This document shows positions 1 to 64,000 of a stretch of 64,000 nt of DNA, piece by piece. The DNA is from Mesorhizobium sp. ZC-5. Lineage in GTDB: Bacteria > Pseudomonadota > Alphaproteobacteria > Rhizobiales > Rhizobiaceae. The stretch spans positions 558,001 through 622,000 of the forward strand of contig NZ_JAOWPT010000003.1 of NCBI RefSeq assembly GCF_025753855.1, in the 5' to 3' direction. Numbering within the stretch: position 1 is the first letter of the stretch; every line of letters starts with the position of its first letter. The notes below the pieces were generated by a model. It worked only from the letters and a program-made list of their open reading frames with translations, had not been told where the DNA came from and did not search any database. The position numbers were made by a program, and so were the translations under genes.

Positions 1-504
1 CAGCTCGGTCTCGGGATCGACCACCGCCAATCCGTCGGGTTTTGCCGCCTGCGAAGCGATTTTCGCCAGATGTTTGGTACGCGCCACGCCGACCGAAATC
101 GGCAATCCAAGCTCGGTCCGCACTCGGTGCCGGATTGCCATGGCGATCTCCGCAGGCGGTCCAAACAGCCGTGTGCATCCTGCGACATCTGCAAAAGCTT
201 CGTCGATCGAAATCCGTTCGACGAGTGGCGTGAAATCGTTGAGCACGGCGATGGCCGCGTCGCCCAGCCGCTGGTAGTCCTTGAAATTGCCGCCGACAAA
301 GATGAGTTGCGGACAAAGTTCGCGCGCCCGCCTTCCCGGCATGCCGCCACGCACCCCGAAAGCCTTGGCTTCATACGACGCGGCAAGCACCACGCCACCA
401 CCGACTGCGATCGGTTTGCCGCGCAGCGACGGATCGAGCAACTGCTCAACCGAGGCATAGAAGGCATCCAGGTCGGCATGGAGGATGGTGGCTGTCGTTT
501 CCAT
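1..504 (-). CDS. dinB: DNA polymerase IV (DinB), 5' part only
   Basis: Y-family translesion polymerase, which copies past damaged template bases. The visible 168 residues start METTATILHADLDAFYASVE, the DinB N-terminus with the first metal-binding Asp and steric-gate region. They continue through the finger and palm segments GVRGGMPGRRARELCPQL and RISIDEAF, where the acidic pair of the active site lies (SIDE), and then SVGVARTKHLAKIASQAAKP. The gene runs off the left edge, so the little-finger domain is not seen. The ATG at 504 fits the family start. A LexA box lies about 50 bases upstream, so damage induction is expected. ImuB-type relatives are less likely because the catalytic acidic residues are intact. 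Confidence 0.93.
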   Translation of the reverse strand, partial: METTATILHADLDAFYASVEQLLDPSLRGKPIAVGGGVVLAASYEAKAFGVRGGMPGRRARELCPQLIFVGGNFKDYQRLGDAAIAVLNDFTPLVERISIDEAFADVAGCTRLFGPPAEIAMAIRHRVRTELGLPISVGVARTKHLAKIASQAAKPDGLAVVDPETEL

Positions 505-555
505 CCGACCGTTTCGCCCTGCGATATCCTGAAAAATAGCCCTACGGGTCAGCAA

Positions 556-570
556 GAACAAAAATAGAAC
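556..570 (-). promoter_or_regulatory. LexA (SOS) box upstream of dinB
   Basis: Read on the minus strand the site is GTTC-TATTTTT-GTTC, exactly the alphaproteobacterial SOS consensus GTTC-N7-GTTC. It lies 52 bases before the dinB start codon in the position of a promoter operator. The match is seen directly; LexA control is inferred from the consensus. Confidence 0.85.
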
Positions 571-701
571 AAACGTGACGGATTGTCAAGACGGATGCAT
601 GACACCTCCCGCAGCGAGCAAAACTGATGAACCTTTTTGCGCGCGCCTGCGACTGATGGGCATGGAGCGGAGGAACCGCCCAGCGATCAAAGGAGTTCAT
701 C

Positions 702-1013
702 ATGTCGATCAAGCGCACATTTGTCTCGGGTCTCGTCGCGGCCGCGGTTGCTGCAAGCGCCGTTCTCGGATCGGTCGAGCAATCGGCCGCCGGAAAGCTC
801 TCCCACAACGAGAAGGCTGCTCTTTTGGGCATCACCGGCCTGATCATCGGCGCCGCCATCGCCGGCGGCGGAAGCCCGGTCCATCACGATTATTATGGTG
901 GGAACTCCTGGGAGCGCCATGTCCAGCGCTGCTATGCGCGTTATCGCAGCTATGACCACCGTACCGATACCTATGTCGGTTATGACGGCTACGAACACCG
1001 CTGTCGGCTCTAG
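702..1013 (+). CDS. BA14K-family secreted protein
   Basis: Protein of 103 residues. It has a signal peptide or signal anchor (MSIKRTFVSGLVAAAVAASA), a second hydrophobic stretch around residues 40-55 (ALLGITGLIIGAAIAGGG), and a C-terminal domain matching the BA14K family: WERHVQRCYARYRSYDHRTD, then a GYDGYEHRCRL tail with paired cysteines. BA14K proteins are small envelope proteins of Brucella and rhizobia with reported lectin-like or immunoreactive properties; their cellular role is unclear. A strong ribosome site (AAAGGAG) precedes the ATG. It stands alone, and a hairpin terminator follows. Confidence 0.85.
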   Translation: MSIKRTFVSGLVAAAVAASAVLGSVEQSAAGKLSHNEKAALLGITGLIIGAAIAGGGSPVHHDYYGGNSWERHVQRCYARYRSYDHRTDTYVGYDGYEHRCRL

Positions 1014-1041
1014 TGGACTGAAACGCAACGAAGAAAGGACG

Positions 1042-1066
1042 GAAGGAGCGGCGCTGCCGCTCCTTC
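1042..1066 (+). terminator. Stem-loop terminator after the BA14K gene
   Basis: Perfect 11-bp inverted repeat GAAGGAGCGGC / GCCGCTCCTTC with a three-base loop, followed by TGTTTG. It lies 29 bases after the BA14K stop and just beyond the end of the convergent iclR gene, so it may act in both directions. The T-run is short, so efficiency is uncertain. Confidence 0.7.
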
Positions 1067-1077
1067 TGTTTGCTGCG

Positions 1078-1905
1078 TCATCCCGCACGTGAAAATTTGC
1101 CACCGATCATCCGCGTCACCTCGGCTGCCGCGTCGCGCACCAGCGGTCCGATGTCGGCGACACGCTCCAGGGTGACGCGCACCGTCGGTCCGGAAATCGA
1201 AACTCCGGCAACCGGTTCGCCGAATTCGTTGAACACGGGAGCGGCGATGCAGCGCATACCGGGATGCCGTTCCTCGTCATCGATGGAAAAACCGCGCTCG
1301 CGTATCTGCAGCAGGTCGCGCGCCAGGGCAGGGGCGTCGGTGATGGTCTTCGGCGTGTAGGTCTCCAGCCCTTCCTTGCGCACGATCGCTGTCACACGCT
1401 CGCCCGGCAGATGCGCGAGGATGGCCTTGCCGATACCGGACGCATGGAAGGAACTGCGCGTGCCCGGACGGAAGAAGGCGCGGATTGCCTGATGAGTCTC
1501 GACCTGGCTGACGAACACCACGCAATCGTCTTCGGCGACGCCGAGATTGGCGGTCTCGCCGGTTTTTTCCATCAGGTCCTGCATGACGATGCGTGCGCGG
1601 TCGACCAGCTTGCGGCGGCGCAGGAAGGCGGAACCCATGCGGTATGTCTCGACGCCGATCGACCAGAGTTGGTCGGTACGATCGAACTCGACCATGCCAT
1701 GCCCTTCCATGGTCGTCAGCATGCGGTAGGCGGTGGAGGCGGCGAGCCCGGAGGCCGCCGCCACTTCGCTCAGAGAGAGACCGTCGCCATCGGCGATGAT
1801 GGCCAGGATGCGCAGCGCCCTGTCCAGAGACTGTACGGAGCTGTTTTCCGCCGGTCCGTGAAAGGAGCGCGGGCGTCCGCGCTGCCGCTTCTCGATGGTC
1901 TCCAT
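1078..1905 (-). CDS. IclR-family regulator of the glyoxylate operon
   Basis: 275 residues. After a basic leader (KRQRGRPRSF), an IclR winged-helix domain spans about residues 24-90 (SLDRALRILAIIADGDGLSL, then SEVAAASGLAASTAYRMLTT). The C-terminal effector domain includes FRPGTRSSFHASGIGKAILA and RGFSIDDEERHPGMRCIAAP, the usual ligand-pocket segments. It is divergent from gcl-hyi-glxR across 209 bases, the arrangement of AllR-type repressors, which sense glyoxylate or allantoate-derived signals. Control of gcl is inferred from position. The ligand is unknown. Confidence 0.88.
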   Translation of the reverse strand: METIEKRQRGRPRSFHGPAENSSVQSLDRALRILAIIADGDGLSLSEVAAASGLAASTAYRMLTTMEGHGMVEFDRTDQLWSIGVETYRMGSAFLRRRKLVDRARIVMQDLMEKTGETANLGVAEDDCVVFVSQVETHQAIRAFFRPGTRSSFHASGIGKAILAHLPGERVTAIVRKEGLETYTPKTITDAPALARDLLQIRERGFSIDDEERHPGMRCIAAPVFNEFGEPVAGVSISGPTVRVTLERVADIGPLVRDAAAEVTRMIGGKFSRAG

Positions 1906-1944
1906 GCTGAATCCTTCAACTGTGTCGCCCAGAATAATAAAAAA

Positions 1945-1964
1945 TATTTCCGCAATTTGAAATA
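1945..1964. promoter_or_regulatory. Inverted repeat in the iclR-gcl intergenic region, candidate operator
   Basis: TATTTC and GAAATA arms separated by eight bases lie in the AT-rich 209-bp region between the divergent iclR and gcl starts. IclR proteins usually bind short palindromes of the TGGAAA/TTTCCA kind, and related half sites (TTGAAAAA, TGGAAAAATTGAAAAA) recur up to about 2056. The palindrome is seen; its use is inferred. Confidence 0.4.
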
Positions 1965-2114
1965 CCCTCGAATTTGAAAAACTGAAAACATTTTAGAATC
2001 AATGGTTAGCGATTTTTGGATCATAATGAAAAAAAATTCTGGAAAAATTGAAAAATACGTCAGCCGGGTGCATTCTCAAGCCCAATCAGACTTCATCGTT
2101 GGAAGGACAAAGAG

Positions 2115-3896
2115 ATGGCCAGGATGCGTGCCGTTGATGCGGCGGTTCTTGTTCTCGAGAAGGAAGGGATCGATTGCGCGTTCGGTGTGCCTGGCGCGGC
2201 GATCAATCCGTTCTATTCGGCGCTGAAGGCGCGCGGCACCGTCCGCCATATCCTGGCGCGCCATGTCGAAGCCGCCTCGCATATGGCGGAGGGCTATACC
2301 CGTGCCAAGGCAGGCAATATCGGGCTTTGCATCGGCACATCGGGGCCGGCCGGCACCGACATGATCACCGGGCTTTATTCGGCCTCGGCCGATTCGATCC
2401 CGATCCTCTGCGTCACCGGCCAGGCGCCGCGCGCCCGGCTCACCAAGGAAGATTTCCAGGCGGTCGACATCTCCGCTATCGCCAAGCCGGTCACCAAATG
2501 GGCGGTCACCGTGATGGAACCCTATCAGGTGCCGATGGCATTCCAGCAGGCGTTTCACTTGATGCGCTCCGGCCGGCCTGGGCCGGTGCTCATCGACCTG
2601 CCGGTGGATGTGCAACTTGCCGAAATCGAGTTCGACATCGACACCTTTGCGCCGCTGCCGGCCTACAAACCCGCGATCACCCGGGCGCAGGCGGAAAAGG
2701 CGGTCCGCATGCTGAACGAGGCCGAGCGTCCGCTGATCGTTGCCGGCGGCGGCATCATCAATGCCGACGCGTCGGATCTGCTGATCGAATTCGCCGAGAT
2801 CACCGGCGTTCCCGTCGTCCCGACGTTGATGGGTTGGGGCACGATCCCCGACGATCACCGGCTGATGGCCGGTATGTGCGGGTTGCAGACCTCGCACCTC
2901 TACGGCAATGCGACGATGCTTGCCTCGGACTTCGTCTTCGGCATCGGCAACCGTTGGGCCAACCGCCATACTGGTACCGTCGAAAAATACATGGCCGGCA
3001 AGAAGTTCATTCATGTCGACATCGAGCCGACACAGATCGGCCGCGTCTTCGCACCGGATTTCGGCATCGTTTCGGATGCGGGGGCGGCGCTCAAGATGCT
3101 GCTCGACGTCGCCACCGAGTGGAAGACCGCAGGCAAGCTGCGCGACTGGTCGGGCTGGGCGAAGGAGTGCCAGGCGCGCAAGAAGACAATGAAGCGCAAG
3201 ACGCATTTCGACCAGGTGCCGCTGAAGCCGCAGCGCGTCTACGAGGAGATGAACAAGGCGTTCGGTCGCGACACCTGCTACGTCTCCACCATCGGCCTCA
3301 GCCAGATTGCCGGCGCGCAATTCCTGCACGTCTACAAGCCGCGCAACTGGATCAATTGCGGCCAGGCCGGCCCGCTTGGTTGGACCTTGCCGGCCGCCCT
3401 CGGTGTTCGCGCTGCTGATCCGAACCGCGATATCGTAGCACTTTCAGGCGATTACGACTTCCAGTTCATGATCGAGGAACTGGCCGCCGGTGCTCAGCAC
3501 AAGCTGCCCTACATCCACGTCGTGGTGAACAACGCCTATCTCGGGCTGATCCGCCAGGCGCAGCGCGGCTTTTCGATGGATTTCGAGGTCAGTCTCGCCT
3601 TCGAGAACATCAATACCGTTGGCCATGCCGAGGTCGGCTACGGCGTCGACCATGTCGCGGTTGCCGAAGCCATGGGCTGCAAGGCGGTGCGTGTCCGCCG
3701 GCCCGAAGAATTCGCCAAGGGTTTTGCCGAAGCGAAGCGGCTGATGAAGGAACACCAGGTTCCGGTCGTGCTTGAGTTCATCCTGGAACGGGTGACCAAC
3801 ATATCGATGGGCACCGAGATCGACGCCATCGTCGAGTTCGAGGAACTCGCCGAAAAGAATGAGGACGCACCGACGGCAATCGCGCTGCTCGACTGA
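2115..3896 (+). CDS. gcl: Glyoxylate carboligase (tartronate-semialdehyde synthase)
   Basis: ThDP/FAD enzyme joining two glyoxylates into tartronate semialdehyde and CO2. At 593 residues it has the usual length. The N-terminal pyrimidine-binding domain reads [16 protein letters not shown] with valine at residue 51, where most ThDP enzymes have the catalytic glutamate. That Val is the hallmark of Gcl and separates it from acetolactate synthase. The C-terminal PP domain has [14 protein letters not shown] with the downstream [14 protein letters not shown] of the Mg-ThDP motif. Ribosome site GGAAGGA lies seven bases before the ATG. First gene of gcl-hyi-glxR. Confidence 0.97.
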
Positions 3897-3982
3897 GTGA
3901 ACCGGCTGTATGTAGGTGTATACAAGACGGCGGAGGCAGGTTATCTGTCCTCTGGCCACCGCACGGAATGAAGGGAAGGGAA

Positions 3983-4783
3983 ATGCCGCGCTTTTCAGCT
4001 AATCTGTCGATGCTTTTCACCGAATACGACTTCCTTGATCGTTTCGATGCGGCTGCCCGCGCCGGGTTCAAGGCGGTCGAGTATGTCGGTCCGTATGACC
4101 ACGCGCCGGAGGTCGTTGCTGCCCGCTTGAAGAAGAATGGGCTTGCCCAGGCATTGTTCAACCTGCCGCCGGGCGACTGGGGCAAGGGCGAGCGCGGCAT
4201 CGCCGTGCTGCCGGACCGCGTCGATGAATTCAGGCGCGGCATCGACACTGCGATCGTCTACGCAAAGGCGCTGGGCTGCACCCAGGTGAACTGCCTGGCC
4301 GGCATCGCACCTCAAGGTATCGGTGCAGACGAACTTGAAGGCGTTTTTGTCGAGAATCTCCGTTATGCCGCTGCAAAGCTTGCAGAATCCGGCATCCGCC
4401 TGCTGATCGAGCCGATCAACACGCGCGATATTCCGGGGTTCTTCCTGACAAATTCGAAACAGGCGCTGGCAATCATCGACCGCGTCGGTTCGAACAATCT
4501 CTTTTTGCAATACGACATCTATCACATGCAGGTCATGGAGGGGGATCTCGCCCGTACCATCGAGGCAAATCTCGGCCGCATCGCTCATATCCAGCTCGCG
4601 GACAATCCCGGTCGTCATGAACCGGGGACGGGCGAGATCAACTATCCGTTTCTCTACGAGCATCTCGACAGTGTTGGCTACACCGGCTGGGTTGGCGCCG
4701 AATACAAGCCAAAGGCTGCGACCGAAGCCGGCCTGGGCTGGTTCCGCGAGGCCTCGAAAACCACGAAAAACGCAGCTGCCTGA
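3983..4783 (+). CDS. hyi: Hydroxypyruvate isomerase
   Basis: 266-residue TIM-barrel isomerase of the AP-endonuclease-2 fold, interconverting tartronate semialdehyde and hydroxypyruvate. Signature stretches match E. coli Hyi: PRFSANLSMLFTEYDF at the start, NLPPGDWGKGERGIA, LLIEPINTRDIPGFF with the metal-binding Glu, QYDIYHMQVMEGD, and ADNPGRHEPGTGEINY. The ATG at 3983 is chosen because it follows AAGGGAAGGG and matches the family N-terminus; an in-frame ATG at 3968 would add five residues. An 86-base gap separates it from gcl, and 18 bases separate it from glxR. Confidence 0.95.
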   Translation: MPRFSANLSMLFTEYDFLDRFDAAARAGFKAVEYVGPYDHAPEVVAARLKKNGLAQALFNLPPGDWGKGERGIAVLPDRVDEFRRGIDTAIVYAKALGCTQVNCLAGIAPQGIGADELEGVFVENLRYAAAKLAESGIRLLIEPINTRDIPGFFLTNSKQALAIIDRVGSNNLFLQYDIYHMQVMEGDLARTIEANLGRIAHIQLADNPGRHEPGTGEINYPFLYEHLDSVGYTGWVGAEYKPKAATEAGLGWFREASKTTKNAAA

Positions 4784-4801
4784 ATGGCTTGGGACAATAA
4801 A

Positions 4802-5749
4802 ATGGAAAAGATAGGCTTCATTGGACTGGGTATCATGGGCGCGCCGATGGCGGGGCATCTGCTGGATGCCGGCTACGAAGTGATTGCCAGCGATCATCGC
4901 AGCGCGCCGTCGAAAGACCTAATCGCCAAGGGCCTGAAAACCGTCAAAGGCAGTGACGCGGTGGCGCGGGCGGCCGACGTTATCATCACCATGGTGCCGG
5001 ACACGCCGCAGGTGGCGGAGGTGCTGTTTGGCGAAAAGGGCGTCGCTTCCGGCCTTTCAAAAGGCAAGCTGGTCATCGACATGAGCTCGATCTCGCCGAT
5101 TGAAACCAAGGAGTTTGCCAAGAGGATCAACGACTTGGGTTGCGATTATCTCGATGCGCCGGTATCCGGCGGCGAGGTTGGCGCAAAGGCTGCGTCCTTG
5201 ACCATCATGGTCGGCGGCGAGGAGAAAGCCTTCGAACGCGCCAGACCTGTGTTCGAAAAGATGGGTAAGAACATCACGCTGGTCGGCGGCAACGGCGTCG
5301 GGCAGACGACCAAGGTCGCCAACCAGATCGTTGTCGCCCTGACCATCGAAGCGGTTGCCGAGGCGCTGGTTTTTGCGTCGAAGGCCGGTGCCGATCCCGC
5401 GAAAGTCCGGCAGGCGCTGATGGGCGGGCTGGCTGCTTCGCGCATTCTTGAAGTGCATGGCGAGCGCATGGTCAAGCGCACCTTTGCTCCCGGCTTCCGC
5501 ATCGAACTGCACCAGAAGGATCTCAATCTCGCGCTGGAGGGGGCAAAAGCGCTTGGCGTCGCGCTACCGAACACCTCGACCACGCAGCAGCTTTTCAACT
5601 CCTGCGCGGCCAATGGCGGCGCCAAGGAGGATCACTCGGCGCTGGTGCGGGCGCTGGAGCGCATGGCGGGGCACGAGGTGGCCAAAGCCGCGGGTGCCGC
5701 GGGCGGCCTGAACTCAAGCGGAGGAACGAACCATCCGCCGGCGACGTAG
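4802..5749 (+). CDS. glxR: Tartronate-semialdehyde reductase (2-hydroxy-3-oxopropionate reductase)
   Basis: NAD(P)H reductase of the beta-hydroxyacid dehydrogenase family, turning tartronate semialdehyde into glycerate and completing the glyoxylate-to-glycerate branch begun by gcl. It has the Rossmann motif GFIGLGIMGAPMAGHL at the start, substrate-binding DAPVSGGEVGA near residue 120, and the catalytic lysine region GVGQTTKVANQIVV. Start 4802 (MEKIGFIGLG) fits the family; an ATG at 4784 overlapping the hyi stop is an alternative. The C-terminus runs about 20 residues past the family end and overlaps the convergent gene by 36 bases. No glycerate kinase is next to it. Confidence 0.94.
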   Translation: MEKIGFIGLGIMGAPMAGHLLDAGYEVIASDHRSAPSKDLIAKGLKTVKGSDAVARAADVIITMVPDTPQVAEVLFGEKGVASGLSKGKLVIDMSSISPIETKEFAKRINDLGCDYLDAPVSGGEVGAKAASLTIMVGGEEKAFERARPVFEKMGKNITLVGGNGVGQTTKVANQIVVALTIEAVAEALVFASKAGADPAKVRQALMGGLAASRILEVHGERMVKRTFAPGFRIELHQKDLNLALEGAKALGVALPNTSTTQQLFNSCAANGGAKEDHSALVRALERMAGHEVAKAAGAAGGLNSSGGTNHPPAT

Positions 5750-6040
5750 GCGTAGCACCGGCTGCAGGCCAACGATAGCGCCGAGAATCGTGATCACGAG
5801 CAGGGAGGCGATAATTGCATCTTCGCCCTGCCGGTTGTCGGCAATCCGCTCCACGGCCCGCCCCAGGTTCGGAAACAAGAGCCCCAGGCCGATGGCGACG
5901 ATCAGCGATGCGATTCCCGCGAAGCCGGAAGCTAGCGACTCCACCGCCGTCCATTTCGCGCCGTGATGGCGCGCGGTGCCAGTGATCAACCCCACGGCAA
6001 AAGCAGCCATAAGGGCGAGCAGGAGATATGCGTAATACAT
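5714..6040 (-). CDS. Small membrane protein of unknown function
   Basis: 108 residues with three predicted hydrophobic segments: MYYAYLLLALMAAFAVGLI at the N-terminus, a middle GFAGIASLIVAIGLGLLF segment, and IIASLLVITILGAIVGLQPV. A basic tail (RLRRRRM) ends it, probably cytoplasmic. No family recognised. It sits 22 bases downstream of rlmB on the same strand and may be co-transcribed with it. Its 3' end overlaps glxR tail to tail. The hydrophobic pattern is far from what the opposite strand would give by chance, which supports a real gene. Confidence 0.65.
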   Translation of the reverse strand: MYYAYLLLALMAAFAVGLITGTARHHGAKWTAVESLASGFAGIASLIVAIGLGLLFPNLGRAVERIADNRQGEDAIIASLLVITILGAIVGLQPVLRLRRRRMVRSSA

Positions 6041-6062
6041 CGCGCGGTTCCTCGACTGCCAC

Positions 6063-6920
6063 TCAAGGTTGCGAAAGATAACTCTTCGCCGCATAAAGCG
6101 CCACCGCCGCGGCATTGGAAACATTGAGCGAGCGGATCGCGCCCGGCATGTCGAGCCGGGCAAGCGCGGTGACGGTCTCGCGCGTTTTCTGGCGGAGGCC
6201 TTTTCCCTCGGCACCCAGCACGAGCGCGATTTTCTTGCCGGCGAAAGTTTTCTCCAGTTCCGCCTGCCCATCCGAATCGAGGCCGATCGTCTGGAAGCCG
6301 GCGTCGTGCAACTGGTTAAGCGCATCGGCGAGGTTCTTCACCTCGATCAAGTCGATGTGCTCCAGCGCGCCGGAGGCGGATTTCGCCAGCACGCCCGATT
6401 CATGGGGGCTGTGACGCTGCGTGGTGATCAGCGCGCCGGCGCCGAAGACAACCGCCGAACGCATGATGGCCCCGACGTTGTGCGGATCGGTGACCTGGTC
6501 GAGCACCAGCACCAGAGGGGTATCGCCAAGCGCGTCGAGCGCCTTGGGCTTCAGCGGCAGCGCCTCGACAAGTACACCCTGATGCACGGCATCGGTGCCG
6601 GTCAATTTGTCGATGTCGCGCGGTTCGACGATCTCGGCAGCGAAGGGCAGGGCGGCGATCTCGGTGATTTCCAGCCTTTCCAGTGCGTTGCGGGTGGCAA
6701 GCATCCGCTTGATCTTGCGGCGCGGATTGTCGAGCGCCGCGCGCACCGTATGGATGCCGTAGAGCCGCACCTGGCCGTCGGGTGGATTTTCGCCAGGCGG
6801 CAGCGGTTTCTTCGGACGGAACTGCGGGCCCGGGCCGCCAGCCTTCTGGTCGCGGTGCGCGCGCCGCAGCTTGGCGTAGTGGGTGTCTTTCGGGCTTCCG
6901 GATTTTTTGTCGTCGCTCAT
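6063..6920 (-). CDS. rlmB: 23S rRNA (guanosine-2251-2'-O)-methyltransferase, TrmH/SPOUT family
   Basis: 285 residues. An N-terminal substrate-binding domain (VRLYGIHTVRAALDNPRRKI) is followed by a SPOUT catalytic domain with the family motifs LDQVTDPHNVGAIMRSA, VLGAEGKGLRQKT and IRSLNVSNAAAVALY, the knotted SAM site. It methylates the 2'-OH of the ribosomal P-loop guanosine. The ATG at 6920 (MSDDKKSGSPKDT) is preferred to longer in-frame extensions because upstream sequence does not resemble the family; a charged leader like this is common in rhizobial TrmH proteins. Confidence 0.93.
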   Translation of the reverse strand: MSDDKKSGSPKDTHYAKLRRAHRDQKAGGPGPQFRPKKPLPPGENPPDGQVRLYGIHTVRAALDNPRRKIKRMLATRNALERLEITEIAALPFAAEIVEPRDIDKLTGTDAVHQGVLVEALPLKPKALDALGDTPLVLVLDQVTDPHNVGAIMRSAVVFGAGALITTQRHSPHESGVLAKSASGALEHIDLIEVKNLADALNQLHDAGFQTIGLDSDGQAELEKTFAGKKIALVLGAEGKGLRQKTRETVTALARLDMPGAIRSLNVSNAAAVALYAAKSYLSQP

Positions 6921-7011
6921 GGCAGCTTCTATAGCCGTGTGATCGCAGGTTGGATATGCCCGACCTGTCGATGGTGCTGTCGATATGGCGCGAAAATGGC
7001 GGGACTTGTGG

Positions 7012-7040
7012 TTGACACCACAGGACCTTGCCGCCATAAG
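7012..7040 (+). promoter_or_regulatory. Candidate sigma-70 promoter for tRNA-Tyr
   Basis: TTGACA, 17 bases, then CATAAG, about 80 bases before the tRNA. The -35 element is perfect and the -10 is a moderate match (TATAAT). The only plus-strand gene downstream is the tRNA. Inferred from consensus only. Confidence 0.4.
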
Positions 7041-7121
7041 GCGCTTCGCGGATTTAGGGCGGGCTTTCTGGCTTGGCCCGTTACGCGGGAATGCCTCGTT
7101 GCGTGGCTCCGTCGGCAGATT

Positions 7122-7206
7122 GGAGGGGTGCCCGAGTGGTTAAAGGGGACGGACTGTAAATCCGTTAGCTCAGCTTACGTTGGTTCGAATCCAACCCCCT
7201 CCACCA
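7122..7206 (+). tRNA. tRNA-Tyr (anticodon GTA), CCA encoded
   Basis: Class-II tRNA of 85 bases. The acceptor stem GGAGGGG pairs with CCCCTCC, followed by A73 and encoded CCA. D-arm GCCCGAGTGGTTAAAGG; anticodon loop CTGTAAATC with GTA; a long variable arm (TAGCTCAGCTTACG); T-loop GGTTCGAATCC. All parts are intact. Confidence 0.97.
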
Positions 7207-7342
7207 CTGCCGGACCGGAAGCCAGCGCATCGCCCGAAAAGCGTATCGCTATTCAGCGTTCGCGAATTAGACGCTGACGTCCGATCCGCGTGTCCTCACG
7301 GTCACTGTGCCGGGATGGAACGGCGCGAAGAATTCTCTGATC

Positions 7343-8659
7343 TCAGAAGAATGTCTTAAGTGCTTGTAACACTTGGTACTTTTCGTTGACCAGAAGAAGC
7401 ATCGACCATTTGTCGAAGGTCGTGCAGGGATGGCCGTTGCCAAAGCCGACCATGTCGCCCACCTGCAGGGGGCTATCCGACGGTATGTCCAGGTGACAAT
7501 GTTGGTCGCTTAGCGCCCGGACAACGTGGCCAGCCGGCATGTCCTGCGGGTTAGGCATCCCGCCGCCCGGCCGATACCAGCGCAACGGCACGGGCATGCC
7601 GGTGTCGATGCCGACATCGCGTTTCCCCATCGTCAGAATGGCGCGGCCGCTCTCCGGTCGTGATTGCACGTAAGCCCAGACCTCGAGCGCGGCTGCAAGA
7701 CCGCCGGGCGGGAGCTGGAGCGTGGTTTGGCTCACGATGCGTTTGAATGCCGAGGCGTAGCCGATCGAATCGTGGGTCAGGTAGCAGCCGGATCGCAAAA
7801 CGCGCAGAACCGGCCGCGAAAACGCCGCGCGGTCGAATCGCTCGCCGACGCGGTCGAAGAAACTCGAGCCTCCCGCGCTGATGACGATTTGATCCGCTGG
7901 CTGATCCGCCGTATCGAACAGGCCTTCCGCCAGAGCGATGCCGGCGGTGGCGGCGACGGCGTCGATCAATGCGTCGGCTTCCAGCGGGGTCGGGAGCAGA
8001 CCCTCGAAACATTCAAACCCGGCAAGCGCAAGTCCGGGGGTGGCGACGACTGCGCGCGCGATATCCAGGGCCTCCTCCGGCGAACGGACACCAGTGCGCC
8101 CACCGACGAAGCCGATCTCCACCAGCACCCGCAAGGGGTTGCCTTTCGGGGGCGGGGTGCGGCGCGCGCCATCCGCAAGCAGCGCAAGGCCTTCGGTGCT
8201 GTCGGCCAGGCAATAGAGCTCGATGCGGCTGTCCCCCTGCAAGGCCCTGAAACAGGCGTCGATGGCCATTGTGCCGACCGGCTGGTTGGCCAGCACGACA
8301 CGCGCGACGCCAAACCGCCGGCACACTTCCAACTGCTGGATCGTCGCGACGGTGATGGCCCAGGCGCCGTCCGCAATCTGCAGGTCAAACAGATGTGGCG
8401 ACATCGTCGTCTTGCCGTGCGGCGCGATCAGCAGGTTGTTGGCCTTGGTGAAGGCGCTCATCCAGGCGCTGTTGGCGGTGACGAGATCACTGCGGATGAT
8501 GGCGACCGGCATCGGCAGGTCGCCATTCAGCACGTTCCAGCCCTGATCGCCGACATCGCCGAGGCGCAGCGCCGGCACGTCGAAAGGCAGGCCCTTCGTC
8601 GAGCGATCGAGAATAAGGCCGTCGAGCAGGGCGAGGTTCAGGCGGGGAAGAAAGGTCAT
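7343..8659 (-). CDS. D-amino-acid deaminase, D-serine dehydratase-like (fold-III PLP, zinc)
   Basis: 438 residues. N-terminal alanine-racemase barrel with the PLP lysine in APHGKTTMSP (K83), matching eukaryotic-type D-serine dehydratase and D-threonine aldolase. The C-terminal domain has HCH at about 387-389 and an H-P-C motif at 410-412 like the zinc site of D-serine dehydratase. It probably deaminates D-Ser, D-Thr or similar to a keto acid and ammonia; the exact substrate cannot be read. Start ATG 8659 (MTFLPRLNLALL) was chosen; an in-frame GTG at 8701 would add 14 residues. It follows dppF by 92 bases in the minus-strand half of the D-peptide locus. Confidence 0.85.
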   Translation of the reverse strand: MTFLPRLNLALLDGLILDRSTKGLPFDVPALRLGDVGDQGWNVLNGDLPMPVAIIRSDLVTANSAWMSAFTKANNLLIAPHGKTTMSPHLFDLQIADGAWAITVATIQQLEVCRRFGVARVVLANQPVGTMAIDACFRALQGDSRIELYCLADSTEGLALLADGARRTPPPKGNPLRVLVEIGFVGGRTGVRSPEEALDIARAVVATPGLALAGFECFEGLLPTPLEADALIDAVAATAGIALAEGLFDTADQPADQIVISAGGSSFFDRVGERFDRAAFSRPVLRVLRSGCYLTHDSIGYASAFKRIVSQTTLQLPPGGLAAALEVWAYVQSRPESGRAILTMGKRDVGIDTGMPVPLRWYRPGGGMPNPQDMPAGHVVRALSDQHCHLDIPSDSPLQVGDMVGFGNGHPCTTFDKWSMLLLVNEKYQVLQALKTFF

Positions 8660-8751
8660 TGGGAACTCGGATGTCGGGATATGCGGGTCGCCGGCACGCA
8701 CTCAAAGAGCACCTGGCGACCTGCGGAGGGAGCAGGCGGATTTGAACTGGA

Positions 8752-9699
8752 TCAGGCGGCTTCGCGCACGAAATGGGTCGACGACACCTCTCGCATGGGC
8801 CGTTCCACCGGCACGAAATCGACGTCGCGTACCGCGCTGGGAATTTCGTCCGCCATGGGTTCACGTCCTTCGGGGCGCTGGGTCGGGTCGGCCACGGGCA
8901 CGGTTGAAAGCAGCTTGCGGGTGTAGGGATGCTGCGGGTTACCGAAGACGGAGCGCCGGTCGCCGATCTCGACGATCTCGCCGAGATACATCACCGCGAC
9001 ACGGTGGGCGATGCGCTCGACCACAGCCATGTCGTGGCTGATGAACAGAAGGGCGATACGCATTTCGTGTTGCAGGTCCATCAGGAGGTTGATGACCTGC
9101 GCCTGGATCGTCACGTCGAGCGACGCGACGGCTTCGTCGGCGATTATCAACCGCGGGTCCAGGGCCAGGGCTCGCGCGATGCAGATGCGTTGGCGCTGCC
9201 CGCCGGAAAAGGCATGCGGATAGCGTTCGAGATGCTCGGCGGGGAGTTCGACCTTGGCGAGCAACCGGGCTGCGCTGTCCCGCCGCGTCTTTGTCGTGCC
9301 CATGCGGTGTACGCGCATCGGATCCATCAACGCCTGTTCAATCGTCATGCGCGGATTGAGCGACGAGAACGGATCCTGAAAGATCATCTGAACGTCGCGG
9401 CGGAAGCGCGCCAGGTCCCGACGCGGCGCGCCGATCATTTCCATCCCGTCATAGCGGATGGAGCCGGACAGCGGTTTCTCGAGTTGGATCAGGCTGCGCG
9501 CAACTGTCGACTTGCCGCAGCCGGACTCGCCGACCAGTGCCAGCGTCTCGCCGGGAAAGATATCGAACGACACATTCTCGACCGCATGGACGCGTCCGGA
9601 TATGCGTCCCAGCACGCCGCCGCGCAGATCGAAGCGGGTCACCAGGTTACGAACCTCGATCAGCGGCGCATCTTTATCGCGTGGCGTGGGGGTGGTCAT
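8752..9699 (-). CDS. Dipeptide/oligopeptide ABC transporter ATPase, DppF-like
   Basis: 315 residues. Walker A GESGCGKST, signature FSGGQRQRICIARAL, Walker B LIIADEAVASLD, H-loop FISHDMAVVE, and a C-terminal oligopeptide-transporter tail with PQHPYTRKLLSTVPVADP. Its ATG overlaps the stop of the upstream ATPase by four bases (ATGA), so the two are translationally coupled and should form a heterodimer on the permeases at 13.9-15.8 kb. In-frame sequence continues upstream without a stop but lies inside the neighbour, so the coupled ATG is the start. Confidence 0.94.
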   Translation of the reverse strand: MTTPTPRDKDAPLIEVRNLVTRFDLRGGVLGRISGRVHAVENVSFDIFPGETLALVGESGCGKSTVARSLIQLEKPLSGSIRYDGMEMIGAPRRDLARFRRDVQMIFQDPFSSLNPRMTIEQALMDPMRVHRMGTTKTRRDSAARLLAKVELPAEHLERYPHAFSGGQRQRICIARALALDPRLIIADEAVASLDVTIQAQVINLLMDLQHEMRIALLFISHDMAVVERIAHRVAVMYLGEIVEIGDRRSVFGNPQHPYTRKLLSTVPVADPTQRPEGREPMADEIPSAVRDVDFVPVERPMREVSSTHFVREAA

Positions 9700-10667
9700 G
9701 GGATCGTCTCCGCGAGCTTTTGCGCGGGTTCGTAGACGACCAGCGGAAATTTCTCCGGCGTGTCCGTCTCGGCCATGCTGCCGAGGCGCGGCACGGCTGA
9801 AATCAGCGCCTGGGTGTATGGATGCTGGGGCGCTGCGAAGACCTCGTAGACGGAGCCGGTTTCGACGATATCGCCCTTCAGCATCACGCAGACGCGATCC
9901 GCGATCTCGGCGACGACCCCCATGTCGTGGGTGATGAAAAGCACCGACATGCCGATCTCGCGCTGCAGCGCGCGCACGAGGTCGAGGATCTGCGCCTGTA
10001 TCGTCACGTCGAGCGCTGTCGTCGGCTCGTCGAGGATCATGAGCGACGGCCTGCACGCCAGCGCCATGGCGATCATGACGCGTTGGCGCATGCCGCCGGA
10101 CAGCTGATGCGCGTACTGATCGAGCCGCCGCGCCGCGTCAGGCACGCGCACAAGTTTCAACACGCCCAGCGCAATGTCGCGCGCTTCGCGCTTCGTCTTG
10201 CCCTGATGGCGGATGATCGCCTCGGCGATTTGGTCGCCAATGGTGAAAACCGGGTTCAGGCTCGACATCGGATCCTGGAAGACGATCGACATCTCATAGC
10301 CGCGCAGCAGCTCGATACCCTTAAGGGAAAGCTTCGTGAGGTCCGATACCTTGCCATCCTTCAGGCGCATCAGGATGCGGCCGCCGGTAATCCTGGCGCC
10401 GTCGTGTTCAGTCAGCCGCATGATGGTCATCGCTGTGACCGATTTGCCGGAGCCGGACTCGCCAACCAGCACCAGCGTCTCTCCGCGCGCTATCGTGAAG
10501 GAGATGCCGTTCACCGCCTTGATCGGTCGGCGCCCTTGCGACGCAAAGCCGACTTCTAGTTTCTCGACCGCCAGAATGACGTCGTCCGGCAATGTTGGAT
10601 CGGCAACTTTGATCGTCGACAAATGAAGTCCTTCGATGACACGCGGCTTGGCTTTGCTGACTGGCAT
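9696..10667 (-). CDS. Dipeptide/oligopeptide ABC transporter ATPase, DppD-like
   Basis: 323 residues. Walker A GESGSGKS, signature [15 protein letters not shown], Walker [14 protein letters not shown]-loop [11 protein letters not shown] and the C-terminal [17 protein letters not shown] typical of OppD/DppD. Start ATG at 10667 ([10 protein letters not shown]) is preferred; a GTG at 10688 would add seven residues. It is first in the minus-strand run dppD-dppF-deaminase, and a LysR-type palindrome lies 164 bases upstream. Confidence 0.93.
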
Positions 10668-10830
10668 CGAAGGCAATCGACGACCCAACTGTCAATAGCC
10701 GCTGTGGCTGAGGCACCCTTCAGCGGCGACGATCAAGCCGAACGATTACGCATGATGCACACCCCGTCGCGGCTATCCTTTTACGAAACAGTCGGAAATG
10801 CGGGCATTTGGTGTGCTCATGGAGCTAACT

Positions 10831-10845
10831 ATGCGCGTTTTGCAT
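10831..10845. promoter_or_regulatory. LysR-type operator upstream of the dppD-dppF-deaminase genes
   Basis: ATGCGCGTTTTGCAT: inverted repeat ATGC-N7-GCAT containing the T-N11-A core of LysR sites. It differs at two bases from the site at 11838-11852 in the lysR/binding-protein promoter region. A weaker GCAT-N5-ATGC palindrome lies nearby at 10862-10874. The site sits in the 217-bp gap upstream of dppD. Regulation by the adjacent LysR is inferred from the shared palindrome. Confidence 0.7.
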
Positions 10846-10884
10846 TGGCGTATCGGTTTTGGCATACGAAATGCAAATCGGGGC

Positions 10885-11826
10885 TTAGCGGGCGATTGAT
10901 ATCGCGCCGTCGAGCCGTCGCTCGGAAGTCTGGGCAAGAAATTTCCACAGCGCCTCCGCGTCGCGGCTGCCCGAACCGGTGCGGCGAAAGATGCGGATTT
11001 CCATTTCGAGTGAAAGCTGCTGGCCGCCGATCTGGACAAGCTCGCCCTGGGCGATGGACTTGCGGACACAGATTTGCGGCAGCCAGGCGACCCCATGGCC
11101 GGCGACGGCCATGTGTTTGAGTCCCTCGGCGAGTGAGGACTGGTAAACGATGCTCAGATTGAGTGGTCGGCGCGAACGCGATCGGATCAACGAGATCAGC
11201 TTGCCGAGGTAGCCGTCGTTCCAGGAATAGGCGAGGTAGGGAACTTCGTCGCCTTCGGCCGGGTCGAGCGTAAACAGGGGCTGGCCGGAGGAATCGACAC
11301 CGGAGACGAGGACCAGCCGGTCCTTGCCGATTTGCAGCGATTCGAAGGGCCCGGCCTCCAGCACGGGCGGTCCGTCCGGGTGATCGTAGGTGATGACGAA
11401 ATCGCACCGGCCCGAGGTCAGATGCTCGATGCATTCCAGGAAGTCGGCCGTGTGCATGCTGGTGCGCATCGGCGCGTTCGGCATGTCGGGCGAGTGGACC
11501 CAGGTCGGAAAGAAGTAGATCGCCAGGGTGTGCAGCGAAGCGAATGTGATGAGCTGCGAGCTGGCACCGGCGACATTGCGGCAGTCCGTTCGCAACCGGT
11601 ACATTTCCCGCACCATCTCCTGGCAGCGTGGCAGGAACATATTGCCCGCGCTGGTCAGGCGCACGGGGTATGTGCTGCGATCGACCAGGCTGGCGCCGAC
11701 CCAGGTTTCGAGCGATTTTATCCGCCGGCTGAATGCCGGCTGGGAGATGTTCCGCGCTGAAGCGGCGGTCGAGAAGTTCCGCGTCGCGACGATTTCCAGA
11801 AAGTCCTCGAGCCACGCCAGTTCCAC
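10885..11826 (-). CDS. LysR-family regulator, HypT/YjiE-like
   Basis: 313 residues. N-terminal helix-turn-helix WLEDFLEIVATRNFSTAASA and NISQPAFSRRIKSLETWVGA is the LysR DNA-binding domain; the rest is a periplasmic-binding-like effector domain (GHGVAWLPQICV near residue 250). The NISQPAFSRRI variant and the C-terminal pattern resemble E. coli YjiE/HypT, which lies beside the isoaspartyl dipeptidase gene. It is divergent from the binding-protein gene and lies between the two halves of the peptide locus, so it is the natural regulator; the inducer is unknown. Confidence 0.88.
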   Translation of the reverse strand: MELAWLEDFLEIVATRNFSTAASARNISQPAFSRRIKSLETWVGASLVDRSTYPVRLTSAGNMFLPRCQEMVREMYRLRTDCRNVAGASSQLITFASLHTLAIYFFPTWVHSPDMPNAPMRTSMHTADFLECIEHLTSGRCDFVITYDHPDGPPVLEAGPFESLQIGKDRLVLVSGVDSSGQPLFTLDPAEGDEVPYLAYSWNDGYLGKLISLIRSRSRRPLNLSIVYQSSLAEGLKHMAVAGHGVAWLPQICVRKSIAQGELVQIGGQQLSLEMEIRIFRRTGSGSRDAEALWKFLAQTSERRLDGAISIAR

Positions 11827-11837
11827 AAATCGGCCTC

Positions 11838-11852
11838 ATGCGTATTTTGCAT
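11838..11852. promoter_or_regulatory. LysR-type operator between lysR and the binding-protein gene
   Basis: ATGCGTATTTTGCAT, an ATGC-N7-GCAT palindrome with T-N11-A, 12 bases upstream of the lysR start and 93 bases before the binding-protein ATG. The position suits autoregulation and activation of the divergent operon. It is nearly identical to the site at 10831-10845. Confidence 0.72.
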
Positions 11853-11944
11853 AACCGATCCTATCTACACATTGGACAGCAGCGCAAGTGTACTCCTAGC
11901 CTGCCGGCAAAAAGCAAGAAACCTCCGCCAACCGGGAACCAACA

Positions 11945-13870
11945 ATGAAGCGAATTCTAGCCCTTGCCTTGTGCCTCGGCCTCAGCGCCGCTGTATCGCC
12001 GGCCATCGCCGAAACCAAGAACCCTGGAACCTTCGTGTTCCTCTGGACGGACGACATCCTGTCGTTCGACCCAGCCTACATCGCCAACACGCCGAGCTCA
12101 TACGGCGTGTTGAACGTCTACAGCCGCCTGCTCAACTACAAAGGCTCCGAAATCTCCGAATTCGTGCCTGCGATTTCGGCCGAAGTGCCGTCACTGGAAA
12201 ACGGCTTGATCAAGGAGGGTGCCGACGGTTCCGTCAGCTACACTTTCCCGATCCGCAAGGGCGTGCGCGCCCATCAGGTCGGCATCAAGGGTGCCGACGG
12301 CAAGATCACCTGGGAATATCTGGACAAGCTGACCGAGGAGCAGAAGGCCGCCATCGAGCCGGGCTATGGCGAAATCACCGCCGAGGATGTGCGCTACTCG
12401 TTGATGCGCGCCATCCTGCAGGGCCAGTCCTGGATGTCCAACGCGATCACCGAAGTGGTCACCGCCGGCAAATATACCGACATCGCCAAATGGGTTGAAA
12501 CCGAGGGCAAGGTCGAAAAGATCGCCGACGCCAGCCCGGAAGTCCTGCGCAAGGTCTATGACCAGCTTGCGTCGCAGTTCACCATCGATGGCGACAAGGT
12601 CACGTTGACGCTGCCCAAATCCTTCCCGGCGACGCTGGGCGTCATTGCGCTGCCGTTCGGCACTTCGATCGTCGACAAGGAATGGGTGACGGATGTCGGC
12701 GGATGGGGCGGATCCGGCGACGACTGGATCAAGCACTACAAGCCGGAACTCGCCGCCGACCCACTGTTCGACAAGGAGAACGGCACCGGACCGTTCATGC
12801 TGGAAGAGTGGGATCGCACCGATCGCCGCATCACCATGAAGCGTTTCGAAAACTACTTCATGGGGCCAGCATCGCTTGAGCGGGTGGTCATGCGCACCGT
12901 TCCGGAATGGACGACGCGCCGATTGCAGCTGCTGTCGGGCGATGCGGATTTTGTCACCGCGCCGGTCGAGTTCCTCGACGAGCTGAGCAAGACCCCCGGC
13001 GTCAAGGTCACGGATGGGTTGCCGAAGGTCTTCGGGCGTGGGCTGTTTTTCGCCTGGCCGCTCGATGAGGCCGACAATCCGGCCCTCGGCAGCGGCCAGT
13101 TGGACGGCAAGGGCATCCCGGCGGATTTCTTTTCCGATATCGATGTACGCAAGGGCTTCAACTATGCGCAGAACTACGATGCGTTGCTGAAGCAGGTCCT
13201 GCTGGACAAGACGGTGCAATCGCACGGACCGACCGTGCGCGGCATCATGGGCTATCGTCCGGATTCACCGATCTACACCTACGATCCGGCCAAGGCCGCG
13301 GAGCATTTCAAGAAAGCCTTCGGCGGCAAGCTGTGGGAAACCGGCTTCACCTTCACGGCCTATGTCCAGGAAGGCACGCCGCAGGGGTCCGCAGCACTTT
13401 CGGCCCTGCAGCAGGGGCTCCAGCGGATCAATCCCAAGTTCAGGATGCAGATCCAGTCGCTGCCATGGGCTTCGATCTCGGACAAGCTGAACAATCGCGA
13501 AAAGCCTGCCTCGCCGCTGACCTATATGGGCTGGGGTCCGGACTATTCCGATCCGGGCGGTCCGCTGGGTGCCGCTTCCTACTATCTGTCGCCGACCGGT
13601 CTTGTCGGTGGCATGGTCGGACAAGGCTATCGTGACCTGATGGCGGAGAAGTTCAAGCCGCTGCTGGACGAGGCATGGGCGTCGAGCGATCCGGCCGTGC
13701 GCGAGCCGATCTACGCCAAGCTGCAGGAGATGTCTCACGAATACGCCACCACACAGTTCCTGTGGGAAGATTTCGGCTACATCGTCACCCGCGACAATAT
13801 CGATGGCTTCGTCAACAACATGATCCTCTACGGGGCATGGGACTTCTATCCGATCAAGAAGGCGAACTGA
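11945..13870 (+). CDS. Peptide-binding protein of the Dpp/Opp ABC transporter (SBP family 5)
   Basis: 641 residues with a clear signal peptide (MKRILALALCLGLSAAVSPA, cut near AIAE). The mature protein has the family-5 features TDDILSFDPAYIANTPSSYG and GTGPFMLEEWDRTDRRITMK, and the late MGWGPDYSDPGGPLGAASYY segment. It is larger than DppA/OppA (about 510-540), with an extra insert around residues 95-170, suggesting a bulky or unusual ligand. It is the first gene of the plus-strand operon with permeases, two D-peptidases and a PLP enzyme; D-aminoacyl peptides or muropeptide fragments are likely cargo (inferred). Confidence 0.92.
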   Translation: MKRILALALCLGLSAAVSPAIAETKNPGTFVFLWTDDILSFDPAYIANTPSSYGVLNVYSRLLNYKGSEISEFVPAISAEVPSLENGLIKEGADGSVSYTFPIRKGVRAHQVGIKGADGKITWEYLDKLTEEQKAAIEPGYGEITAEDVRYSLMRAILQGQSWMSNAITEVVTAGKYTDIAKWVETEGKVEKIADASPEVLRKVYDQLASQFTIDGDKVTLTLPKSFPATLGVIALPFGTSIVDKEWVTDVGGWGGSGDDWIKHYKPELAADPLFDKENGTGPFMLEEWDRTDRRITMKRFENYFMGPASLERVVMRTVPEWTTRRLQLLSGDADFVTAPVEFLDELSKTPGVKVTDGLPKVFGRGLFFAWPLDEADNPALGSGQLDGKGIPADFFSDIDVRKGFNYAQNYDALLKQVLLDKTVQSHGPTVRGIMGYRPDSPIYTYDPAKAAEHFKKAFGGKLWETGFTFTAYVQEGTPQGSAALSALQQGLQRINPKFRMQIQSLPWASISDKLNNREKPASPLTYMGWGPDYSDPGGPLGAASYYLSPTGLVGGMVGQGYRDLMAEKFKPLLDEAWASSDPAVREPIYAKLQEMSHEYATTQFLWEDFGYIVTRDNIDGFVNNMILYGAWDFYPIKKAN

Positions 13871-13884
13871 TCCGCCTCGCTTCC

Positions 13885-13917
13885 AGCCGGGCGGCATTGC
13901 CGCCCGGCTATTCTTTT
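13885..13917 (+). terminator. Stem-loop between binding-protein and permease genes
   Basis: Perfect 11-bp inverted repeat AGCCGGGCGGC / GCCGCCCGGCT, three-base loop, then ATTCTTTT. It sits 15 bases after the binding-protein stop and 18 bases before the permease start. Such hairpins often stabilise the upstream message or cause partial termination so the binding protein is made in excess. Confidence 0.75.
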
Positions 13918-13934
13918 CAACCGGATATTTTCAT

Positions 13935-14972
13935 GTGCTGAACTATGCCCTGCGACGGCTGCTGATGTTGCCGGTCGTCATGTTTGCCCTGTCGCTGATG
14001 ATATTTGCCTTGCAGATGTCGTTGACGCCGACGCAGCGCCTGGCGGCCTATGCCCCTTCGCCGGACTATCTGAAGGGCGGCCAGGAAAGCATCCGGCGCA
14101 TGATCGAGCAGTATGGGCTCAACGACCCGTTCTATGTCCAGTACGGGCGCTGGATCGGCAACATCCTGAACGGCAATCTCGGCTGGTCCGAGACCGCGCG
14201 ACAGCCGGTGGCGACGGCGCTGTCCTCGCTCTTTCCCGCGACGATGGAACTGGTTCTGCTTGCCTTCATACCGGGCCTGCTTCTGTCGATCTATCTGGGT
14301 TCGCGCGCCGGCATCTACCTGAACAAGTGGCCCGACCACCTGATCCGCTTCTTCACCATCATAGGCTGGTCCTTTCCCGTCTACGTCTTCGGCCTATTGA
14401 TGCTGCTGATCTTCTATTCCGTGCTCGACTGGTTTCCGCCGGGACGCCTGAGCCAGTGGGCGCAGGACGTCGTCACCTCGAACCAGTTCGTCCGCTACAC
14501 CGGCGCCAACACGGTCGACGCGCTGCTGAACGGCAATCTGCCGGTCTTCTTCGATTCGCTTCGCCACCTGGCCGCGCCGGCCATCTCGCTGATCTACGTC
14601 AACCTCGCCAGCATGACGCGCATCATGCGCACCTCGATGCTTGAGACCCTGCGCCAGGACTATGTGCGCACCGCGCGCGCCAAGGGCATGCCGCGCCGCG
14701 TGGTCGAACTGCACCATGCGCGACGCAATGCTTTGCTGCCGGTCGCTACCATCGCCGGCATGGAACTCGCCACCATGATGGGCGGCGTCGTCATCACTGA
14801 AACGATCTTCGACTATGCGGGGCTGGGGCAGTTTTCGGCCAAGGCAGCGGCCAATCTGGATTTCCCGGCCATCCTCGGGTTTGGCCTGTATTTCGTCGTG
14901 GTTCTGGTGGTGATGAACCTGATCGTCGACCTGATCTATCCGCTGCTCGATCCGAGGGTGAAGACCAAATGA
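13935..14972 (+). CDS. Peptide ABC transporter permease, DppB-like
   Basis: 345 residues with about six membrane helices: an N-terminal helix (LLMLPVVMFALSLMIFAL), a long periplasmic segment, then the transport domain with the EAA loop TARAKGMPRRVVELHHARRN that docks the ATPases. GTG start at 13935 (reading MLNYALRRLL); no in-frame ATG is nearer. The stop overlaps the next permease start by four bases. Confidence 0.93.
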   Translation: MLNYALRRLLMLPVVMFALSLMIFALQMSLTPTQRLAAYAPSPDYLKGGQESIRRMIEQYGLNDPFYVQYGRWIGNILNGNLGWSETARQPVATALSSLFPATMELVLLAFIPGLLLSIYLGSRAGIYLNKWPDHLIRFFTIIGWSFPVYVFGLLMLLIFYSVLDWFPPGRLSQWAQDVVTSNQFVRYTGANTVDALLNGNLPVFFDSLRHLAAPAISLIYVNLASMTRIMRTSMLETLRQDYVRTARAKGMPRRVVELHHARRNALLPVATIAGMELATMMGGVVITETIFDYAGLGQFSAKAAANLDFPAILGFGLYFVVVLVVMNLIVDLIYPLLDPRVKTK

Positions 14973-15844
14973 AGGCGCTTCGCTACCTCCTGAAAAACCC
15001 TGTTTCGCTGTTTGGCGTCCTGCTTCTGCTGGCCTTCGTGCTGATCGCGATCTTTGCGCCGCTCCTGGCGCCGCCGCAGGAATTCCAGATGTCGGTCTAC
15101 GACACGCCGCGTGCCGGCTTCCTGGCAACTCCGCAACCGCCATCGGCGGAAGCGATCTTCGGCACGACCGAAGGCCAGTACGATATCTACTACGGGGTGA
15201 TCTGGGGCACACGCACGGCGTTCAAGATCGGCCTCGGCGTCGTCTCGATCTCGCTGCTGATCGGCACGATCATCGGCGCTGTCGCCGCCTTCTACGGCGG
15301 GCTGCTCGACGAGTTCCTGATGCGCGTCGTCGACGTGTTCATGGCGGTGCCGTTCTTCATCGCCGCGATGATGCTGGTCGCCCTGATGGGGAAGGGGGTC
15401 ATCCCCGTTTTCATTGCGCTGACCACATTCGGCTGGATGCCCTACGCCCGCGTCATCCGCAGCGAAATCCTGCGTTTGCGCGAGATGGATTACATCCATG
15501 CGGCGCGCGCCTATGGCGCCAGCGACATCCGGCTGATCGTGCTGCATATCTTGCCGAACGCCATCTTTCCGGTGCTGGTGCTGGCCACTATGGCGACGGG
15601 CTCCATGGTCCTCACCGCCTCCGCGCTCAGCTTCCTCGGCGTCGGCGCGGAGGAAGGCTATGCCGACTGGGGCCAGTTCATCGCCTATTCGCGCAACTGG
15701 ATCATCGGCCAGTCAGGCAATCCCTTCCAGTACTGGTACACGCTGGCGTTCCCTGGCGCCGCAATCTTCCTGTTCGTCCTGTCATGGAACCTCGTCGGCG
15801 ATGCGCTGCGGGACATGTTGGACCCGCGCCACCAAGCCCACTGA
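14969..15844 (+). CDS. Peptide ABC transporter permease, DppC-like
   Basis: 291 residues; an N-terminal helix (SLFGVLLLLAFVLIAIFAPL) followed by five more, with EAA loop HAARAYGASDIRLIVLHILP. Typical DppC/OppC length and architecture; pairs with the preceding permease (ATGA overlap). Confidence 0.93.
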   Translation: MKALRYLLKNPVSLFGVLLLLAFVLIAIFAPLLAPPQEFQMSVYDTPRAGFLATPQPPSAEAIFGTTEGQYDIYYGVIWGTRTAFKIGLGVVSISLLIGTIIGAVAAFYGGLLDEFLMRVVDVFMAVPFFIAAMMLVALMGKGVIPVFIALTTFGWMPYARVIRSEILRLREMDYIHAARAYGASDIRLIVLHILPNAIFPVLVLATMATGSMVLTASALSFLGVGAEEGYADWGQFIAYSRNWIIGQSGNPFQYWYTLAFPGAAIFLFVLSWNLVGDALRDMLDPRHQAH

Positions 15845-15864
15845 TCAATCCGGAGGTAACGTCC

Positions 15865-17541
15865 GTGACTTCGCTATCCACCGCTGCACTCGAACAATTT
15901 GAGGACCTGATCCGCCACGAAGTGGAGGACAAGGAAATCCCCTCCATCTCCTACGCGCTTGTCGACCGTGACGGTCTGTTGGGCGAGGGGCACATCCAAC
16001 GCCATGACCGCGGCTTCGACATGCTCGAGGACACGTGTTTTCGCATCGGCTCGATCACCAAGACATTCACCTCGATGGCGATCATGCAGCTGGTCGAGAA
16101 GGGCATCGTCGATCTCGACGTGGATGTTTCCGAATACATCCCGGGCTTCCAGCCGCTCAACCCCTTTGCCGGACGCGAAAGCGGGCCATACGGCTCGCAT
16201 GTCAGCCTGCGCAAGTTGATGAGCCACACCGCTGGCATCGTACGCGAACCGAAGAGCGGCCATTATCTCGACGCTACCCGACCGCCGCTCGCCGACACGG
16301 TCGCCGAACTGGCGACATCGACGCTGAAACAGGATCCGAGCGCCGGCCTGATGCACTATTCCAATGCCGGCATCGCGGTCGTCGGAATGGTCATCGAGAA
16401 GATGGCGAAAAAGAGCTATGGCGACTACATCTCGGAAAACATCCTGAAACCATTGGGCATGGGTCAGACATCGGCAGGCATGGCGCCGGGCGTGCGCGAG
16501 AGGCTGGCGCCGGCGGACATGTGGACCCTGGAGGGCGACAGTCCGGCGCCCGTGTTCAGCCTTGGCGGATCGCCCGCCGGCAACATCTTTTCGACCACCG
16601 GCGATATGGCCAGCTACGCCCGCTGCCTGCTGCGCGGCGGCTTCGCGCCCGACGGCCAATCCATAGTCTCGCCGGCTTCTCTGCGAGAAATGTGGACGCC
16701 GATCGGCAAGCGCCCGGCCGGCCATGACAAGACCCTGAACGGTTACGGCCTGTGCTTCGGTATCGGCGACGTGGATGGCTGGACCTCGGTCGGCCATGGC
16801 GGCGCGGTCTACGGTTACGCCTCGCAAATGATCCTGCTACCGGCGGCAGGTCTTGGCGTGCTGATGTTTGCGACGCTGGATTTCGCCAACCAGATCGCTT
16901 CTCGGCTCGGCGGCGACGGGCTGCGTATCGCTCTTGCCGAGCGGCGCATGGGCAAGCCGCTGGAGCGGCTGCAAAGCCCGCCGCCCATCCAGGAGGAGCA
17001 GTTCAATACGCTGCCCGGCCATTACCGTCATGAAACCACGGGCGAAGTGGTCGAGATCAAGGCCAAGAGCGGCAAACTCTATCTGATGGGGGAGGGGGTG
17101 CCTTTGCAGATCAGGCCGGTCGCCGGCACGGATTTCGTCATCGACGGACGCATCTACGGGCGCGGCGCCGACTATGCCCACATGAATGTTTCATTCCCGG
17201 AAGCCGACCGTCTTGTCTGGAAGGGCGCTACCTGGTCACGCATAGACAAGCTGCCGACCGAAAAGGTGCCGCCGGAGATCGCCCCGCATCTCGGCGAATA
17301 CGGCCCCGACTTCAACATTACCTACCTGTCTTACAGCCACGGCGAATTGAAGTGCCTGATCGAGTATTTCTGCACGCATACGTGCGAGCCGGTGGACGCA
17401 GGACGCTTCCGGATGCGCGGCCTGCTCTATGAGGAGGAAATCCTCGAACTCGATGCCGTGGACGACCAGGGGCGGCGCGGCATCCGCGTCGGGCCGATGT
17501 TCCTTGAGCGCCGCAAGCCGGCCGCCGAGGCAGCAGCTTGA
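15865..17541 (+). CDS. S12-family serine hydrolase, probable D-aminopeptidase or D-amino-acid amidase
   Basis: 558 residues. Beta-lactamase/DD-peptidase fold with all three catalytic motifs: S-I-T-K at 63-66 (Ser63 nucleophile), Y-S-N at 165-167 and H-G-G at 311-313. A C-terminal beta domain of about 200 residues resembles the extra domains of Ochrobactrum D-aminopeptidase. No signal peptide is evident, so it likely acts in the cytosol on imported peptides. The GTG at 15865 is chosen because GGAGG lies eight bases upstream. Close relatives also include esterases and EstB, so the D-peptidase role rests on neighbours: a peptide importer, a D-amino-acid deaminase and an M55 peptidase. Confidence 0.82.
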   Translation: MTSLSTAALEQFEDLIRHEVEDKEIPSISYALVDRDGLLGEGHIQRHDRGFDMLEDTCFRIGSITKTFTSMAIMQLVEKGIVDLDVDVSEYIPGFQPLNPFAGRESGPYGSHVSLRKLMSHTAGIVREPKSGHYLDATRPPLADTVAELATSTLKQDPSAGLMHYSNAGIAVVGMVIEKMAKKSYGDYISENILKPLGMGQTSAGMAPGVRERLAPADMWTLEGDSPAPVFSLGGSPAGNIFSTTGDMASYARCLLRGGFAPDGQSIVSPASLREMWTPIGKRPAGHDKTLNGYGLCFGIGDVDGWTSVGHGGAVYGYASQMILLPAAGLGVLMFATLDFANQIASRLGGDGLRIALAERRMGKPLERLQSPPPIQEEQFNTLPGHYRHETTGEVVEIKAKSGKLYLMGEGVPLQIRPVAGTDFVIDGRIYGRGADYAHMNVSFPEADRLVWKGATWSRIDKLPTEKVPPEIAPHLGEYGPDFNITYLSYSHGELKCLIEYFCTHTCEPVDAGRFRMRGLLYEEEILELDAVDDQGRRGIRVGPMFLERRKPAAEAAA

Positions 17542-18659
17542 ACCAGCATCAGCCAGCGAAGCCGATGCCAGCGCCGACTGTCATGCAGTCGCCGCTCGGT
17601 GCGCGCATGCGCATCAACGGCCGCGACGTCGATTACTTCTGTGGCACCAGCTACTTCTGCCTGCACGGCCATCCTCAAGTCATTGAAGCAGCCTGCGCCG
17701 CCACCCGACAGTTCGGTATGGGACCTGGCACGCTGGCGCAGATGCAGGTGTACGTCGATCTCCAGGATGAGTTGCGGGCGTGGTTCGGCGCGGAGCATGT
17801 CGTCAGCCTGATCTCTGGCTATTCCAGCCCGATGGCGATGTTGCAGGGGCTGCGCGACGATTTCGACCTGATCCTGATCGACGCCGCCACCCACTACAGC
17901 GCCCGCGATGCCATACCGACGCTTGACAAGCCCGTGCACAGCTTCCGCCATCTGGACGCCGGCAGCCTGGCTGAGGAACTGGCCCGCTATGTCAAACCGG
18001 GCAAGCGTCCCGTCATCGTGACCGACGGCGTCTTCCCATCTTCGGGCGCGCTTGCACCGCTGGCCGACTACCGCCAGGCCATGGCGCCTTATGACGGCGC
18101 CATACTCGCCATCGACGATTCGCACGGGGTCGGCGCGCTAGGATCGAGCGGTCGCGGCGCGCTGCAGCATTTTGGCCTTGAAGCCGAAGGCAACTACCTC
18201 GCCGGCACCTTGAGCAAGGCTTTCGGCGCGCTTGGCGGCATTATTCCGGGGAGCCGGGCGCTTGCCGACAAGATCGCCGCCAACGCCATGATCATGCGCG
18301 GCGCGTCGCCGGTGCCGCCGGCGGCCGCGGCCGCCGCCATCGCTTCGTTGCGTGTGCTGAAAGAGACGCCAGCGATGCGCGCCAACCTTGTCCGCAATGT
18401 CAGCCATATGCGAGCCGGTTTGCGCAAGCTGGGTTTTGTGCTGGCCGACACGCCGGTGCCTATCGTCAGTGTGCGCGGTGACGTCGACTTTGACGGCTTG
18501 CGGCAACGACTCGACGCCAGGGACATCGTCGTCAAGGTGACCAAGGCATCGGGCTATTCCGACGCGCCCGACGTGCCGACGATGCGGCTGGCGGTGTTTT
18601 CCGAACATTCCCCCGAGCAGATCGACCGGCTTCTGTCGTCGATGGCGGAGCTGTTGTGA
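17538..18659 (+). CDS. Fold-I PLP enzyme of the alpha-oxoamine-synthase group
   Basis: 373 residues resembling 8-amino-7-oxononanoate synthase, 2-amino-3-ketobutyrate CoA ligase and serine palmitoyltransferase. Landmarks: YFCGTSYFCLHGHPQVIEAA (substrate entrance), DDSHGVGALG with the PLP-contact Asp and His (about 193-196), and the PLP lysine in GTLSKAFGALGG (K227). TTG start at 17538 overlaps the S12 stop (TTGA), with GAGG upstream; an ATG at 17565 is possible. No biotin, threonine or sphingolipid genes adjoin it. It may cleave or condense amino acids released from D-peptides, or act as a decarboxylase or aldolase; the reaction is not known. Confidence 0.8.
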   Translation: MNQHQPAKPMPAPTVMQSPLGARMRINGRDVDYFCGTSYFCLHGHPQVIEAACAATRQFGMGPGTLAQMQVYVDLQDELRAWFGAEHVVSLISGYSSPMAMLQGLRDDFDLILIDAATHYSARDAIPTLDKPVHSFRHLDAGSLAEELARYVKPGKRPVIVTDGVFPSSGALAPLADYRQAMAPYDGAILAIDDSHGVGALGSSGRGALQHFGLEAEGNYLAGTLSKAFGALGGIIPGSRALADKIAANAMIMRGASPVPPAAAAAAIASLRVLKETPAMRANLVRNVSHMRAGLRKLGFVLADTPVPIVSVRGDVDFDGLRQRLDARDIVVKVTKASGYSDAPDVPTMRLAVFSEHSPEQIDRLLSSMAELL

Positions 18660-18678
18660 AACCAAGGAAACGATCATC

Positions 18679-19485
18679 ATGAAGGTCTTCATCAGCGCCG
18701 ATATCGAAGGCACCGCCGGCATCACCAATTGGGACGAGGCCCGCAGGGAGCATCGCGACTATGCGGAGTTCCGCGAATATATGACCGACGAGCTGGTCGC
18801 CGCCTGTGAGGGCGCCAAGGCGGCAGGCGCGACCGAAATCGTCGTCAAGGATGCACATGCTTCCGCGCGCAACCTGAACCTGGCAAAACTGCCGAGCTAC
18901 GTGCGCATCATCCGGGCCTGGAGCGGCCATCCGGACCTTATGATGTTCGGCATCGATTCGAGCTTCGCTGCGGCGCTCTACACGGGCTACCACAACAAGG
19001 CCGGCACCGACACGAACCCGCTCGCACACACGCTGACCGGCACCGTTTCGCGGCTGCTGATCAATGGCGAGGTCGCTTCCGAATATACGCTGAACGCACT
19101 GTGCGCTGCGCGCTATGGCGTGCCGTCCGTTTTTCTGGCCGGCGACGCCGGCATGTGCGCCGAAGCGAAAGCATTGGTGCCGGGTATTGGCACGGTGGCC
19201 ACCAGCGAAGGTTTTGGCCCCGCGACGTCCTCGCTATCGCCGCAGGCGGCCGTGACTGCGATCCGCAAAGGCGTGGAGGCAGCGCTGTCGCGCGATCTGA
19301 AGGCCTGCCTGCCCAAGCTGGCCGACCGATACGAACTGGTCATCGAATTCACCACGCCGACCGAAGCCTATCGCGGCAGCTGGTACCCGGGGATGGAGCA
19401 TCCCGCGGCGCGCACGCTGCGCTTCACGGCGAAGGATTTCTTCGACATCCAGCGCGCTATCCGTTTCGTCGTCATTGGCAACTGA
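18679..19485 (+). CDS. M55-family D-aminopeptidase (DppA-type)
   Basis: 268 residues, the length of Bacillus DppA (274). Zinc-binding residues are at the expected spacing: SADIEGTAG (D8, E10), KDAHASA (H60), GYHNK (H105), and a further His in LAHT (H117) matching the proposed nucleophile. DppA removes N-terminal D-residues, preferring D-Ala-D-Ala. Nineteen bases separate it from the PLP gene, and it is the last gene of the operon. With the S12 hydrolase and D-amino-acid deaminase it implies import and breakdown of D-peptides, for example cell-wall turnover products. Confidence 0.92.
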   Translation: MKVFISADIEGTAGITNWDEARREHRDYAEFREYMTDELVAACEGAKAAGATEIVVKDAHASARNLNLAKLPSYVRIIRAWSGHPDLMMFGIDSSFAAALYTGYHNKAGTDTNPLAHTLTGTVSRLLINGEVASEYTLNALCAARYGVPSVFLAGDAGMCAEAKALVPGIGTVATSEGFGPATSSLSPQAAVTAIRKGVEAALSRDLKACLPKLADRYELVIEFTTPTEAYRGSWYPGMEHPAARTLRFTAKDFFDIQRAIRFVVIGN

Positions 19486-19687
19486 CCAACATGGTGACAA
19501 GCATTCCCGCGGGATCGACAACGTCAAATAGCTAACGGCCAACGCTACTCTAGGATTCCTCGAACTCATCTTCGATGAGAACATGAGATTGGATAATTGC
19601 TTATCCGCAGCAGATTATTGCTATTGCATAATTAAGCTCAACGGGAATAACTTTGCGACTGTAACACCGGTCTGATCGGATGATGCT

Positions 19688-20761
19688 GTGTTCGCTACTT
19701 CTGCAATGTTGGTCAGGATTTGTTGGCGCACACGGCGGCCAGGTGCGATACTCATTGTCGCGATCATCGCCTTGCAAATAGCCACAATTGGGAGTTCCGC
19801 TTTCGAGCGCGTTCCAAGTCTCGATGTTGGCCATTTCGCCGATGCGGACGTCGCGATGGCTGTGAGATCGGCATACAATCTTCCGGCGTGGATCGAAGGG
19901 GAGGGCGCCCCAGAACGGATACCGGCGGAAGATATGGCGGCGATGATCGAGATCGAGAAGGCTCGCCTGACCGAGCTTATGACCGGGCTTGGATATCTCG
20001 ACGCCGAAGTCTTGGTGGACAGCAAGCAATCACCGGTGCGCCTCACACTGTTGCCGGTTACGCACCAGCGCTATCGCGTTGGCACGATCGAAGTTGTCGG
20101 TCTCCACGAAGCAGAGTTAGGACGGGAGATGATTGCCGATATCGGTTCAATCGTTCCCTCGTTTGCTGGCCAGTTTGCGACGACAGACTTGTTATCGCGG
20201 CTTGAGGAAAGCGTCATCTTTCGCATCGCCGCGAAACACCCGCTCGCAAGGATCGCGGACCGGCAGGTGGTGGGGGAACCGTCAACAGGTCTTGCTGACA
20301 TCACTGTAAGGATCGAAAGCGGTCCTGCGGCCCGGTTCGGGAATGTCATCACAAGCGGCCTAAGGCGCACCAAGACCCAAACCTTGCAGCAGTTCATTCC
20401 GTTTGGGCCACGCGATCCCTACGACCGTGGAAAACTTGACGTGCTCCGCCAGAATCTTGAAGAGCTTGGCTTGTTCTCTCGCGTTCGCGTTAGCGCCGAC
20501 CAGGCTCTCGATGAAAAGGGGCTTCTGCCTGTACGCGTGCAGGTGACCGAAAAACCCGTCGACATCGCTCAACTAGCGCATTCGGGAGCAAATGGATTGG
20601 CCGTTGCCGTGTTGACGCTATTTGCCTTGGCACTGCGCCAGACTGCTATGGCCGGCGGGGCGTCGTCGTTCGTTGTTCGGACGGCATCACTCGTCAGTTT
20701 GTTGACGATCCTTGCATTCGCGGTGCTTGCTGTACAAAGATTGCCAATCCTTCTGATCTAG
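19688..20761 (+). CDS. POTRA-domain protein, TamA-like, with membrane tail in place of a beta-barrel
   Basis: 357 residues. An N-terminal membrane segment (about 19-37) is followed by roughly 250 periplasmic residues that read like the POTRA repeats of TamA/BamA: RYRVGTIEVVGLHEAEL, then RIESGPAARFGNVITSGLRR, then FGPRDPYDRGKLDVLRQN and LEELGLFSRVRVSAD. In TamA a beta-barrel would follow VQVTEKP; here the chain instead ends with two hydrophobic segments (about 300-318 and 331-351). It could be a scaffold for surface assembly or a decayed TamA. Start is GTG 19688 or ATG 19706; neither has a clear ribosome site. It begins the accessory region. Confidence 0.7.
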   Translation: MFATSAMLVRICWRTRRPGAILIVAIIALQIATIGSSAFERVPSLDVGHFADADVAMAVRSAYNLPAWIEGEGAPERIPAEDMAAMIEIEKARLTELMTGLGYLDAEVLVDSKQSPVRLTLLPVTHQRYRVGTIEVVGLHEAELGREMIADIGSIVPSFAGQFATTDLLSRLEESVIFRIAAKHPLARIADRQVVGEPSTGLADITVRIESGPAARFGNVITSGLRRTKTQTLQQFIPFGPRDPYDRGKLDVLRQNLEELGLFSRVRVSADQALDEKGLLPVRVQVTEKPVDIAQLAHSGANGLAVAVLTLFALALRQTAMAGGASSFVVRTASLVSLLTILAFAVLAVQRLPILLI

Positions 20762-20768
20762 CTGCCCG

Positions 20769-21125
20769 CTAAAATTTGTTTCGCTTGGTGGCCTTATCTA
20801 CGACCGCAGGTGGCTCACGCCTTTCAGGCATCTCACCGGATCTGGTCTGCAACGAACCGATGATGATCGTTTCCTTGACGACCTCGCGGCCTCGACCCAC
20901 CCCCGTGATCAATTCATTCATCCGGGCCTTGAGCGAATGCAACTCCTCCAGGGCGTTCCCTTCCGCTGCTCTGAGATCGTCGCGAGGCCCATCGATCAGG
21001 CTCTCGCCCATCAAACGGGAGTCCCGAGCCAATACAAAACGAGCGTAGGCTGCGTCCCATTCGGTCGTCAGTTGGATCCAGCTTTCTACAGGATCCTGCG
21101 TTTCAGCCTTTTCTGGGTCTCGCAA
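20769..21125 (-). CDS. Hypothetical protein, possible gene
   Basis: 118 residues, charged, with a likely helical region (LRAAEGNALEELHSLKARMN) and no signal peptide or membrane segment. No family recognised. The TTG start is preceded by GGAGGTCGAGG, a fair ribosome site. Convergent with the POTRA gene, seven bases away. Lack of an ATG and of any known relative keeps confidence moderate. Confidence 0.45.
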   Translation of the reverse strand: MRDPEKAETQDPVESWIQLTTEWDAAYARFVLARDSRLMGESLIDGPRDDLRAAEGNALEELHSLKARMNELITGVGRGREVVKETIIIGSLQTRSGEMPERREPPAVVDKATKRNKF

Positions 21126-21894
21126 CCTCGACCTCCAACGGCTTCAATTTCGGCATTTTCGAAGCAGCTTGTTGAGCGTTTATTCAATTGCTGCTGTCTT
21201 ATCGTTTGTAGATAGCACAAGTATGAAAGTCCGTCATTGCGGAGCATGCCGGCTTCACCAGTTAAACTGTGGACGGCGTTGCCGCGGGGAGAGCTGATTG
21301 TCCCTCTATCCGGCTTCGGTAGGCCCCTCTACTCGATCTCCTTGGATAGCCGGCTAACTCGTTTCAATGCGCCGTGTTCTGAATGATAATGCAACCAGCA
21401 GTGAGAGAGATGCTTTCACAAAAACTCGACAGATTGTTAACATCGAACCCGAAACGCAAACGGGCTTCTAAAATACCAAAAGCGGGTATCAAAACTCGCC
21501 GTCGAACATTCCGTAGCGTTTACAGCCAGTTACAGATTTTTCAAGTCAGGGAATGAGCAGCCCGGCTGATACTATCTGTACTTATCATATTGCACTATTC
21601 GAGGTTCCAAAGGCCCGACTAACACCAGATAGCTTGGACATCAAATTGTTACATTAGCGAATCAGGAATATTTACAAATCGTTAACATAGTGGTAAAAAT
21701 TGGAATAGGCAGTGGGCTACGAAACAGCTGTATATGTTATGCTATTCTAGGTTCGGAGACCTGGAAACGGTCATCGAGTGTTTACCTCGGAGGGGTGAAC
21801 ACTGTGCCTGTCGCATAATTCCAAGACTAAGCGATCACTGCCAGTTGCCGGGACTTGAGGCCCATTTGGTGTGTGTGATGACTTGGAGTGTATG
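21126..21894. other. Long AT-rich intergenic region upstream of the glycosyltransferase genes
   Basis: About 770 bases without a convincing gene on either strand, visibly richer in A+T than the surroundings. It contains two GTTAACAT words (near 21437 and 21682), AT-rich runs around 21640-21750, and a small hairpin AGGT-TCGGAG-ACCT near 21751-21764. It must hold the promoter of the glycosyltransferase operon and perhaps binding sites for an AT-preferring regulator such as MucR. Nothing more specific is supported. Confidence 0.5.
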
Positions 21895-22692
21895 ATGACG
21901 CGAACCGCTTTCCCGCCCTATCAAGAAACAGAAGCATTTGTGCACGCGCAAATTGCGATGGCAGTGCCACGTATAAGCGTCATCGTGCCGGCGATGAACG
22001 AAGCTGAGAATCTTCCGCATGTGTTGCCGAGAATCCCGGCTTGGGTCGACGAGGTTGTGCTCGTGGATGGCAATTCAACCGACGATACAATTGCTGTCGC
22101 CAAAGCCCTGTTGCCCAGCATTGTGGTGGTGCAACAGGAGGGCCGGGGCAAGGGGGCGGCATTGCGGACCGGTTTCAATGCGTCGCACGGAGATATAATT
22201 CTCACGCTCGATGCCGATGGTTCTGCCGACCCTGGCGAAATTTCCGCATTCGTGGGCGCACTGCTCGCCGGCGCTGATTTCGTCAAGGGGTCGCGTTTCC
22301 TTCAGGGTGGCGAAACCGTCGACATGGAATGGTATCGCAAGCTCGGAAATTGGGGATTGCTCCAGCTCGTCCGCCTGCGGTTTGGCGGCAAGTACACCGA
22401 CCTCTGTTACGGCTACAATGCATTCTGGCGGGACGTGTTGCCCTACCTCGATATCGAAGACGCTACCGGTTTCGAGATCGAAACCGAGATGAACGTTCAA
22501 GCGTTGCGTGCCAATCTTTCCGTAAATGAAGTCGCGAGCAAGGAAAAGCGACGCATTCACGGCACCAGCAACCTGCGTACGTTCCCGGATGGCTGGCGTG
22601 TGCTGAAATCGATTGTCCGCCTTGGCTGGGTCAGGACGAGGGCCGCTCCCGTCAATCGCCCGATTTTGAAGATGCGGCAACACGGGGCGTAA
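21895..22692 (+). CDS. Family-2 glycosyltransferase, DPM1/polyprenyl-phosphate type
   Basis: 265 residues. GT-A fold: ISVIVPAMNEAENLPHVLPR at the N-terminus, nucleotide-binding VLVDGNSTDDT, DxD-type LTLDADGSADP, and VKGSRFLQGGETVDMEWYRK as in dolichol/undecaprenyl-phosphate sugar transferases. No C-terminal membrane helices, so a soluble or peripheral enzyme. Start ATG 21895 follows GGAG by six bases; an adjacent ATG at 21892 is too close. First gene of a five- or six-gene run with short gaps and overlaps. Confidence 0.88.
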   Translation: MTRTAFPPYQETEAFVHAQIAMAVPRISVIVPAMNEAENLPHVLPRIPAWVDEVVLVDGNSTDDTIAVAKALLPSIVVVQQEGRGKGAALRTGFNASHGDIILTLDADGSADPGEISAFVGALLAGADFVKGSRFLQGGETVDMEWYRKLGNWGLLQLVRLRFGGKYTDLCYGYNAFWRDVLPYLDIEDATGFEIETEMNVQALRANLSVNEVASKEKRRIHGTSNLRTFPDGWRVLKSIVRLGWVRTRAAPVNRPILKMRQHGA

Positions 22693-22701
22693 GAGATCCC
22701 A

Positions 22702-23643
22702 ATGCCGACCCTGGCCCCGGTATCGGTCATTATTTGCGCGTATTCCGACGCGCGGCGAGAACACCTTCATCAGGCGGTCGTTTCGCTTCTGCGGCAGGAG
22801 ACGTCGCCGGCCGAAATCATCGTCGTGATCGATCACAACCCGTCATTGCTTCAGCACGTCGAAGCATCGTTCCCGCAGATCAAGACGGTTCCCAACAGTG
22901 GCGCTCGCGGCCTGTCCGGTGCACGAAATTCGGGCATTCGCACCGCCCGTCACGATATCATCGCCTTTCTGGACGATGACGCCATCGCAGAACCCGACTG
23001 GCTGACAAGCATGGTGCCGCATTATGCGGATCAACTTGTGGTGGGCGTGGGAGGCCGTGTTGTTCCGATGTGGCAGGGCGGCAGACCACGATGGTTTCCC
23101 GAGGAATTTCTGTGGGTAGTTGGGTGCAGTTATCGTGGACAGCCGGACGCCGTGCGGCAGGTCCGAAACCCCATCGGCTGCAACATGTCGTTCAGGCGCT
23201 CGGTGTTCGATCGCGTCGGCGGTTTCCGGGAAGGTATCGGGCGGACTGGTGCGGATGCCGCCGGCTGCGAGGAGACGGAATTGTGCATACGCGCAAAACA
23301 GGGCATCCCCGGCTCCAGGATACTGTACGACCCCTTCATGGTTGTGCGCCACCAGGTCACGCCGGATCGATCGCGCTGGCGCTATTTTCGTGTGCGTTGC
23401 CTTGCCGAAGGGCGCTCGAAGACCAGGGTCGTGGATGAAGTCGGCGTCGCTGATGGGTTGGCGAGCGAGCAGTTCTATGTAACCCGAACTCTGCCTCGCG
23501 GCGTGGTCCGTCATCTCGGGGACGCGCTGCTCAGGCGCGATGCGTGGGGTCTCGCCAGAGTTGGCAGCATCATCGGTGGCCTGGGCTTCACGACGGCGGG
23601 TTATGTAGCAGCCCGCGTTGCAAAAGTGTGGAAGCCGGCATGA
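22702..23643 (+). CDS. Family-2 glycosyltransferase
   Basis: 313 residues. N-terminal VSVIICAYSDARREHLHQAV, acceptor/donor motifs GARGLSGARNSGIRTA and FLDDDAIAEPDWL (DDD metal site), and a conserved late segment CEETELCIRAKQ. A hydrophobic stretch around 285-305 may be a membrane anchor. Resembles rhamnosyl/glucosyltransferases of exopolysaccharide loci. Its stop overlaps the next start (ATGA). Confidence 0.88.
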   Translation: MPTLAPVSVIICAYSDARREHLHQAVVSLLRQETSPAEIIVVIDHNPSLLQHVEASFPQIKTVPNSGARGLSGARNSGIRTARHDIIAFLDDDAIAEPDWLTSMVPHYADQLVVGVGGRVVPMWQGGRPRWFPEEFLWVVGCSYRGQPDAVRQVRNPIGCNMSFRRSVFDRVGGFREGIGRTGADAAGCEETELCIRAKQGIPGSRILYDPFMVVRHQVTPDRSRWRYFRVRCLAEGRSKTRVVDEVGVADGLASEQFYVTRTLPRGVVRHLGDALLRRDAWGLARVGSIIGGLGFTTAGYVAARVAKVWKPA

Positions 23644-24890
23644 CAGGCGGCCTCTTCCATCCCATCAAGGTCATCAGCGTCGACATTTCGCGCGGCATTC
23701 CCGATGTTTCGATGTCTGATCAGGGTAGCGGCGCGTACGGCGGCGTGTTCTGCCTTGTCCGTTCCGGTGCTCGCCCTTTGAGGGTGGTCGAGTTCCCGTT
23801 CAGGGGCGAAACGCTGTCGGGCGAGGAACTCCTTGCGAGGATCGGAGCGGACGAAAGCCCTGATACAAAGCCAGCGGCGCACGGACCGATCAACGACAGG
23901 CCTGTCAGCGTCGTCGTGGCGACAAGGGATCGTGTCCATAGCCTTTCACGGTGTCTGGATTCCCTGCTCGACCAGACCTTGCAGCCACGGGAAATCGTGG
24001 TCGTCGATAACGCGCCTTCATCATCGCAAACGGCTGATTTGATTGCTGGACGTTATCACGCGACCGGTCGGGTCAGATATTTGCGCGAGGACGTTCCCGG
24101 TCTCGGCCGCGCTCACAACGCCGGTCTTCGGTTGGTGTCGAGCGAAATCGTGCTGTTTACGGATGACGACGTCATCGTAGACCGCCATTGGGTCGAGGCG
24201 ATCGCGCAGAACTTTGACGACGCCGGCAAAGTTGGGTGCGTTACCGGTCTCATCCTGCCGGCTGAACTTGAAACGCGTGCGCAGGTCTGGACCGAACGCC
24301 ATGGCGGCTTCGGCAAGGGCTTCGTCCGCAAGATATACGACCTGGCCGAGTATCGGCCCCCAGATCCGTTGTTCCCTTACGCCGCCGGTCAATTCGGATC
24401 GGGCGCCAACATGGCCTTCAGCAAAACGGCTCTGCGTTACATCGGCGGGTTCGATTCGGCCTTGGGTGCAGGCACGCTTGCCCGTGGCGGGGATGATCTT
24501 GCCTCCTTTTATGCCGTGCTGAACGATGGATTCCAGCTCGTCTACGAGCCAGGGGCAATTATCTGGCACCATCATCGCCGCTCCGAGGAAGGAATGAGGC
24601 GACAGGCATTTGGATATGGCATGGGGCTGGGTGCTTATCTCACGAAAGTCGTCAGGGATGAGCCTCGGTCGATAGTGCGGCTGTTGCGCGCGTTGCCTGC
24701 TGGATTCGCCCATATGGTGGGTCCTTCGGCGCAGAAGAACATGCGGCTGCCGGCAGACTATCCGACGGCGCTGATATGGCTTGAAAGACTGGGCATCCTG
24801 GCAGGCACGGTAGGTTATTTCCGCAGCCGAGGCCGGCACGCCGGTTTGGTGACAGCGCCTGCGGCATCGCGAGAGGAGTTGGCCGGATGA
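23640..24890 (+). CDS. Family-2 glycosyltransferase with an N-terminal extension
   Basis: 416 residues. The first 90 or so residues are not part of the glycosyltransferase fold. From about residue 90 follow VSVVVATRDRVHSLSRCLDS, VVVDNAPSSSQTADLI, GLGRAHNAGLRLVSSEIVLF, and TDDDVIVDRHWVEA with the metal-binding aspartates; a later GGDDLASFY corresponds to the (E/D)D catalytic base motif. The extension (SVDISRGIPDVSMSDQGSGA) is a separate small domain seen in some surface-polysaccharide enzymes. Start fixed by ATGA coupling with the previous gene. Confidence 0.86.
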   Translation: MTGGLFHPIKVISVDISRGIPDVSMSDQGSGAYGGVFCLVRSGARPLRVVEFPFRGETLSGEELLARIGADESPDTKPAAHGPINDRPVSVVVATRDRVHSLSRCLDSLLDQTLQPREIVVVDNAPSSSQTADLIAGRYHATGRVRYLREDVPGLGRAHNAGLRLVSSEIVLFTDDDVIVDRHWVEAIAQNFDDAGKVGCVTGLILPAELETRAQVWTERHGGFGKGFVRKIYDLAEYRPPDPLFPYAAGQFGSGANMAFSKTALRYIGGFDSALGAGTLARGGDDLASFYAVLNDGFQLVYEPGAIIWHHHRRSEEGMRRQAFGYGMGLGAYLTKVVRDEPRSIVRLLRALPAGFAHMVGPSAQKNMRLPADYPTALIWLERLGILAGTVGYFRSRGRHAGLVTAPAASREELAG

Positions 24891-25720
24891 AGCAGGCAAT
24901 TCCGATCCTGGTCTACCATAGCGTCGACACTGAATGTTCCAGCGCGTATCGGCGCTGGATGGTGCTGCCCAGCGAATTCGACGCGCATATGGGTGTGCTG
25001 GCGGACAACGGTTACCAATCGATGACCATATCGAACCTGGCTACCAGATTGCGGCAGGGTGCGCCGCTGCCTCCGCGTGCGATCGCAATCACGTTCGACG
25101 ACGGGCTCGCGGACTTCAGGACAGGCGCGCTGCCGGTGCTTCGGCGTTACGGTTTCCCCGCGACACTTTATGTAGTTTCCGGATACGTGGGCAAGACCAG
25201 CCGCTGGCTGACGCCGCTTGGTGAGGGCGCTCGCGCAATGCTGAATTGGCAGGAGCTTCGCAACATTTCCGAGGTCGGCATTGAGATTGGCGCTCACTCC
25301 GTCTGTCATCCGCAACTCGACATCTTGACGATCGCAAGAGCCTCGCAGGAGATAGCGGGCAGCAAACGCGTACTGGAGGATGGGCTCGGCTGCGAGGTCC
25401 CATCGTTCGCGTACCCTCACGGCTACTTCAATCGCAAAACCCAGGACATCGTGCGCGGCGCCGGCTTCAGTTCGGCATGCCGTGTTCGACACGCATTGGC
25501 GTCGGATACGGAAGACCTGTTTGCGCTTTCACGCATCGTGATGACCAGCGCGATCAGTGCTGGAGATTTGCATAGATTGATATCGGGCGTGGCGCTGCCT
25601 GTGGCACCGCGGGCTGGGCGTGCCATCGAAAGGGGCTGGCGTGTGGTGCGGCGTATCAGCCGCCATTTCAGCGTCACCGCCGAGCCAACGGCGGAAGCCG
25701 CGGAAACAGGAAATATGTGA
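24887..25720 (+). CDS. Polysaccharide deacetylase (NodB-homology, CE4)
   Basis: 277 residues. CE4 motif 1 is ITFDDGLADF (D71/D72), motif 2 is GAHSVCHPQLD (H137 and H141 metal ligands), and SFAYPHGYFN supplies motif 3. Like PgaB/IcaB-type enzymes it removes N-acetyl groups from an amino-sugar polymer. No signal peptide is visible, so it may work on cytoplasmic lipid-linked intermediates. Coupled by ATGA to the upstream glycosyltransferase. Confidence 0.9.
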   Translation: MKQAIPILVYHSVDTECSSAYRRWMVLPSEFDAHMGVLADNGYQSMTISNLATRLRQGAPLPPRAIAITFDDGLADFRTGALPVLRRYGFPATLYVVSGYVGKTSRWLTPLGEGARAMLNWQELRNISEVGIEIGAHSVCHPQLDILTIARASQEIAGSKRVLEDGLGCEVPSFAYPHGYFNRKTQDIVRGAGFSSACRVRHALASDTEDLFALSRIVMTSAISAGDLHRLISGVALPVAPRAGRAIERGWRVVRRISRHFSVTAEPTAEAAETGNM

Positions 25721-25733
25721 ACGGAGCAGGACG

Positions 25734-27521
25734 ATGCGAGCCCTAAGGACAGTCTGCATTGGAGTTTCTCTCATGCTGAGCAGCCTTGTCGCGCCCGCGG
25801 CCGAAAATCTTGCAGCGGATGGTACCGCAAGTACGGATCAGGCCTCGCCCGAGCCAAAAGGAACCCAACCATCTGTCGCTCGCGCATTGATGACGCTTGG
25901 TGATCTCTATCGGGACGGTCAGGTTGAACCCAACGACGGTCTGCGAGCGCTCGAATATTATGAACGCGCCGCAAAAAGAGCCAAGACCGGATCGGTGATC
26001 GGAGTGATCAACCCGTCCGACCTGATTCCGACCTCACCGGGGGCTGCGGTCGACGGCACAAGTGCGCGCAAACTTTACACGTTGTCTGCGTCCTACGGGA
26101 ACCCCGACGCCCTGCTGCGTTTGGGAGACCTTTTTTTCAGCGGCGCCCTCGTGAAGAAGGATCTGTCCAAGGCGATTTCTTACTACCGTATGGCGGCCGC
26201 GGGCGGCAGCGCGACGGGCAAGCTGAGGGTAGGGGAGATGACGGTCCGTGGCGAAGGGACCGATCGCGACGTTGAAGCCGGACTTGCGATAATCCGCTCA
26301 ATGGCTGACGCCGAAAATCCCAACGCTCTGCTCGTACTCGGGGAGCTTTACGCGACCGGAACGGGGGTAACGCTCGACAATGCTGTTGCCGTCGCATCCT
26401 TTGAAAGGGCCGCCAAGCTTGGAGCAACTGCCGCCTTCATGCATCTCGGTGATTTTTACTTTCGCACTGGGCAGCCGACGGAACTCGCCCGCTCGCTTCG
26501 CTACTACGAACAGGCGGCCTCGGCAGGAGACGACTACGCAAAAATACGGCTCGGCGAGATGATCGCCCGCGGCCAAGGGACAGATCAGAATATCGAGCAG
26601 GGCCGTGCGCTCATTCGCGAGGCGATGGCCGCCGGCGTCCCGAGCGCCTTCTCCGCTCTCGCCGAGACCTATGCCAGTGGCGAGGCAGGGACCGTCCAGC
26701 CGGGGCTTGCAATTTCCAGCTTCGAGGAGGCCGTCAAGCGCGGCAGCACCCATTCGCTGTTGAGGCTGGGCGACATCTATTCGCAGGGCACCCTCACATC
26801 GGTCGATCCGGCGAAAGCATTTGTTTATTACGAGCGAGCGGCTCGAGCTGGCAATCTGGCCGGAACGCTCCGGATGGCTGAGATGATTATCCGCCGGCAG
26901 ATTCCGTCGCGAGATCCGGCCGAAGGTGTTGCACTTCTCCGGCCTATAGCCGACAGCGGTGACCCAGCCGCATTGGTTCTGCTCGGCGATATCGCTAGGG
27001 ACGGCATCGTACAGACGCCCGACCTCGCTGCAGCGATCGGCTACTATGAAAAGGCGACTGGTGCCGGCAGCGTCGACGGTATGACCCGGCTCGCGTCGTT
27101 GTATGCCGATGGCGACGCGAAGATACGCGATCTTCCGCGGGCCTTCGCTCTGTACCGCGCAGCCGCCGACGCTGGCAGCCAAACGGCCAAGATGAGCATG
27201 GGCAGCATGATCGCCCAGGGCAGGGGCACGGCGCCTGATCCAACACGCGGTCGCGCCATTGTCGCCGAAGTCGCAGAAACCGGCAATGTCGCCGCGCTTA
27301 TGGTGCTGGGTGAGCTTTTGAGCGGCGGCGATGCCGGGCCGACAGATGGAGCTGCTGCGGTCGCCGCCTATGAAAAGGCTGTCAAAGCCGGCAATGCGGA
27401 AGCACTCCTTTCACTGGGTGACCTTTTTAGGGATGGACGTGCGGTGCCGTTGGATGGAGAGCGGGCCGTTCACTACTATTCGATGGCTGCCGGAACCGAC
27501 ATCACGCCGTCGAAGCCATGA
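25734..27521 (+). CDS. Secreted Sel1-repeat (TPR-like) protein
   Basis: 595 residues. Signal peptide (MRALRTVCIGVSLMLSSLVA), then about a dozen Sel1-like repeats of 36-40 residues with the pattern A..LGDLY..G......A..YYE.AA..G. Such alpha-solenoids act as scaffolds, for example AlgK in alginate export. Ribosome site GGAGCAGG precedes the ATG at 25734; a longer in-frame extension lies inside the deacetylase gene. Its stop overlaps the next gene (ATGA), a second Sel1 protein. Confidence 0.88.
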   Translation: MRALRTVCIGVSLMLSSLVAPAAENLAADGTASTDQASPEPKGTQPSVARALMTLGDLYRDGQVEPNDGLRALEYYERAAKRAKTGSVIGVINPSDLIPTSPGAAVDGTSARKLYTLSASYGNPDALLRLGDLFFSGALVKKDLSKAISYYRMAAAGGSATGKLRVGEMTVRGEGTDRDVEAGLAIIRSMADAENPNALLVLGELYATGTGVTLDNAVAVASFERAAKLGATAAFMHLGDFYFRTGQPTELARSLRYYEQAASAGDDYAKIRLGEMIARGQGTDQNIEQGRALIREAMAAGVPSAFSALAETYASGEAGTVQPGLAISSFEEAVKRGSTHSLLRLGDIYSQGTLTSVDPAKAFVYYERAARAGNLAGTLRMAEMIIRRQIPSRDPAEGVALLRPIADSGDPAALVLLGDIARDGIVQTPDLAAAIGYYEKATGAGSVDGMTRLASLYADGDAKIRDLPRAFALYRAAADAGSQTAKMSMGSMIAQGRGTAPDPTRGRAIVAEVAETGNVAALMVLGELLSGGDAGPTDGAAAVAAYEKAVKAGNAEALLSLGDLFRDGRAVPLDGERAVHYYSMAAGTDITPSKP

Positions 27522-28795
27522 TCTGGATGAGCGACAATTCCCCCAAATGGATCGCCGTTGCGGTGGCGTGGGCGATGTCGAGCTTGGCGATCCTGCTTGG
27601 ACCTTCAGCAAACGCGGCAGAGGAGTCCATCCCCGCAACAGAGATACCAGTCCAGGCTTTGCCGGCGGCTCAGGGCGGCAAAGCCGAAGCAATGATGCGT
27701 CTTGCGGATATGTATTTGAATGGAAGGACCGTCCCTCGCGATCCCGGTCGGGCGTTCACCCTGTACAATCAGGCGGCCCTTTCCGGAAGCCATACGGCGG
27801 CACTGCAGGTTGGCGACATGCTGGCCCGCGGGCAGGGCGTTCCGAAGGATCTTGAACGGGGTTTGAAGGTCATCCAGGATATAGCCGAAGCCGGAGACGC
27901 AAGGGCATTGCTGGCGCTCGGCGATCTCTATTCGGAGGGCTCGGCGAGCCCGATGAGGCCGGAAGCCGCGATCAGTTCTTATCTTGCTGCAGCCAAGCTC
28001 GGTAACACGGTCGCGATGATCAGGCTCGGAGACATCTATCGCGCCGGGCGATTCTCGCGACCTGAGCGCAAGCAGGCGGCCGTCTATTACCGGATGGCGT
28101 CGGAGGCCGGAAATCCCTTCGGGACGCTCGCTTTGGGCAGGCTGCTCGTGGAGGGCAGGGTAGGCAAGGCCGGCACTCCCACCGAAGGGATGACTCTACT
28201 GGCCGCGGCTGAGAAGGCAGGTATGGACAGTGCGGCCGGAGCCATCGCAGAGAGCTATTTTTACGGGTATGGCGTCCGCCAGAACACGGCTCATGCCGTT
28301 GGCATCCTCGACCAGGCGATGGCGCGTGGAAACATCGATGCGGCGCTCAGGATGGTCGCGGCATACCGTGACGGAAAGGCGAACGGTCGATCGCGTCTCG
28401 TCAAGCGGAGTTCCGTAAAGGCCCGTAAACTCCTCGATGGTCTATCGGCCCGGTTGTCGGAGGCCGAAATGGCCTACCAGCAGTTCCTCATGGATGCTTC
28501 CATCACGCGGACCCAAAAACTGGGCGATCTTTATGCGCGGCTGGGCGCCTTCTCCGAACCTGATCGGCAACGCTTGGTGCGGGATCTCCGGCGGACCAAT
28601 CCGAATTTACTCGTTTTTGCCGCCCAGGTTCGGCTGAAGGAGCTTGATGTCTATCAAGGCAAACCCACTGGTCAGCTGAACGGTAGAACGTCGCGAGCCC
28701 TTCGCCAACATTGCCGCAAGACAGCTGTCCCCTATTTTTGCAGCCTTGGCCCGATGAGCGGCAACAGCACGGAAATCCTTTCCTACGCTTTTTGA
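27518..28795 (+). CDS. Second secreted Sel1-repeat protein with peptidoglycan-binding-like C-terminus
   Basis: 425 residues. Signal peptide in the first 33 residues (WIAVAVAWAMSSLAILLGPS, cut near ANAAEE), followed by about six Sel1 repeats (MRLADMYLNGRTVPRDPGRA and so on). Near the end DVYQGKPTGQLNGRTSRALR resembles the core of peptidoglycan-binding type-1 domains. This would tether a scaffold to the wall. Start at 27518 couples it to the preceding gene; an ATG at 27527 is an alternative. Confidence 0.85.
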   Translation: MIWMSDNSPKWIAVAVAWAMSSLAILLGPSANAAEESIPATEIPVQALPAAQGGKAEAMMRLADMYLNGRTVPRDPGRAFTLYNQAALSGSHTAALQVGDMLARGQGVPKDLERGLKVIQDIAEAGDARALLALGDLYSEGSASPMRPEAAISSYLAAAKLGNTVAMIRLGDIYRAGRFSRPERKQAAVYYRMASEAGNPFGTLALGRLLVEGRVGKAGTPTEGMTLLAAAEKAGMDSAAGAIAESYFYGYGVRQNTAHAVGILDQAMARGNIDAALRMVAAYRDGKANGRSRLVKRSSVKARKLLDGLSARLSEAEMAYQQFLMDASITRTQKLGDLYARLGAFSEPDRQRLVRDLRRTNPNLLVFAAQVRLKELDVYQGKPTGQLNGRTSRALRQHCRKTAVPYFCSLGPMSGNSTEILSYAF

Positions 28796-28839
28796 GACTT
28801 GAGCGTTTGCGTCGCAACCACGCTGGTTTCACTAGCCGC

Positions 28840-29535
28840 CTAAGCGAGTGGCCGGTTGTGATAAATGGCGACAAGACCGTCGCTGCAGGGAAAATCATGC
28901 GCCTTGACAAGCCATTCGGCCCAATCGATTTCTCGCTCGAAAAATTTGTCCGCTCGGACGTAGATGATCGTGATGCGGCGCGGTGCGGCGGCGATTGAAG
29001 CGCGGATATTGTCGCACACCTTTGCCAGTACTTGGCCTTCAAAGGGGTTGAAGAAGAAGAGCACCGTGGCGTCGGGGGGTATCGCCCACTCTCCGGCGTC
29101 GGCATGGACCAGTTCAACGTCCTGGCAAACAAGCCGTTTGGATAGCCGCAAATTTTGGCAAGCGGCATCGTGCAGCTGTTTTGAGTACTCGACACCGATA
29201 ACGCGCCGGAATGGATATTCCGCCGCCAGCAACACCGGTCGGCCCTTACCCGATCCGAAATCGACGAAGACGTCCTCCCCCGCACGAATATCGATGCTGC
29301 GGATAGCTTTTCTGAATATCTCGTAGTCGGTAGCGACATAGGCATGGTTTTGCCGGTCGCGAAAACCGAGCTCCTCGTCCCTGACTTCCCGGGTGGTCGA
29401 TACGCCCCGCCTGATGTCCTCGATCAGCGAGCGGGCGAGGGAGCCCACATGTCCGCTGGTCAATCGCAACGCCTTGCCTGCGCCTTCGCGGCGAACCCGT
29501 TCGAAGAGGATATTCAATTCGCGCAATGTGGCCAT
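28840..29535 (-). CDS. Class-I SAM-dependent methyltransferase
   Basis: 231 residues. SAM site VFVDFGSGKGRPVLLAAEYP at about 87-106, then GVEYSKQLHDAACQNL and a catalytic-loop-like VLFFFNPFEG. N-terminal 60 residues are helical and may bind the substrate. Target unknown; no rRNA or protein-methylase signature recognised, and the surroundings suggest a sugar or small-molecule substrate. ATG 29535 is chosen; GTG 29541 is equally possible. Ten bases separate it from the flavin monooxygenase upstream, so the two are likely one transcript. Confidence 0.82.
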   Translation of the reverse strand: MATLRELNILFERVRREGAGKALRLTSGHVGSLARSLIEDIRRGVSTTREVRDEELGFRDRQNHAYVATDYEIFRKAIRSIDIRAGEDVFVDFGSGKGRPVLLAAEYPFRRVIGVEYSKQLHDAACQNLRLSKRLVCQDVELVHADAGEWAIPPDATVLFFFNPFEGQVLAKVCDNIRASIAAAPRRITIIYVRADKFFEREIDWAEWLVKAHDFPCSDGLVAIYHNRPLA

Positions 29536-29545
29536 AGCCACGATC

Positions 29546-30802
29546 CTAGGCGGCCTGTCTGAAGTCCGAACGCCTCGTTGCAGCCGACACCAGAGATCGG
29601 CAAACCGTTTGGGCCGCGAAGTCGGTGCCGTGGACGAACCTCAAGAGAGGTCCGAACGTTGCAGCGGAGGAAAGACCAACAAAATAGAGGCCGGGAACGG
29701 ATGACTGGCATGACCCCGACAAAGCGGGGGATCCCGATCCGGGCACGCGCGCAAGCCGCGTTCTGATCGTTGGGCTGAGATAGTCAATGGCATTGACATC
29801 GACCCTGTACCCTGTCGCGGCAAGGACGTGGTCGGCTGCCAGCGACGAGGATTTGCCGCTTTCATGACGAAGCCGGAGCAGGATTCTCCCGTTCGCCTCC
29901 CGCGCCTCTTCGACTTCGGTACCGAGCAACGTCTCGATGCTTCCCTCCACCCGCGGGCGAAGCCACCATGCCCCAGACGGTCCGTATGTCAAACGCACGA
30001 GACGAAGCCGCGCTGCGGGAGGCAGATGCGAGATCAGTTCAGGCGCTCGCGTGATCACCAGGTGAGACCACCCGGGCCCAAGTGGGGTCATCGGCTTGAG
30101 AGCCCGCAACAAAAGCCCGCTATGTTCTCCTGTCGGCGGCTTTCCCCAAGCAAGTTGAGGGCCGCGCACGATAAGGTGTACTTCGGCGCCCGCTTCCCGA
30201 AGAAGGGCCGCGCTTTCAAGTGCAGACTGACCAGCACCAACAATGGCCACAGATCGACCGGCGAAATTGGAAAACTCCGGATGCGCGCCGGTGTGCGAAA
30301 CCAATGACGCGCCATCCTGGCCGGCTGGAATACGCAATGCCTCGGGTATGTAGGAAAAATGCATGTGGCCGGACGCGACAACGACATTCTTTGTGAGAAA
30401 AGTTTCGCCGTTGGCCAGGGAAACCTGAAAGCCATTTCCCATATCGGCAACCTGTTTCACCACGTCTTGCTCGACGTTTTGCACGTAGCGGTTCTTGAAC
30501 TCGAGCCCGTAGTTCACGAACAGATCGATCGGTATTGGATTGTGGTCATCGACACCGGTGACTCCGTTTGCCGTGCAGTAATCGATAAGCGACATGCTTG
30601 GTGCAGGCGCGGAAATGGATGTCGCGGTCAGTGCAGACTTCAAGAACATCCCTTTGGGCATGTGGTGGCGCCATGCGCCCATCGGAATGCCGAATATCCG
30701 GAAGTCGATCCCTGCCCTAGTGAGATGGGCGGCTGCTGCCAGGCCGTATGGTCCCGCTCCCACAACAACTACTTCAGTTTTCCGAGCCCCTGTCGTCGAC
30801 AT
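29546..30802 (-). CDS. FAD/NAD(P)-dependent monooxygenase-like flavoprotein
   Basis: 418 residues. Two dinucleotide folds: FAD site VVVVGAGPYGLAAAAHL at 10-26, NAD(P) site SVAIVGAGQSALESAALL near 170, and a late motif LAATGYRVDVNAID typical of flavin-containing and N-hydroxylating monooxygenases. A role in oxidising a building block of the locus product is possible but not shown. ATG 30802 is used; a longer in-frame extension is not supported. Divergent from the ATP-grasp gene across 268 bases. Confidence 0.82.
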   Translation of the reverse strand: MSTTGARKTEVVVVGAGPYGLAAAAHLTRAGIDFRIFGIPMGAWRHHMPKGMFLKSALTATSISAPAPSMSLIDYCTANGVTGVDDHNPIPIDLFVNYGLEFKNRYVQNVEQDVVKQVADMGNGFQVSLANGETFLTKNVVVASGHMHFSYIPEALRIPAGQDGASLVSHTGAHPEFSNFAGRSVAIVGAGQSALESAALLREAGAEVHLIVRGPQLAWGKPPTGEHSGLLLRALKPMTPLGPGWSHLVITRAPELISHLPPAARLRLVRLTYGPSGAWWLRPRVEGSIETLLGTEVEEAREANGRILLRLRHESGKSSSLAADHVLAATGYRVDVNAIDYLSPTIRTRLARVPGSGSPALSGSCQSSVPGLYFVGLSSAATFGPLLRFVHGTDFAAQTVCRSLVSAATRRSDFRQAA

Positions 30803-31070
30803 GACTATTACCCCAGTACTAGTTAATCCCTCACTTCCCACAATTGGATTCAGCCACGTTTTCAGGAATTTGTCACTAAAAATCGCATGTTGTCGAGATT
30901 AATCTGAAGAAGATATAATAGATTATCTCTATAAATCTGACCGAGAATTTTTGGCGTATTACCCGGGGTATAGGAAAGGAATTATGATCATGGTATAAGC
31001 GCGACGATTGCTTTCAGAAGATTTTTCAGGTCTACTCGAGTGGGCGAAATCGGGTCTGCGGGCGGGCGTC

Positions 31071-32342
31071 ATGGTACGGGGGCCTTCGTTAGACGTTTCA
31101 GTACCTGTTCTGCTGTTTCAGGTAAGCAGATACTCTTTTTTGTATGGGTCCCTTGGTGCAATCCGTTCGCTGGGGCGCGTCGGGGTGCCTACGCACGCGA
31201 TGATTACCAGTAGTTTGGCCCCTCACCAATTTTCGAGATATCTGGATCGCAGCTTCCCGGTCGACCTCGATCAGGACGATGCCCTGGAGCAATTGCAGCG
31301 GATCGCGCGGCAACTCGGGCGACCTGCAATCCTGATGCCCACCGACGACGCGGCGGCGGTTTACGCCGCCAGGCATGCTCAGGAGATCAAGCCATTCTTC
31401 ATCCTCCCATCCGTGGCGCCCGAATTGCCGCAGGCGCTGGCCAATAAACGCGACCTTTACGAAATGTGCACGGCACATAACGTTCCTGCACCTTGGACGG
31501 CTTTCGCAGGTTCCATAGGCGAGACATTGGCCCTCGCGGCGAACGCTTCGTTCCCCATTGTCATCAAGAACAGCGAGCCATTTTCGTGCCTTTCAAGACC
31601 TTCTGTGACGAGTACCACGATCATCAGAACTCACGCGGAACTCTTGCGGCTGATTGAGCAATGGACGGGCCAGCCACAAATTGTTGTTCAGGAATATGTG
31701 CCACGTGACGTCGCCGAGGACTGGATTGTTCATATTTATTGCGGCCGGGAGGGGATCCCGCTTGCGGCATTCACCGGACGCAAGCACAGGTCGTGGCCGC
31801 CAGAGGCCGGCGTCACAACCGCGGCCACGGCGCTTCCCAACGAAGAGTTGCTGGCATTGGCGACGGGTTTTTGCAGGAACATCGGCTACCGGGGTATTGC
31901 CGATATGGACTGGCGCTTCGACAGGCGAGACGGGCGCTATAAACTGGTCGACTTCAATCCCCGCCTGGGCGCCAATTTTCGGCTTTTTGTCACCGAGAAC
32001 GACATCGATGTCGTACGGGCACAGCATCTCGACCTGACTGGACGGCCTGTCAGCGCATCTCCCCAGGTCTTCGGCCGCAGATTCACGGTGGAGAATCTCG
32101 ACTTGGCATCACGACTTTTGCAGTTCTCAACTCCCCTGCGGGAGCCAGAGGAACTCGGCAAGGTCATGGAATTTGCTTGGTTTGCGATCGATGATCCAGT
32201 CCCTTTTCTTGTCATGTTGCTGCGTTTTGGCACTCTCGTTCTATCGCGAGCGATACAAACCATCGTCGCCCGCGTGAAGACGCTGGTATCTTCCGTTCTG
32301 AACCGGCCTTGGCGAGCACGAGAAAGCCACACCGACGTTTGA
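31071..32342 (+). CDS. ATP-grasp ligase, N-terminus uncertain
   Basis: 423 residues from ATG 31071. ATP-grasp fold with PIVIKNSEPFSCLS (ATP lysine), VVQEYVPRDVAEDW, and the metal-binding DMDWRFDRR and LVDFNPRLGANFR segments of D-aspartate-ligase or carboxylate-amine-ligase relatives; an N-terminal pre-ATP-grasp region precedes it. A hydrophobic C-terminal stretch (near 370-395) may attach it to the membrane. The best ribosome site (AGGAAAGGA, 30972-30980) serves an in-frame ATG at 30984, but codon 5 there is TAA (30996-30998). Translation therefore starts downstream (TTG 31008 or ATG 31071), or the gene carries a nonsense change. It probably ligates an amino acid or amine to a carboxylate. 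Confidence 0.75.
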   Translation: MVRGPSLDVSVPVLLFQVSRYSFLYGSLGAIRSLGRVGVPTHAMITSSLAPHQFSRYLDRSFPVDLDQDDALEQLQRIARQLGRPAILMPTDDAAAVYAARHAQEIKPFFILPSVAPELPQALANKRDLYEMCTAHNVPAPWTAFAGSIGETLALAANASFPIVIKNSEPFSCLSRPSVTSTTIIRTHAELLRLIEQWTGQPQIVVQEYVPRDVAEDWIVHIYCGREGIPLAAFTGRKHRSWPPEAGVTTAATALPNEELLALATGFCRNIGYRGIADMDWRFDRRDGRYKLVDFNPRLGANFRLFVTENDIDVVRAQHLDLTGRPVSASPQVFGRRFTVENLDLASRLLQFSTPLREPEELGKVMEFAWFAIDDPVPFLVMLLRFGTLVLSRAIQTIVARVKTLVSSVLNRPWRARESHTDV

Positions 32343-32431
32343 TCGCATCGGCTAGTGACCGTCTAAAGTTTGACTTTGGTTGGCTGAAGTCTCGTAGGTG
32401 CGATGAAACAGGTGGACAAACATCACTTCGT

Positions 32432-34936
32432 TTACGAGGCATTGTCCGGGAAGAGCTGCAGGACACGTTCTACATTGGTTGCGGCCCAAAGGCGGTTTCG
32501 TAGATAGTCTTCAGATTTTTCAATGTTGGCGATTATCTGCCACAGCCAAACCAGCGCTACCATGGCCCGCAGAGCTTCCGCCTCTCGCGTCCAGTCCCCC
32601 GATGGACCAAAAGGCTGCTTGCAGCGGCCAAACCACGCCTTTTCCTCGTCGCTCCAGTTAGGCTTCAAATGCAGGTTTCGCACGATTTCACCAATCTGCT
32701 GGCCGGTCGACACGCGTCGCGATGTGAGCGCGAGCTGGCAGATGTCGAAGCCAGTCGGCCCGTCCTGTCCTGCTCTGTCCCAATCAATGATCCCTTCCAC
32801 GACCAGATTCGGGCCGGCCCCGAATGAATGGGGCAAAAGACCATCATCAGTCCTGAACAGAACGTTTCCAGGACTGAAATCCCCATGATACCAGCCGAGT
32901 CGAGCGTCGCGGCCGAGCCAATATTCGCGCTGGCGCTGCGTGAATGCGTCAATTGCCCGCCGCCTCTGCTCACGCGACATCAACGTGTGGACAGGTTCGC
33001 ACAGCAGCGATGCCGGTCCTTCGATCCAGCGGTCGACCCAAGTTTCGTCGATCGTAGCTAAACGCCCAGACAGCAGGTGGAGAGAATTGATTGCATCGGA
33101 TGCAGCCGCGAGCGCAGCGGAACGCGACGGATGATGTTGAACGACCTGACGACCGTCCTTGCCCGGGACCCTCCGCTCGATTGACCAGACCGTGTCTTGC
33201 GCTTGCTTGAAAACCAATATTTCCGGTAACTTGAACAAACAGTCCTCTATCTGCGGGCTAACTTTCAACTGTTCCAACGCATTGCGCTGCCGCACAAGCG
33301 AAGCGCTGCCTCGCGCGGTCAAGCCTATCTTCAACACCGCGCATGTTCCTTCGGGGGTGTCGAAACTTCCACCCAGGCCCTCCTGTCCCGTCGCGTGCCC
33401 GACAAACTCGATCGAAACGCTACCCCGGGATGGTAAGCCCCCTAGCACACGCCAAGACGATGCTTTTTGCTCTCCCGATCTCCCAAGCAATTCCTGCAGA
33501 AAGGCGCCGTCGGTTTCTGTATGTGGCTTGTTGAAGGACCGGCCAACCGCCGCGGCGAGGCGCGCGCCGGCAGCCGCAATCTCGAGAAGCCAGCCTATGA
33601 GGCCGTCTCGCCCACCCTTGGCGAGCTCGAAAACTGCGATACCTGCGGCGACCAGAGTGTGCGACCCAAGCCATGCAATGCCCATTCCGATCGAGCCGAA
33701 GTGACCAAGTAACGGCCATCCAAGCCCGAGCACAGTGAACATCGTTGCCGTTTGGATCGTTGCGACGGAGCGCATGTTCCCGCGTGCGCGTGCCATTGCG
33801 AGATAGATCGTCGTGCATCCCCATGGAAGGCAGGAGAGCGCGAGCAGCCGCAGCAAGGGTGTTGCTTCGACGGCGTAGGACGGTCCAAATAGTCCCATGA
33901 TAATGGGGGCGCAAATAACGACTAGTACCACGCCGGCCCCCATGAGCAGCATCGTGTGCAGAAATGCATCCGCAGCCAGCACGGACAGCCGCTGTTGGTC
34001 GGCGGAACCCTCCGCCAGCAACGAAATGCTCATCGATCGCCCGACCAGATAAAGAGAATAGGCGATCGTCCATGCGAGATGGTAGCTGGCGTTCGCCGCT
34101 GGGCCTGCCACGTTCAATATGAGGAGCGGTACAATTCCGAGGACCGCCATCATTGCCAAGGTTCCGGCATAATCCCAGCCAAGGAATTCCAGAAATTTGC
34201 CGAGATCAACGGCGGTGCGTGGCTCGCGATTTTGGCCACGTCTCCCGAGGAGATAGCGGAAGGCCAGGAAATTGACACCGGCAACGATACCGAAGACTGG
34301 CAGCGTCCACGCCGCGTATGGACCAAGCCTGGTTAGAGCTGTTCCAGCCAAGAGGATGAGGGCAACGATTTTCGCCAGAGCGTAAACGGTGTTGGCGACC
34401 GGCACCCATAGCGAGCGGCGCATCCCGGAAAGCATGCTGTCCTCAAGAAGGAACAAGGCCCAAGCCGCGGTAGACAACACGAACCACGCTGCCATCCACA
34501 AATCGCCGACTAGGAAGGCAAGCGGGGGATAAAAGCGTTGCACATACCAGAGAAAACACACGGAGATGAGAACGGCTGCGCCCGCTGCAGTCGCGTAGGC
34601 TGTCAAGACAAGCCTGCCTTCATTTGCACGCGCCGCCGGCAGAAATTTGTTGAGCATATTGCCGAAGCCGAGCTGTGCCAGATTTGCCAACGTGACCAGC
34701 GTGGTGATCAACGCAGCTCCGCGTCCGAGTTCCGCGGCGGTGTGAAGGCGCGCGGCCAGCAACCAGAAGACGAGACCGAGGACCGACGTCAGGCCGGCAC
34801 TGGTGATCAGCGCATAACCGTTCCGGATGAGGGGCGTGCGAACGGACGACATGCGCAGCCCCGACGACACTATGCTCGAGCGTGCGAGAACACGGCGCGG
34901 CGTAGAGTTCTCTCCTCCCGTGTCGGTGCGAACCAT
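32432..34936 (-). CDS. Flippase (Wzx/MATE-like) fused to an APH/choline-kinase-like domain
   Basis: 834 residues. The first 480 or so residues hold 12-14 hydrophobic segments in the arrangement of polysaccharide flippases (LITSAGLTSVLGLVFWLLAA, LGRGAALITTLVTLANLAQL). From about 540 a phosphotransferase domain follows: N-lobe, catalytic loop HGDFSPGNVLF at 684-694 (Asp686, Asn691) and metal-binding IIDWDRAG at 716-723. Both domains look complete and the frame is open throughout. A kinase on the cytosolic side of a flippase could phosphorylate the lipid-linked glycan or a substituent before export (inferred). Start ATG 34936; ATG 34852 is an alternative. Confidence 0.85.
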   Translation of the reverse strand: MVRTDTGGENSTPRRVLARSSIVSSGLRMSSVRTPLIRNGYALITSAGLTSVLGLVFWLLAARLHTAAELGRGAALITTLVTLANLAQLGFGNMLNKFLPAARANEGRLVLTAYATAAGAAVLISVCFLWYVQRFYPPLAFLVGDLWMAAWFVLSTAAWALFLLEDSMLSGMRRSLWVPVANTVYALAKIVALILLAGTALTRLGPYAAWTLPVFGIVAGVNFLAFRYLLGRRGQNREPRTAVDLGKFLEFLGWDYAGTLAMMAVLGIVPLLILNVAGPAANASYHLAWTIAYSLYLVGRSMSISLLAEGSADQQRLSVLAADAFLHTMLLMGAGVVLVVICAPIIMGLFGPSYAVEATPLLRLLALSCLPWGCTTIYLAMARARGNMRSVATIQTATMFTVLGLGWPLLGHFGSIGMGIAWLGSHTLVAAGIAVFELAKGGRDGLIGWLLEIAAAGARLAAAVGRSFNKPHTETDGAFLQELLGRSGEQKASSWRVLGGLPSRGSVSIEFVGHATGQEGLGGSFDTPEGTCAVLKIGLTARGSASLVRQRNALEQLKVSPQIEDCLFKLPEILVFKQAQDTVWSIERRVPGKDGRQVVQHHPSRSAALAAASDAINSLHLLSGRLATIDETWVDRWIEGPASLLCEPVHTLMSREQRRRAIDAFTQRQREYWLGRDARLGWYHGDFSPGNVLFRTDDGLLPHSFGAGPNLVVEGIIDWDRAGQDGPTGFDICQLALTSRRVSTGQQIGEIVRNLHLKPNWSDEEKAWFGRCKQPFGPSGDWTREAEALRAMVALVWLWQIIANIEKSEDYLRNRLWAATNVERVLQLFPDNAS

Positions 34937-35269
34937 GTCAACCCCGTGCCCCAGGCATTTATCACAGTGCTTTCGACAGTAACGCCGGCGGCTGGAAGCT
35001 CGGCGCATTGCAGTATAACTTACCTGCAGTCGGAGATGTTCGCCAGCTTGATGGTGGACTCCCTCTAACCTTATCGACGCGCGAAACAAGCTGAGTAGTA
35101 CACGCGCGATCTATTGCGATGAAATAGAGGGACATACCCCGCCATTCGCGAAGCCTCCGGCAGCTTTTGGCGCGCAGCGATGACGCAAACGTGCCGTTTC
35201 GTCTGTTCGTTTGCACAATGCTGAGCCCGACAGCTGCACTCAGTTCCAACCGCCCATCTGGAAAACTCC
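34937..35269. other. Region between the flippase start and the PrtN remnant
   Basis: About 330 bases. The open frame leading out of the PrtN remnant continues here to 34962, but its residues no longer resemble the family and overlap the flippase promoter region. No RNA gene, repeat or other coding sequence recognised. Confidence 0.4.
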
Positions 35270-35503
35270 CTGTGGGCACCTGTCTGTGCCTATCAAGGTA
35301 GTCTGCCAAATTCTGCAAGTGGACATCCTTGGCATATTTCTGACGTGTTTCTATTCGCATGAGCGACAGGGCAATGTCGCCTGAACTGAGCTTGCGAAGA
35401 AACTTCGGAAGCGTCAGGTGCGAAAAGAAATCGCGACCGACCTCATCGAGCGGAATGATGGCCTTACCATTGTATGTGCCATGAGTGACACCGGATTACC
35501 CAT
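35270..35503 (-). pseudogene. PrtN-like (pyocin activator family) gene, frameshifted
   Basis: From ATG 35503 the reading is MGNPVSLMAH and then goes out of frame. One base on, the other frame gives YNGKAIIPLDEVGRDFFSHL, followed by LPKFLRKLSSGDIALSLMRI and KDVHLQNLADYLDRHRQ. Together these match the PrtN family pattern (LLMAQYNGKAIIPL...CRDYF.HL....LRK...GDI.LP..R.E..QK...GVHL.DLA.Y.D.R). One missing base around 35474-35478 explains the break, and the second frame has no start before 35360. PrtN-like proteins are small DNA-binding proteins common in integrated elements, including islands at dusA. Lying 97 bases from dusA, it is probably a remnant. Confidence 0.75.
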
Positions 35504-35599
35504 TGAAAATAGAATGTAATAAGTCACATATCATGGAGGCCGGCAGTCTGTCCAATCTCGACGTGGTTTAAAGATTATTGATAAACGATTGAAAGATAT

Positions 35600-35640
35600 A
35601 TGAAATTTGCCATAGCACCTATGATGGATTGGACGGACCG
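35600..35640 (+). other. Candidate attachment site at the 5' end of dusA
   Basis: The 5' end of dusA (APMMDWTD codons) is a published integration target for a family of tyrosine recombinases. Here the sequence just upstream and the first codons (ATGAAATTTGCCATAGC) are AT-rich and unlike the rest of the gene, and the usual N-terminal leader of DusA is missing, as expected for a hybrid junction. No matching direct repeat was found elsewhere in the window. Confidence 0.4.
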
Positions 35641-36577
35641 GCATTGCCGGTTCCTCCATCGCCAACTGACGCGTCGCGCGCTGCTCTACACGGAGATGGT
35701 GGTGGCCGACGCCGTCATCCAGGGCGCCCGCGAGCGGCTGCTCGGTTTCGATGCCTGCGAGCATCCGGTGGCGCTGCAACTCGGTGGTTCGGAACCGGCA
35801 AAACTCGCCGAAGCCGCACGGATCGGCGAGGCGTTCGGCTATGACGAGATCAATCTGAATGTCGGCTGCCCGTCGGACCGCGTTCAGTCCGGCACCTTTG
35901 GTGCCTGCCTGATGAAGACGCCGGCTCTGGTCGCCGACGGCGTCGCTGCCATGAAATCGGCCGTGAAGATACCCGTCACCGTCAAGTGCCGCATCGGCGT
36001 CGACGACCAGGATCCGGAGGTTGCGCTCGATGTGCTGTCCGACGCGGTTTTCGCGGCCGGCGCGGACGCGCTCTGGGTGCATGCCCGCAAGGCCTGGCTG
36101 GAGGGGCTGTCGCCAAAGGAAAACCGCGACATCCCGCCACTCGACTATGACCGCGTCTATCGGCTTAAGGCAAAAAACCAAAATCGATTCATCGGCATCA
36201 ACGGCGGTATTCAGACGCTGGATGAAGCCGAACGGCATCTGCAATCGACCGACGGGGCGATGTTCGGCCGCGCCGCCTATCACACGCCTGCAATCCTGGC
36301 CGAGGTGGATTCCCGGATTTACGGCGAAGCTGTCGAAGCCGTGGATTTTGCCGCCGTGATCGACGCCATGGCTGTCTATGCGGCCCGTCATATCGAACAG
36401 GGCGGGCGGCTCGTCCATGTGACCCGCCATATGGTTGGCCTGTTCCACGGCCTGCCGGGTGCCCGCCGCTACCGCCAGATACTTTCAACCGATGCGACGC
36501 GGCCGGGCGCCGGGCCGGACGTGATGCACGCCGCCTTTGCGGCGGTCGAATTGCCGACTGTCGCCGCCGCGGCCTGA
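35600..36577 (+). CDS. dusA: tRNA-dihydrouridine synthase A
   Basis: 325 residues. FMN-dependent reductase that makes dihydrouridine in the D-loop of tRNA. It has APMMDWTDRHCRFLHR, the active-site cysteine in LNVGCPSDRVQSGTFGACLM, VTVKCRIGVDD, KAWLEGLSPKENRDIPPLDY, and INGGIQT for phosphate binding. Compared with E. coli DusA it lacks some 20-25 N-terminal residues and starts with MKFAIAPMMDWTD; the start lies in AT-rich DNA with only a weak ribosome site. This fits a start codon supplied by an integrated element. The protein core is complete. Confidence 0.96.
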   Translation: MKFAIAPMMDWTDRHCRFLHRQLTRRALLYTEMVVADAVIQGARERLLGFDACEHPVALQLGGSEPAKLAEAARIGEAFGYDEINLNVGCPSDRVQSGTFGACLMKTPALVADGVAAMKSAVKIPVTVKCRIGVDDQDPEVALDVLSDAVFAAGADALWVHARKAWLEGLSPKENRDIPPLDYDRVYRLKAKNQNRFIGINGGIQTLDEAERHLQSTDGAMFGRAAYHTPAILAEVDSRIYGEAVEAVDFAAVIDAMAVYAARHIEQGGRLVHVTRHMVGLFHGLPGARRYRQILSTDATRPGAGPDVMHAAFAAVELPTVAAAA

Positions 36578-36648
36578 CCTTTCTCCGACTATCGGGCTTT
36601 GCAAGCTGTGCCAATTAGGCCAGCCCGAGATTGGCGCTTGCCATTCCG

Positions 36649-36664
36649 ATAAGTACCCACTTAT
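36649..36664. promoter_or_regulatory. Palindromic operator at the arsR-type gene
   Basis: ATAAGT-ACCC-ACTTAT, a perfect 6-bp inverted repeat ending at the base before the ArsR start codon. ArsR-family repressors bind such short palindromes, so autoregulation is likely. No separate ribosome site fits between it and the ATG, so the message may be leaderless or start at a later ATG. Confidence 0.65.
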
Positions 36665-36988
36665 ATGTTGGTCATGATGGAATCGGAAATCTTTCGGGCG
36701 CTGGCCGATCCGACGCGCCGTGCGGTCTTTGAAAGCCTTGCCGGCGGCGAAAAAAGCGTCGGCGAACTCAAGTCGGGCTTCGACATTTCGCAGCCGGCGG
36801 TGTCGCAGCATCTCGCGGCCCTGAAGAAGGCCGGGCTGGTGGCCGAAAGGCGCCAGGGGCGCAACGCGTTTTATTCCATCGATCCTAGCGGCCTGCAGCC
36901 TTTGGCCGGCTGGATCGACCGCTACCGCACCTTCTGGCCGGCGAAGATCGAGAAACTGAAGGATGTGCTGAAGGGGATGGATCAATGA
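36665..36988 (+). CDS. ArsR-family repressor (SdpR-like)
   Basis: 107 residues. Winged helix: FRALADPTRRAVFESLAGGE, then recognition helix SQPAVSQHLAALKKAGLV and wing ERRQGRNAFYSID. No metal-binding ELCVCDL motif, so it belongs to the non-metal group usually paired with AHSA1/SRPBCC proteins, as here. Start at 36665 is the longest; ATG 36674 or 36677 (MESEIFRAL) are alternatives. Overlaps the next gene by four bases. Confidence 0.9.
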   Translation: MLVMMESEIFRALADPTRRAVFESLAGGEKSVGELKSGFDISQPAVSQHLAALKKAGLVAERRQGRNAFYSIDPSGLQPLAGWIDRYRTFWPAKIEKLKDVLKGMDQ

Positions 36989-37428
36989 GCGAGGTGAAAG
37001 TCATGGAGATGGCCGACGAGACGGAGGAGACCATCGCTTTCGAATGCGATCTTCCGCAGGCTCCCGAGAAAGTCTGGCGGGCACTGACGGTGCCGGAACT
37101 GGTCGCAGCATGGCTGATGCCCAACGACCTCGTGCCGGAGCAGGGCGCGCGTTTCACCCTGAACGGTCCGCCGGAAGAGGGTGGGGATGTCGCCTGCGAA
37201 GTTCTCGACATCGAACCGGAACGGCTGATCCGCTATTCCTGGCGTGACGAGGAAGCCCGTCGCCTCGATCTCGATTCCACCGTGACCTTCGAACTGGCGC
37301 GCAGCGCGGTCGGGGGCACGCATCTGCGCATCGTCCACAGCGGCTTGCAGCGCGCCGGAAGCCGTGTGTCGACCGTCATGTCGGCCGCGAACGCGAACCA
37401 ACCCCGAATGATGCTGCGCGCCGCCTGA
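36985..37428 (+). CDS. SRPBCC/AHSA1-domain protein
   Basis: 147 residues with the START-like helix-grip fold: [20 protein letters not shown], then [20 protein letters not shown] and a late [10 protein letters not shown]. The family binds hydrophobic ligands or resembles the Aha1 co-chaperone. It is the usual partner of ArsR regulators in rhizobia (coupled ATGA), but its function is not defined. Slightly shorter than usual at the C-terminus. Confidence 0.85.
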
Positions 37429-37453
37429 CCGGTCCCGGCAAGGAGATTTTCCG

Positions 37454-38119
37454 ATGAACAATCTGGTTCCGATGGTGATCGAACAGTCGAGCCTTGGCGA
37501 ACGATCCTTCGACATTTTTTCGCGGCTGCTGCGCGAGCGTATCATCTTCGTCAACGGACCGATCGACGACAATGTCTCCGCGCTTGTCTGCGCCCAGTTG
37601 CTGTCGCTGGAATCGGACAATCCGAAGAAGGAGATCGCGCTTTATATCAACTCACCGGGCGGCGTGGTGACTAGCGGTTTCGCCATCTATGATACGATGC
37701 AGTACATTTCGAGCCCGATCTCGACGGTCTGCATGGGCACGGCGCGCTCGATGGGTTCATTCTTGCTGATGGCCGGCACGCCGGGACTCAGGATTGCCCT
37801 GCCGAACTCGGATGTCGTGCTGCACCAGCCCTCAGGCGGCTTTCAGGGCCAGGCATCGGACATCACGCGCCATGCCGACAACGTCGCCAGGACCAAGCGC
37901 CGGATGATCGAGCTTTATGCCAAACATTGCGGCCAGACGCTTGCCGAGGTCGAGCGTGTGCTCGACCGCGACTACTTCATGAGCGCCGAGGAGGCGCGCG
38001 ACTGGGGCATCGTCGACCATATTTACGAGCGGAGAGACATCAACGCGCCGCTTGCACTGCCGGCCGGCGGAATGCCGGGCCTGCTGGCCCCGGGTGCGCA
38101 GGATAAGGTCGGAAACTAG
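37454..38119 (+). CDS. clpP: ClpP-family protease subunit, divergent paralogue
   Basis: 221 residues. Catalytic Ser99 in [14 protein letters not shown], His124 in [17 protein letters not shown], and [20 protein letters not shown] for the oxyanion loop. Housekeeping ClpP has GQAASMG at the serine; here it is GTARSMG, with Arg just before Ser. The N-terminus ([19 protein letters not shown]) keeps the loop region that contacts ClpX/ClpA. No ClpX or Tig gene adjoins it, so this is likely a secondary ClpP rather than the main one. It ends on CTAG shared with the convergent gene. Confidence 0.93.
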
Positions 38120-38820
38120 TCGCGCAGAATCATCCGGTCGCCGCGTACGTCGAAACCCGACAGCGTTCCGATGAAATTCATGCCGAGCAGCGTCTGGTCG
38201 AGTCCATTGCCCTCCGCGACCAGCATAGGCACCCTGCGACGGGTGATGGCGCCGATGGAGATTTCCTCGGCGACGACGCTGGCGGCGCGCGCCATTCCGT
38301 TCGCCGTCGAGACGGTAATGGTGTAGTTCAATCGGGATGTGTCGAAACCGGCGCGTTCTGCGTCGGCGACGGTCAGTACGGTGCTGGTTGCGCCGGTGTC
38401 GACCATGACGTTGATGGCGGCGCCGTTGACGAGGGCGGTCGTGCCGAAATGGCCGTTCGCCAGCTTTTCCAGCATGACGGTATGGTTGCCTTCGCTGTCG
38501 GTGATCGATAGCGGGCTGCCCGGCACCAGACCGGCGGTAACGCGGCTGGCGAAATCCTGCAATTCGTAGCGATACTGGTAGCCGGCAATGAGGACGAGGA
38601 TGACCAGCATCCACAATGCCAGGGTTCGGGCGACATAACCCAGCCGCATGCCGGAACCCAGGATGCCGGCAGCGACCACGGTTCCCCATATGCCGAGATA
38701 GAGCGTCTGGCCGAATGCGTCGTTGGTGATGCCGAACGTCTCGCCGCTGGAATCGTTGAGCACCAGCAGGATCAGCCCGCCGCCAATGACCGCAAGAATG
38801 ATCCACAAAAAGCGGCTCAT
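38116..38820 (-). CDS. Retropepsin-like aspartic protease, TIGR02281-type, membrane-anchored
   Basis: 234 residues. About three membrane segments in the first 80 residues ([50 protein letters not shown]), then a clan-AA protease domain with active site [12 protein letters not shown] and the late [16 protein letters not shown] one-domain aspartic protease acts as a dimer, here probably facing the periplasm. Shares its stop with clpP on the other strand, and is followed upstream by DUF1289. Confidence 0.88.
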
Positions 38821-38823
38821 CTC

Positions 38824-39057
38824 CTAGCCAACCGCACCGCGTTCGCGCGCCATGCGGGTACGGCGCGTTTCCCGGCGAGGCCGCCGCTCGACTGTTTCAA
38901 GCCGGGCGGGGAGGATCGCCATCACCTCGCGGCGCTTTTCCGGCGTCATGCCGATCCAGCCGGAGATCTCGTCGCGCGTGCGCCCGCAGCCGAAGCAATA
39001 GCCGGTTTTCAGGTCGATCGAGCAGACAAGAATGCAGGGTGATTCGATGGCCGTCAT
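38824..39057 (-). CDS. DUF1289 protein
   Basis: 77 residues. Cysteine pattern SPCILVCSID, then GYCFGCGRTRDEISGWI, the family signature and probably a small metal or Fe-S site. The basic C-terminus (RRPRRETRRTRMARERG) is unusual. ATG 39057 (MTAIESPC) is preferred over upstream in-frame starts. It lies three bases before the protease gene, likely one transcript. Confidence 0.85.
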   Translation of the reverse strand: MTAIESPCILVCSIDLKTGYCFGCGRTRDEISGWIGMTPEKRREVMAILPARLETVERRPRRETRRTRMARERGAVG

Positions 39058-39256
39058 GGCGATCCCGTTTCGCTCATCCCACATGGTGCAGTGGCAAAGC
39101 CAATGCAAGCCCTTTCAAATCCGCCCTGAAAAGCCCCACCTGCGCCATACGATTTTCAACGCTATGTGATTGTGTGCTGCGGCAAGCGGCTCTATGCGCA
39201 ATAATACGATTTTTCGAGTTTCCCGGACCGACGGGCCGGGACTGGTGGACAGCAAG

Positions 39257-40252
39257 ATGACAAGCGGCCTCCCATTCGACGATTTTCGCAACCTGCTTGC
39301 CCGGCTCGACGGGCCGGACGAAAAAGCCGCTGCCGGCGTACGCGCGCTCTATGCCCTCACCGGCAAACCGAAAGGCTCGCTCGGTCGGCTGGAAGATATC
39401 TCCGAATGGCTGGCGGCTTGGAGCGGCCGGGTGCCCCCGGTGGTTAGCCGGCCGCTGGTGGCGATTTTTGCCGGCAATCACGGCATAGCCCGGCACGACA
39501 TCTCGCCCAGATCGGTCAGGACGACCGCGCAGATGGTCGAACTGATGGCAGCCGGCGGAGCGGCGATCAATCAGTTCTGCATCGCCTCGGACCTCGGCCT
39601 CAAGGTGTTCGACCTGGCGCTCGACCTGCCCACCGCCGACATCACCGAGGAAGCCGGGCTCGACGAGCGCAATTGTGCAGCGACGATGGCGTTCGGCATG
39701 GAGGCGGTTGCTGGCAACATCGACCTCTTGTGCATCGGCGATCTCGGCGTCGGCAACACGACGGTTGCTGCGGCGCTGTTCGCGGCCTTGCTCGGCGGCA
39801 ACGGCGCCGATTGGATCGGTTCGGGCTCCGGCGCGGGCGATGCGATGATGAACCGCAAGGCCGAGGTGGTCGACCGTGCACTGGCGCTGCACGGCGCTCA
39901 CCTGAAGGATCCACTCGAAGCCTTGCGCCGCGTCGGCGGCCGCGAATTCGCGGCGATTGCCGGGGCCATCCTGGCGGCGCGCATGCAGAAACTGCCGGTG
40001 GTGCTCGATGGTTTTGCCACAACCGCCGCCGCGGCCGTGCTGCATGCGGCCAACCCGTCGGCGCTCGACCATTGCGTTTTGGCGCATCTTTCGGCCGAGC
40101 CCGGCCATGCCCGCGCCGCCGAGAGGCTCGGCCTTCGCCCAATCCTCGATCTCCAGCTGCATCACGGCGAAGGCACTGGTGCTGCACTTGCCGCAGGCAT
40201 CGTCAAGGCGGCGGCATTGTCGCTGTCCGGCATGGCCGCCGCGGTCACATAA
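39257..40252 (+). CDS. cobT: Nicotinate-nucleotide-dimethylbenzimidazole phosphoribosyltransferase
   Basis: 331 residues (CobU in the Pseudomonas denitrificans nomenclature). It makes alpha-ribazole phosphate for the lower ligand of cobalamin. Motifs: KPKGSLGRLEDISEWL, FAGNHGIARHDISP, GDLGVGNTTVAAAL, GSGSGAGDAM, and the catalytic Glu in LQLHHGEGTGAALA. ATG 39257 follows AGCAAG; longer in-frame starts upstream are not family-like. No cobalamin riboswitch was recognised upstream. cobS is not in this window. Confidence 0.94.
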   Translation: MTSGLPFDDFRNLLARLDGPDEKAAAGVRALYALTGKPKGSLGRLEDISEWLAAWSGRVPPVVSRPLVAIFAGNHGIARHDISPRSVRTTAQMVELMAAGGAAINQFCIASDLGLKVFDLALDLPTADITEEAGLDERNCAATMAFGMEAVAGNIDLLCIGDLGVGNTTVAAALFAALLGGNGADWIGSGSGAGDAMMNRKAEVVDRALALHGAHLKDPLEALRRVGGREFAAIAGAILAARMQKLPVVLDGFATTAAAAVLHAANPSALDHCVLAHLSAEPGHARAAERLGLRPILDLQLHHGEGTGAALAAGIVKAAALSLSGMAAAVT

Positions 40253-40256
40253 CCGC

Positions 40257-41780
40257 CTACCTGCGGCCGCCGCGCGCTGCCGTCCTTGTCGGTATTGCCG
40301 GCAGCGGTTCCATGACCCGCGACGGGGGGAAGATGGCGATTGCCTCGGTTCCCTCGCGCAGTTTCGAATGCAGCTGGAACTCGCCGCCATGCATGGCAAG
40401 CAGGCCCTGGACGATCGGCAAGCCCAGTCCGGTTCCCTGTTCGGCGCTCTTGATGGCGATCGACCCCTGGCCGAAAGCCGACAGCACCACCGGGATTTCG
40501 TCGTCCGGGATGCCTGGCCCGTTGTCCTTGATCGAGATGTACTGGCCGCCGCCGGCGGTCCAGCCGACGCGTACCAGGATTTCGCCGCCGCTGCCGGTGA
40601 ACTTCACCGCGTTCGACAACAGGTTGAGCGTGACCTGCCGAACCGCGCGTTCGTCGCCAAAGAGCCGGGGCAGCACGCTTTCGAATTGCTGAACGATGTT
40701 GATATCCTTGTTGCGTGCCTTCAGTTCCATCAGGCGGCAGCATTCCTCGACGACATGCAGGATCGTCACGGGTTCCTCGTTGAGCTGGTAGCGTCCTGCT
40801 TCGATACGCGACAGGTCAAGGATTTCGTTGATGACGTCGAGCAGATGCTGACCGGATCCGTGAATGTCGCGCGCGTAATCGCGATAGGTCTGGTTATGCA
40901 TCGAACCCAGCACTTCGCTCGCCATCACTTCGGAAAAGCCAAGGATGGCGTTGAGCGGTGTCCGCAATTCATGACTCATCGAGGCGAGGAAGCGCGATTT
41001 GGCGAGGTTCGCCTCCTCGGCACGCCGGCGCGCCTCGTCCGACATCGATTTCGCCGTGTCGAGTTCGGCGATCAGCCCGTCGACCTCGCGCCGGAACGAC
41101 AAAAGCATGACCGCCGAGGTGTTCATGTTGCTCGCGACATGGGCAAAGAAGGGCAAGGCGAGGATCAGCAGACCGGCCATGACGGCTTCGACCGGCATCC
41201 AGAAGCGGGCGCCGACAATCGTGTAGATTGCGACCGGAACGGCGAATGTGACGATCAGCGCGCCTCTGAGCGACGAGCTGATCAGCGCCGTCGCCGCGAT
41301 CGCAAGCAGCAGGATCACTGCCTTGAAAACGGGAAACTGATCGACGCCGCAGGCATCGCAGCCGAGCGAGGCGAAATAGGCCCAGCCGATGCCGCTGAGG
41401 AAGTGAGCGGCCAGGAAGTGATTGCGCGTCGTATCCGGATCGATGGTGGAGGCGTCCGAACGGTCGACGCGCTGCGCGACGAAGGCGAGGCAGGCGTAGC
41501 AGGCGACCGTGATCAGTGCCCAGATCAGGATGTCGCCGCTCATGCCGAAGTAAAGTCCGATGGCCGATATCAGCAAAATCAGCAGCGGGATCGCCATGGC
41601 GCTTCTGATGATGGCTCGGGCATGCAGCTTCAACAATTCGCGTTCGAAGGCCGGATTGCCGGCTTGCTGCGAAAGACGGTCGCGCGTCTTGCGCACCGCG
41701 CGGGACACATCGCTGTTGCGACGCGTTTTCCTGCGGTCCACAATGAATTTGTCAGCCGTGTTCGAACGTTGGAACGGCAT
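40257..41780 (-). CDS. Membrane sensor histidine kinase, DivJ/PleC-like
   Basis: 507 residues. About six membrane helices between residues 60 and 225, then a coiled linker, HisKA with phospho-His270 in SMSHELRTPLNAILGFSE, and HATPase with NLLSNAVKFT (N box), KDNGPGIPDDE and GTGLGLPIVQGLLAMHGG. The HisKA sequence and six-helix N-terminus resemble cell-cycle kinases DivJ/PleC/PdhS of alphaproteobacteria; this assignment is tentative. No response regulator gene adjoins. Ends four bases from the end of convergent cobT. Confidence 0.88.
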   Translation of the reverse strand: MPFQRSNTADKFIVDRRKTRRNSDVSRAVRKTRDRLSQQAGNPAFERELLKLHARAIIRSAMAIPLLILLISAIGLYFGMSGDILIWALITVACYACLAFVAQRVDRSDASTIDPDTTRNHFLAAHFLSGIGWAYFASLGCDACGVDQFPVFKAVILLLAIAATALISSSLRGALIVTFAVPVAIYTIVGARFWMPVEAVMAGLLILALPFFAHVASNMNTSAVMLLSFRREVDGLIAELDTAKSMSDEARRRAEEANLAKSRFLASMSHELRTPLNAILGFSEVMASEVLGSMHNQTYRDYARDIHGSGQHLLDVINEILDLSRIEAGRYQLNEEPVTILHVVEECCRLMELKARNKDINIVQQFESVLPRLFGDERAVRQVTLNLLSNAVKFTGSGGEILVRVGWTAGGGQYISIKDNGPGIPDDEIPVVLSAFGQGSIAIKSAEQGTGLGLPIVQGLLAMHGGEFQLHSKLREGTEAIAIFPPSRVMEPLPAIPTRTAARGGRR

Positions 41781-41855
41781 CCGGATTTTTCTATTTTCAC
41801 GCGTATCGATACGCTTTGCAGGCTAGTTGCGAATGATTAAGAGACCCTTCAGCGG

Positions 41856-42473
41856 ATGAGCCGATCGTCGCCGCGAAGATATGGCCGCCGCTATACGCCG
41901 CGGCCACGCAGCCTTTTCCGCAAACTTCTCGACTATGCTTTGACCATCGTGATTCTCGGCCTGCTGGTGCTGATTTCGGCGCGGCTTGATCGTGTGAATA
42001 CGCGCCACACCACCGGCGCCGCGGTGGTGAACGACGGCGACTCGCTGACGCTGGGTGCCGAGCGGGTGCGTCTGCGCGGCATAGATGCGCCCGAGTTCAA
42101 CCAGATATGCCGAAAAGGCGACGCAACCTATCCTTGCGGCCGGCGCTCGCGCGAGGCATTGGTCCGGCTTGTCGGCGGCAAGGCCGTTTCCTGCACCGGA
42201 TGGGAGCGCGACCGGTATGGACGGCTGCTCGGCAGCTGCATGGCTGCCGGTATCGATCTCAACCGGACGCAGGTGGAGGCCGGTTGGGCCATCGCTTACG
42301 GAGATTATCTCGACGAGGAAGAGGCGGCGCGCGCCAAGAAACTTGGCCTGTGGGCGGGCTCCTTCGAGCGTCCGCGCGACTGGCGCGACAGCCATGGCGA
42401 GATGATGGAGGTCGAGCACGATCTGAAGGGCAAGGTGCTGAACTGGCTGCGACAGATCTTCCACTTTTCGTGA
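41856..42473 (+). CDS. Thermonuclease-family (SNase) protein with N-terminal membrane anchor
   Basis: 205 residues. Basic N-terminus, membrane segment at about 27-43 (YALTIVILGLLVLISA), then an SNase domain: NDGDSLTLGAERVRLRGIDA with active-site Asp and Arg, and ERDRYGRLLGSC with the second Arg. Probably a periplasmic nuclease. Stands alone, divergent from the kinase. Confidence 0.88.
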   Translation: MSRSSPRRYGRRYTPRPRSLFRKLLDYALTIVILGLLVLISARLDRVNTRHTTGAAVVNDGDSLTLGAERVRLRGIDAPEFNQICRKGDATYPCGRRSREALVRLVGGKAVSCTGWERDRYGRLLGSCMAAGIDLNRTQVEAGWAIAYGDYLDEEEAARAKKLGLWAGSFERPRDWRDSHGEMMEVEHDLKGKVLNWLRQIFHFS

Positions 42474-42515
42474 CGTGCGGTATCTGTGAGCAGGCCTGAA
42501 ACGGGAGAGAGAAGG

Positions 42516-43127
42516 ATGAAGCTTTTCGACGGCGGCAAGGCGCCCAACCCGCGCCGCGTGCGCGTCTTCCTTGCAGAAAAAGGCATCGAGGTGCCGTTGG
42601 TGCCGGTCGACATGGGCGCGTTCGGCCATCGGGAGGAGCAGGTCGCGTCGCGCAATCCGCTGCGCCGGCTGCCGCTACTCGAGCTCGACGACGGCACGGT
42701 CATCACGGAATCGGTCGCCATCTGCCGCTACTTCGAAGAGCTCCAGCCGGCGCCGGCATTGTTCGGCACCGGCGCTCTGGGCAAGGCTCTGGTCGAGATG
42801 TGGCAGCGCCGCATGGAACTCAACCTGATGTCTCCCGTCGCCCAGGCGTTCCGCCACATTCATCCGGCGATGAAGGAGTGGGAGGTTCCGCAGATTCCCG
42901 AATGGGGCGAGGCGAACAAGCCGAAGGCGATCGAGTTTCTCCATCTGCTCGACAATGAACTGGCGGACAGGGAATTCGCCGCCGGCGATGCCTATTCGAT
43001 TGCCGACATCACCGGCATGATCGCTATCGATTTCATGAAGCCGGCGCGTGTCCAAGTGCCGGAGGAACTGGCCAATGTCAGGCGCTGGCACGCCGCGCTG
43101 CGGGCGCGTCCGAGCGCCGACGCCTGA
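42516..43127 (+). CDS. Glutathione S-transferase
   Basis: 203 residues. Thioredoxin-like N-terminal domain (MKLFDGGKAPNPRRVRVFLA, cis-Pro NPLRRLPLLE, and TESVAICRYFEE binding the gamma-glutamyl group) plus an all-helical C-terminal domain with SIADITGMIAIDF. Ribosome site AGAGAAGG. Followed after 10 bases by a uracil-DNA-glycosylase-like gene. Confidence 0.92.
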   Translation: MKLFDGGKAPNPRRVRVFLAEKGIEVPLVPVDMGAFGHREEQVASRNPLRRLPLLELDDGTVITESVAICRYFEELQPAPALFGTGALGKALVEMWQRRMELNLMSPVAQAFRHIHPAMKEWEVPQIPEWGEANKPKAIEFLHLLDNELADREFAAGDAYSIADITGMIAIDFMKPARVQVPEELANVRRWHAALRARPSADA

Positions 43128-43137
43128 GGCAGGATCG

Positions 43138-43782
43138 TTGGATCCACAACTCGAGCGTCTGACGGCACGGATACGCGCCTGCCGCATCTGTCGTGACAGT
43201 CCGCTTGGCAAGCCCTTGCCGCATGAACCGCGGCCGGTCCTGGTGCCGTCCTCGACTGCGCGCATCCTGATCGCCAGCCAGGCGCCGGGAACCAAGGTGC
43301 ACGTCACCGGCATGCCGTTTACCGATGCGTCCGGCGATCGGCTGCGCGATTGGCTGGGCGTGACCAACGACGAGTTCTACAATCCGGATTTTTTTGCCAT
43401 CGTCCCGATGGGGTTCTGTTTTCCGGGTCAGGATACGAAGGGCGGCGATCTGCCGCCCCGCCGCGAATGCGCCCCGGCATGGCGCGAACCGATGATGAAA
43501 CTGATGCCGCAGATCGACCTGGTGCTGACCATCGGCCTCTATGCGCAGGCTTGGCATATTGGCGCCGCCCGCAGCGCCTCGCTGACGGAAACGGTGAAGA
43601 ACTGGCGTCAGGTCCATGCCGCGACGTCGGCGCCGAAAGTCATCGCGCTGCCGCATCCGTCATGGCGCAACACCGGCTGGCTCAAGCGCAATCCTTGGTT
43701 TGAAATGGAATTGCTGCCTTTCCTGAAAACAGAAATTCGCGATCGCCTGAAGGGCGTGGCGGACAAGACCATGCCCATATGA
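43138..43782 (+). CDS. Uracil-DNA glycosylase superfamily protein
   Basis: 214 residues. Begins with CxxC (RACRICRDS); UDG-like motif 1 is IASQAPGTKVHVTGMPF with TDASGDRLRDWLG, and a late ALPHPSWRNTGW corresponds to the DNA-intercalation/His motif HPSxRN. The fold suggests removal of uracil or a related damaged base. The N-terminal cysteines could be part of an Fe-S site as in family 4 and 5 enzymes, but not all four are evident. TTG start at 43138, with GAGG eight bases upstream; no ATG fits. Confidence 0.82.
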   Translation: MDPQLERLTARIRACRICRDSPLGKPLPHEPRPVLVPSSTARILIASQAPGTKVHVTGMPFTDASGDRLRDWLGVTNDEFYNPDFFAIVPMGFCFPGQDTKGGDLPPRRECAPAWREPMMKLMPQIDLVLTIGLYAQAWHIGAARSASLTETVKNWRQVHAATSAPKVIALPHPSWRNTGWLKRNPWFEMELLPFLKTEIRDRLKGVADKTMPI

Positions 43783-43861
43783 GGGTGCTCGAAGAGAATT
43801 TCTTTCTTGCAGCATAGGGGAACGCCAGTCAGAATAGTATTTCATTCTACTGGAGCTTCCC

Positions 43862-44353
43862 ATGGATCGCCTCGACCGAAAAATTTTGCGCCTTCTGCAG
43901 GAGGACGCGACGCTCGCCGTGGCCGACATCGCCAAGAAAGTCGGTCTTTCGACCACGCCCTGCTGGCGGCGCATCCAGAAGCTCGAGGAGGAGGGCGTCA
44001 TCAAGCGTCGCGTGGCTATCCTCGATCCTGTGCGGATAAACACCCGCGTCACCGTCTTCGTCTCGATCCGCACCAATTCGCATAGCCTCGAATGGCTGCG
44101 GCGCTTCTCGGAAGTCATTCAGGAATTCCCGGAAGTCATTGAATTCTATCGGATGAGTGGCGATGTCGATTACCTGTTGCGGGTCGTGGTGCCGGACATC
44201 GCGGCCTATGACGCCTTCTACAAGCGGCTGATCGCCAAGATCGAGATCCGTGACGTGTCCTCGGCTTTCGCGATGGAGCAGATCAAATACACCACCGAGC
44301 TGCCGCTCGATTATATGGTGCTCGACAAGGAAAGCGCCTCCAGCGCAGCCTGA
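43862..44353 (+). CDS. Lrp/AsnC-family regulator
   Basis: 163 residues. N-terminal HTH (LDRKILRLLQEDATLAVADI, then KKVGLSTTPCWRRIQKLEEE) and a C-terminal RAM effector domain (YRMSGDVDYLLRVVVPDIAA). Likely amino-acid responsive. The target is not evident: neighbouring genes are unrelated. A short AT-rich promoter region lies between it and the UDG gene. Confidence 0.92.
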   Translation: MDRLDRKILRLLQEDATLAVADIAKKVGLSTTPCWRRIQKLEEEGVIKRRVAILDPVRINTRVTVFVSIRTNSHSLEWLRRFSEVIQEFPEVIEFYRMSGDVDYLLRVVVPDIAAYDAFYKRLIAKIEIRDVSSAFAMEQIKYTTELPLDYMVLDKESASSAA

Positions 44354-44405
44354 GCGGATCGGCGCGGGAGCGTCGAATGCCTTCCGCGTTATTGTCCTGA
44401 GACAC

Positions 44406-45110
44406 TCATTTGGCTTTGTTCGCCAGGCGCGCAAGCTGCTTGGGATCGGTCAATTCTTTCGCCGCGTTCCTGCCGATCCAGCGCGCCGTCTTGTCCTGGG
44501 ACGCAGCCAGCCGTTCGGCGCTGGCCAGCGCACTGGCATGCAGCGTCGCTGAGCGTTTGCCGATCGAGCGCAAGGCCCAGTTGACGGCCTTCTTCACGAA
44601 ATTGCGCTCATCGGTGGCATGCGCCTCGATCAGCGGCATGAAGCCGTGGAAGGTGGTCTCCGGCTCCTTCTTCCGGTGCACGACCGACCAGGCCATCATC
44701 GCGAAAGCGGTGCGCCGCACGAACTCGCGCTCGTCATCGGCAAATTCTTCGATCAGTACGCGCCAGCCATCCGTGTCGACGAACAGGTCGGAGACGCCGT
44801 CGACGATATCCCAGGAATCGAAGCTCGCCGCCCAGCGCCAGGCATCCCCCGCGGTGAAGCGCTTGGGATCGGCGGTCACCGAAGCGATGAATTGCGCTTC
44901 CATGATGCCGCTGTCCCAAAGCTCGAAGGCGCGCTCATGGTTGCGCTTGATGCGCTTGGCGATCTGGCGCTGCACGCCGTGCGGGATGCCGAGCGCGCGA
45001 TCGATCTTGATTCCGTAGCGGAGCATGCCTTGCCGGTTCTCCTCCGAGCCGATCGAGCGCAGATGCGCGACGATTTCGGTGGAGGTGGAGGAGGGCGACA
45101 GCTCGGCCAT
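44406..45110 (-). CDS. DNA alkylation repair protein (AlkD-like HEAT-repeat)
   Basis: 234 residues of helical HEAT-like repeats as in AlkC/AlkD glycosylases: GIPHGVQRQIAKRIKRNHER, SWDIVDGVSDLFV, and FVKKAVNWALRSIGK with the DNA-binding tryptophan and lysine positions. Removes N3/N7-alkylated bases without base flipping (family knowledge). ATG 45110; upstream in-frame readthrough overlaps the next gene and is not real. Eight bases from the dehydrogenase gene. Confidence 0.88.
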   Translation of the reverse strand: MAELSPSSTSTEIVAHLRSIGSEENRQGMLRYGIKIDRALGIPHGVQRQIAKRIKRNHERAFELWDSGIMEAQFIASVTADPKRFTAGDAWRWAASFDSWDIVDGVSDLFVDTDGWRVLIEEFADDEREFVRRTAFAMMAWSVVHRKKEPETTFHGFMPLIEAHATDERNFVKKAVNWALRSIGKRSATLHASALASAERLAASQDKTARWIGRNAAKELTDPKQLARLANKAK

Positions 45111-45118
45111 GGAAAGTT

Positions 45119-45988
45119 CTACTTCTCCAGCCGCGCCAGCAAGGAGGAGGTGTCCCAGCGCTTGCCGCCCAAGGCCTGTACATCCTTGTAGAACTGGTCG
45201 ACCAGCGCCGTCACCGGCAGCCTGGCGCCGTTGCGGTCGGCTTCGTCGAGGCAGATGCCGAGGTCCTTGCGCATCCAGTCGACGGCAAAGCCGAAATCGT
45301 ACTTGCCGGCGTTCATGGTCTTGTGGCGGTTTTCCATCTGCCATGAACCGGCTGCGCCCTTGGAGATCACCTCGATGACCTTTTCGATGTCGAGCCCGGC
45401 CTTCTTGCCGAAATGAATACCCTCGGCGAGGCCCTGCACCAGGCCGGCGATGCAGATCTGGTTGATCATCTTGGTGAGCTGGCCCGCACCCGCCGATCCC
45501 ATCAATCCGACCATGCGGGCATAGGCATCGATCACCGGTCTCGCCGTGTCGAATGTTACCTCGTCGCCGCCAACCATCACGGTCAGGATGCCGTTTTCGG
45601 CGCCCGCCTGGCCACCCGAGACCGGCGCGTCGAGAAAGCCGATGCCGCGCTCGGCTGCTGCTGCGGCAAGCTCCCGCGCCACTTCGGCGGAAGCGGTGGT
45701 GTTGTCGATGAAGATGGCGCCCTTCTTCATCGCGGCAAAGGCGCCGTCCTTGCCGGTCGTCACTTGCCGCAGGTCGTCGTCGTTGCCGACGCACGAAAAC
45801 ACGAAATCCTTGTCCTTCGCCGCTTCCGCCGGAGTCCTTGCAGAGGTGCCACCATGTTCGGCGACCCATTTCTCGGCCTTGGCCTGGGTACGGTTATAGA
45901 CGGTGACGTCGTGTCCACCCTTGTTCTTCAGGTGGCCGGCCATCGGATAGCCCATAACGCCGAGCCCCAGAAACGCGACAGTTGCCAT
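45119..45988 (-). CDS. Beta-hydroxyacid dehydrogenase family oxidoreductase
   Basis: 289 residues. Rossmann motif AFLGLGVMGYPMAGHL, substrate loop DAPVSGGQAGAENG, catalytic lysine in GAGQLTKMINQICIAGLV (Lys near 170). A relative of GlxR and 3-hydroxyisobutyrate dehydrogenase; the window has a second copy at 4.8 kb in the glyoxylate operon. Substrate not determinable. Lies 66 bases downstream of the amino-acid permease genes. Confidence 0.9.
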   Translation of the reverse strand: MATVAFLGLGVMGYPMAGHLKNKGGHDVTVYNRTQAKAEKWVAEHGGTSARTPAEAAKDKDFVFSCVGNDDDLRQVTTGKDGAFAAMKKGAIFIDNTTASAEVARELAAAAAERGIGFLDAPVSGGQAGAENGILTVMVGGDEVTFDTARPVIDAYARMVGLMGSAGAGQLTKMINQICIAGLVQGLAEGIHFGKKAGLDIEKVIEVISKGAAGSWQMENRHKTMNAGKYDFGFAVDWMRKDLGICLDEADRNGARLPVTALVDQFYKDVQALGGKRWDTSSLLARLEK

Positions 45989-46054
45989 GGTTTTTTCCTT
46001 TCAAAGCGGAGCAGCGGACGATGTGCGCGTCCGCTGACAGGTTTTTCGCTTGTG

Positions 46055-46879
46055 TCAGCGAATAAGGTGCCGGGTGATGATGCGCTCGATCCAGTCCACG
46101 ATATTCCGTAGGACCTCGACGATGGTAAGATAGATCAGTGCCGCCCAGATATAGGTCTGGAAATCGAAGCTGCGTGAATAGGCGCGGCGTGTTTCGCCCA
46201 TCAGGTCGAAGACCGTGATCAACGCGACGATCGCGGAGCCCTTGATCATCAGGATGATCTCGTTGCCGTACGGTCTGAGCGCCACGATCAAGGCTTGCGG
46301 CAAAATGATCTTGCGCAATGTCTGGAACTTGTGCAGCCCAAGCGAGGCCGCGCCCTCCCACTGGCCGCGCGGCACGCTTTCGATCGCGCCACGCAAAATC
46401 TCGGCCTGGTAAGCCGCGGTATTGAGTGCAAAAGCAAAAATGGCGCAGTACCACTCGTCTCGGAAGAACCACCACAACCCGACAGCCTCGAGTTCGGGCC
46501 GGAACGATCCCAGGCCGTAGTAGACAAGAAATGTCTGCGCCAAAAGCGGCGTGCCGCGGAAGAAGTAGACATAGCCGTAGGCAATCGCGCCGAGTAAACG
46601 ATTGTCCGACATGCGCGCATAAGCGATCGGTATTGAAAGCAGCGCACCGAGGACGATCGAGATAAAGACCAGACGAATGGTGACCCACAGGCCCCTCATG
46701 TAGAGCGGGGCATAGCGGTTGAAGAGCTCCGGGTTCCACGCGTTGACCAGGTACGCGATCAACCCGATCCCGATCAGGATCCAGCAACCGACCGCAATCG
46801 TGCCGGCTATACGCGCACCGGTCCAGGGTCGCGCGATGACAGGCGGGCGATCGACGTCGATTTCGCTCACCGTGCTCAT
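46055..46879 (-). CDS. Polar amino-acid ABC transporter permease (HisM-like)
   Basis: 274 residues. Five or more membrane helices with the His/Glu/Gln/Arg/opine family signature: YMRGLWVTIRLVFISIVLGA, FFRGTPLLAQTFLVYYGLG, and EAA loop EGAASLGLHKFQTLRKIILP. A longer than usual N-terminal cytoplasmic tail. ATG overlaps the preceding permease stop (ATGA). Confidence 0.93.
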   Translation of the reverse strand: MSTVSEIDVDRPPVIARPWTGARIAGTIAVGCWILIGIGLIAYLVNAWNPELFNRYAPLYMRGLWVTIRLVFISIVLGALLSIPIAYARMSDNRLLGAIAYGYVYFFRGTPLLAQTFLVYYGLGSFRPELEAVGLWWFFRDEWYCAIFAFALNTAAYQAEILRGAIESVPRGQWEGAASLGLHKFQTLRKIILPQALIVALRPYGNEIILMIKGSAIVALITVFDLMGETRRAYSRSFDFQTYIWAALIYLTIVEVLRNIVDWIERIITRHLIR

Positions 46880-47571
46880 TTCGCCATATCCTGGCGTCCG
46901 ACGGCCTTCTCGATCTGTCCGATACCGTAGGACGAAATGATGGCCAGCACGAGATAGACGAGGCAGGCGAAGCCGAAGAACAGGAAAGCTTCCTTGGTGA
47001 CGCGGGCGGCGATCTGGGTCTGGCGCAGGATGTCCGCGAGACCGATTGCCGACACCAGCGCGGTATCCTTGAGGAGGATCAGCCACAGATTGCTCAAGCC
47101 GGGAAGGGCGATGCGGACAAGCTGCGGCAGGACCACCAGACGCATCGTCTGGCCATTGGACAGCCCGACCGAATAGCCGCCTTCATATTGGCCGCGCGGG
47201 ATCGCACGGAATGCGGAGAGAAAGACCTCGCTTGCATAGGATGAGAAGACGAGACTAAGCGCGATCATTCCCGCGATGAAGCTCGTCACCTGGTCGCTGG
47301 CGCCGGGAAAGAGATAGGTGAAGATCGGAAGGGCAACGCCGAAATAAATGAGAAAAAGCGTGAGCAGTTCGGGAAGTCCACGGAAAATCGTCGTGTAGAC
47401 GCTGCCGGCGATACGCAATGTCGGCTCGGCCGATTGTTTTGCCAGCGCGACAAGAAAGCCCAGGAGAAGACCGACCGGCAGTGTGGCAAGGGCCAATTGA
47501 ACGGTGACGAGGACACCGCGGAAAATGTCGTCAAGCCAGCCCTGGTCCCCCCAGCTCAAGAGTGTCTGCAC
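46876..47571 (-). CDS. Polar amino-acid ABC transporter permease (HisQ-like)
   Basis: 231 residues. VLVTVQLALATLPVGLLLGF, TTIFRGLPELLTLFLIYFG and EAA loop EGGYSVGLSNGQTMRLVVLP identify the partner permease. GTG start 47571. Follows the binding-protein gene after 72 bases that contain a stem-loop. Confidence 0.93.
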   Translation of the reverse strand: MQTLLSWGDQGWLDDIFRGVLVTVQLALATLPVGLLLGFLVALAKQSAEPTLRIAGSVYTTIFRGLPELLTLFLIYFGVALPIFTYLFPGASDQVTSFIAGMIALSLVFSSYASEVFLSAFRAIPRGQYEGGYSVGLSNGQTMRLVVLPQLVRIALPGLSNLWLILLKDTALVSAIGLADILRQTQIAARVTKEAFLFFGFACLVYLVLAIISSYGIGQIEKAVGRQDMAK

Positions 47572-47609
47572 GCGTCAATCACCCGTCCATGTTGCCTATC
47601 CCGGGAAAT

Positions 47610-47637
47610 CGGTCGGCGGCTTGTAGACCGCCGACCG
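47610..47637 (-). terminator. Stem-loop between amino-acid-binding protein and permease genes
   Basis: Perfect 10-bp stem CGGTCGGCGG / CCGCCGACCG with an eight-base loop, placed seven bases after the binding-protein stop. Placed like the hairpin at 13885, it likely protects the binding-protein message or limits read-through. Confidence 0.65.
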
Positions 47638-47643
47638 GATTGT

Positions 47644-48435
47644 TCAGGACTCGGCGCCGTAGACGTCGAACTTGAAGTACTTGTCGTTGATTTCCTTGTA
47701 CTTCCCGTTGGCGCGGATCGCCTCGATGGCGGCATTGAATTTTTTGACGAGGTCCGTCTCGCCCTTGCGCACGGCGACGCCGGCACCCGGGCCGAAGATT
47801 TCAACAGGTTGTGGCGACGGCATGCCGACCATCTTGCAGCAAGCGCCCTCCGGGGAATCGAGGAATTGCTGGAGCACCACAACGTCATCTTCGGCCGCAT
47901 CGAGACGGCCATTGGCCAGGTCGAGCATGTATTCCTGGCTCGACGGATAGCCCTTCAACTCGCTGTCGGTGAAGGTCTTTTCGGCGTAGTTGTAGTGGGT
48001 TGTCGAGGTGGCGACGCCGATCGTCTTGCCGGCGAGATCCTCCTTGGTGACACCCTTAAGGTCGCTGTCCTTGGGGGCGACGATCGCCGACGGGGTGTTG
48101 TAGTACTTGTCGGTGAAGTCCACCTTCTGCTTGCGCTCGTCGGTGATCGACATCGAAGCGATGATGGCGTCGAACTTGCCGGCCTGGAGGGCAGGGATGA
48201 TGCCGTCCCAATCCTGGGTGACGAATTCGCACTTGGCCTTCATCTCGTCGCAGAGCGCCTTGGCGATGTCGATGTCGAAGCCTTCCAGCTTGCCGTCCGG
48301 GGTCAGATTGTTGAAGGGCGGGTAGGCGCCTTCCGTGCCGATCTTCAGGGTCAGCTCCTGCGCTTGGGCAGCACCCAGCGACAAGGCGAACGCGGCAGCC
48401 GAAGCGGCCAGAGCGATACGCTTGGTAATACGCAT
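47644..48435 (-). CDS. Lysine/arginine/ornithine/histidine-type periplasmic binding protein
   Basis: 263 residues. Signal peptide (MRITKRIALAASAAAFALSL, cut near AQAQE), then LKIGTEGAYPPFNNLTPDGK, GFDIDIAKALCDEMKAKCEF, IIPALQAGKFDAIIASMSIT and DVVVLQQFLDS of the HisJ/ArgT group. ATG 48435 follows GAGAGGAAC. First of the three-gene minus-strand operon; no ATP-binding gene lies beside it, so it must share one elsewhere. Confidence 0.94.
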   Translation of the reverse strand: MRITKRIALAASAAAFALSLGAAQAQELTLKIGTEGAYPPFNNLTPDGKLEGFDIDIAKALCDEMKAKCEFVTQDWDGIIPALQAGKFDAIIASMSITDERKQKVDFTDKYYNTPSAIVAPKDSDLKGVTKEDLAGKTIGVATSTTHYNYAEKTFTDSELKGYPSSQEYMLDLANGRLDAAEDDVVVLQQFLDSPEGACCKMVGMPSPQPVEIFGPGAGVAVRKGETDLVKKFNAAIEAIRANGKYKEINDKYFKFDVYGAES

Positions 48436-48616
48436 AATGTTCCTCTCTTTTATGGTGCCGGCTGCGGCTCGTTCAGCCGCAACCTTGGGATGACGCTTGC
48501 CTCGGTCACCCGCTGATTTCGATATTCCCACTGTTTTTCAGTAAAAAGCAATCGCAAAACCATGCGTTTGCGCCAAGAAATCCCCAGCGTTACAGCGACG
48601 TAGAGGAAGGTGCCGG

Positions 48617-49135
48617 CTAGGCTTTGGCTGGCGTCAGCCCGGTCGCCTTCTCGATGAAATCGGCAATGGGAGCGATGTCGTCGATCGGAAAAACCGGCAC
48701 GGATTCGTCCTCGACCGGATGATCAGCCGCGATGGCGACGATGTGCGGATCGCTTGCCGAAAGCGGCGCGCGATCCTTCGCGTCGAGCCGCCGCGTCTCG
48801 ATCTTCTGGTGGGTTTCGCGCTTGTAACCTTCGACCAGCACGATGTCGCAAGGTGATATCCGTGCCAGGATCGCATCGAGCGACGGTTCGGTGTCGCCTT
48901 GCAGTTCATGCATCAGCGCCCAGCGCCGGCCGGACACGATGGCGACCTCCGAGGCGCCGGCGGCACGATGGCGGAAACTGTCGGTGCCTTGCTGGTCGAT
49001 ATCGAAATCGTGGTGCGCATGCTTGACTGTCGAAACCTTCCAGCCGCGCCGCGTCAGTTCGGTGACCAGGCGCTCTGTGAGCGTGGTCTTGCCGGAATTC
49101 TTCCAGCCGGTGATGCCGAAGACGCGCGGTGTCAT
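48617..49135 (-). CDS. mobB: Molybdopterin-guanine dinucleotide biosynthesis adapter MobB
   Basis: 172 residues. P-loop GITGWKNSGKTTLTERLV, then TVKHAHHDFDIDQQGTDSFR (family signature) and LVEGYKRETHQKIE. A GTP-binding helper of molybdopterin guanylylation. Start fixed by the ATGA overlap with mobA at 49132-49135. Confidence 0.94.
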   Translation of the reverse strand: MTPRVFGITGWKNSGKTTLTERLVTELTRRGWKVSTVKHAHHDFDIDQQGTDSFRHRAAGASEVAIVSGRRWALMHELQGDTEPSLDAILARISPCDIVLVEGYKRETHQKIETRRLDAKDRAPLSASDPHIVAIAADHPVEDESVPVFPIDDIAPIADFIEKATGLTPAKA

Positions 49136-49761
49136 GGTGCCCATTCCGCGCGGATGGCTTCCGCGGCTGCAAGCTCATCGGCGGTATTGACGTTGAAGAA
49201 CGGGTCGACTTCGCGGCCGCCCGCCGTCGCCATCGGGAAATCCGCGAGCATGTACCCGCTGGTCTCGGCAAACGCCATCACCTTGAAGGTTTTGGCATCA
49301 GTCAGGAAGCGTAGCAGGTCGCCGCGAAGATCGAGCGGCCACAGTCCGAAAACCGGATGCGCCCCGCCGCCGGAATGCGCCAGCACGAGCTTTTGGTGCG
49401 TGCCGGCGGCATTCAGGAGCCGTTCCGCCAGGTCGGCCGGAAAGAACGGCGTGTCGCCGGCAACGCTTAGCAAATGCCGGCTGCCGGTTGCCTGCGAAGC
49501 CCATTCCATTCCGGCCAGGATGCCGGCCAGCGGTCCGGCGAAGCCGGCAACCGTGTCGCTGATCACCGGCAGCCCGAAACTTTCGAAGCGCGTAGGATCG
49601 CCGTTGGCGTTGAGGGCGATCGGACCGGCCTGCGGCCTGAGGCGTTCGATTACATGCGCCAGCACCGGCTTCCCCGTGAGTGGTTTCAGCACCTTGTCGC
49701 CGCCGCCCATCCGGGTCGAACGGCCGCCGGCAAGGATGACCGCGGGAATCCTGCCGGTCAT
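49132..49761 (-). CDS. mobA: Molybdenum cofactor guanylyltransferase MobA
   Basis: 209 residues. Nucleotidyltransferase signature ILAGGRSTRMGGGDKVLKPL, then GPLAGILAGMEWA and VAGDTPFFPADLA with the metal-binding Asp. Attaches GMP to Mo-molybdopterin to give MGD. Coupled by ATGA overlaps to both mobB downstream and the MFS transporter upstream. Confidence 0.94.
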   Translation of the reverse strand: MTGRIPAVILAGGRSTRMGGGDKVLKPLTGKPVLAHVIERLRPQAGPIALNANGDPTRFESFGLPVISDTVAGFAGPLAGILAGMEWASQATGSRHLLSVAGDTPFFPADLAERLLNAAGTHQKLVLAHSGGGAHPVFGLWPLDLRGDLLRFLTDAKTFKVMAFAETSGYMLADFPMATAGGREVDPFFNVNTADELAAAEAIRAEWAP

Positions 49762-50966
49762 CGCACCTCACCCGCCTGTCGCGAGATATACATGACGTAG
49801 CATGTGGCGACCACGGCAGCACTTGACGAGAGGAACATCACCCAAAGCAGCGGGAAGGGGCCGGTTTCGGGCGAAAGCAACGCCGCCGCGACGACGGAAA
49901 GTGCCGCCCCGCCGCCGATCTGCATGGCGCCGCCAAGGCCGGAGGCGGAACCGGCAAGATGCGGCTTGACGCTGACGATGCCGGCATTGGAGTTGGGCAA
50001 GGTAATGCCGTTGCCGACACCGACGAAACAGGCCGGACCGAACAGGCAAAGCGGGTGGTTGTACCCGAGCGTGAACAGGCCGATGGACAAGAGCATGCCG
50101 GCCGCGGCGATGATGTTGCCCGTCAGCATCATGCGGTTGATGCCGATGCGGCTGGACAGCCTGCCCGAACAGAAATTGCCGAGCATGTAACCGACCGAGA
50201 GGATGCCGAAATAGAAGCCGTATTGCGACGGTGACAGTTTCAGGATTTCGGATGAGACGTAAGGGCCGCCACCGAGGAAGGCGAAGAACGCGCCCGAGGT
50301 GAAGGCCGCGGTGAACACATAGCCCCAGAAACGGTGCGAGCGCAGCAGTTCCGGATAGGTGCGAAACTGCGATGCGAGGCTTGCCGAACGGCTGTGGTTG
50401 GTTTCACCCAGGTCGAGATAGATGATCGCTATCGCGACGAGCCCGAAGACGAGCGTCAGCACGAATGTCGACTGCCACCCGTAGGTTTCGTCGAGAAAGC
50501 CTCCGATCATCGGGCCGATCATGGGCACCAACGCCGTGCCCATGGTGACGTAGCCGATCTTGCTCGCGGCATGGGCGGCGTCGACCGTATCGCGCACGAC
50601 GGCCCGCCCGAGCACGATGCCGGCCGCCGAAAACGCCTGCAGCAGGCGGCAGGCCAAAAGAGCCTCGATCGTCGGCGCATAGATAGCCCCGAGGGTACCG
50701 ACCAAAAAGACCGTCATGCAGGCGAGCATAACCGGCCGTCTCCCGAAGCGGTCGGAAGCCGGGCCGATGAAGAGCTGGAGCAGGGCGGTGGCCGCGAGAT
50801 AGAGTGAAACGGCCAGTTGGACGAGCGCGTACTCCGTGTCGAAATAGCGGGCCATGTTCGGCATCGACGGCAGGAATATGTTGATCGACAGCGCGCCGAC
50901 GGCTGTCGCGAGCACCAGCGTCAGGATGTGCGGTTCGCTCCTGCGGTCGAAAAATGTCCCGGCCAT
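49758..50966 (-). CDS. Bcr/CflA-type MFS drug transporter
   Basis: 402 residues, about 12 membrane helices. Family motif GPASDRFGRRPVMLACM between helices 2 and 3, an early LSINIFLPSMPNMARYF, and RLLQAFSAAGIVLGRAVVRD typical of Bcr/CflA. Exports small drugs or metabolites; the substrate is unknown. ATG 50966 follows GAGGAGG. Four-base overlap with mobA is notable, since it couples a transporter to Mo cofactor genes. Confidence 0.92.
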   Translation of the reverse strand: MAGTFFDRRSEPHILTLVLATAVGALSINIFLPSMPNMARYFDTEYALVQLAVSLYLAATALLQLFIGPASDRFGRRPVMLACMTVFLVGTLGAIYAPTIEALLACRLLQAFSAAGIVLGRAVVRDTVDAAHAASKIGYVTMGTALVPMIGPMIGGFLDETYGWQSTFVLTLVFGLVAIAIIYLDLGETNHSRSASLASQFRTYPELLRSHRFWGYVFTAAFTSGAFFAFLGGGPYVSSEILKLSPSQYGFYFGILSVGYMLGNFCSGRLSSRIGINRMMLTGNIIAAAGMLLSIGLFTLGYNHPLCLFGPACFVGVGNGITLPNSNAGIVSVKPHLAGSASGLGGAMQIGGGAALSVVAAALLSPETGPFPLLWVMFLSSSAAVVATCYVMYISRQAGEVR

Positions 50967-51070
50967 CAAACCTCCTCGCGCCGCCGAATCCCATGGCTGG
51001 TCTAAGCCAGCTTCTACCGCGTGTCACCTGAGCGCCGTGCCCGGCCGGCGCAGTGGCTGCAGCGCTGCAA

Positions 51071-52024
51071 TCACATACCGTCCGGCGCCATCGCCGGCCC
51101 GGTGCTTTCCGCCGCCGGCTTGCGCCGTCCCAGGATGCGCTCGCGGTAGAGTGCATAGAGGCCGGAGGCGACGACGATGACCGCACCGATAATCATTGCC
51201 TGGTCCGGTCTGTCGCCGAACACCAGGTAGCCAAGCAGGAGCGCCCACAGCAGCGCGGTGTAGCGGAATGGCGCGATGAAGGAAATTTCGCCTTCGCGCA
51301 TCGCCATGATGATGAACTGGTAGCCGACAAGCAGCAGTGCGGCCGCCACGGCGAAAGCCCCGGTCTCGCCGGTGCTGAGCGGTGTCCAGCCGCCCATCGG
51401 CCCGATCAGCAACGCTCCGCAAAGGGTCACCGACAATGCCGTTACGGTCGACACCAGCAGCGTCGGGATATGCGACGGGATTCGCTTGGTGGCGAGGTCG
51501 CGTACGGCGCAGCAGCCGACGCTGGCAAGCGCCAGCAGCGAATAGGCGCTGAAACCCTCGAAGCCCGGCCTGATGATAATCATTACGCCGGTGAATCCGA
51601 CCGCGATGGCCACCCAGCGGCGCCAGCCGACGCTTTCGCCGAATACCAGCGCCGCGCCCATTGTGACGGCCAGAGGCAGCGCCTGCATCACCGCCGATAC
51701 ATTGGCGAGCGGCAGGTGGGCGAGCGCGACCAGGAAAGCCACGGTTGCGCCGACCTCGCCGGCAACGCGGACGGCCATCAACGGATGCAGGATATGCGAG
51801 GGCCGCTTCAATGCCCCCCGATGCCAGGCAAGCAGTATGACCATCGCGGTCGCGAACAGTCCGCGCACCAGCATGACCTGCCCCATGTTCATGGAAAGCG
51901 ACATCATCTTGCTGATTGCATCGTTGGCCGTGAAAGCGGCCATCGAGACCGCCATGAACAAGGCGCCGCGCAGGTTCGGGGAGAGGGGCAAAGAACATTT
52001 CCGGGTTTGGAGAATCTTCGCCAT
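51071..52024 (-). CDS. EamA/DMT-family transporter (RhaT/YdcZ-like)
   Basis: 317 residues, 10 hydrophobic segments in two EamA halves: GALFMAVSMAAFTANDAISK at the first, LLALASVGCCAVRDLATKRI at the start of the second. Predicted drug/metabolite exporter. Stand-alone, 104 bases upstream of the MFS gene. Confidence 0.9.
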   Translation of the reverse strand: MAKILQTRKCSLPLSPNLRGALFMAVSMAAFTANDAISKMMSLSMNMGQVMLVRGLFATAMVILLAWHRGALKRPSHILHPLMAVRVAGEVGATVAFLVALAHLPLANVSAVMQALPLAVTMGAALVFGESVGWRRWVAIAVGFTGVMIIIRPGFEGFSAYSLLALASVGCCAVRDLATKRIPSHIPTLLVSTVTALSVTLCGALLIGPMGGWTPLSTGETGAFAVAAALLLVGYQFIIMAMREGEISFIAPFRYTALLWALLLGYLVFGDRPDQAMIIGAVIVVASGLYALYRERILGRRKPAAESTGPAMAPDGM

Positions 52025-52139
52025 GTAGCATCCGGTCGTGAAACCGCAATGCTATTCGGCTGGGCCAGGCCAGCCGCGATCCGGGTTGCGCAGGGAACAG
52101 ACGGTGACGCGTCAGCGCGCCGCCTGTCCCCGCGTCAAG

Positions 52140-52496
52140 TTATTCGGGGCTCAACACCTCGGTGCCGTTGCCGTCTTTCCCGGCGATGGTCCATAGGCCG
52201 TCGAGCGTGCCGTCGCCGTCGGCCTTGTAGACGACGAGGCCGAACACATCGCCGAGCACATAGGCTGCCGCGAATGCGTCGCCGTTACGTGAGCAGATGC
52301 CGTCAGAGGTCGTGCCGCCGGTCACCCAGTGGATGGTGCAGGTGGTGTCGCTGGTGAGCGTGATCTCGGCGGTGCCGCTGTAAGACGAACCGTCGAGGTT
52401 GGTACCCTCGACCGTGTAGGTGCCACCGATGGATTGCGCCGAAGCCGGCGCGGCGATGCACAGTCCGAACAATGCGGACGTCAGAAGTTTCTTCAT
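52140..52496 (-). CDS. Small secreted beta-rich protein
   Basis: 118 residues. Signal peptide (MKKLLTSALFGLCIAAPASA, cut before QSIGG), then a short repeat-like beta domain: GGTYTVEGTNLDGSSYSGTA and LWTIAGKDGNGTEVL with two cysteines. Family not recognised beyond resemblance to small periplasmic proteins of rhizobia with G-x-Y-x-V-x-G-x-N repeats. No operon partners are evident. Confidence 0.72.
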   Translation of the reverse strand: MKKLLTSALFGLCIAAPASAQSIGGTYTVEGTNLDGSSYSGTAEITLTSDTTCTIHWVTGGTTSDGICSRNGDAFAAAYVLGDVFGLVVYKADGDGTLDGLWTIAGKDGNGTEVLSPE

Positions 52497-52624
52497 GATT
52501 TTCCCCCACGGCGCGTCATTCGCGCCGAGTGGGACATTATTCTGGTACGCTGGGCCGGTAAATCGGCAAAACCATTGTTTTCATGTGCTTTGGCGCGGTT
52601 TCTTAAGGCCTTTGGCCCCCGACG

Positions 52625-53635
52625 TCAGCCACCAGTCACGCTCATGTGGCGCGAGACCGCCGGGCGCTTGGTGCGGCGGTCGATGATGAAATCGTGGCCT
52701 TTCGGCTTGCGACCGATGGCCTCGTCGATGGCGCCGGATAGAAGCTCGTTGCCTTCGGAGGCACGCAGCGGTGCGCGCAAATCGGCCGCGTCCTCCTGGC
52801 CCAGGCACATGTAGAGCGTGCCGGTGCAGGTCAGCCGCACCCGGTTGCAGCTCTCGCAGAAATTATGCGTCATCGGCGTGATGAAGCCCAGCCGGCCGCC
52901 GGTCTCGGCAACCTCGACATAGCGCGCCGGTCCGCCGGTCTTGTAAGGGATGTCGGTCAGTGTGAACTGCCGCTCGAGATCGGCGCGCAGCAGCGACAGC
53001 GGCAAATACTGGTCGGTGCGGTCGACGTCGATTTCGCCAAGCGGCATGGTCTCGATAACGGTCAGGTCCATGCCGCGGCCATGCGCCCAGCGCAGCATTT
53101 CCGGCAGTTCGGCGTCGTTGAAGCCCTTGAGCGCAACCGCGTTCAGCTTGATCTTGAGGCCGGCGGCCTGTGCCGCATCGATGCCTTCCATGACCTTGGA
53201 AAGATTGCCCCAGCGGGTGATCGCGTGGAACTTGTCGGCATCCAGCGTGTCGAGCGACACATTGATGCGTTTGACGCCGCAATCGGCGAGTTCCTGCGCG
53301 AAACGCGAGAGCTGCGAGCCGTTGGTGGTCAGCGTCAGTTCTTCCAGCGCGCCGCTTTTCAGGTGCCGCGACAGTTCGCGCACCAGGTGCATGATGTTCT
53401 TGCGCACCAGCGGCTCGCCGCCGGTCAGCCTCAGCTTCCTGACGCCTTTCTCGATGAACACCGTGCACAGCCGGTCGAGTTCCTCGAGCGACAAGAGGTC
53501 CCGCTTCGGCAGGAACGCCATGTCTTCCGCCATGCAGTAGGTGCAGCGGAAATCGCAACGATCGGTCACCGAGACCCGCAGATAGGAGATCGCGCGTCCG
53601 AACGGGTCGATCATGCTGGTATCATGAAATGCCAT
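52625..53635 (-). CDS. moaA: GTP 3',8-cyclase MoaA
   Basis: 336 residues. Radical-SAM cluster CDFRCTYC (C27, C31, C34), SAM and GTP-contact segments [15 protein letters not shown] and [15 protein letters not shown], and the C-terminal second Fe-S cluster [21 protein letters not shown] (20-residue core cysteines). First step of molybdopterin synthesis. ATG 53635 ([14 protein letters not shown]) fits the family; longer in-frame reading is unsupported. Confidence 0.96.
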
Positions 53636-53875
53636 GCTGTGCTTCGGTCCCGTTGTCCGGCGTTCGTCACGAAGCCGGCTTCTCTCATGTCGTTTAACTC
53701 GGCGCGCCATTCAAGGCCTGCCGCCTCGTCCTTTGGTAACATTGGGCATGCGGGCGCCGCAATGGCGGCGTTTTGGGCCACGAATTGGCCGAGTTGGCGA
53801 TCCCCGCATCAGGATTTGACCGACTTGGCCGGAATTGCCGGATGCGGGGAGAACCGGGAGAGGTCGCGGCCGCCG

Positions 53876-54931
53876 TCATTCTCCCCGGCGGAATCTTTTA
53901 TCGGCCATCGCGTTCCTGGCCATCTTGCCGAAGACGCGGCTGCGTGCATGCCGCTCCGCCAGTGTCTCGGTATTGTAGACCTCTTCGGCGGCGAGCTTGC
54001 GCCAGCGCCTGATCCGGTCCGCCTCGATCTCTCCGCTTGCGATCGCTGCCTGTATGGCGCAGCCGGGCTCGGTCTCGTGCCGGCAGTCGCTGAAACGGCA
54101 ATTCCGCGCGGCGGCAATGACATCGGCAAACAGCTCGTCCAGCCCCGAACCGGCGTCGGTGAGCTGCAACTCGCGCATTCCCGGCGTGTCCATCAGCCAG
54201 CCGCCGGCGGGCAGCCTGTGCAGTTCGCGGCCGGTCGTCGTGTGCCTTCCCTTGTCGTCGTCGGCGCGGATGCCTTGCGTGGCGGCCTGATCCATCCCGA
54301 TCAGCGTGTTGACCAGCGTCGACTTGCCGACGCCGGAGGAGCCGACCAGCGCGACCGTCTGGCCGCGCCCGCACCATGGAAGCAGGCAGGCCGCGTTGTC
54401 GGCTTCCCGGGCATCGAGAACCTCGACCAGCAGCCCCGGCAGCAGCTTCGCCGCTTCACGGGCAAAGTCGCCCGGATTGTCGGCGAGGTCGGCCTTGGTC
54501 AGCACAACCACCGGCGTCACCTCCGCCTCGCGTGCCAGTGCCAGGTAGCGCTCCAGCCGCGCCGGGCTGAAATCCTGGTTGCACGATGACACGATGAACA
54601 ACGTGTCGACGTTGGCGGCGATGAGCTGCAGTTTCCGGCCGGTGCCGGCGGCGCGGCGCTTGAACAGGCTCCGGCGCTGCAGAAGCTTGCGCGGCCGCAG
54701 CGTCTCGAAGTCGAGAAGCAGCCAGTCGCCGACCGTGGCGGCGGATCCATCGTCGCCGGGCGTGTCGGTGAACGGCGGCGTGAACGTATCGATGGCCGGA
54801 CCGGCAACATGCAGGCGGTCGCGATGCACCGCCATCACGCGCACCGGTACGCCGGGGTCGCCGAGGTCGAGTTGGGATGCGAAAAAATTGTTCCAGCCGA
54901 AGTCGGCCAGCAGGGAAATCTGGGATGTCAT
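53876..54931 (-). CDS. rsgA: Ribosome small-subunit GTPase RsgA
   Basis: 351 residues. Circularly permuted GTPase: G4 VVLTKADL, G1 GSSGVGKSTLVNTLIG, G3 MDTPG, and the zinc motif CRFSDCRHETEPGC. Matures the 30S subunit. N-terminal OB domain (DLGDPGVPVRVMAVHRD). ATG 54931. Confidence 0.95.
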   Translation of the reverse strand: MTSQISLLADFGWNNFFASQLDLGDPGVPVRVMAVHRDRLHVAGPAIDTFTPPFTDTPGDDGSAATVGDWLLLDFETLRPRKLLQRRSLFKRRAAGTGRKLQLIAANVDTLFIVSSCNQDFSPARLERYLALAREAEVTPVVVLTKADLADNPGDFAREAAKLLPGLLVEVLDAREADNAACLLPWCGRGQTVALVGSSGVGKSTLVNTLIGMDQAATQGIRADDDKGRHTTTGRELHRLPAGGWLMDTPGMRELQLTDAGSGLDELFADVIAAARNCRFSDCRHETEPGCAIQAAIASGEIEADRIRRWRKLAAEEVYNTETLAERHARSRVFGKMARNAMADKRFRRGE

Positions 54932-55288
54932 TGTTCTCGTACCAGTTTGTGCCGCCCGCAGGCGGACACGATCGGGAAAACCCTCGCCGCAAGCGGCAAA
55001 GGCGTCGGGAATTCAGCTGGTCGAGAAAGGGTAGGGAATTGGAAGGAACCTGCCACAGGATCTGAGGCAGGAACACACCACCGCTATCCGGCTTCGCCAG
55101 CCGGTCGGGAGATGACGGCAATCATTCAACGTCTCCTTTGCGGCTCGCGTTGCGGATGGTCGGATTATGCCGACAGAGGGCCGCGGTGTCCAGCAGCCGG
55201 CTCGCGTCTTGCGAATTTAGTGCTGGCTCCTGGCGACGGGTGGCTCGATAATCCGGACGTATCATGTGCTGTGGGAAGGATTGGTTGT
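54932..55288. other. Region between rsgA and the VOC gene
   Basis: About 350 bases with no convincing gene. A readthrough frame runs in from 54809, but its residues are not protein-like until 55289. No clear palindromes, repeats or promoters were recognised. Confidence 0.5.
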
Positions 55289-55648
55289 TTGCGGCTGGGT
55301 AGAATTCTTCTTTACGCACGCGATGTGGAGGAAACCGTAAGCTTTTACGAAAAGCATTTTGGTTTCAAAGCTTTCAGGCAGGAAGGCGACCGGATTGTTG
55401 AACTGGTTGGCGACGAAGGCGCCTGCATCATGGTTCACCAGGCCGCCAAGGGACAGAAGGGCGGCCAATCGACGGTAAAACTGGTCTTCGACATCGAAAA
55501 TGTCGAGGTCTTTTCCGCAAAATGCGCAAGCCACGGGTTGAAATTCGGGGCGTTGCATCGGGCCAACGGCTACGTCTTCGCCAACGCCCATGACCCGTGC
55601 GGCAATCCGATCTCCATCTCAAGTCGTGCATTTCGCTGTAACGGATAG
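55289..55648 (+). CDS. VOC-superfamily (glyoxalase/bleomycin-resistance-like) protein
   Basis: 119 residues from TTG 55289, which follows GGAAGGA. VOC fold: GRILLYARDVEETVSFYEKH, FKAFRQEGDRIVEL, then VFANAHDPCGNPISIS. Candidate metal ligands include His near the start of the second half and Glu in VELVGDEG. Substrate unknown; small lactoylglutathione-lyase-like or resistance-like proteins share it. Confidence 0.78.
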   Translation: MRLGRILLYARDVEETVSFYEKHFGFKAFRQEGDRIVELVGDEGACIMVHQAAKGQKGGQSTVKLVFDIENVEVFSAKCASHGLKFGALHRANGYVFANAHDPCGNPISISSRAFRCNG

Positions 55649-55788
55649 GCATGAGCGACCAGGTAGCGGCTTGTTTCGTCGTTACTTGATGCGGTTGGAA
55701 GCGCCGGGGTTGTCAAACGATCGCGTTTCCCGCTTCCGCTCCAACCAAAACCGGCGTAACCGGTGGCCGTCGAACAACGGGAAGAAAA

Positions 55789-56142
55789 ATGACCGCGCCG
55801 AAGGAACTCCGCGTCTCGAAGGACCGCAAGCTGCTCACCGTGACGTTCCCCAACCACGCGCCGCTCGAATTGCCCGCGGAATTCCTGCGCGTCGTCTCTC
55901 CCTCTGCCGAAGTGCAGGGCCATTCGCCGGAGCAGCGCGTCACCGTGCCCGGCAAGAAGGACGTGACGATCACGAAAATCGAGCCGGTCGGCAATTACGC
56001 GGTGCGCATCGTCTTCGACGATTTCCACGACACCGGCATCTACACCTGGACCTATCTGCATACGCTCGGCCACGAAAAGGACGTGCGCTGGCAGGCCTAT
56101 CTCGATGAACTTGCTGAGAAGAAGCTCAGCCGGGACCGCTGA
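55789..56142 (+). CDS. DUF971 protein
   Basis: 117 residues with the GBBH-like domain KELRVSKDRKLLTVTFPNHA, LPAEFLRVVSPSAEVQGH, then GNYAVRIVFDDFHDTGIYTW. DUF971 is thought to be an Fe-S or cofactor-related accessory domain and in rhizobia often sits near Mo-cofactor genes, as loosely here. Good ribosome site is not obvious. Three bases from the convergent NTF2-like gene. Confidence 0.9.
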   Translation: MTAPKELRVSKDRKLLTVTFPNHAPLELPAEFLRVVSPSAEVQGHSPEQRVTVPGKKDVTITKIEPVGNYAVRIVFDDFHDTGIYTWTYLHTLGHEKDVRWQAYLDELAEKKLSRDR

Positions 56143-56145
56143 AGT

Positions 56146-56592
56146 TCAACGTTCAAGCGCCGCCACGATCTCGGCAGTATCGAAATAGAACGGCGTGCCG
56201 TCGACCAGCAGGTCGTTGTCAAAGTGAAGCACTTCGGCAAAGGGCTGCACGATCCTGGCGCCGTTGGCGCGACAGGTCATTGAAAGGGTGCAGCGCATGA
56301 ATACGGTGTCGCCATCGCGCGCCGCCTCCAGTTGGTCGAAACTCATGTCGCTCCACACCTCCCGCATCTTTCGAAACAGTGCCGCGAGTTGTTCCAGCCC
56401 CCTCCAATCTCCGGCGTAGGGCAGCGACGCCGGTTCGTGTATGACGACGTCGCGATGAAAGGCTTCGGCGAGTTGCTCAACATCACCGGAATCCGACTGG
56501 ATGAGCCGCATCTCCACTTCGAACATGTGTGTTTCAGCAGTTCGAGTGCCGGACGCCGCCTGCGGATTATTTCGGTCATTGCGATGCTCCAT
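56146..56592 (-). CDS. NTF2-like/SnoaL-fold protein
   Basis: 148 residues; the cone-shaped alpha+beta fold is suggested by AEAFHRDVVIHEPASLPYAG, then GLEQLAALFRKMREVWSDMS and late VLHFDNDLLVDGTPFYFD. Ligand or reaction unknown. A start at 56526 (MFEVEMRLIQS) would remove an unusual leader. Confidence 0.75.
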   Translation of the reverse strand: MEHRNDRNNPQAASGTRTAETHMFEVEMRLIQSDSGDVEQLAEAFHRDVVIHEPASLPYAGDWRGLEQLAALFRKMREVWSDMSFDQLEAARDGDTVFMRCTLSMTCRANGARIVQPFAEVLHFDNDLLVDGTPFYFDTAEIVAALER

Positions 56593-56713
56593 CGATGCGT
56601 TGAGGCCGATGGAACTAGGATCGCAGCCCGGCTGCCGACACCCGTTTCTTGAAATTGAGATATTCTGCCTTTAACGACTGCTTCGAGCGGGCGCACGGCA
56701 TAAGAGGTTTCCG

Positions 56714-57325
56714 ATGCATGTGATTTCCACGATCGAACAGCTCGAAGCGCTTTACGGCCTTCCCGGCGAAGCCTCGCTGGTCAAGGAACTCGACCGCATC
56801 ATTCCGGAATACGCCGCTTTCATCGAGGCCTCGCCGTTCGTCGGGCTGGCGACCGCCGGCCCGGAAGGGCTCGACTGTTCGCCACGCGGCGACCTTGCCG
56901 GCTTCGTGCGCGTCCATGACGACAGGACGCTGATGATGCCCGACCGGCGCGGCAACAACCGCGCCGATTCGCTGAAGAACATCATCCGCGACCCGCGTGT
57001 CGGGCTGCTGTTCCTGGTGCCGGGTTCCGGCACCACCTTGCGGGTCAACGGCCGCGCGCGGATCTCGATCGATCCCGAGCTTTGCGCGTCGTTCGCGGTC
57101 GAGGGCAAGCCGGCCCGGTCGGTGACGGTGGTTGCCGTCGATTCGGTCTATTTCCAGTGCGCTCGTGCCATCCACCGTTCGGAATTGTGGAATCCGGCAA
57201 GACACGTCGACCCGAAGAGCCTGCCGACGCCCGGCCGGATCCTTGCCGTCACCAGCCGGCAGTCGATCGATGGCGAGACCTACGACAGGGAATGGCCGGA
57301 GCGGGCAAAAAAATCGATGTGGTAG
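56714..57325 (+). CDS. PPOX-class (pyridoxamine-5'-phosphate-oxidase-like) flavoprotein
   Basis: 203 residues of the MSMEG_1061-like subgroup: FVGLATAGPEGLDCSPRGDL, RTLMMPDRRGNNRADSLKNI, and FLVPGSGTTLRVNGRARISI. Split-barrel FMN or F420-binding fold; natural substrate unknown. Its end abuts the palindromic repeat. Confidence 0.88.
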   Translation: MHVISTIEQLEALYGLPGEASLVKELDRIIPEYAAFIEASPFVGLATAGPEGLDCSPRGDLAGFVRVHDDRTLMMPDRRGNNRADSLKNIIRDPRVGLLFLVPGSGTTLRVNGRARISIDPELCASFAVEGKPARSVTVVAVDSVYFQCARAIHRSELWNPARHVDPKSLPTPGRILAVTSRQSIDGETYDREWPERAKKSMW

Positions 57326-57335
57326 GCTTTGGTGC

Positions 57336-57586
57336 GTCCTTCGAGGCTCGCCAGCTGAGGTTCATGTCCAGCTAGGGAACGGCCCCGCGGGCTCGCACCT
57401 CAGGATGAGGACCGTGGTGCCAACGCTGCACCTTGCGTAAGCTTTCTCCACGTCACAAGGGTTTTGGCCAGGTTCCGGAGCGTCGCAGAACCGGCGTCGT
57501 GGCGCCGACATTCCTCATCCTGAGGTGCGAGCCCGCGGCATGCTTTCGGGCCGGATTTAAACATTACCGGGCGAGCCTCGAAGGAC
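57336..57586. repeat. Nested palindromic intergenic repeat (rhizobial type)
   Basis: Two sets of perfect inverted arms, one inside the other. Outer arms of 17 bp at 57336-57352 (GTCCTTCGAGGCTCGCC) and 57570-57586. Inner arms of 26 bp at 57385-57410 and 57513-57538 (core CTCAGGATGAGG on one side). Such elements (GTCCTTCGAGGCTCG plus CTCAGGATGAGG) are scattered in Mesorhizobium and Bradyrhizobium intergenic DNA. It fills most of the gap between the PPOX gene and the marR gene. No coding capacity. Confidence 0.85.
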
Positions 57587-57597
57587 GGACTGGCCGC

Positions 57598-58050
57598 TCA
57601 CTCTGCCTTCAGCATATCCGAAATGCGCTGCATCATGCCGCCCATCTTGTCGCATTCGGAAGGCGTCGACTGCGCCATCACCCGCTCGATCAGGCCGGTG
57701 TAGACGTGCAGCGCCTCCATCAGCAGCGTCTCTCCATCTTCGGTGAGAGCCAGTCGCATCACCCGCTTGTCCTTCGCGTCGCTCTCGCGCCGCAGCAGGC
57801 CGCGCGCCTCCATCTGCGGCAAGAGCATCGTGATGTTCGAGCGGCCGACCAAAAGCTTACGCGCCAGGTCGTGCTGCGACATTCCGGGGTGCCGGTAGAG
57901 GTTCATCAGCATGTCGAGTTGCGCCAGCTTCAGGTCGAGCGGCTGCAGCGCCTTGGTCAGCGCGGCGACGACGGCCTTCTCGGCGCGTACGAGCGCGATC
58001 CAGTTGCGGAATCGCGGATTGTCCCAGGGCAGGTCTTGTTTTTTGTTCAT
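57598..58050 (-). CDS. MarR-family regulator
   Basis: 150 residues. Winged helix: KLAQLDMLMNLYRHPGMSQH, recognition region DLARKLLVGRSNITMLLPQM, wing RRESDAKDKRVMRLALTEDG. Divergent from an alpha/beta hydrolase gene with 49 bases between starts, where two identical-spacing operators lie; it likely represses both. ATG 58050 is inside one operator. Confidence 0.9.
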   Translation of the reverse strand: MNKKQDLPWDNPRFRNWIALVRAEKAVVAALTKALQPLDLKLAQLDMLMNLYRHPGMSQHDLARKLLVGRSNITMLLPQMEARGLLRRESDAKDKRVMRLALTEDGETLLMEALHVYTGLIERVMAQSTPSECDKMGGMMQRISDMLKAE

Positions 58051-58078
58051 GCTTGAACTAATATGTTCATGATTGAAC
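58045..58078. promoter_or_regulatory. Two MarR-type operators between marR and the hydrolase gene
   Basis: GTTCATGCTTGAAC (58045-58058) and GTTCATGATTGAAC (58065-58078), both GTTCA-N4-TGAAC inverted repeats, starting 20 bases apart, which places them on the same face of the helix. One covers the marR start codon. Binding by the MarR protein is inferred from position and symmetry. Confidence 0.8.
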
Positions 58079-58099
58079 CATTTTTCCAGGATCACCACT

Positions 58100-59011
58100 A
58101 TGGCATCGTTTGCTCGCAAGGTCATCCGTAGCGTATTTGGCGCCGCCGAACATGTGGCGCCACGCCTCACCGGGCGCGCGGCGTTCGAAATCTTCTGCCG
58201 CACCGCCAATCCCAACGCGCCGTCGCCGCGCGAGCAGAAGGCGATCGACCAGGCGGCCCGCTTCATGGCCGAGGGGCGCCGCCACTGCCTGCCGATCAAA
58301 TCCGGCTCCGTGACGGTGTTCGACTTCCGTCCGCTGGACAGTGCCCCGACTGCCGGAACCGTCCTCGTCATCCACGGCTGGCATTCGCGCACCGAATACA
58401 TGAAAACCGTCGTCGAAGGGTTTCGCGACGCCGGCCACCGCGTGATTTCGCTCGATCTGCCGGGCCATGGTCATTCGAGCGGCCGCCGGCTGAACATGGT
58501 GCTGGCCGTCGATGCGGTGCGCGCCGTCGGCGAGTGGTTCGGCCCGTTCAAGGCGGTTGTCGGCCATTCCTTCGGCGGCGCCGTGGCGGTCAATGCCGCC
58601 GTCGGCTCGGTGGAAGGCATCCCCCCGCTCGCCGCTGAGCGGCTGGTGCTGATCGCGGCGCCCAGTTCGATGCCGGCGATCTTCGAGGACTTCGGCCGCT
58701 TCCTCAATCTCGGGCCGCGTTCGCAGATTGCCGTCAACGACCAGGTCGAGCGCATCGCCGGCCGGCCGCTGTCGCAGTTCGTCGGCTCGGAGCAACTGGC
58801 GCTGACGCCGATCCCGACGTTGGTTATCCATGCGCCCGACGATCGCGAAGTGTCGCCCGACAGCGCCCGCATGTTCGCCGCCGCCGGCGACCATGTGCAC
58901 CTTTACTGGGCGCGCGGCCTCGGCCACCGGCGCATCCTCGCTGACCCCGAGGTCGTCGACGAATCGGTGCGCTTCGTCGCCGAGCAAAAGCAGCCGGAAC
59001 TGGTGCATTAG
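58100..59011 (+). CDS. Alpha/beta hydrolase
   Basis: 303 residues. Oxyanion region VIHGWHSRTEYM, nucleophile elbow VGHSFGGAV (Ser157), acid APDDREVSP, and catalytic His in ARGLGHRRILADP. Lipase/esterase-like; the first 60 residues are an extra helical part. ATG 58100 has AGGA upstream; the in-frame TTG 58073 lies inside the operator and is less likely. Regulated by the MarR neighbour (inferred). Confidence 0.9.
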   Translation: MASFARKVIRSVFGAAEHVAPRLTGRAAFEIFCRTANPNAPSPREQKAIDQAARFMAEGRRHCLPIKSGSVTVFDFRPLDSAPTAGTVLVIHGWHSRTEYMKTVVEGFRDAGHRVISLDLPGHGHSSGRRLNMVLAVDAVRAVGEWFGPFKAVVGHSFGGAVAVNAAVGSVEGIPPLAAERLVLIAAPSSMPAIFEDFGRFLNLGPRSQIAVNDQVERIAGRPLSQFVGSEQLALTPIPTLVIHAPDDREVSPDSARMFAAAGDHVHLYWARGLGHRRILADPEVVDESVRFVAEQKQPELVH

Positions 59012-59152
59012 GTTCAGGCAGCATTTTCAAAGCCATAGGCTGACAGTTGCCGCTACGCATGTGCTCGGAATGAGGAGCCACTTGGCTGCTCGTTTTGCTT
59101 CAATGGACGCAACACAGTACCGCAAGGAGCCGTTGCGAGATTGAAGTCAGAG

Positions 59153-59737
59153 ATGAAAGAACGAGCCAAAATAATCTTCATTCATGGTGCGTCCAGCAGC
59201 GGCAAAACCACTTTGGCGCGTGCGGTTCAAGCACAAATCACCGAGCCGTTCTGGCACGTTTCCATTGATCATATTCGCGATTCGGGAGTGCTGCCGATGG
59301 GCAGGTTCCGGCAAGGCGACTTCGAGTGGACGGAATACCGCGATAGCTTTTTCGAAGGGTTCCATCGCTCTCTCGTCGCCTATGCCTCGGCTGGCAATAA
59401 TCTCCTGCTGGAACACATCCTTGAGGAACCGCAATGGACATCCAACCTGGCCTTGTTGCTCGAACCCTTTGACGTGTTCTTCGTGGGGCTACACTGCGAC
59501 CTTGATGATCTCGTCAAAAGGGAAACACTTCGTGGAGACCGGCGGACAGGCAGCGCCGCCGATGATTTTCGTCGAGTTCATCAGGGTCAACGATACGATC
59601 TTGAGCTTCCTGCAGGGCAGACGACTGCGGATTATGCGGCCCGGTTGCTGTCGGCCTGGACTGCACGGCGGTCGCCATCAGTTTTCGAGGAACTTGCCCT
59701 CCAGGCGCGTGGAGTTGCAGATCGTCCCGCCAAATGA
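59153..59737 (+). CDS. Chloramphenicol-phosphotransferase-like kinase
   Basis: 194 residues. P-loop IFIHGASSSGKTTLARAVQ, then FVGLHCDLDDLVKRETLRGD and VHQGQRYDLELPAG, matching the CPT family (GVRCD....RETARGDR, VHEGVEYD). Members phosphorylate chloramphenicol in producers, but most genomic homologues have unknown substrates, so resistance should not be assumed. Start ATG 59153; TTG 59141 would add four residues. Confidence 0.85.
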   Translation: MKERAKIIFIHGASSSGKTTLARAVQAQITEPFWHVSIDHIRDSGVLPMGRFRQGDFEWTEYRDSFFEGFHRSLVAYASAGNNLLLEHILEEPQWTSNLALLLEPFDVFFVGLHCDLDDLVKRETLRGDRRTGSAADDFRRVHQGQRYDLELPAGQTTADYAARLLSAWTARRSPSVFEELALQARGVADRPAK

Positions 59738-59796
59738 TTTTTGGATCGCGCTTGCCGAGGAATTGTAAGGGCGACGGCGGCGTTGGCACCGCCCAC

Positions 59797-60030
59797 TCAA
59801 TGATGCGCAACAGGCTCGATGCCGAGTTGCGCCGGCGAGCGTCCCATTTCGAGGAGGTCGAGCTGACGGTTGTCGACCTCATAGTACTCGCCGCTCACCA
59901 GGACGCGCGTCGTCACGTGCCCTTCGCCGAACCGCTTGGAGACGATCACGACCTTCTGCCGGTCGAGCGCATGCTTCACCGCGCGCCGGGATGCCAGATG
60001 TTTCCTTACGTCGGTAGGGATCTTGGGCAT
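59797..60030 (-). CDS. Small hypothetical protein
   Basis: 77 residues, basic N-terminus (MPKIPTDVRKHLASRRAVKH), then a beta-rich segment (VVIVSKRFGEGHVTTRVLVS) and an amphipathic end. No family recognised. AAGG directly precedes the ATG, which is close for a ribosome site. Not coupled to a neighbour. It may be real but unsupported by homology. Confidence 0.5.
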   Translation of the reverse strand: MPKIPTDVRKHLASRRAVKHALDRQKVVIVSKRFGEGHVTTRVLVSGEYYEVDNRQLDLLEMGRSPAQLGIEPVAHH

Positions 60031-60178
60031 CCTTGCAGCTTAGACCGGGCCGCTTTCGCCGTAAATATGGATATTCTCGCCGCGCGCTCGGGCCGGCTTC
60101 TGTGGCATTCCATTCGGCATATCGAAATCGCCTGGGGTAAGATGCATATCCTTGCGAATACTCGAAAGGCGGAAGACC

Positions 60179-60661
60179 ATGCTGCAAGACACCGAACTGA
60201 AACATCTGCGCCGCTGTGTCGACCTGGCGGCGAAGGCGCTCGAGGTCGGTGACGAGCCCTTCGGCTCGGTGCTGGTCTCCGGTGATGGCACGGTGCTCGC
60301 TGAGGATCACAATCACGTCGCCAGCGGCGACGGCACGCGCCATCCCGAGTTCGAACTGGCCCGCTGGGCGGGCATGAACATGGCTCCTGAGGAGCGGGCC
60401 AGGGCGACGGTCTATACGTCCGGAGAACATTGTCCGATGTGCTCGGCTGCCCATGCCTGGGTCGGGCTCGGCCGCATTGTTTACGTGGCGTCGTCGAAGC
60501 AGCTTGTCGGCTGGCTGGCCGAACTCGGCGTGCCGCCGGGGCCGGTGCGGCCGCTGCCGGTACAGGAGGTCGCGCCGGGCGTGATCGTCGAAGGGCCTGT
60601 GGCGGAATTCGAGGACGAAATACGCGAACTGCACCGACGCTTCCACGCCGCTTCCGCGTAG
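60179..60661 (+). CDS. Nucleoside/cytosine deaminase family protein
   Basis: 160 residues. Zinc and catalytic motif HPEFELARW (H55, E57; usual HAE) and SGEHCPMCSAAH (C85, C88). The residue after His is Pro where cytidine deaminases have Ala, common in guanine-deaminase and related groups. Deaminates a base or nucleoside; which one is unclear. Ribosome site GGAAG precedes ATG 60179. Confidence 0.88.
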   Translation: MLQDTELKHLRRCVDLAAKALEVGDEPFGSVLVSGDGTVLAEDHNHVASGDGTRHPEFELARWAGMNMAPEERARATVYTSGEHCPMCSAAHAWVGLGRIVYVASSKQLVGWLAELGVPPGPVRPLPVQEVAPGVIVEGPVAEFEDEIRELHRRFHAASA

Positions 60662-60671
60662 CTGGCGCCAA

Positions 60672-61073
60672 TCAGGTCCGTTGCGGCTTCGGCCCCGTTT
60701 CCACAGGCAGGCCGGCTGCCTTCCAGGCGGCAAAGCCGCCGTCAATGTGCTTGACGGGCGCCAGCCCCATGTCCTGCGCCATCTTGGTCGTCAGCGCCGA
60801 GCGCCAGCCGGCGGCGCAGAAGAACACGAAGGTCTTGCCCGAAGCGAAGACCGGCTTGTGATAAGGGCTTTCCGGATCGATCCAGAATTCCAGCACGCCG
60901 CGCGGCATGTTTTTCGCGCCGGCGATCCGCCCTTCGTTTTCCAGTTCAGCCGCTTCGCGGATATCGACGAAGACGACGCTGTCGTCGCCAAGCAATGCCG
61001 CGGCGTCAGCCGGCGAAATCGCTTCGATCTCGGTATTCGCTTCAGCAAGCAGCGCCTTGTAGCCTTTCTTCAT
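60672..61073 (-). CDS. Rhodanese-like sulfurtransferase domain protein
   Basis: 133 residues. Single rhodanese domain with VVFVDIREAAELENEGRIAG and active-site loop FCAAGWRSALT (Cys86). Moves sulfane sulfur or detoxifies cyanide. ATG 61073 is best spaced from AAGGA; ATG 61079 is an alternative. Convergent with the deaminase gene. Confidence 0.9.
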   Translation of the reverse strand: MKKGYKALLAEANTEIEAISPADAAALLGDDSVVFVDIREAAELENEGRIAGAKNMPRGVLEFWIDPESPYHKPVFASGKTFVFFCAAGWRSALTTKMAQDMGLAPVKHIDGGFAAWKAAGLPVETGPKPQRT

Positions 61074-61127
61074 CGTCATTCCTTCGCGTCTTGAATCTGC
61101 GGATTGAAGCAAAGCGGGCAGGGTATG

Positions 61128-61742
61128 TCACGCTCCGGCTTTCGCCATCAATGGCTGCCATGCGGCCATGGCGCCGTCCGCCACATCCATCAGCGCTTCA
61201 TAGGTCGCGCCGTCGCGTGCCTGGATCGACATGCCGTGCTGCACGGTTGAGTAGAAGATCGCGGCCGCTGCCGTGTCGAAATTTTCCGCCAGTTCGCCTT
61301 CGGCGACGCCGCGTTCGAACCTCCGTTGCAGGGCGGCGAGATTTTCGGCGCGCCGGCGCCGCAAGTCGGTGCAGATGATGTCGCTCGATGTATCATGGTG
61401 CAGGGCACCGAGCGCGATCAGGCAGCCTTGCGGCTTGCCGTCCTGAGAGTAGGCTTCCGCGGTCGCCTTGAGGAAACCTGCGATCGCCGCATGCGTCGTC
61501 GGCGCGGTTTCCAGCACTGTCCAGATGCCGGTGCCTTCCACCCGCGTGTAAAGTTCGGTCGCTTCGAGAAACAACGCCTCCTTGCTGCCGAAGGCGGCGT
61601 ACAGGCTGGGCGCGTTGATGCCCATGGCCGATATCAGATCCGTGAGCGATGTTCCCTCGTATCCCCTGGCCCAGAAAACCTCCATCGCACTGCGTAGGGC
61701 AGCATCGCGGTCGAAAGCACGGGGCCGGCCCCTGGCTGACAT
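61128..61742 (-). CDS. TetR-family regulator
   Basis: 204 residues. HTH: RGRPRAFDRDAALRSAMEVF, then GYEGTSLTDLISAMGINAPS and LYAAFGSKEALF. The effector domain is AcrR/YcdC-like. Divergent from the SDR gene across 100 bases that hold two matching palindromes; likely represses both. Confidence 0.92.
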   Translation of the reverse strand: MSARGRPRAFDRDAALRSAMEVFWARGYEGTSLTDLISAMGINAPSLYAAFGSKEALFLEATELYTRVEGTGIWTVLETAPTTHAAIAGFLKATAEAYSQDGKPQGCLIALGALHHDTSSDIICTDLRRRRAENLAALQRRFERGVAEGELAENFDTAAAAIFYSTVQHGMSIQARDGATYEALMDVADGAMAAWQPLMAKAGA

Positions 61743-61754
61743 GGAAAACCTTTC

Positions 61755-61827
61755 TGTATTGATCGATACATATTTCACTTGACGTCTTTTCGCAAGGCTG
61801 GCAGAGAATTGTGTATCGATCATTACA
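61755..61827. promoter_or_regulatory. Pair of TetR-type operators between tetR and the SDR gene
   Basis: TGTATTGATCGATACA at 61755-61770 and TGTATCGATCATTACA at 61812-61827; read on opposite strands they agree at 15 of 16 bases. The first lies next to the tetR start, the second 15 bases before the SDR start. Function inferred. Confidence 0.72.
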
Positions 61828-61842
61828 AAAAAGGAAATCGAA

Positions 61843-62589
61843 ATGACCAACACACGTTTGAACGGCAAAGTCGCACTCGTCACCGGCGGCAGCCGTGGCA
61901 TCGGCGCCGCAATCGCACGCAAGCTCGCGGCCGACGGTGCTGCCGTTGCGCTGACCTATGTGAATTCTCCCGACAAGGCACGGCAGATCGTCGCCGGGAT
62001 CGAAGCGGCGGGCGGTCGCGCCGTCGCCATCCAGGCCGACAACCGCGACGCGGTAGCGATCGAAAAATCCGTAGCCGAAACAGTTTCTTCGCTTGGCAGG
62101 CTCGACATCCTTGTCAACAGCGCCGGCATCTGGCGTGCCGAACCGATCGACAGTCTGTCGCTGGCCGATTTCGACGAGTCCATGGAGGTCAATCTGCGCG
62201 CGCCGTTCGTGGCGTCCAAGGCGGCGGCGGTTCATATGGGCGAGGGCGGCCGCATCATCTCGATCGGCAGCAATCTCGCCGAGCGCGTCACCGACGAGGG
62301 CCTTACGGCCTACTCGACCAGCAAAGCAGCCCTTGTCGGCCTGACCAGGGCGCTGGCGCGCGACCTCGGCGGCCGCGGCATCACCGCCAATGTCGTGCAT
62401 CCGGGCTCGACGAACACCGACATGAATCCCGCGGATGGGCCGTACGCCGAAAATCAGCGCCAGAAGATGGCGATGCCGCGTTTCGGCGACGCCGAAGAAA
62501 TCGCCGGGCTTGTCGCCTGGCTGGCCGGCCCGGAATCGCGTTTCGTCACCGGCGCGGCGTTGACCATCGATGGCGGCGCCAACGCCTGA
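61843..62589 (+). CDS. Short-chain dehydrogenase/reductase
   Basis: 248 residues. Cofactor motif VTGGSRGIGAAIARKLA, NSAGIW, catalytic Ser in SIGSNLAE and Tyr/Lys in YSTSKAAL, end GAALTIDGGANA. NAD(P)-dependent oxidoreductase, 3-ketoacyl-ACP-reductase-like. Ribosome site AAAAAGGAAA. Under the divergent TetR (inferred). Often such pairs answer toxic quinones or aldehydes. Confidence 0.94.
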   Translation: MTNTRLNGKVALVTGGSRGIGAAIARKLAADGAAVALTYVNSPDKARQIVAGIEAAGGRAVAIQADNRDAVAIEKSVAETVSSLGRLDILVNSAGIWRAEPIDSLSLADFDESMEVNLRAPFVASKAAAVHMGEGGRIISIGSNLAERVTDEGLTAYSTSKAALVGLTRALARDLGGRGITANVVHPGSTNTDMNPADGPYAENQRQKMAMPRFGDAEEIAGLVAWLAGPESRFVTGAALTIDGGANA

Positions 62590-62600
62590 GGCTTCGAGGT

Positions 62601-62649
62601 GCCTCGAGTTTCGGATAAGTGCGCCACCGCCCATCCCGAAACTCGAGGC
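62601..62649. terminator. Long stem-loop after the SDR gene
   Basis: Perfect 14-bp arms GCCTCGAGTTTCGG (62601-62614) and CCGAAACTCGAGGC (62636-62649) around a 21-base loop. A run of seven T follows at about 62662. Could end SDR transcription or be a small repeat. The T-run is 12 bases away, so it is not a classical terminator. Confidence 0.5.
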
Positions 62650-62728
62650 GCGGATAGCCGATTTTTTTGAAACAAATCTGCTTGCGCGGCGTTGGATTCG
62701 ATCGGCACTCACGACGAGGAGCAGAACG

Positions 62729-63055
62729 ATGACCAACAAGAACAAGCGCCCGGACGAGCAGAAAACCTGGCGGGACCAGGGGTCGCAGAACGACCGCAAC
62801 CGCGGCGGCCAGCAGCATCAGGACAGCGATCCGCAGACCGATCCGCGCCGCCAGCAGGGCGGTTGGGCCGGCGATGAAGGCGATCAGGACCGCCGGCGCA
62901 GTGACGACGGACAGCAGCAGGCCGAAACCGACCCCAAGCGCCAGCAGGGCGGGTGGAGCCGGGATGAAGACGGTATGAAACACGAGCCGGGCCGCAAGCC
63001 ACCAATGGACCGCGACCGCGACTACGATCCGGATGGCGACCGCACCGGGCGCTAG
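62729..63055 (+). CDS. Hydrophilic low-complexity protein with DPxRQQGGW repeats
   Basis: 108 residues, rich in Asp, Arg, Gln and Gly, no hydrophobic segment, and likely disordered. Two copies of a repeat: TDPRRQQGGWAGDE and TDPKRQQGGWSRDE, about 35 residues apart. The composition recalls desiccation or stress proteins (hydrophilins), but no family was recognised. ATG 62729 with GAGGAGCAG upstream. Confidence 0.7.
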   Translation: MTNKNKRPDEQKTWRDQGSQNDRNRGGQQHQDSDPQTDPRRQQGGWAGDEGDQDRRRSDDGQQQAETDPKRQQGGWSRDEDGMKHEPGRKPPMDRDRDYDPDGDRTGR

Positions 63056-63330
63056 TAGCTGAGCAGCCTGAATGCGCGAAGCCCTGGCCGTCCGGTTCCG
63101 TTGCCGGGCGGCCAGTCCGCGTTTCGCGGTGCAAGGCACATAACTCACGAAAGCGTGTGACGCGGTTTCGCCTCCGGTTCCGGAAATTTATAAAAGCTTA
63201 ACGAAATGGGTATGAATCACTATAGTCGGTGCCTCATATCCGCCATGCGGCAAACGGATGGCCTACGGGGTGAAGTCGACACGATTGGCGTGGAACGGGG
63301 AGACCGGCGGTTACAAGCCGGAGGGTCATC

Positions 63331-64000
63331 ATGATGCATCCGGGCAAAAAAGTTTCCTTAGTGTTCGCCGTGGCGATGACACTCGGGCTGGGCGTACCCC
63401 AGGCGTCTGCGCAAGGCCTGTTCGACCGGTTGTTCGGTGGCGGCGTCAGATATGCGCCGCGCGATGAGTATCCCAGGGAGCGCCGCGATTTCCGCCGGCC
63501 GCGCGGTGAGTTTCCGCCGGCGCCGAGGAGGCCCAAACAGCGCGCCGCCCCGAAGATCAGCAGCCCTTCCTACTACACCTACAAGGCCGATGCGCTCGTT
63601 CCCGCCAGCTTCACCGCGCTTGCCGCGGCCGCCAAGCCCGTCAGCTTCGAACCCGCGTTGACGGGCGCTACGTTCCGCGAGGCGCTGGCCGGCTTGCAGG
63701 ACTTCGAGCTTCTCGCCGAAAAGGACATCGCCAAGGCGCTCTCCGACTACTATGCGGCCAATCCCGATTTCATCTGGGTTTCCGGCCTTTCCGCCAACGG
63801 CCGCGCCCAGGAGGCCGTGCGCGTGCTCGGTGAGGCCGGCAGCCATGGGCTCGATCCTGCGGAGTATGGCGTCGCCATTCCGCAGGCGTCCTTCTCGATG
63901 GACGACACCGCTGGGCGTCTTGGCGAGCTGATCCGCTTCGAGATGACGCTGTCGGCGCGTGTGCTGCGCTATGTGCGCGACGCGCAGAACGGCCGCGTCG
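63331..64000 (+). CDS. Murein L,D-transpeptidase (LdtD/YcbB-like), 5' part
   Basis: 223 residues visible, continuing past the window. Signal peptide (KKVSLVFAVAMTLGLGVPQA, cut near SAQG), a proline/arginine-rich linker (about 40-75) and then the helical scaffold domain of large L,D-transpeptidases: ALSDYYAANPDFIWVSG, AVRVLGEAGSHGLDPAEYGV, and RFEMTLSARVLRYVRDAQNG. The catalytic YkuD cysteine would lie further on. It cross-links peptidoglycan 3-3. ATG 63331 follows GGAGGG. Preceded by 275 bases with no gene. Confidence 0.85.
   Translation, partial: MMHPGKKVSLVFAVAMTLGLGVPQASAQGLFDRLFGGGVRYAPRDEYPRERRDFRRPRGEFPPAPRRPKQRAAPKISSPSYYTYKADALVPASFTALAAAAKPVSFEPALTGATFREALAGLQDFELLAEKDIAKALSDYYAANPDFIWVSGLSANGRAQEAVRVLGEAGSHGLDPAEYGVAIPQASFSMDDTAGRLGELIRFEMTLSARVLRYVRDAQNGRV

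Follow-up and report, generated by a model that had tools for sequence, protein, structure and literature searches.

Introduction

The idea of D-peptide scavenging has precedents in Pyrococcus, Bacillus subtilis and Blastomonas. For Pab87, a CubicO-type S12 D-peptidase of Pyrococcus abyssi, the use of external D-peptides has been proposed (PMC2651629, sections available), and in B. subtilis the ykf genes are found together with the dpp transporter (PMC2954226, sections available). The mlrB-D1-4-A-C cluster of Blastomonas fulva T2 is discussed in terms of microcystin degradation (PMC9505733, sections available).

Here, we describe a ten-gene block at positions 7343-19485 of a 64,000-nucleotide stretch of Mesorhizobium sp. 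ZC-5 DNA, which is referred to as the window. The block and its motifs were confirmed in place using open reading frames and Pfam, and the features are as follows.

7343-8701, minus strand: PF14031 fold-III PLP D-serine deaminase-like enzyme with HPC metal motif (Pfam and match to PDB entry 3gwq)
8752-9768, minus strand: DppF-type ABC ATPase (Pfam, NCBIfam)
9696-10688, minus strand: DppD-type ABC ATPase (Pfam, NCBIfam)
10885-11826, minus strand: LysR-type regulator (Pfam, NCBIfam)
11838-11852, unstranded: probable LysR box ATGC-N7-GCAT (T-N11-A) in the divergent promoter region (arm conservation)
11872-11902, plus strand: TTGGACA ... TAGCCT, candidate -35/-10 of the importer operon (conservation; putative promoter role)
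11945-13870, plus strand: periplasmic solute-binding protein, family 5 (Pfam; signal-peptide-like N-terminus by eye)
13935-14972, plus strand: DppB-type permease (Pfam)
14969-15844, plus strand: DppC-type permease (Pfam)
15844-17541, plus strand: S12 serine hydrolase with SITK, YSN and HGG motifs (Pfam, alignment; no signal-peptide-like start by eye); these are the coordinates of the frame used, the real start probably being a few codons further in
17538-18659, plus strand: alpha-oxoamine-synthase-fold (AOS-fold) PLP enzyme, its loop shortened and the P(T/V)VP motif of acyl-CoA-type relatives missing (Pfam, fold, alignment)
18679-19485, plus strand: M55 D-aminopeptidase-family metallopeptidase (Pfam, alignment with PDB entry 1hi9)

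Parts of this set recur in the described systems. Like the window, the Pab87 neighbourhood combines an S12 D-stereospecific peptidase with a dipeptide ABC transporter and a PLP-dependent aminotransferase, but it is archaeal and includes a D-aminoacylase, and the available sections of PMC2651629 mention no M55, PF14031 or AOS-fold neighbour. The B. subtilis dpp/ykf genes likewise place an M55 enzyme and a dipeptide transporter beside dipeptide-processing genes; the available sections of PMC2954226 name no S12, PF14031 or AOS-fold gene, whereas the ten genes of the window include neither an LD-carboxypeptidase nor a YkfC gene. The 7.9 kb Blastomonas cluster shares an M55 enzyme, a 548-residue MlrB-like serine peptidase and dipeptide-type ABC genes with the window but also holds the CPBP-type protease MlrA, and the available sections of PMC9505733 mention neither a deaminase nor a LysR or AOS-fold gene. 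M55 loci of Sinorhizobium meliloti pSymA and of Shinella also bring together M55, a Dpp-type transporter, LysR and D-amino-acid genes; they have enzymes of their own (D-serine ammonia-lyase, D-amino-acid transaminase, P1 peptidase and D-aminopeptidase), and no AOS gene is annotated beside M55. The MlrB-like peptidase of Blastomonas is presumably also a member of S12.

The initial annotation regarded the combination as undescribed. This is only partly right because similar partial sets are in print, as the available sections of PMC2651629, PMC2954226 and PMC9505733 describe; a set with the AOS-fold enzyme was not found among the open-licence papers searched. What look new are the rhizobial gene set, the way unrelated D-enzymes replace one another in fixed positions, and the variant of the AOS-fold enzyme.

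Gene content and promoter region

The genes and motifs claimed in the initial annotation are all present: the H-P-C motif of the deaminase, five Dpp-type genes, the S12 triad, the M55 residues, the AOS fold and a LysR gene. Pfam matches above the curated cut-offs were obtained for PF14031 (63 bits), two ABC_tran, LysR, SBP_bac_5, two BPD_transp_1, Beta-lactamase (S12, PF00144; 200 bits), Aminotran_1_2 (92 bits) and Peptidase_M55 (PF04951; 288 bits against a cut-off of 25). The PF14031 gene forms the end of a LysR-dppD-dppF-dsd gene row.

The Dpp-type importer set, of the peptide/nickel class, is complete, with one binding protein, two permeases and two ATPases. The binding protein resembles known dipeptide-binding proteins only remotely (its nearest solved structures are HbpA at 75 bits and a dipeptide-binding protein at 56 bits) and is the only block protein with a signal-peptide-like start, as judged by eye. 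All of the transporter NCBIfam models listed score below their cut-offs, and D-specificity of the transporter is beyond what its sequence can tell. The nearest NCBIfam model of the LysR protein is HypT (147 bits, below the cut-off of 301). In the divergent promoter region, the ATGC and GCAT arms of the LysR-box-like palindrome and the TTGGACA and TAGCCT stretches are invariant in 16/16 aligned intergenic regions.

In the window the block adjoins a tRNA-Tyr gene; three relatives have no similar DNA at the same place. The far end of a possible island was not found.

Conservation of the block and proposed pathway

Chance does not explain the grouping of these genes: DppF through M55, nine genes in all, are kept together in 15 of the 16 close AOS relatives. 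A search for conserved neighbourhoods, as proposed in the initial annotation, finds the gene order retained. The block occurs in several soil and plant-associated bacteria. Its distribution is patchy: of 395 genomes of the family, 13 carry close S12 homologues (E up to 1e-120). Removing six duplicates from 33 rows left 27 distinct S12 loci. An AOS gene is present in 26 of them, a count that is biased upward because 16 of the 27 loci were found using the AOS protein, and in all 13 loci obtained when the family sample was searched with S12. One of the 27 loci lacks the gene, and the idea that it is universal was rejected: Ochrobactrum quorumnocens has S12 and M55 genes with no AOS gene between them. 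Four distant AOS loci (L020-L023, 33-35%) have none of the other block genes, the contigs of L020 and L022 being only 3.5 and 7.1 kb long.

We propose that the locus probably encodes a LysR-controlled scavenging pathway for short D-residue peptides; its regulation, the substrates, the stereochemistry and the sequence of the steps are what we infer. The binding protein and DppBCDF would carry a D-residue peptide, derived from peptidoglycan stem fragments or from microbial D-peptides, into the cytoplasm, where the S12 hydrolase and the M55 metallopeptidase would cut the D-residue bonds. The PF14031 enzyme would convert freed D-serine or other D-beta-hydroxy amino acids to keto acid and ammonia, and the AOS-fold enzyme would most likely perform PLP chemistry on another freed amino acid without acyl-CoA, with racemisation as a first guess. 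As a reading of gene content, cytoplasmic breakdown of imported D-residue peptides appears well supported because of the conserved block, the D-enzymes of the S12 loci and the linkage of M55 to D-amino-acid genes (see below).

The patchiness of the locus, with close S12 homologues in so few family genomes, would also fit degradation of one particular D-residue compound, such as an antibiotic, a cyanobacterial or fungal peptide or an opine-like plant compound, serving detoxification or a special niche instead of general scavenging. The tRNA-Tyr-adjacent site, without similar DNA in the three relatives, points the same way, as does the Blastomonas cluster of M55 and dipeptide-type ABC genes discussed as microcystin-degrading (PMC9505733, sections available). 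We nevertheless consider such a role unlikely: the exchange of M55 for a dipeptide-epimerase-like enzyme, together with the several dehydratases, suggests dipeptides generally, and Pfam reveals no export or resistance gene in the block.

S12 hydrolase and M55 peptidase

The S-I-T-K, Y-S-N and H-G-G motifs are invariant in 17/17 aligned relatives, in agreement with membership of the S12 family. Among the PDB matches are esterases and beta-lactamases with scores similar to those of Pab87 and the D-peptidases. The predicted S12 structure is of low confidence, so its own fold matches weigh little. In CubicO/Pab87-type D-peptidases the S12 domain is followed by a C-terminal lipocalin domain. The protein scores below the NCBIfam cut-offs of the AmpH and D-aminopeptidase models and gives only a weak local match to the DAP-type D-aminopeptidase, and its D-specificity cannot be read from the sequence.

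Residues Asp8, Glu10, His60, His105, His117 and Glu135 of the M55 protein align with B. subtilis DppA (PDB entry 1hi9), where we take them to be the metal ligands and the catalytic histidine; the DppA gene itself presumably lies in the dpp operon. The protein is placed in the M55 family and is not certified as DppA because it scores 146 bits with the DppA equivalog NF058634, for which the cut-off is 430.

The M55 slot is filled by a clade-A M55, a clade-B M55 or a protein annotated as a dipeptide epimerase. M55 is found in 25 of the 27 distinct S12 loci and the epimerase in the other two. In the Nitratireductor variant, the best NCBIfam model of the latter is the L-Ala-D/L-Glu epimerase NF041118 (214 bits against a cut-off of 500), while its MR_MLE domains score above cut-off; it is therefore a member of the enolase superfamily and an epimerase by annotation only. 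As an L-Ala-D/L-Glu-epimerase-like gene it parallels B. subtilis YkfB (PMC2954226, sections available). Locus L109 has another complete M55 gene row after the AOS gene, to which the M55 of this locus may belong. The M55 tree was built without L111 since L132 covers the same place.

D-Amino-acid genes at the locus and around M55

The deaminase matches 3gwq, a structure named D-serine deaminase, with 303 bits over residues 27-452, and its GHPCTTFDKW aligns with SHPCLTFDKW. In PF14031 an HxC metal motif marks dehydratases and HxD aldolases, and the window enzyme has the HxC of the dehydratase type. A D-serine-type dehydratase is carried by 21 of the 27 distinct S12 loci, in three kinds: the window DSD type (3), the DsdA type with another fold (2) and a D-threo-3-hydroxyaspartate-dehydratase-like type (16), the aligned part of which is only 25-30% identical to the window type. 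The other six loci have no recognised dehydratase alongside, and in three of these (L006-L008) only about 1.1-1.2 kb of sequence is available beyond DppF. That the deaminase is missing from most relatives was also rejected. It first looked missing because the flanks were 10 kb, and a genome-wide PF14031 search with longer stretches reversed this reading, giving a PF14031 gene in position in 10 of 12 window-type family-sample loci (eight of another subfamily).

A PF14031 or D-amino-acid transaminase gene lies within 13 kb of 36 of 67 M55 places, compared with 4 of 127 control transporter (binding-protein) places among the matches listed; the Fisher test of this difference ignores relatedness. 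The remaining 31 M55 places have neither gene. PF14031 neighbours number 16, one of which (G374:C1) is a fragment. For M55, 69 of 74 listed places were taken (omitting two pieces of G276, two of G233:C3 and one of G258:C30), less G415 and the partial G258:C8 for the 13 kb count. The control comprised 150 binding-protein places among the matches listed, with up to 26 scored per genome, minus 23 lying within 20 kb of M55. Other M55 loci hold a DAP-type D-aminopeptidase, D-amino-acid-dehydrogenase-like genes or a D-serine ammonia-lyase, and one type adjoins TctABC-like genes with no Dpp genes in view. These gene orders come from greedy ORF picking with some genes mis-framed and serve to define types only; seven loci showed no M55 in its cluster.

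Ordinary use of L-peptides or esters, with the D-enzyme names merely family labels, is very improbable: the illegible specificity of the S12 and M55 enzymes would allow it, as would the missed NCBIfam cut-offs (DppA at 146/430 bits, AmpH, D-aminopeptidase and the listed transporter models), but recurrent, partly non-homologous D-amino-acid enzymes beside M55 and in this locus type argue against it. The D-peptide uptake and deamination put forward in the initial annotation thus gain comparative support from gene order, D-gene linkage and enzyme swaps, but D-specificity of the S12 hydrolase and the transporter stays outside this support.

AOS-fold enzyme

The fold of this enzyme is near those of serine palmitoyltransferase, ThAOS and BioF. 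His119, Asp193, His196, Lys227 and Arg350 are invariant in 21/21 rows and correspond to a fold-I PLP site; we take them to be the stacking histidine, the Asp/His pair, the Schiff-base lysine and the carboxylate arginine. All 19 clade rows have G(M/L)GP(G/A)T at the place of the R-x3-G(T/N) loop found in 18/18 acyl-CoA-type comparison rows. The P(T/V)VP motif, carried by the same 18 rows, is absent at its place from all 19 clade rows; the distant L020 row likewise lacks it. Loop and motif are presumably linked to acyl-CoA. As both are absent, the enzyme is filed by fold only. The loop starts at about residue 59 in the window protein versus about 78-83 in those comparison rows whose starts are short. 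The arm at the N-terminus is reduced in length rather than entirely missing, and was left out of the counts since most clade rows are trimmed at the tblastn match.

The shared fold and the invariant residues would be expected of a true acyl-CoA-dependent aminoketone synthase, with the locus making or remodelling a signal from imported peptides. The loop replacement and the absence of P(T/V)VP throughout the clade speak against this, Pfam finds no other acyl-CoA gene in the block, and we judge it quite improbable. The initial annotation was correct as to the fold and left the role out, and the enzyme departs from the acyl-CoA-type relatives compared. Within the proposed D-peptide scavenging pathway this role is the weakest step, and that the enzyme racemises an amino acid is a guess; no AOS-fold racemase was found in the open-licence papers searched. 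Tentatively, and with some doubt, the post-S12 AOS-fold clade might be a new catalytic kind, a CoA-independent PLP enzyme such as an amino-acid racemase, completing a modular D-peptide pathway with fold-swapped D-enzymes.

Implications

In the AOS-fold enzyme the locus offers a defined target for discovering a new PLP reaction, and the non-homologous enzymes swapped in fixed positions reveal the reaction steps that the pathway needs. Cell-wall D-residue peptides are a common, little-tracked soil nutrient, and the conserved gene set provides a testable marker of D-residue peptide use by rhizobia and their relatives.

Organization of the locus

Ten genes are present at 7343–19485, in two rows:

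Leftward, minus strand: LysR regulator, DppD, DppF and PF14031 deaminase
Rightward, plus strand: family-5 binding protein, DppB, DppC, S12 serine hydrolase, α-oxoamine-synthase-fold (AOS) enzyme and M55 metallopeptidase

The rightward genes overlap or lie at most 64 bases apart, which suggests that the locus consists of two divergent operons. All ten proteins score above the curated Pfam cut-off for their family, while the NCBIfam equivalog cut-offs are not reached; family membership is therefore established and identity with a named enzyme is not certified. The DppA residues are retained in the M55 protein. Over residues 27–452 the deaminase aligns at 303 bits with 3gwq, a structure named D-serine deaminase, and shares its HPC motif. 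The S12 motifs show no variation in 17 of 17 relatives.

The gap between the LysR and binding-protein genes contains an ATGC-N7-GCAT palindrome, TTGGACA and TAGCCT, all unchanged in 16/16. We infer a single LysR-controlled regulon.

Conservation of the gene block

When the AOS protein was used as query in a pattern-based scan of the species-genome collection, 20 loci were found, with identities to the window protein of 71–93% in 16, every record of which is from Rhizobiales organisms, and 33–35% in four. The nine-gene block DppF–DppD–LysR/binding protein–DppB–DppC–S12–AOS–M55 is kept in 15 of the 16 close loci. In the sixteenth, from Mesorhizobium norvegicum, the deaminase (of the window's subfamily, DSD), S12, AOS and M55 genes adjoin a different Dpp set. 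Among the 395 genomes of the family sample, 62 have M55 and 13 have close S12 relatives, with the AOS gene in all 13 of these loci. An S12–M55 locus of Ochrobactrum quorumnocens, from a plasmid search, has neither an AOS gene nor a recognized dehydratase alongside.

The AOS-fold enzyme

Both in sequence and in fold (predicted model, mean pLDDT 79.5), the window protein resembles ThAOS, BioF and serine palmitoyltransferase. We set 19 clade rows (17 together with those of Nitratireductor and genome G066) against 18 acyl-CoA-type rows (eight ALAS, four KBL, three BioF-like and three Nitrospira; one mis-picked row was left out). The R-x3-G(T/N) loop and P(T/V)VP motif occur in 18/18 acyl-CoA-type rows, whereas all 19 clade rows have G(M/L)GP(G/A)T and lack P(T/V)VP, having a GYSDA stretch. 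In the window alignment the clade loop is four residues shorter. The lost elements are presumably those serving acyl-CoA. His119, Asp193, His196, Lys227 and Arg350 are retained in 21 of 21 aligned rows. At none of the 12 loci of window type in the family sample does a D-amino-acid transaminase gene lie within 13 kb, while 20 other M55 places have one; the AOS-fold enzyme may therefore fill the transaminase role here.

The deaminase and M55 positions

The DSD type lies beyond DppF in the window and its close relative. A second PF14031 type occupies this position in 11 of 16 named loci, plus others, with 25–30% identity to the window deaminase over the aligned part. Among solved structures this type is closest to D-threo-3-hydroxyaspartate dehydratase (182 bits) and then to chicken D-serine dehydratase, and an NHSC stretch in 8/8 proteins checked gives it an HxC motif. 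On a Nitratireductor plasmid and in G066 this position is taken by a DsdA-type D-serine ammonia-lyase; the Nitratireductor copy scores above the NCBIfam cut-off and has a PALP domain. Over 27 distinct loci the tally is three DSD, 16 second-type, two DsdA and six with none seen. In genome G369 (locus L124, 4376–12739), the region directly past the second-type dehydratase contains a second S12 gene, whose nearest model is D-aminopeptidase (163 bits, below cut-off), together with another Dpp set and one more ORF.

The Nitratireductor and G066 loci (AOS gene, 54% identity) lack M55; there the gene after S12 encodes an enolase-superfamily protein that carries the annotation dipeptide epimerase (best NCBIfam model L-Ala-D/L-Glu epimerase, below cut-off), and AOS comes next. 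In window-type loci L109, L115 and L117 the M55 comes from another, well supported clade. One and the same slot thus takes dipeptide-handling enzymes from different families. A complete second M55 gene row follows in L109, so its M55 may be shared with that row.

Within 13 kb of M55, PF14031 genes occur at 16 of 67 places and D-amino-acid transaminase genes at 20, without overlap (36/67 in total), compared with either gene at 4 of 127 binding-protein places that have no M55 within 20 kb (Fisher p = 2.4e-16, relatedness not corrected for). Recurrent M55 gene orders include P1 peptidase, amidohydrolase, M81, creatininase-like, D-amino-acid-dehydrogenase-like and DAP-type D-aminopeptidase genes. 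S. meliloti pSymA combines M55 and a Dpp set with D-serine ammonia-lyase and D-amino-acid-dehydrogenase-like genes. By eye, a different M55 type (loci L064, L065, L069, L070 and L073) adjoins genes resembling a tricarboxylate transporter, with none of the named Dpp or D-amino-acid clusters in view. Another type (L074–L079, L090, L098 and L100) lies next to a gene for an M81 (MlrC-like) peptidase that is oriented away from M55; DadA-like, DSD or creatininase-like genes also occur alongside.

Genomic surroundings

1078–5749: IclR regulator, TPP enzyme, xylose-isomerase-like and hydroxyisobutyrate-dehydrogenase-like genes (Pfam)
19688–20761: POTRA-domain protein, near a GC dip to 0.53 at 20001–22000
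After it, within 19688–28795: glycosyltransferase-like genes (by eye)
25620–28795: two Sel1-repeat proteins

The 1078–5749 genes, kept beside rlmB in three relatives, are by resemblance a putative glyoxylate set. At 7122–7343, the locus starts 136 bases past tRNA-Tyr. In relatives G001, G002 and G375 tRNA-Tyr comes after rlmB and is followed within 75–305 bases by tRNA-Gly, and the 3–8 kb fetched beyond that point held no DNA resembling the window's continuation. As tRNA-Gly is absent from the window, an insertion at tRNA-Tyr may start with the D-peptide locus; the other end of this possible insertion was looked for and not found.

Relation to known systems

For Pyrococcus it was already proposed that an S12 peptidase, whose gene lies close to those for a dipeptide transporter and a PLP enzyme, serves to use D-peptides from outside (PMC2651629); the ykf genes of B. 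subtilis adjoin dppB–E (PMC2954226); and in Blastomonas dipeptide-type ABC genes lie together with M55 and an MlrB-like serine peptidase (PMC9505733). No report of the window's gene set was found in the open-licence literature, so the set appears to be a new variation on a kind of system already known.
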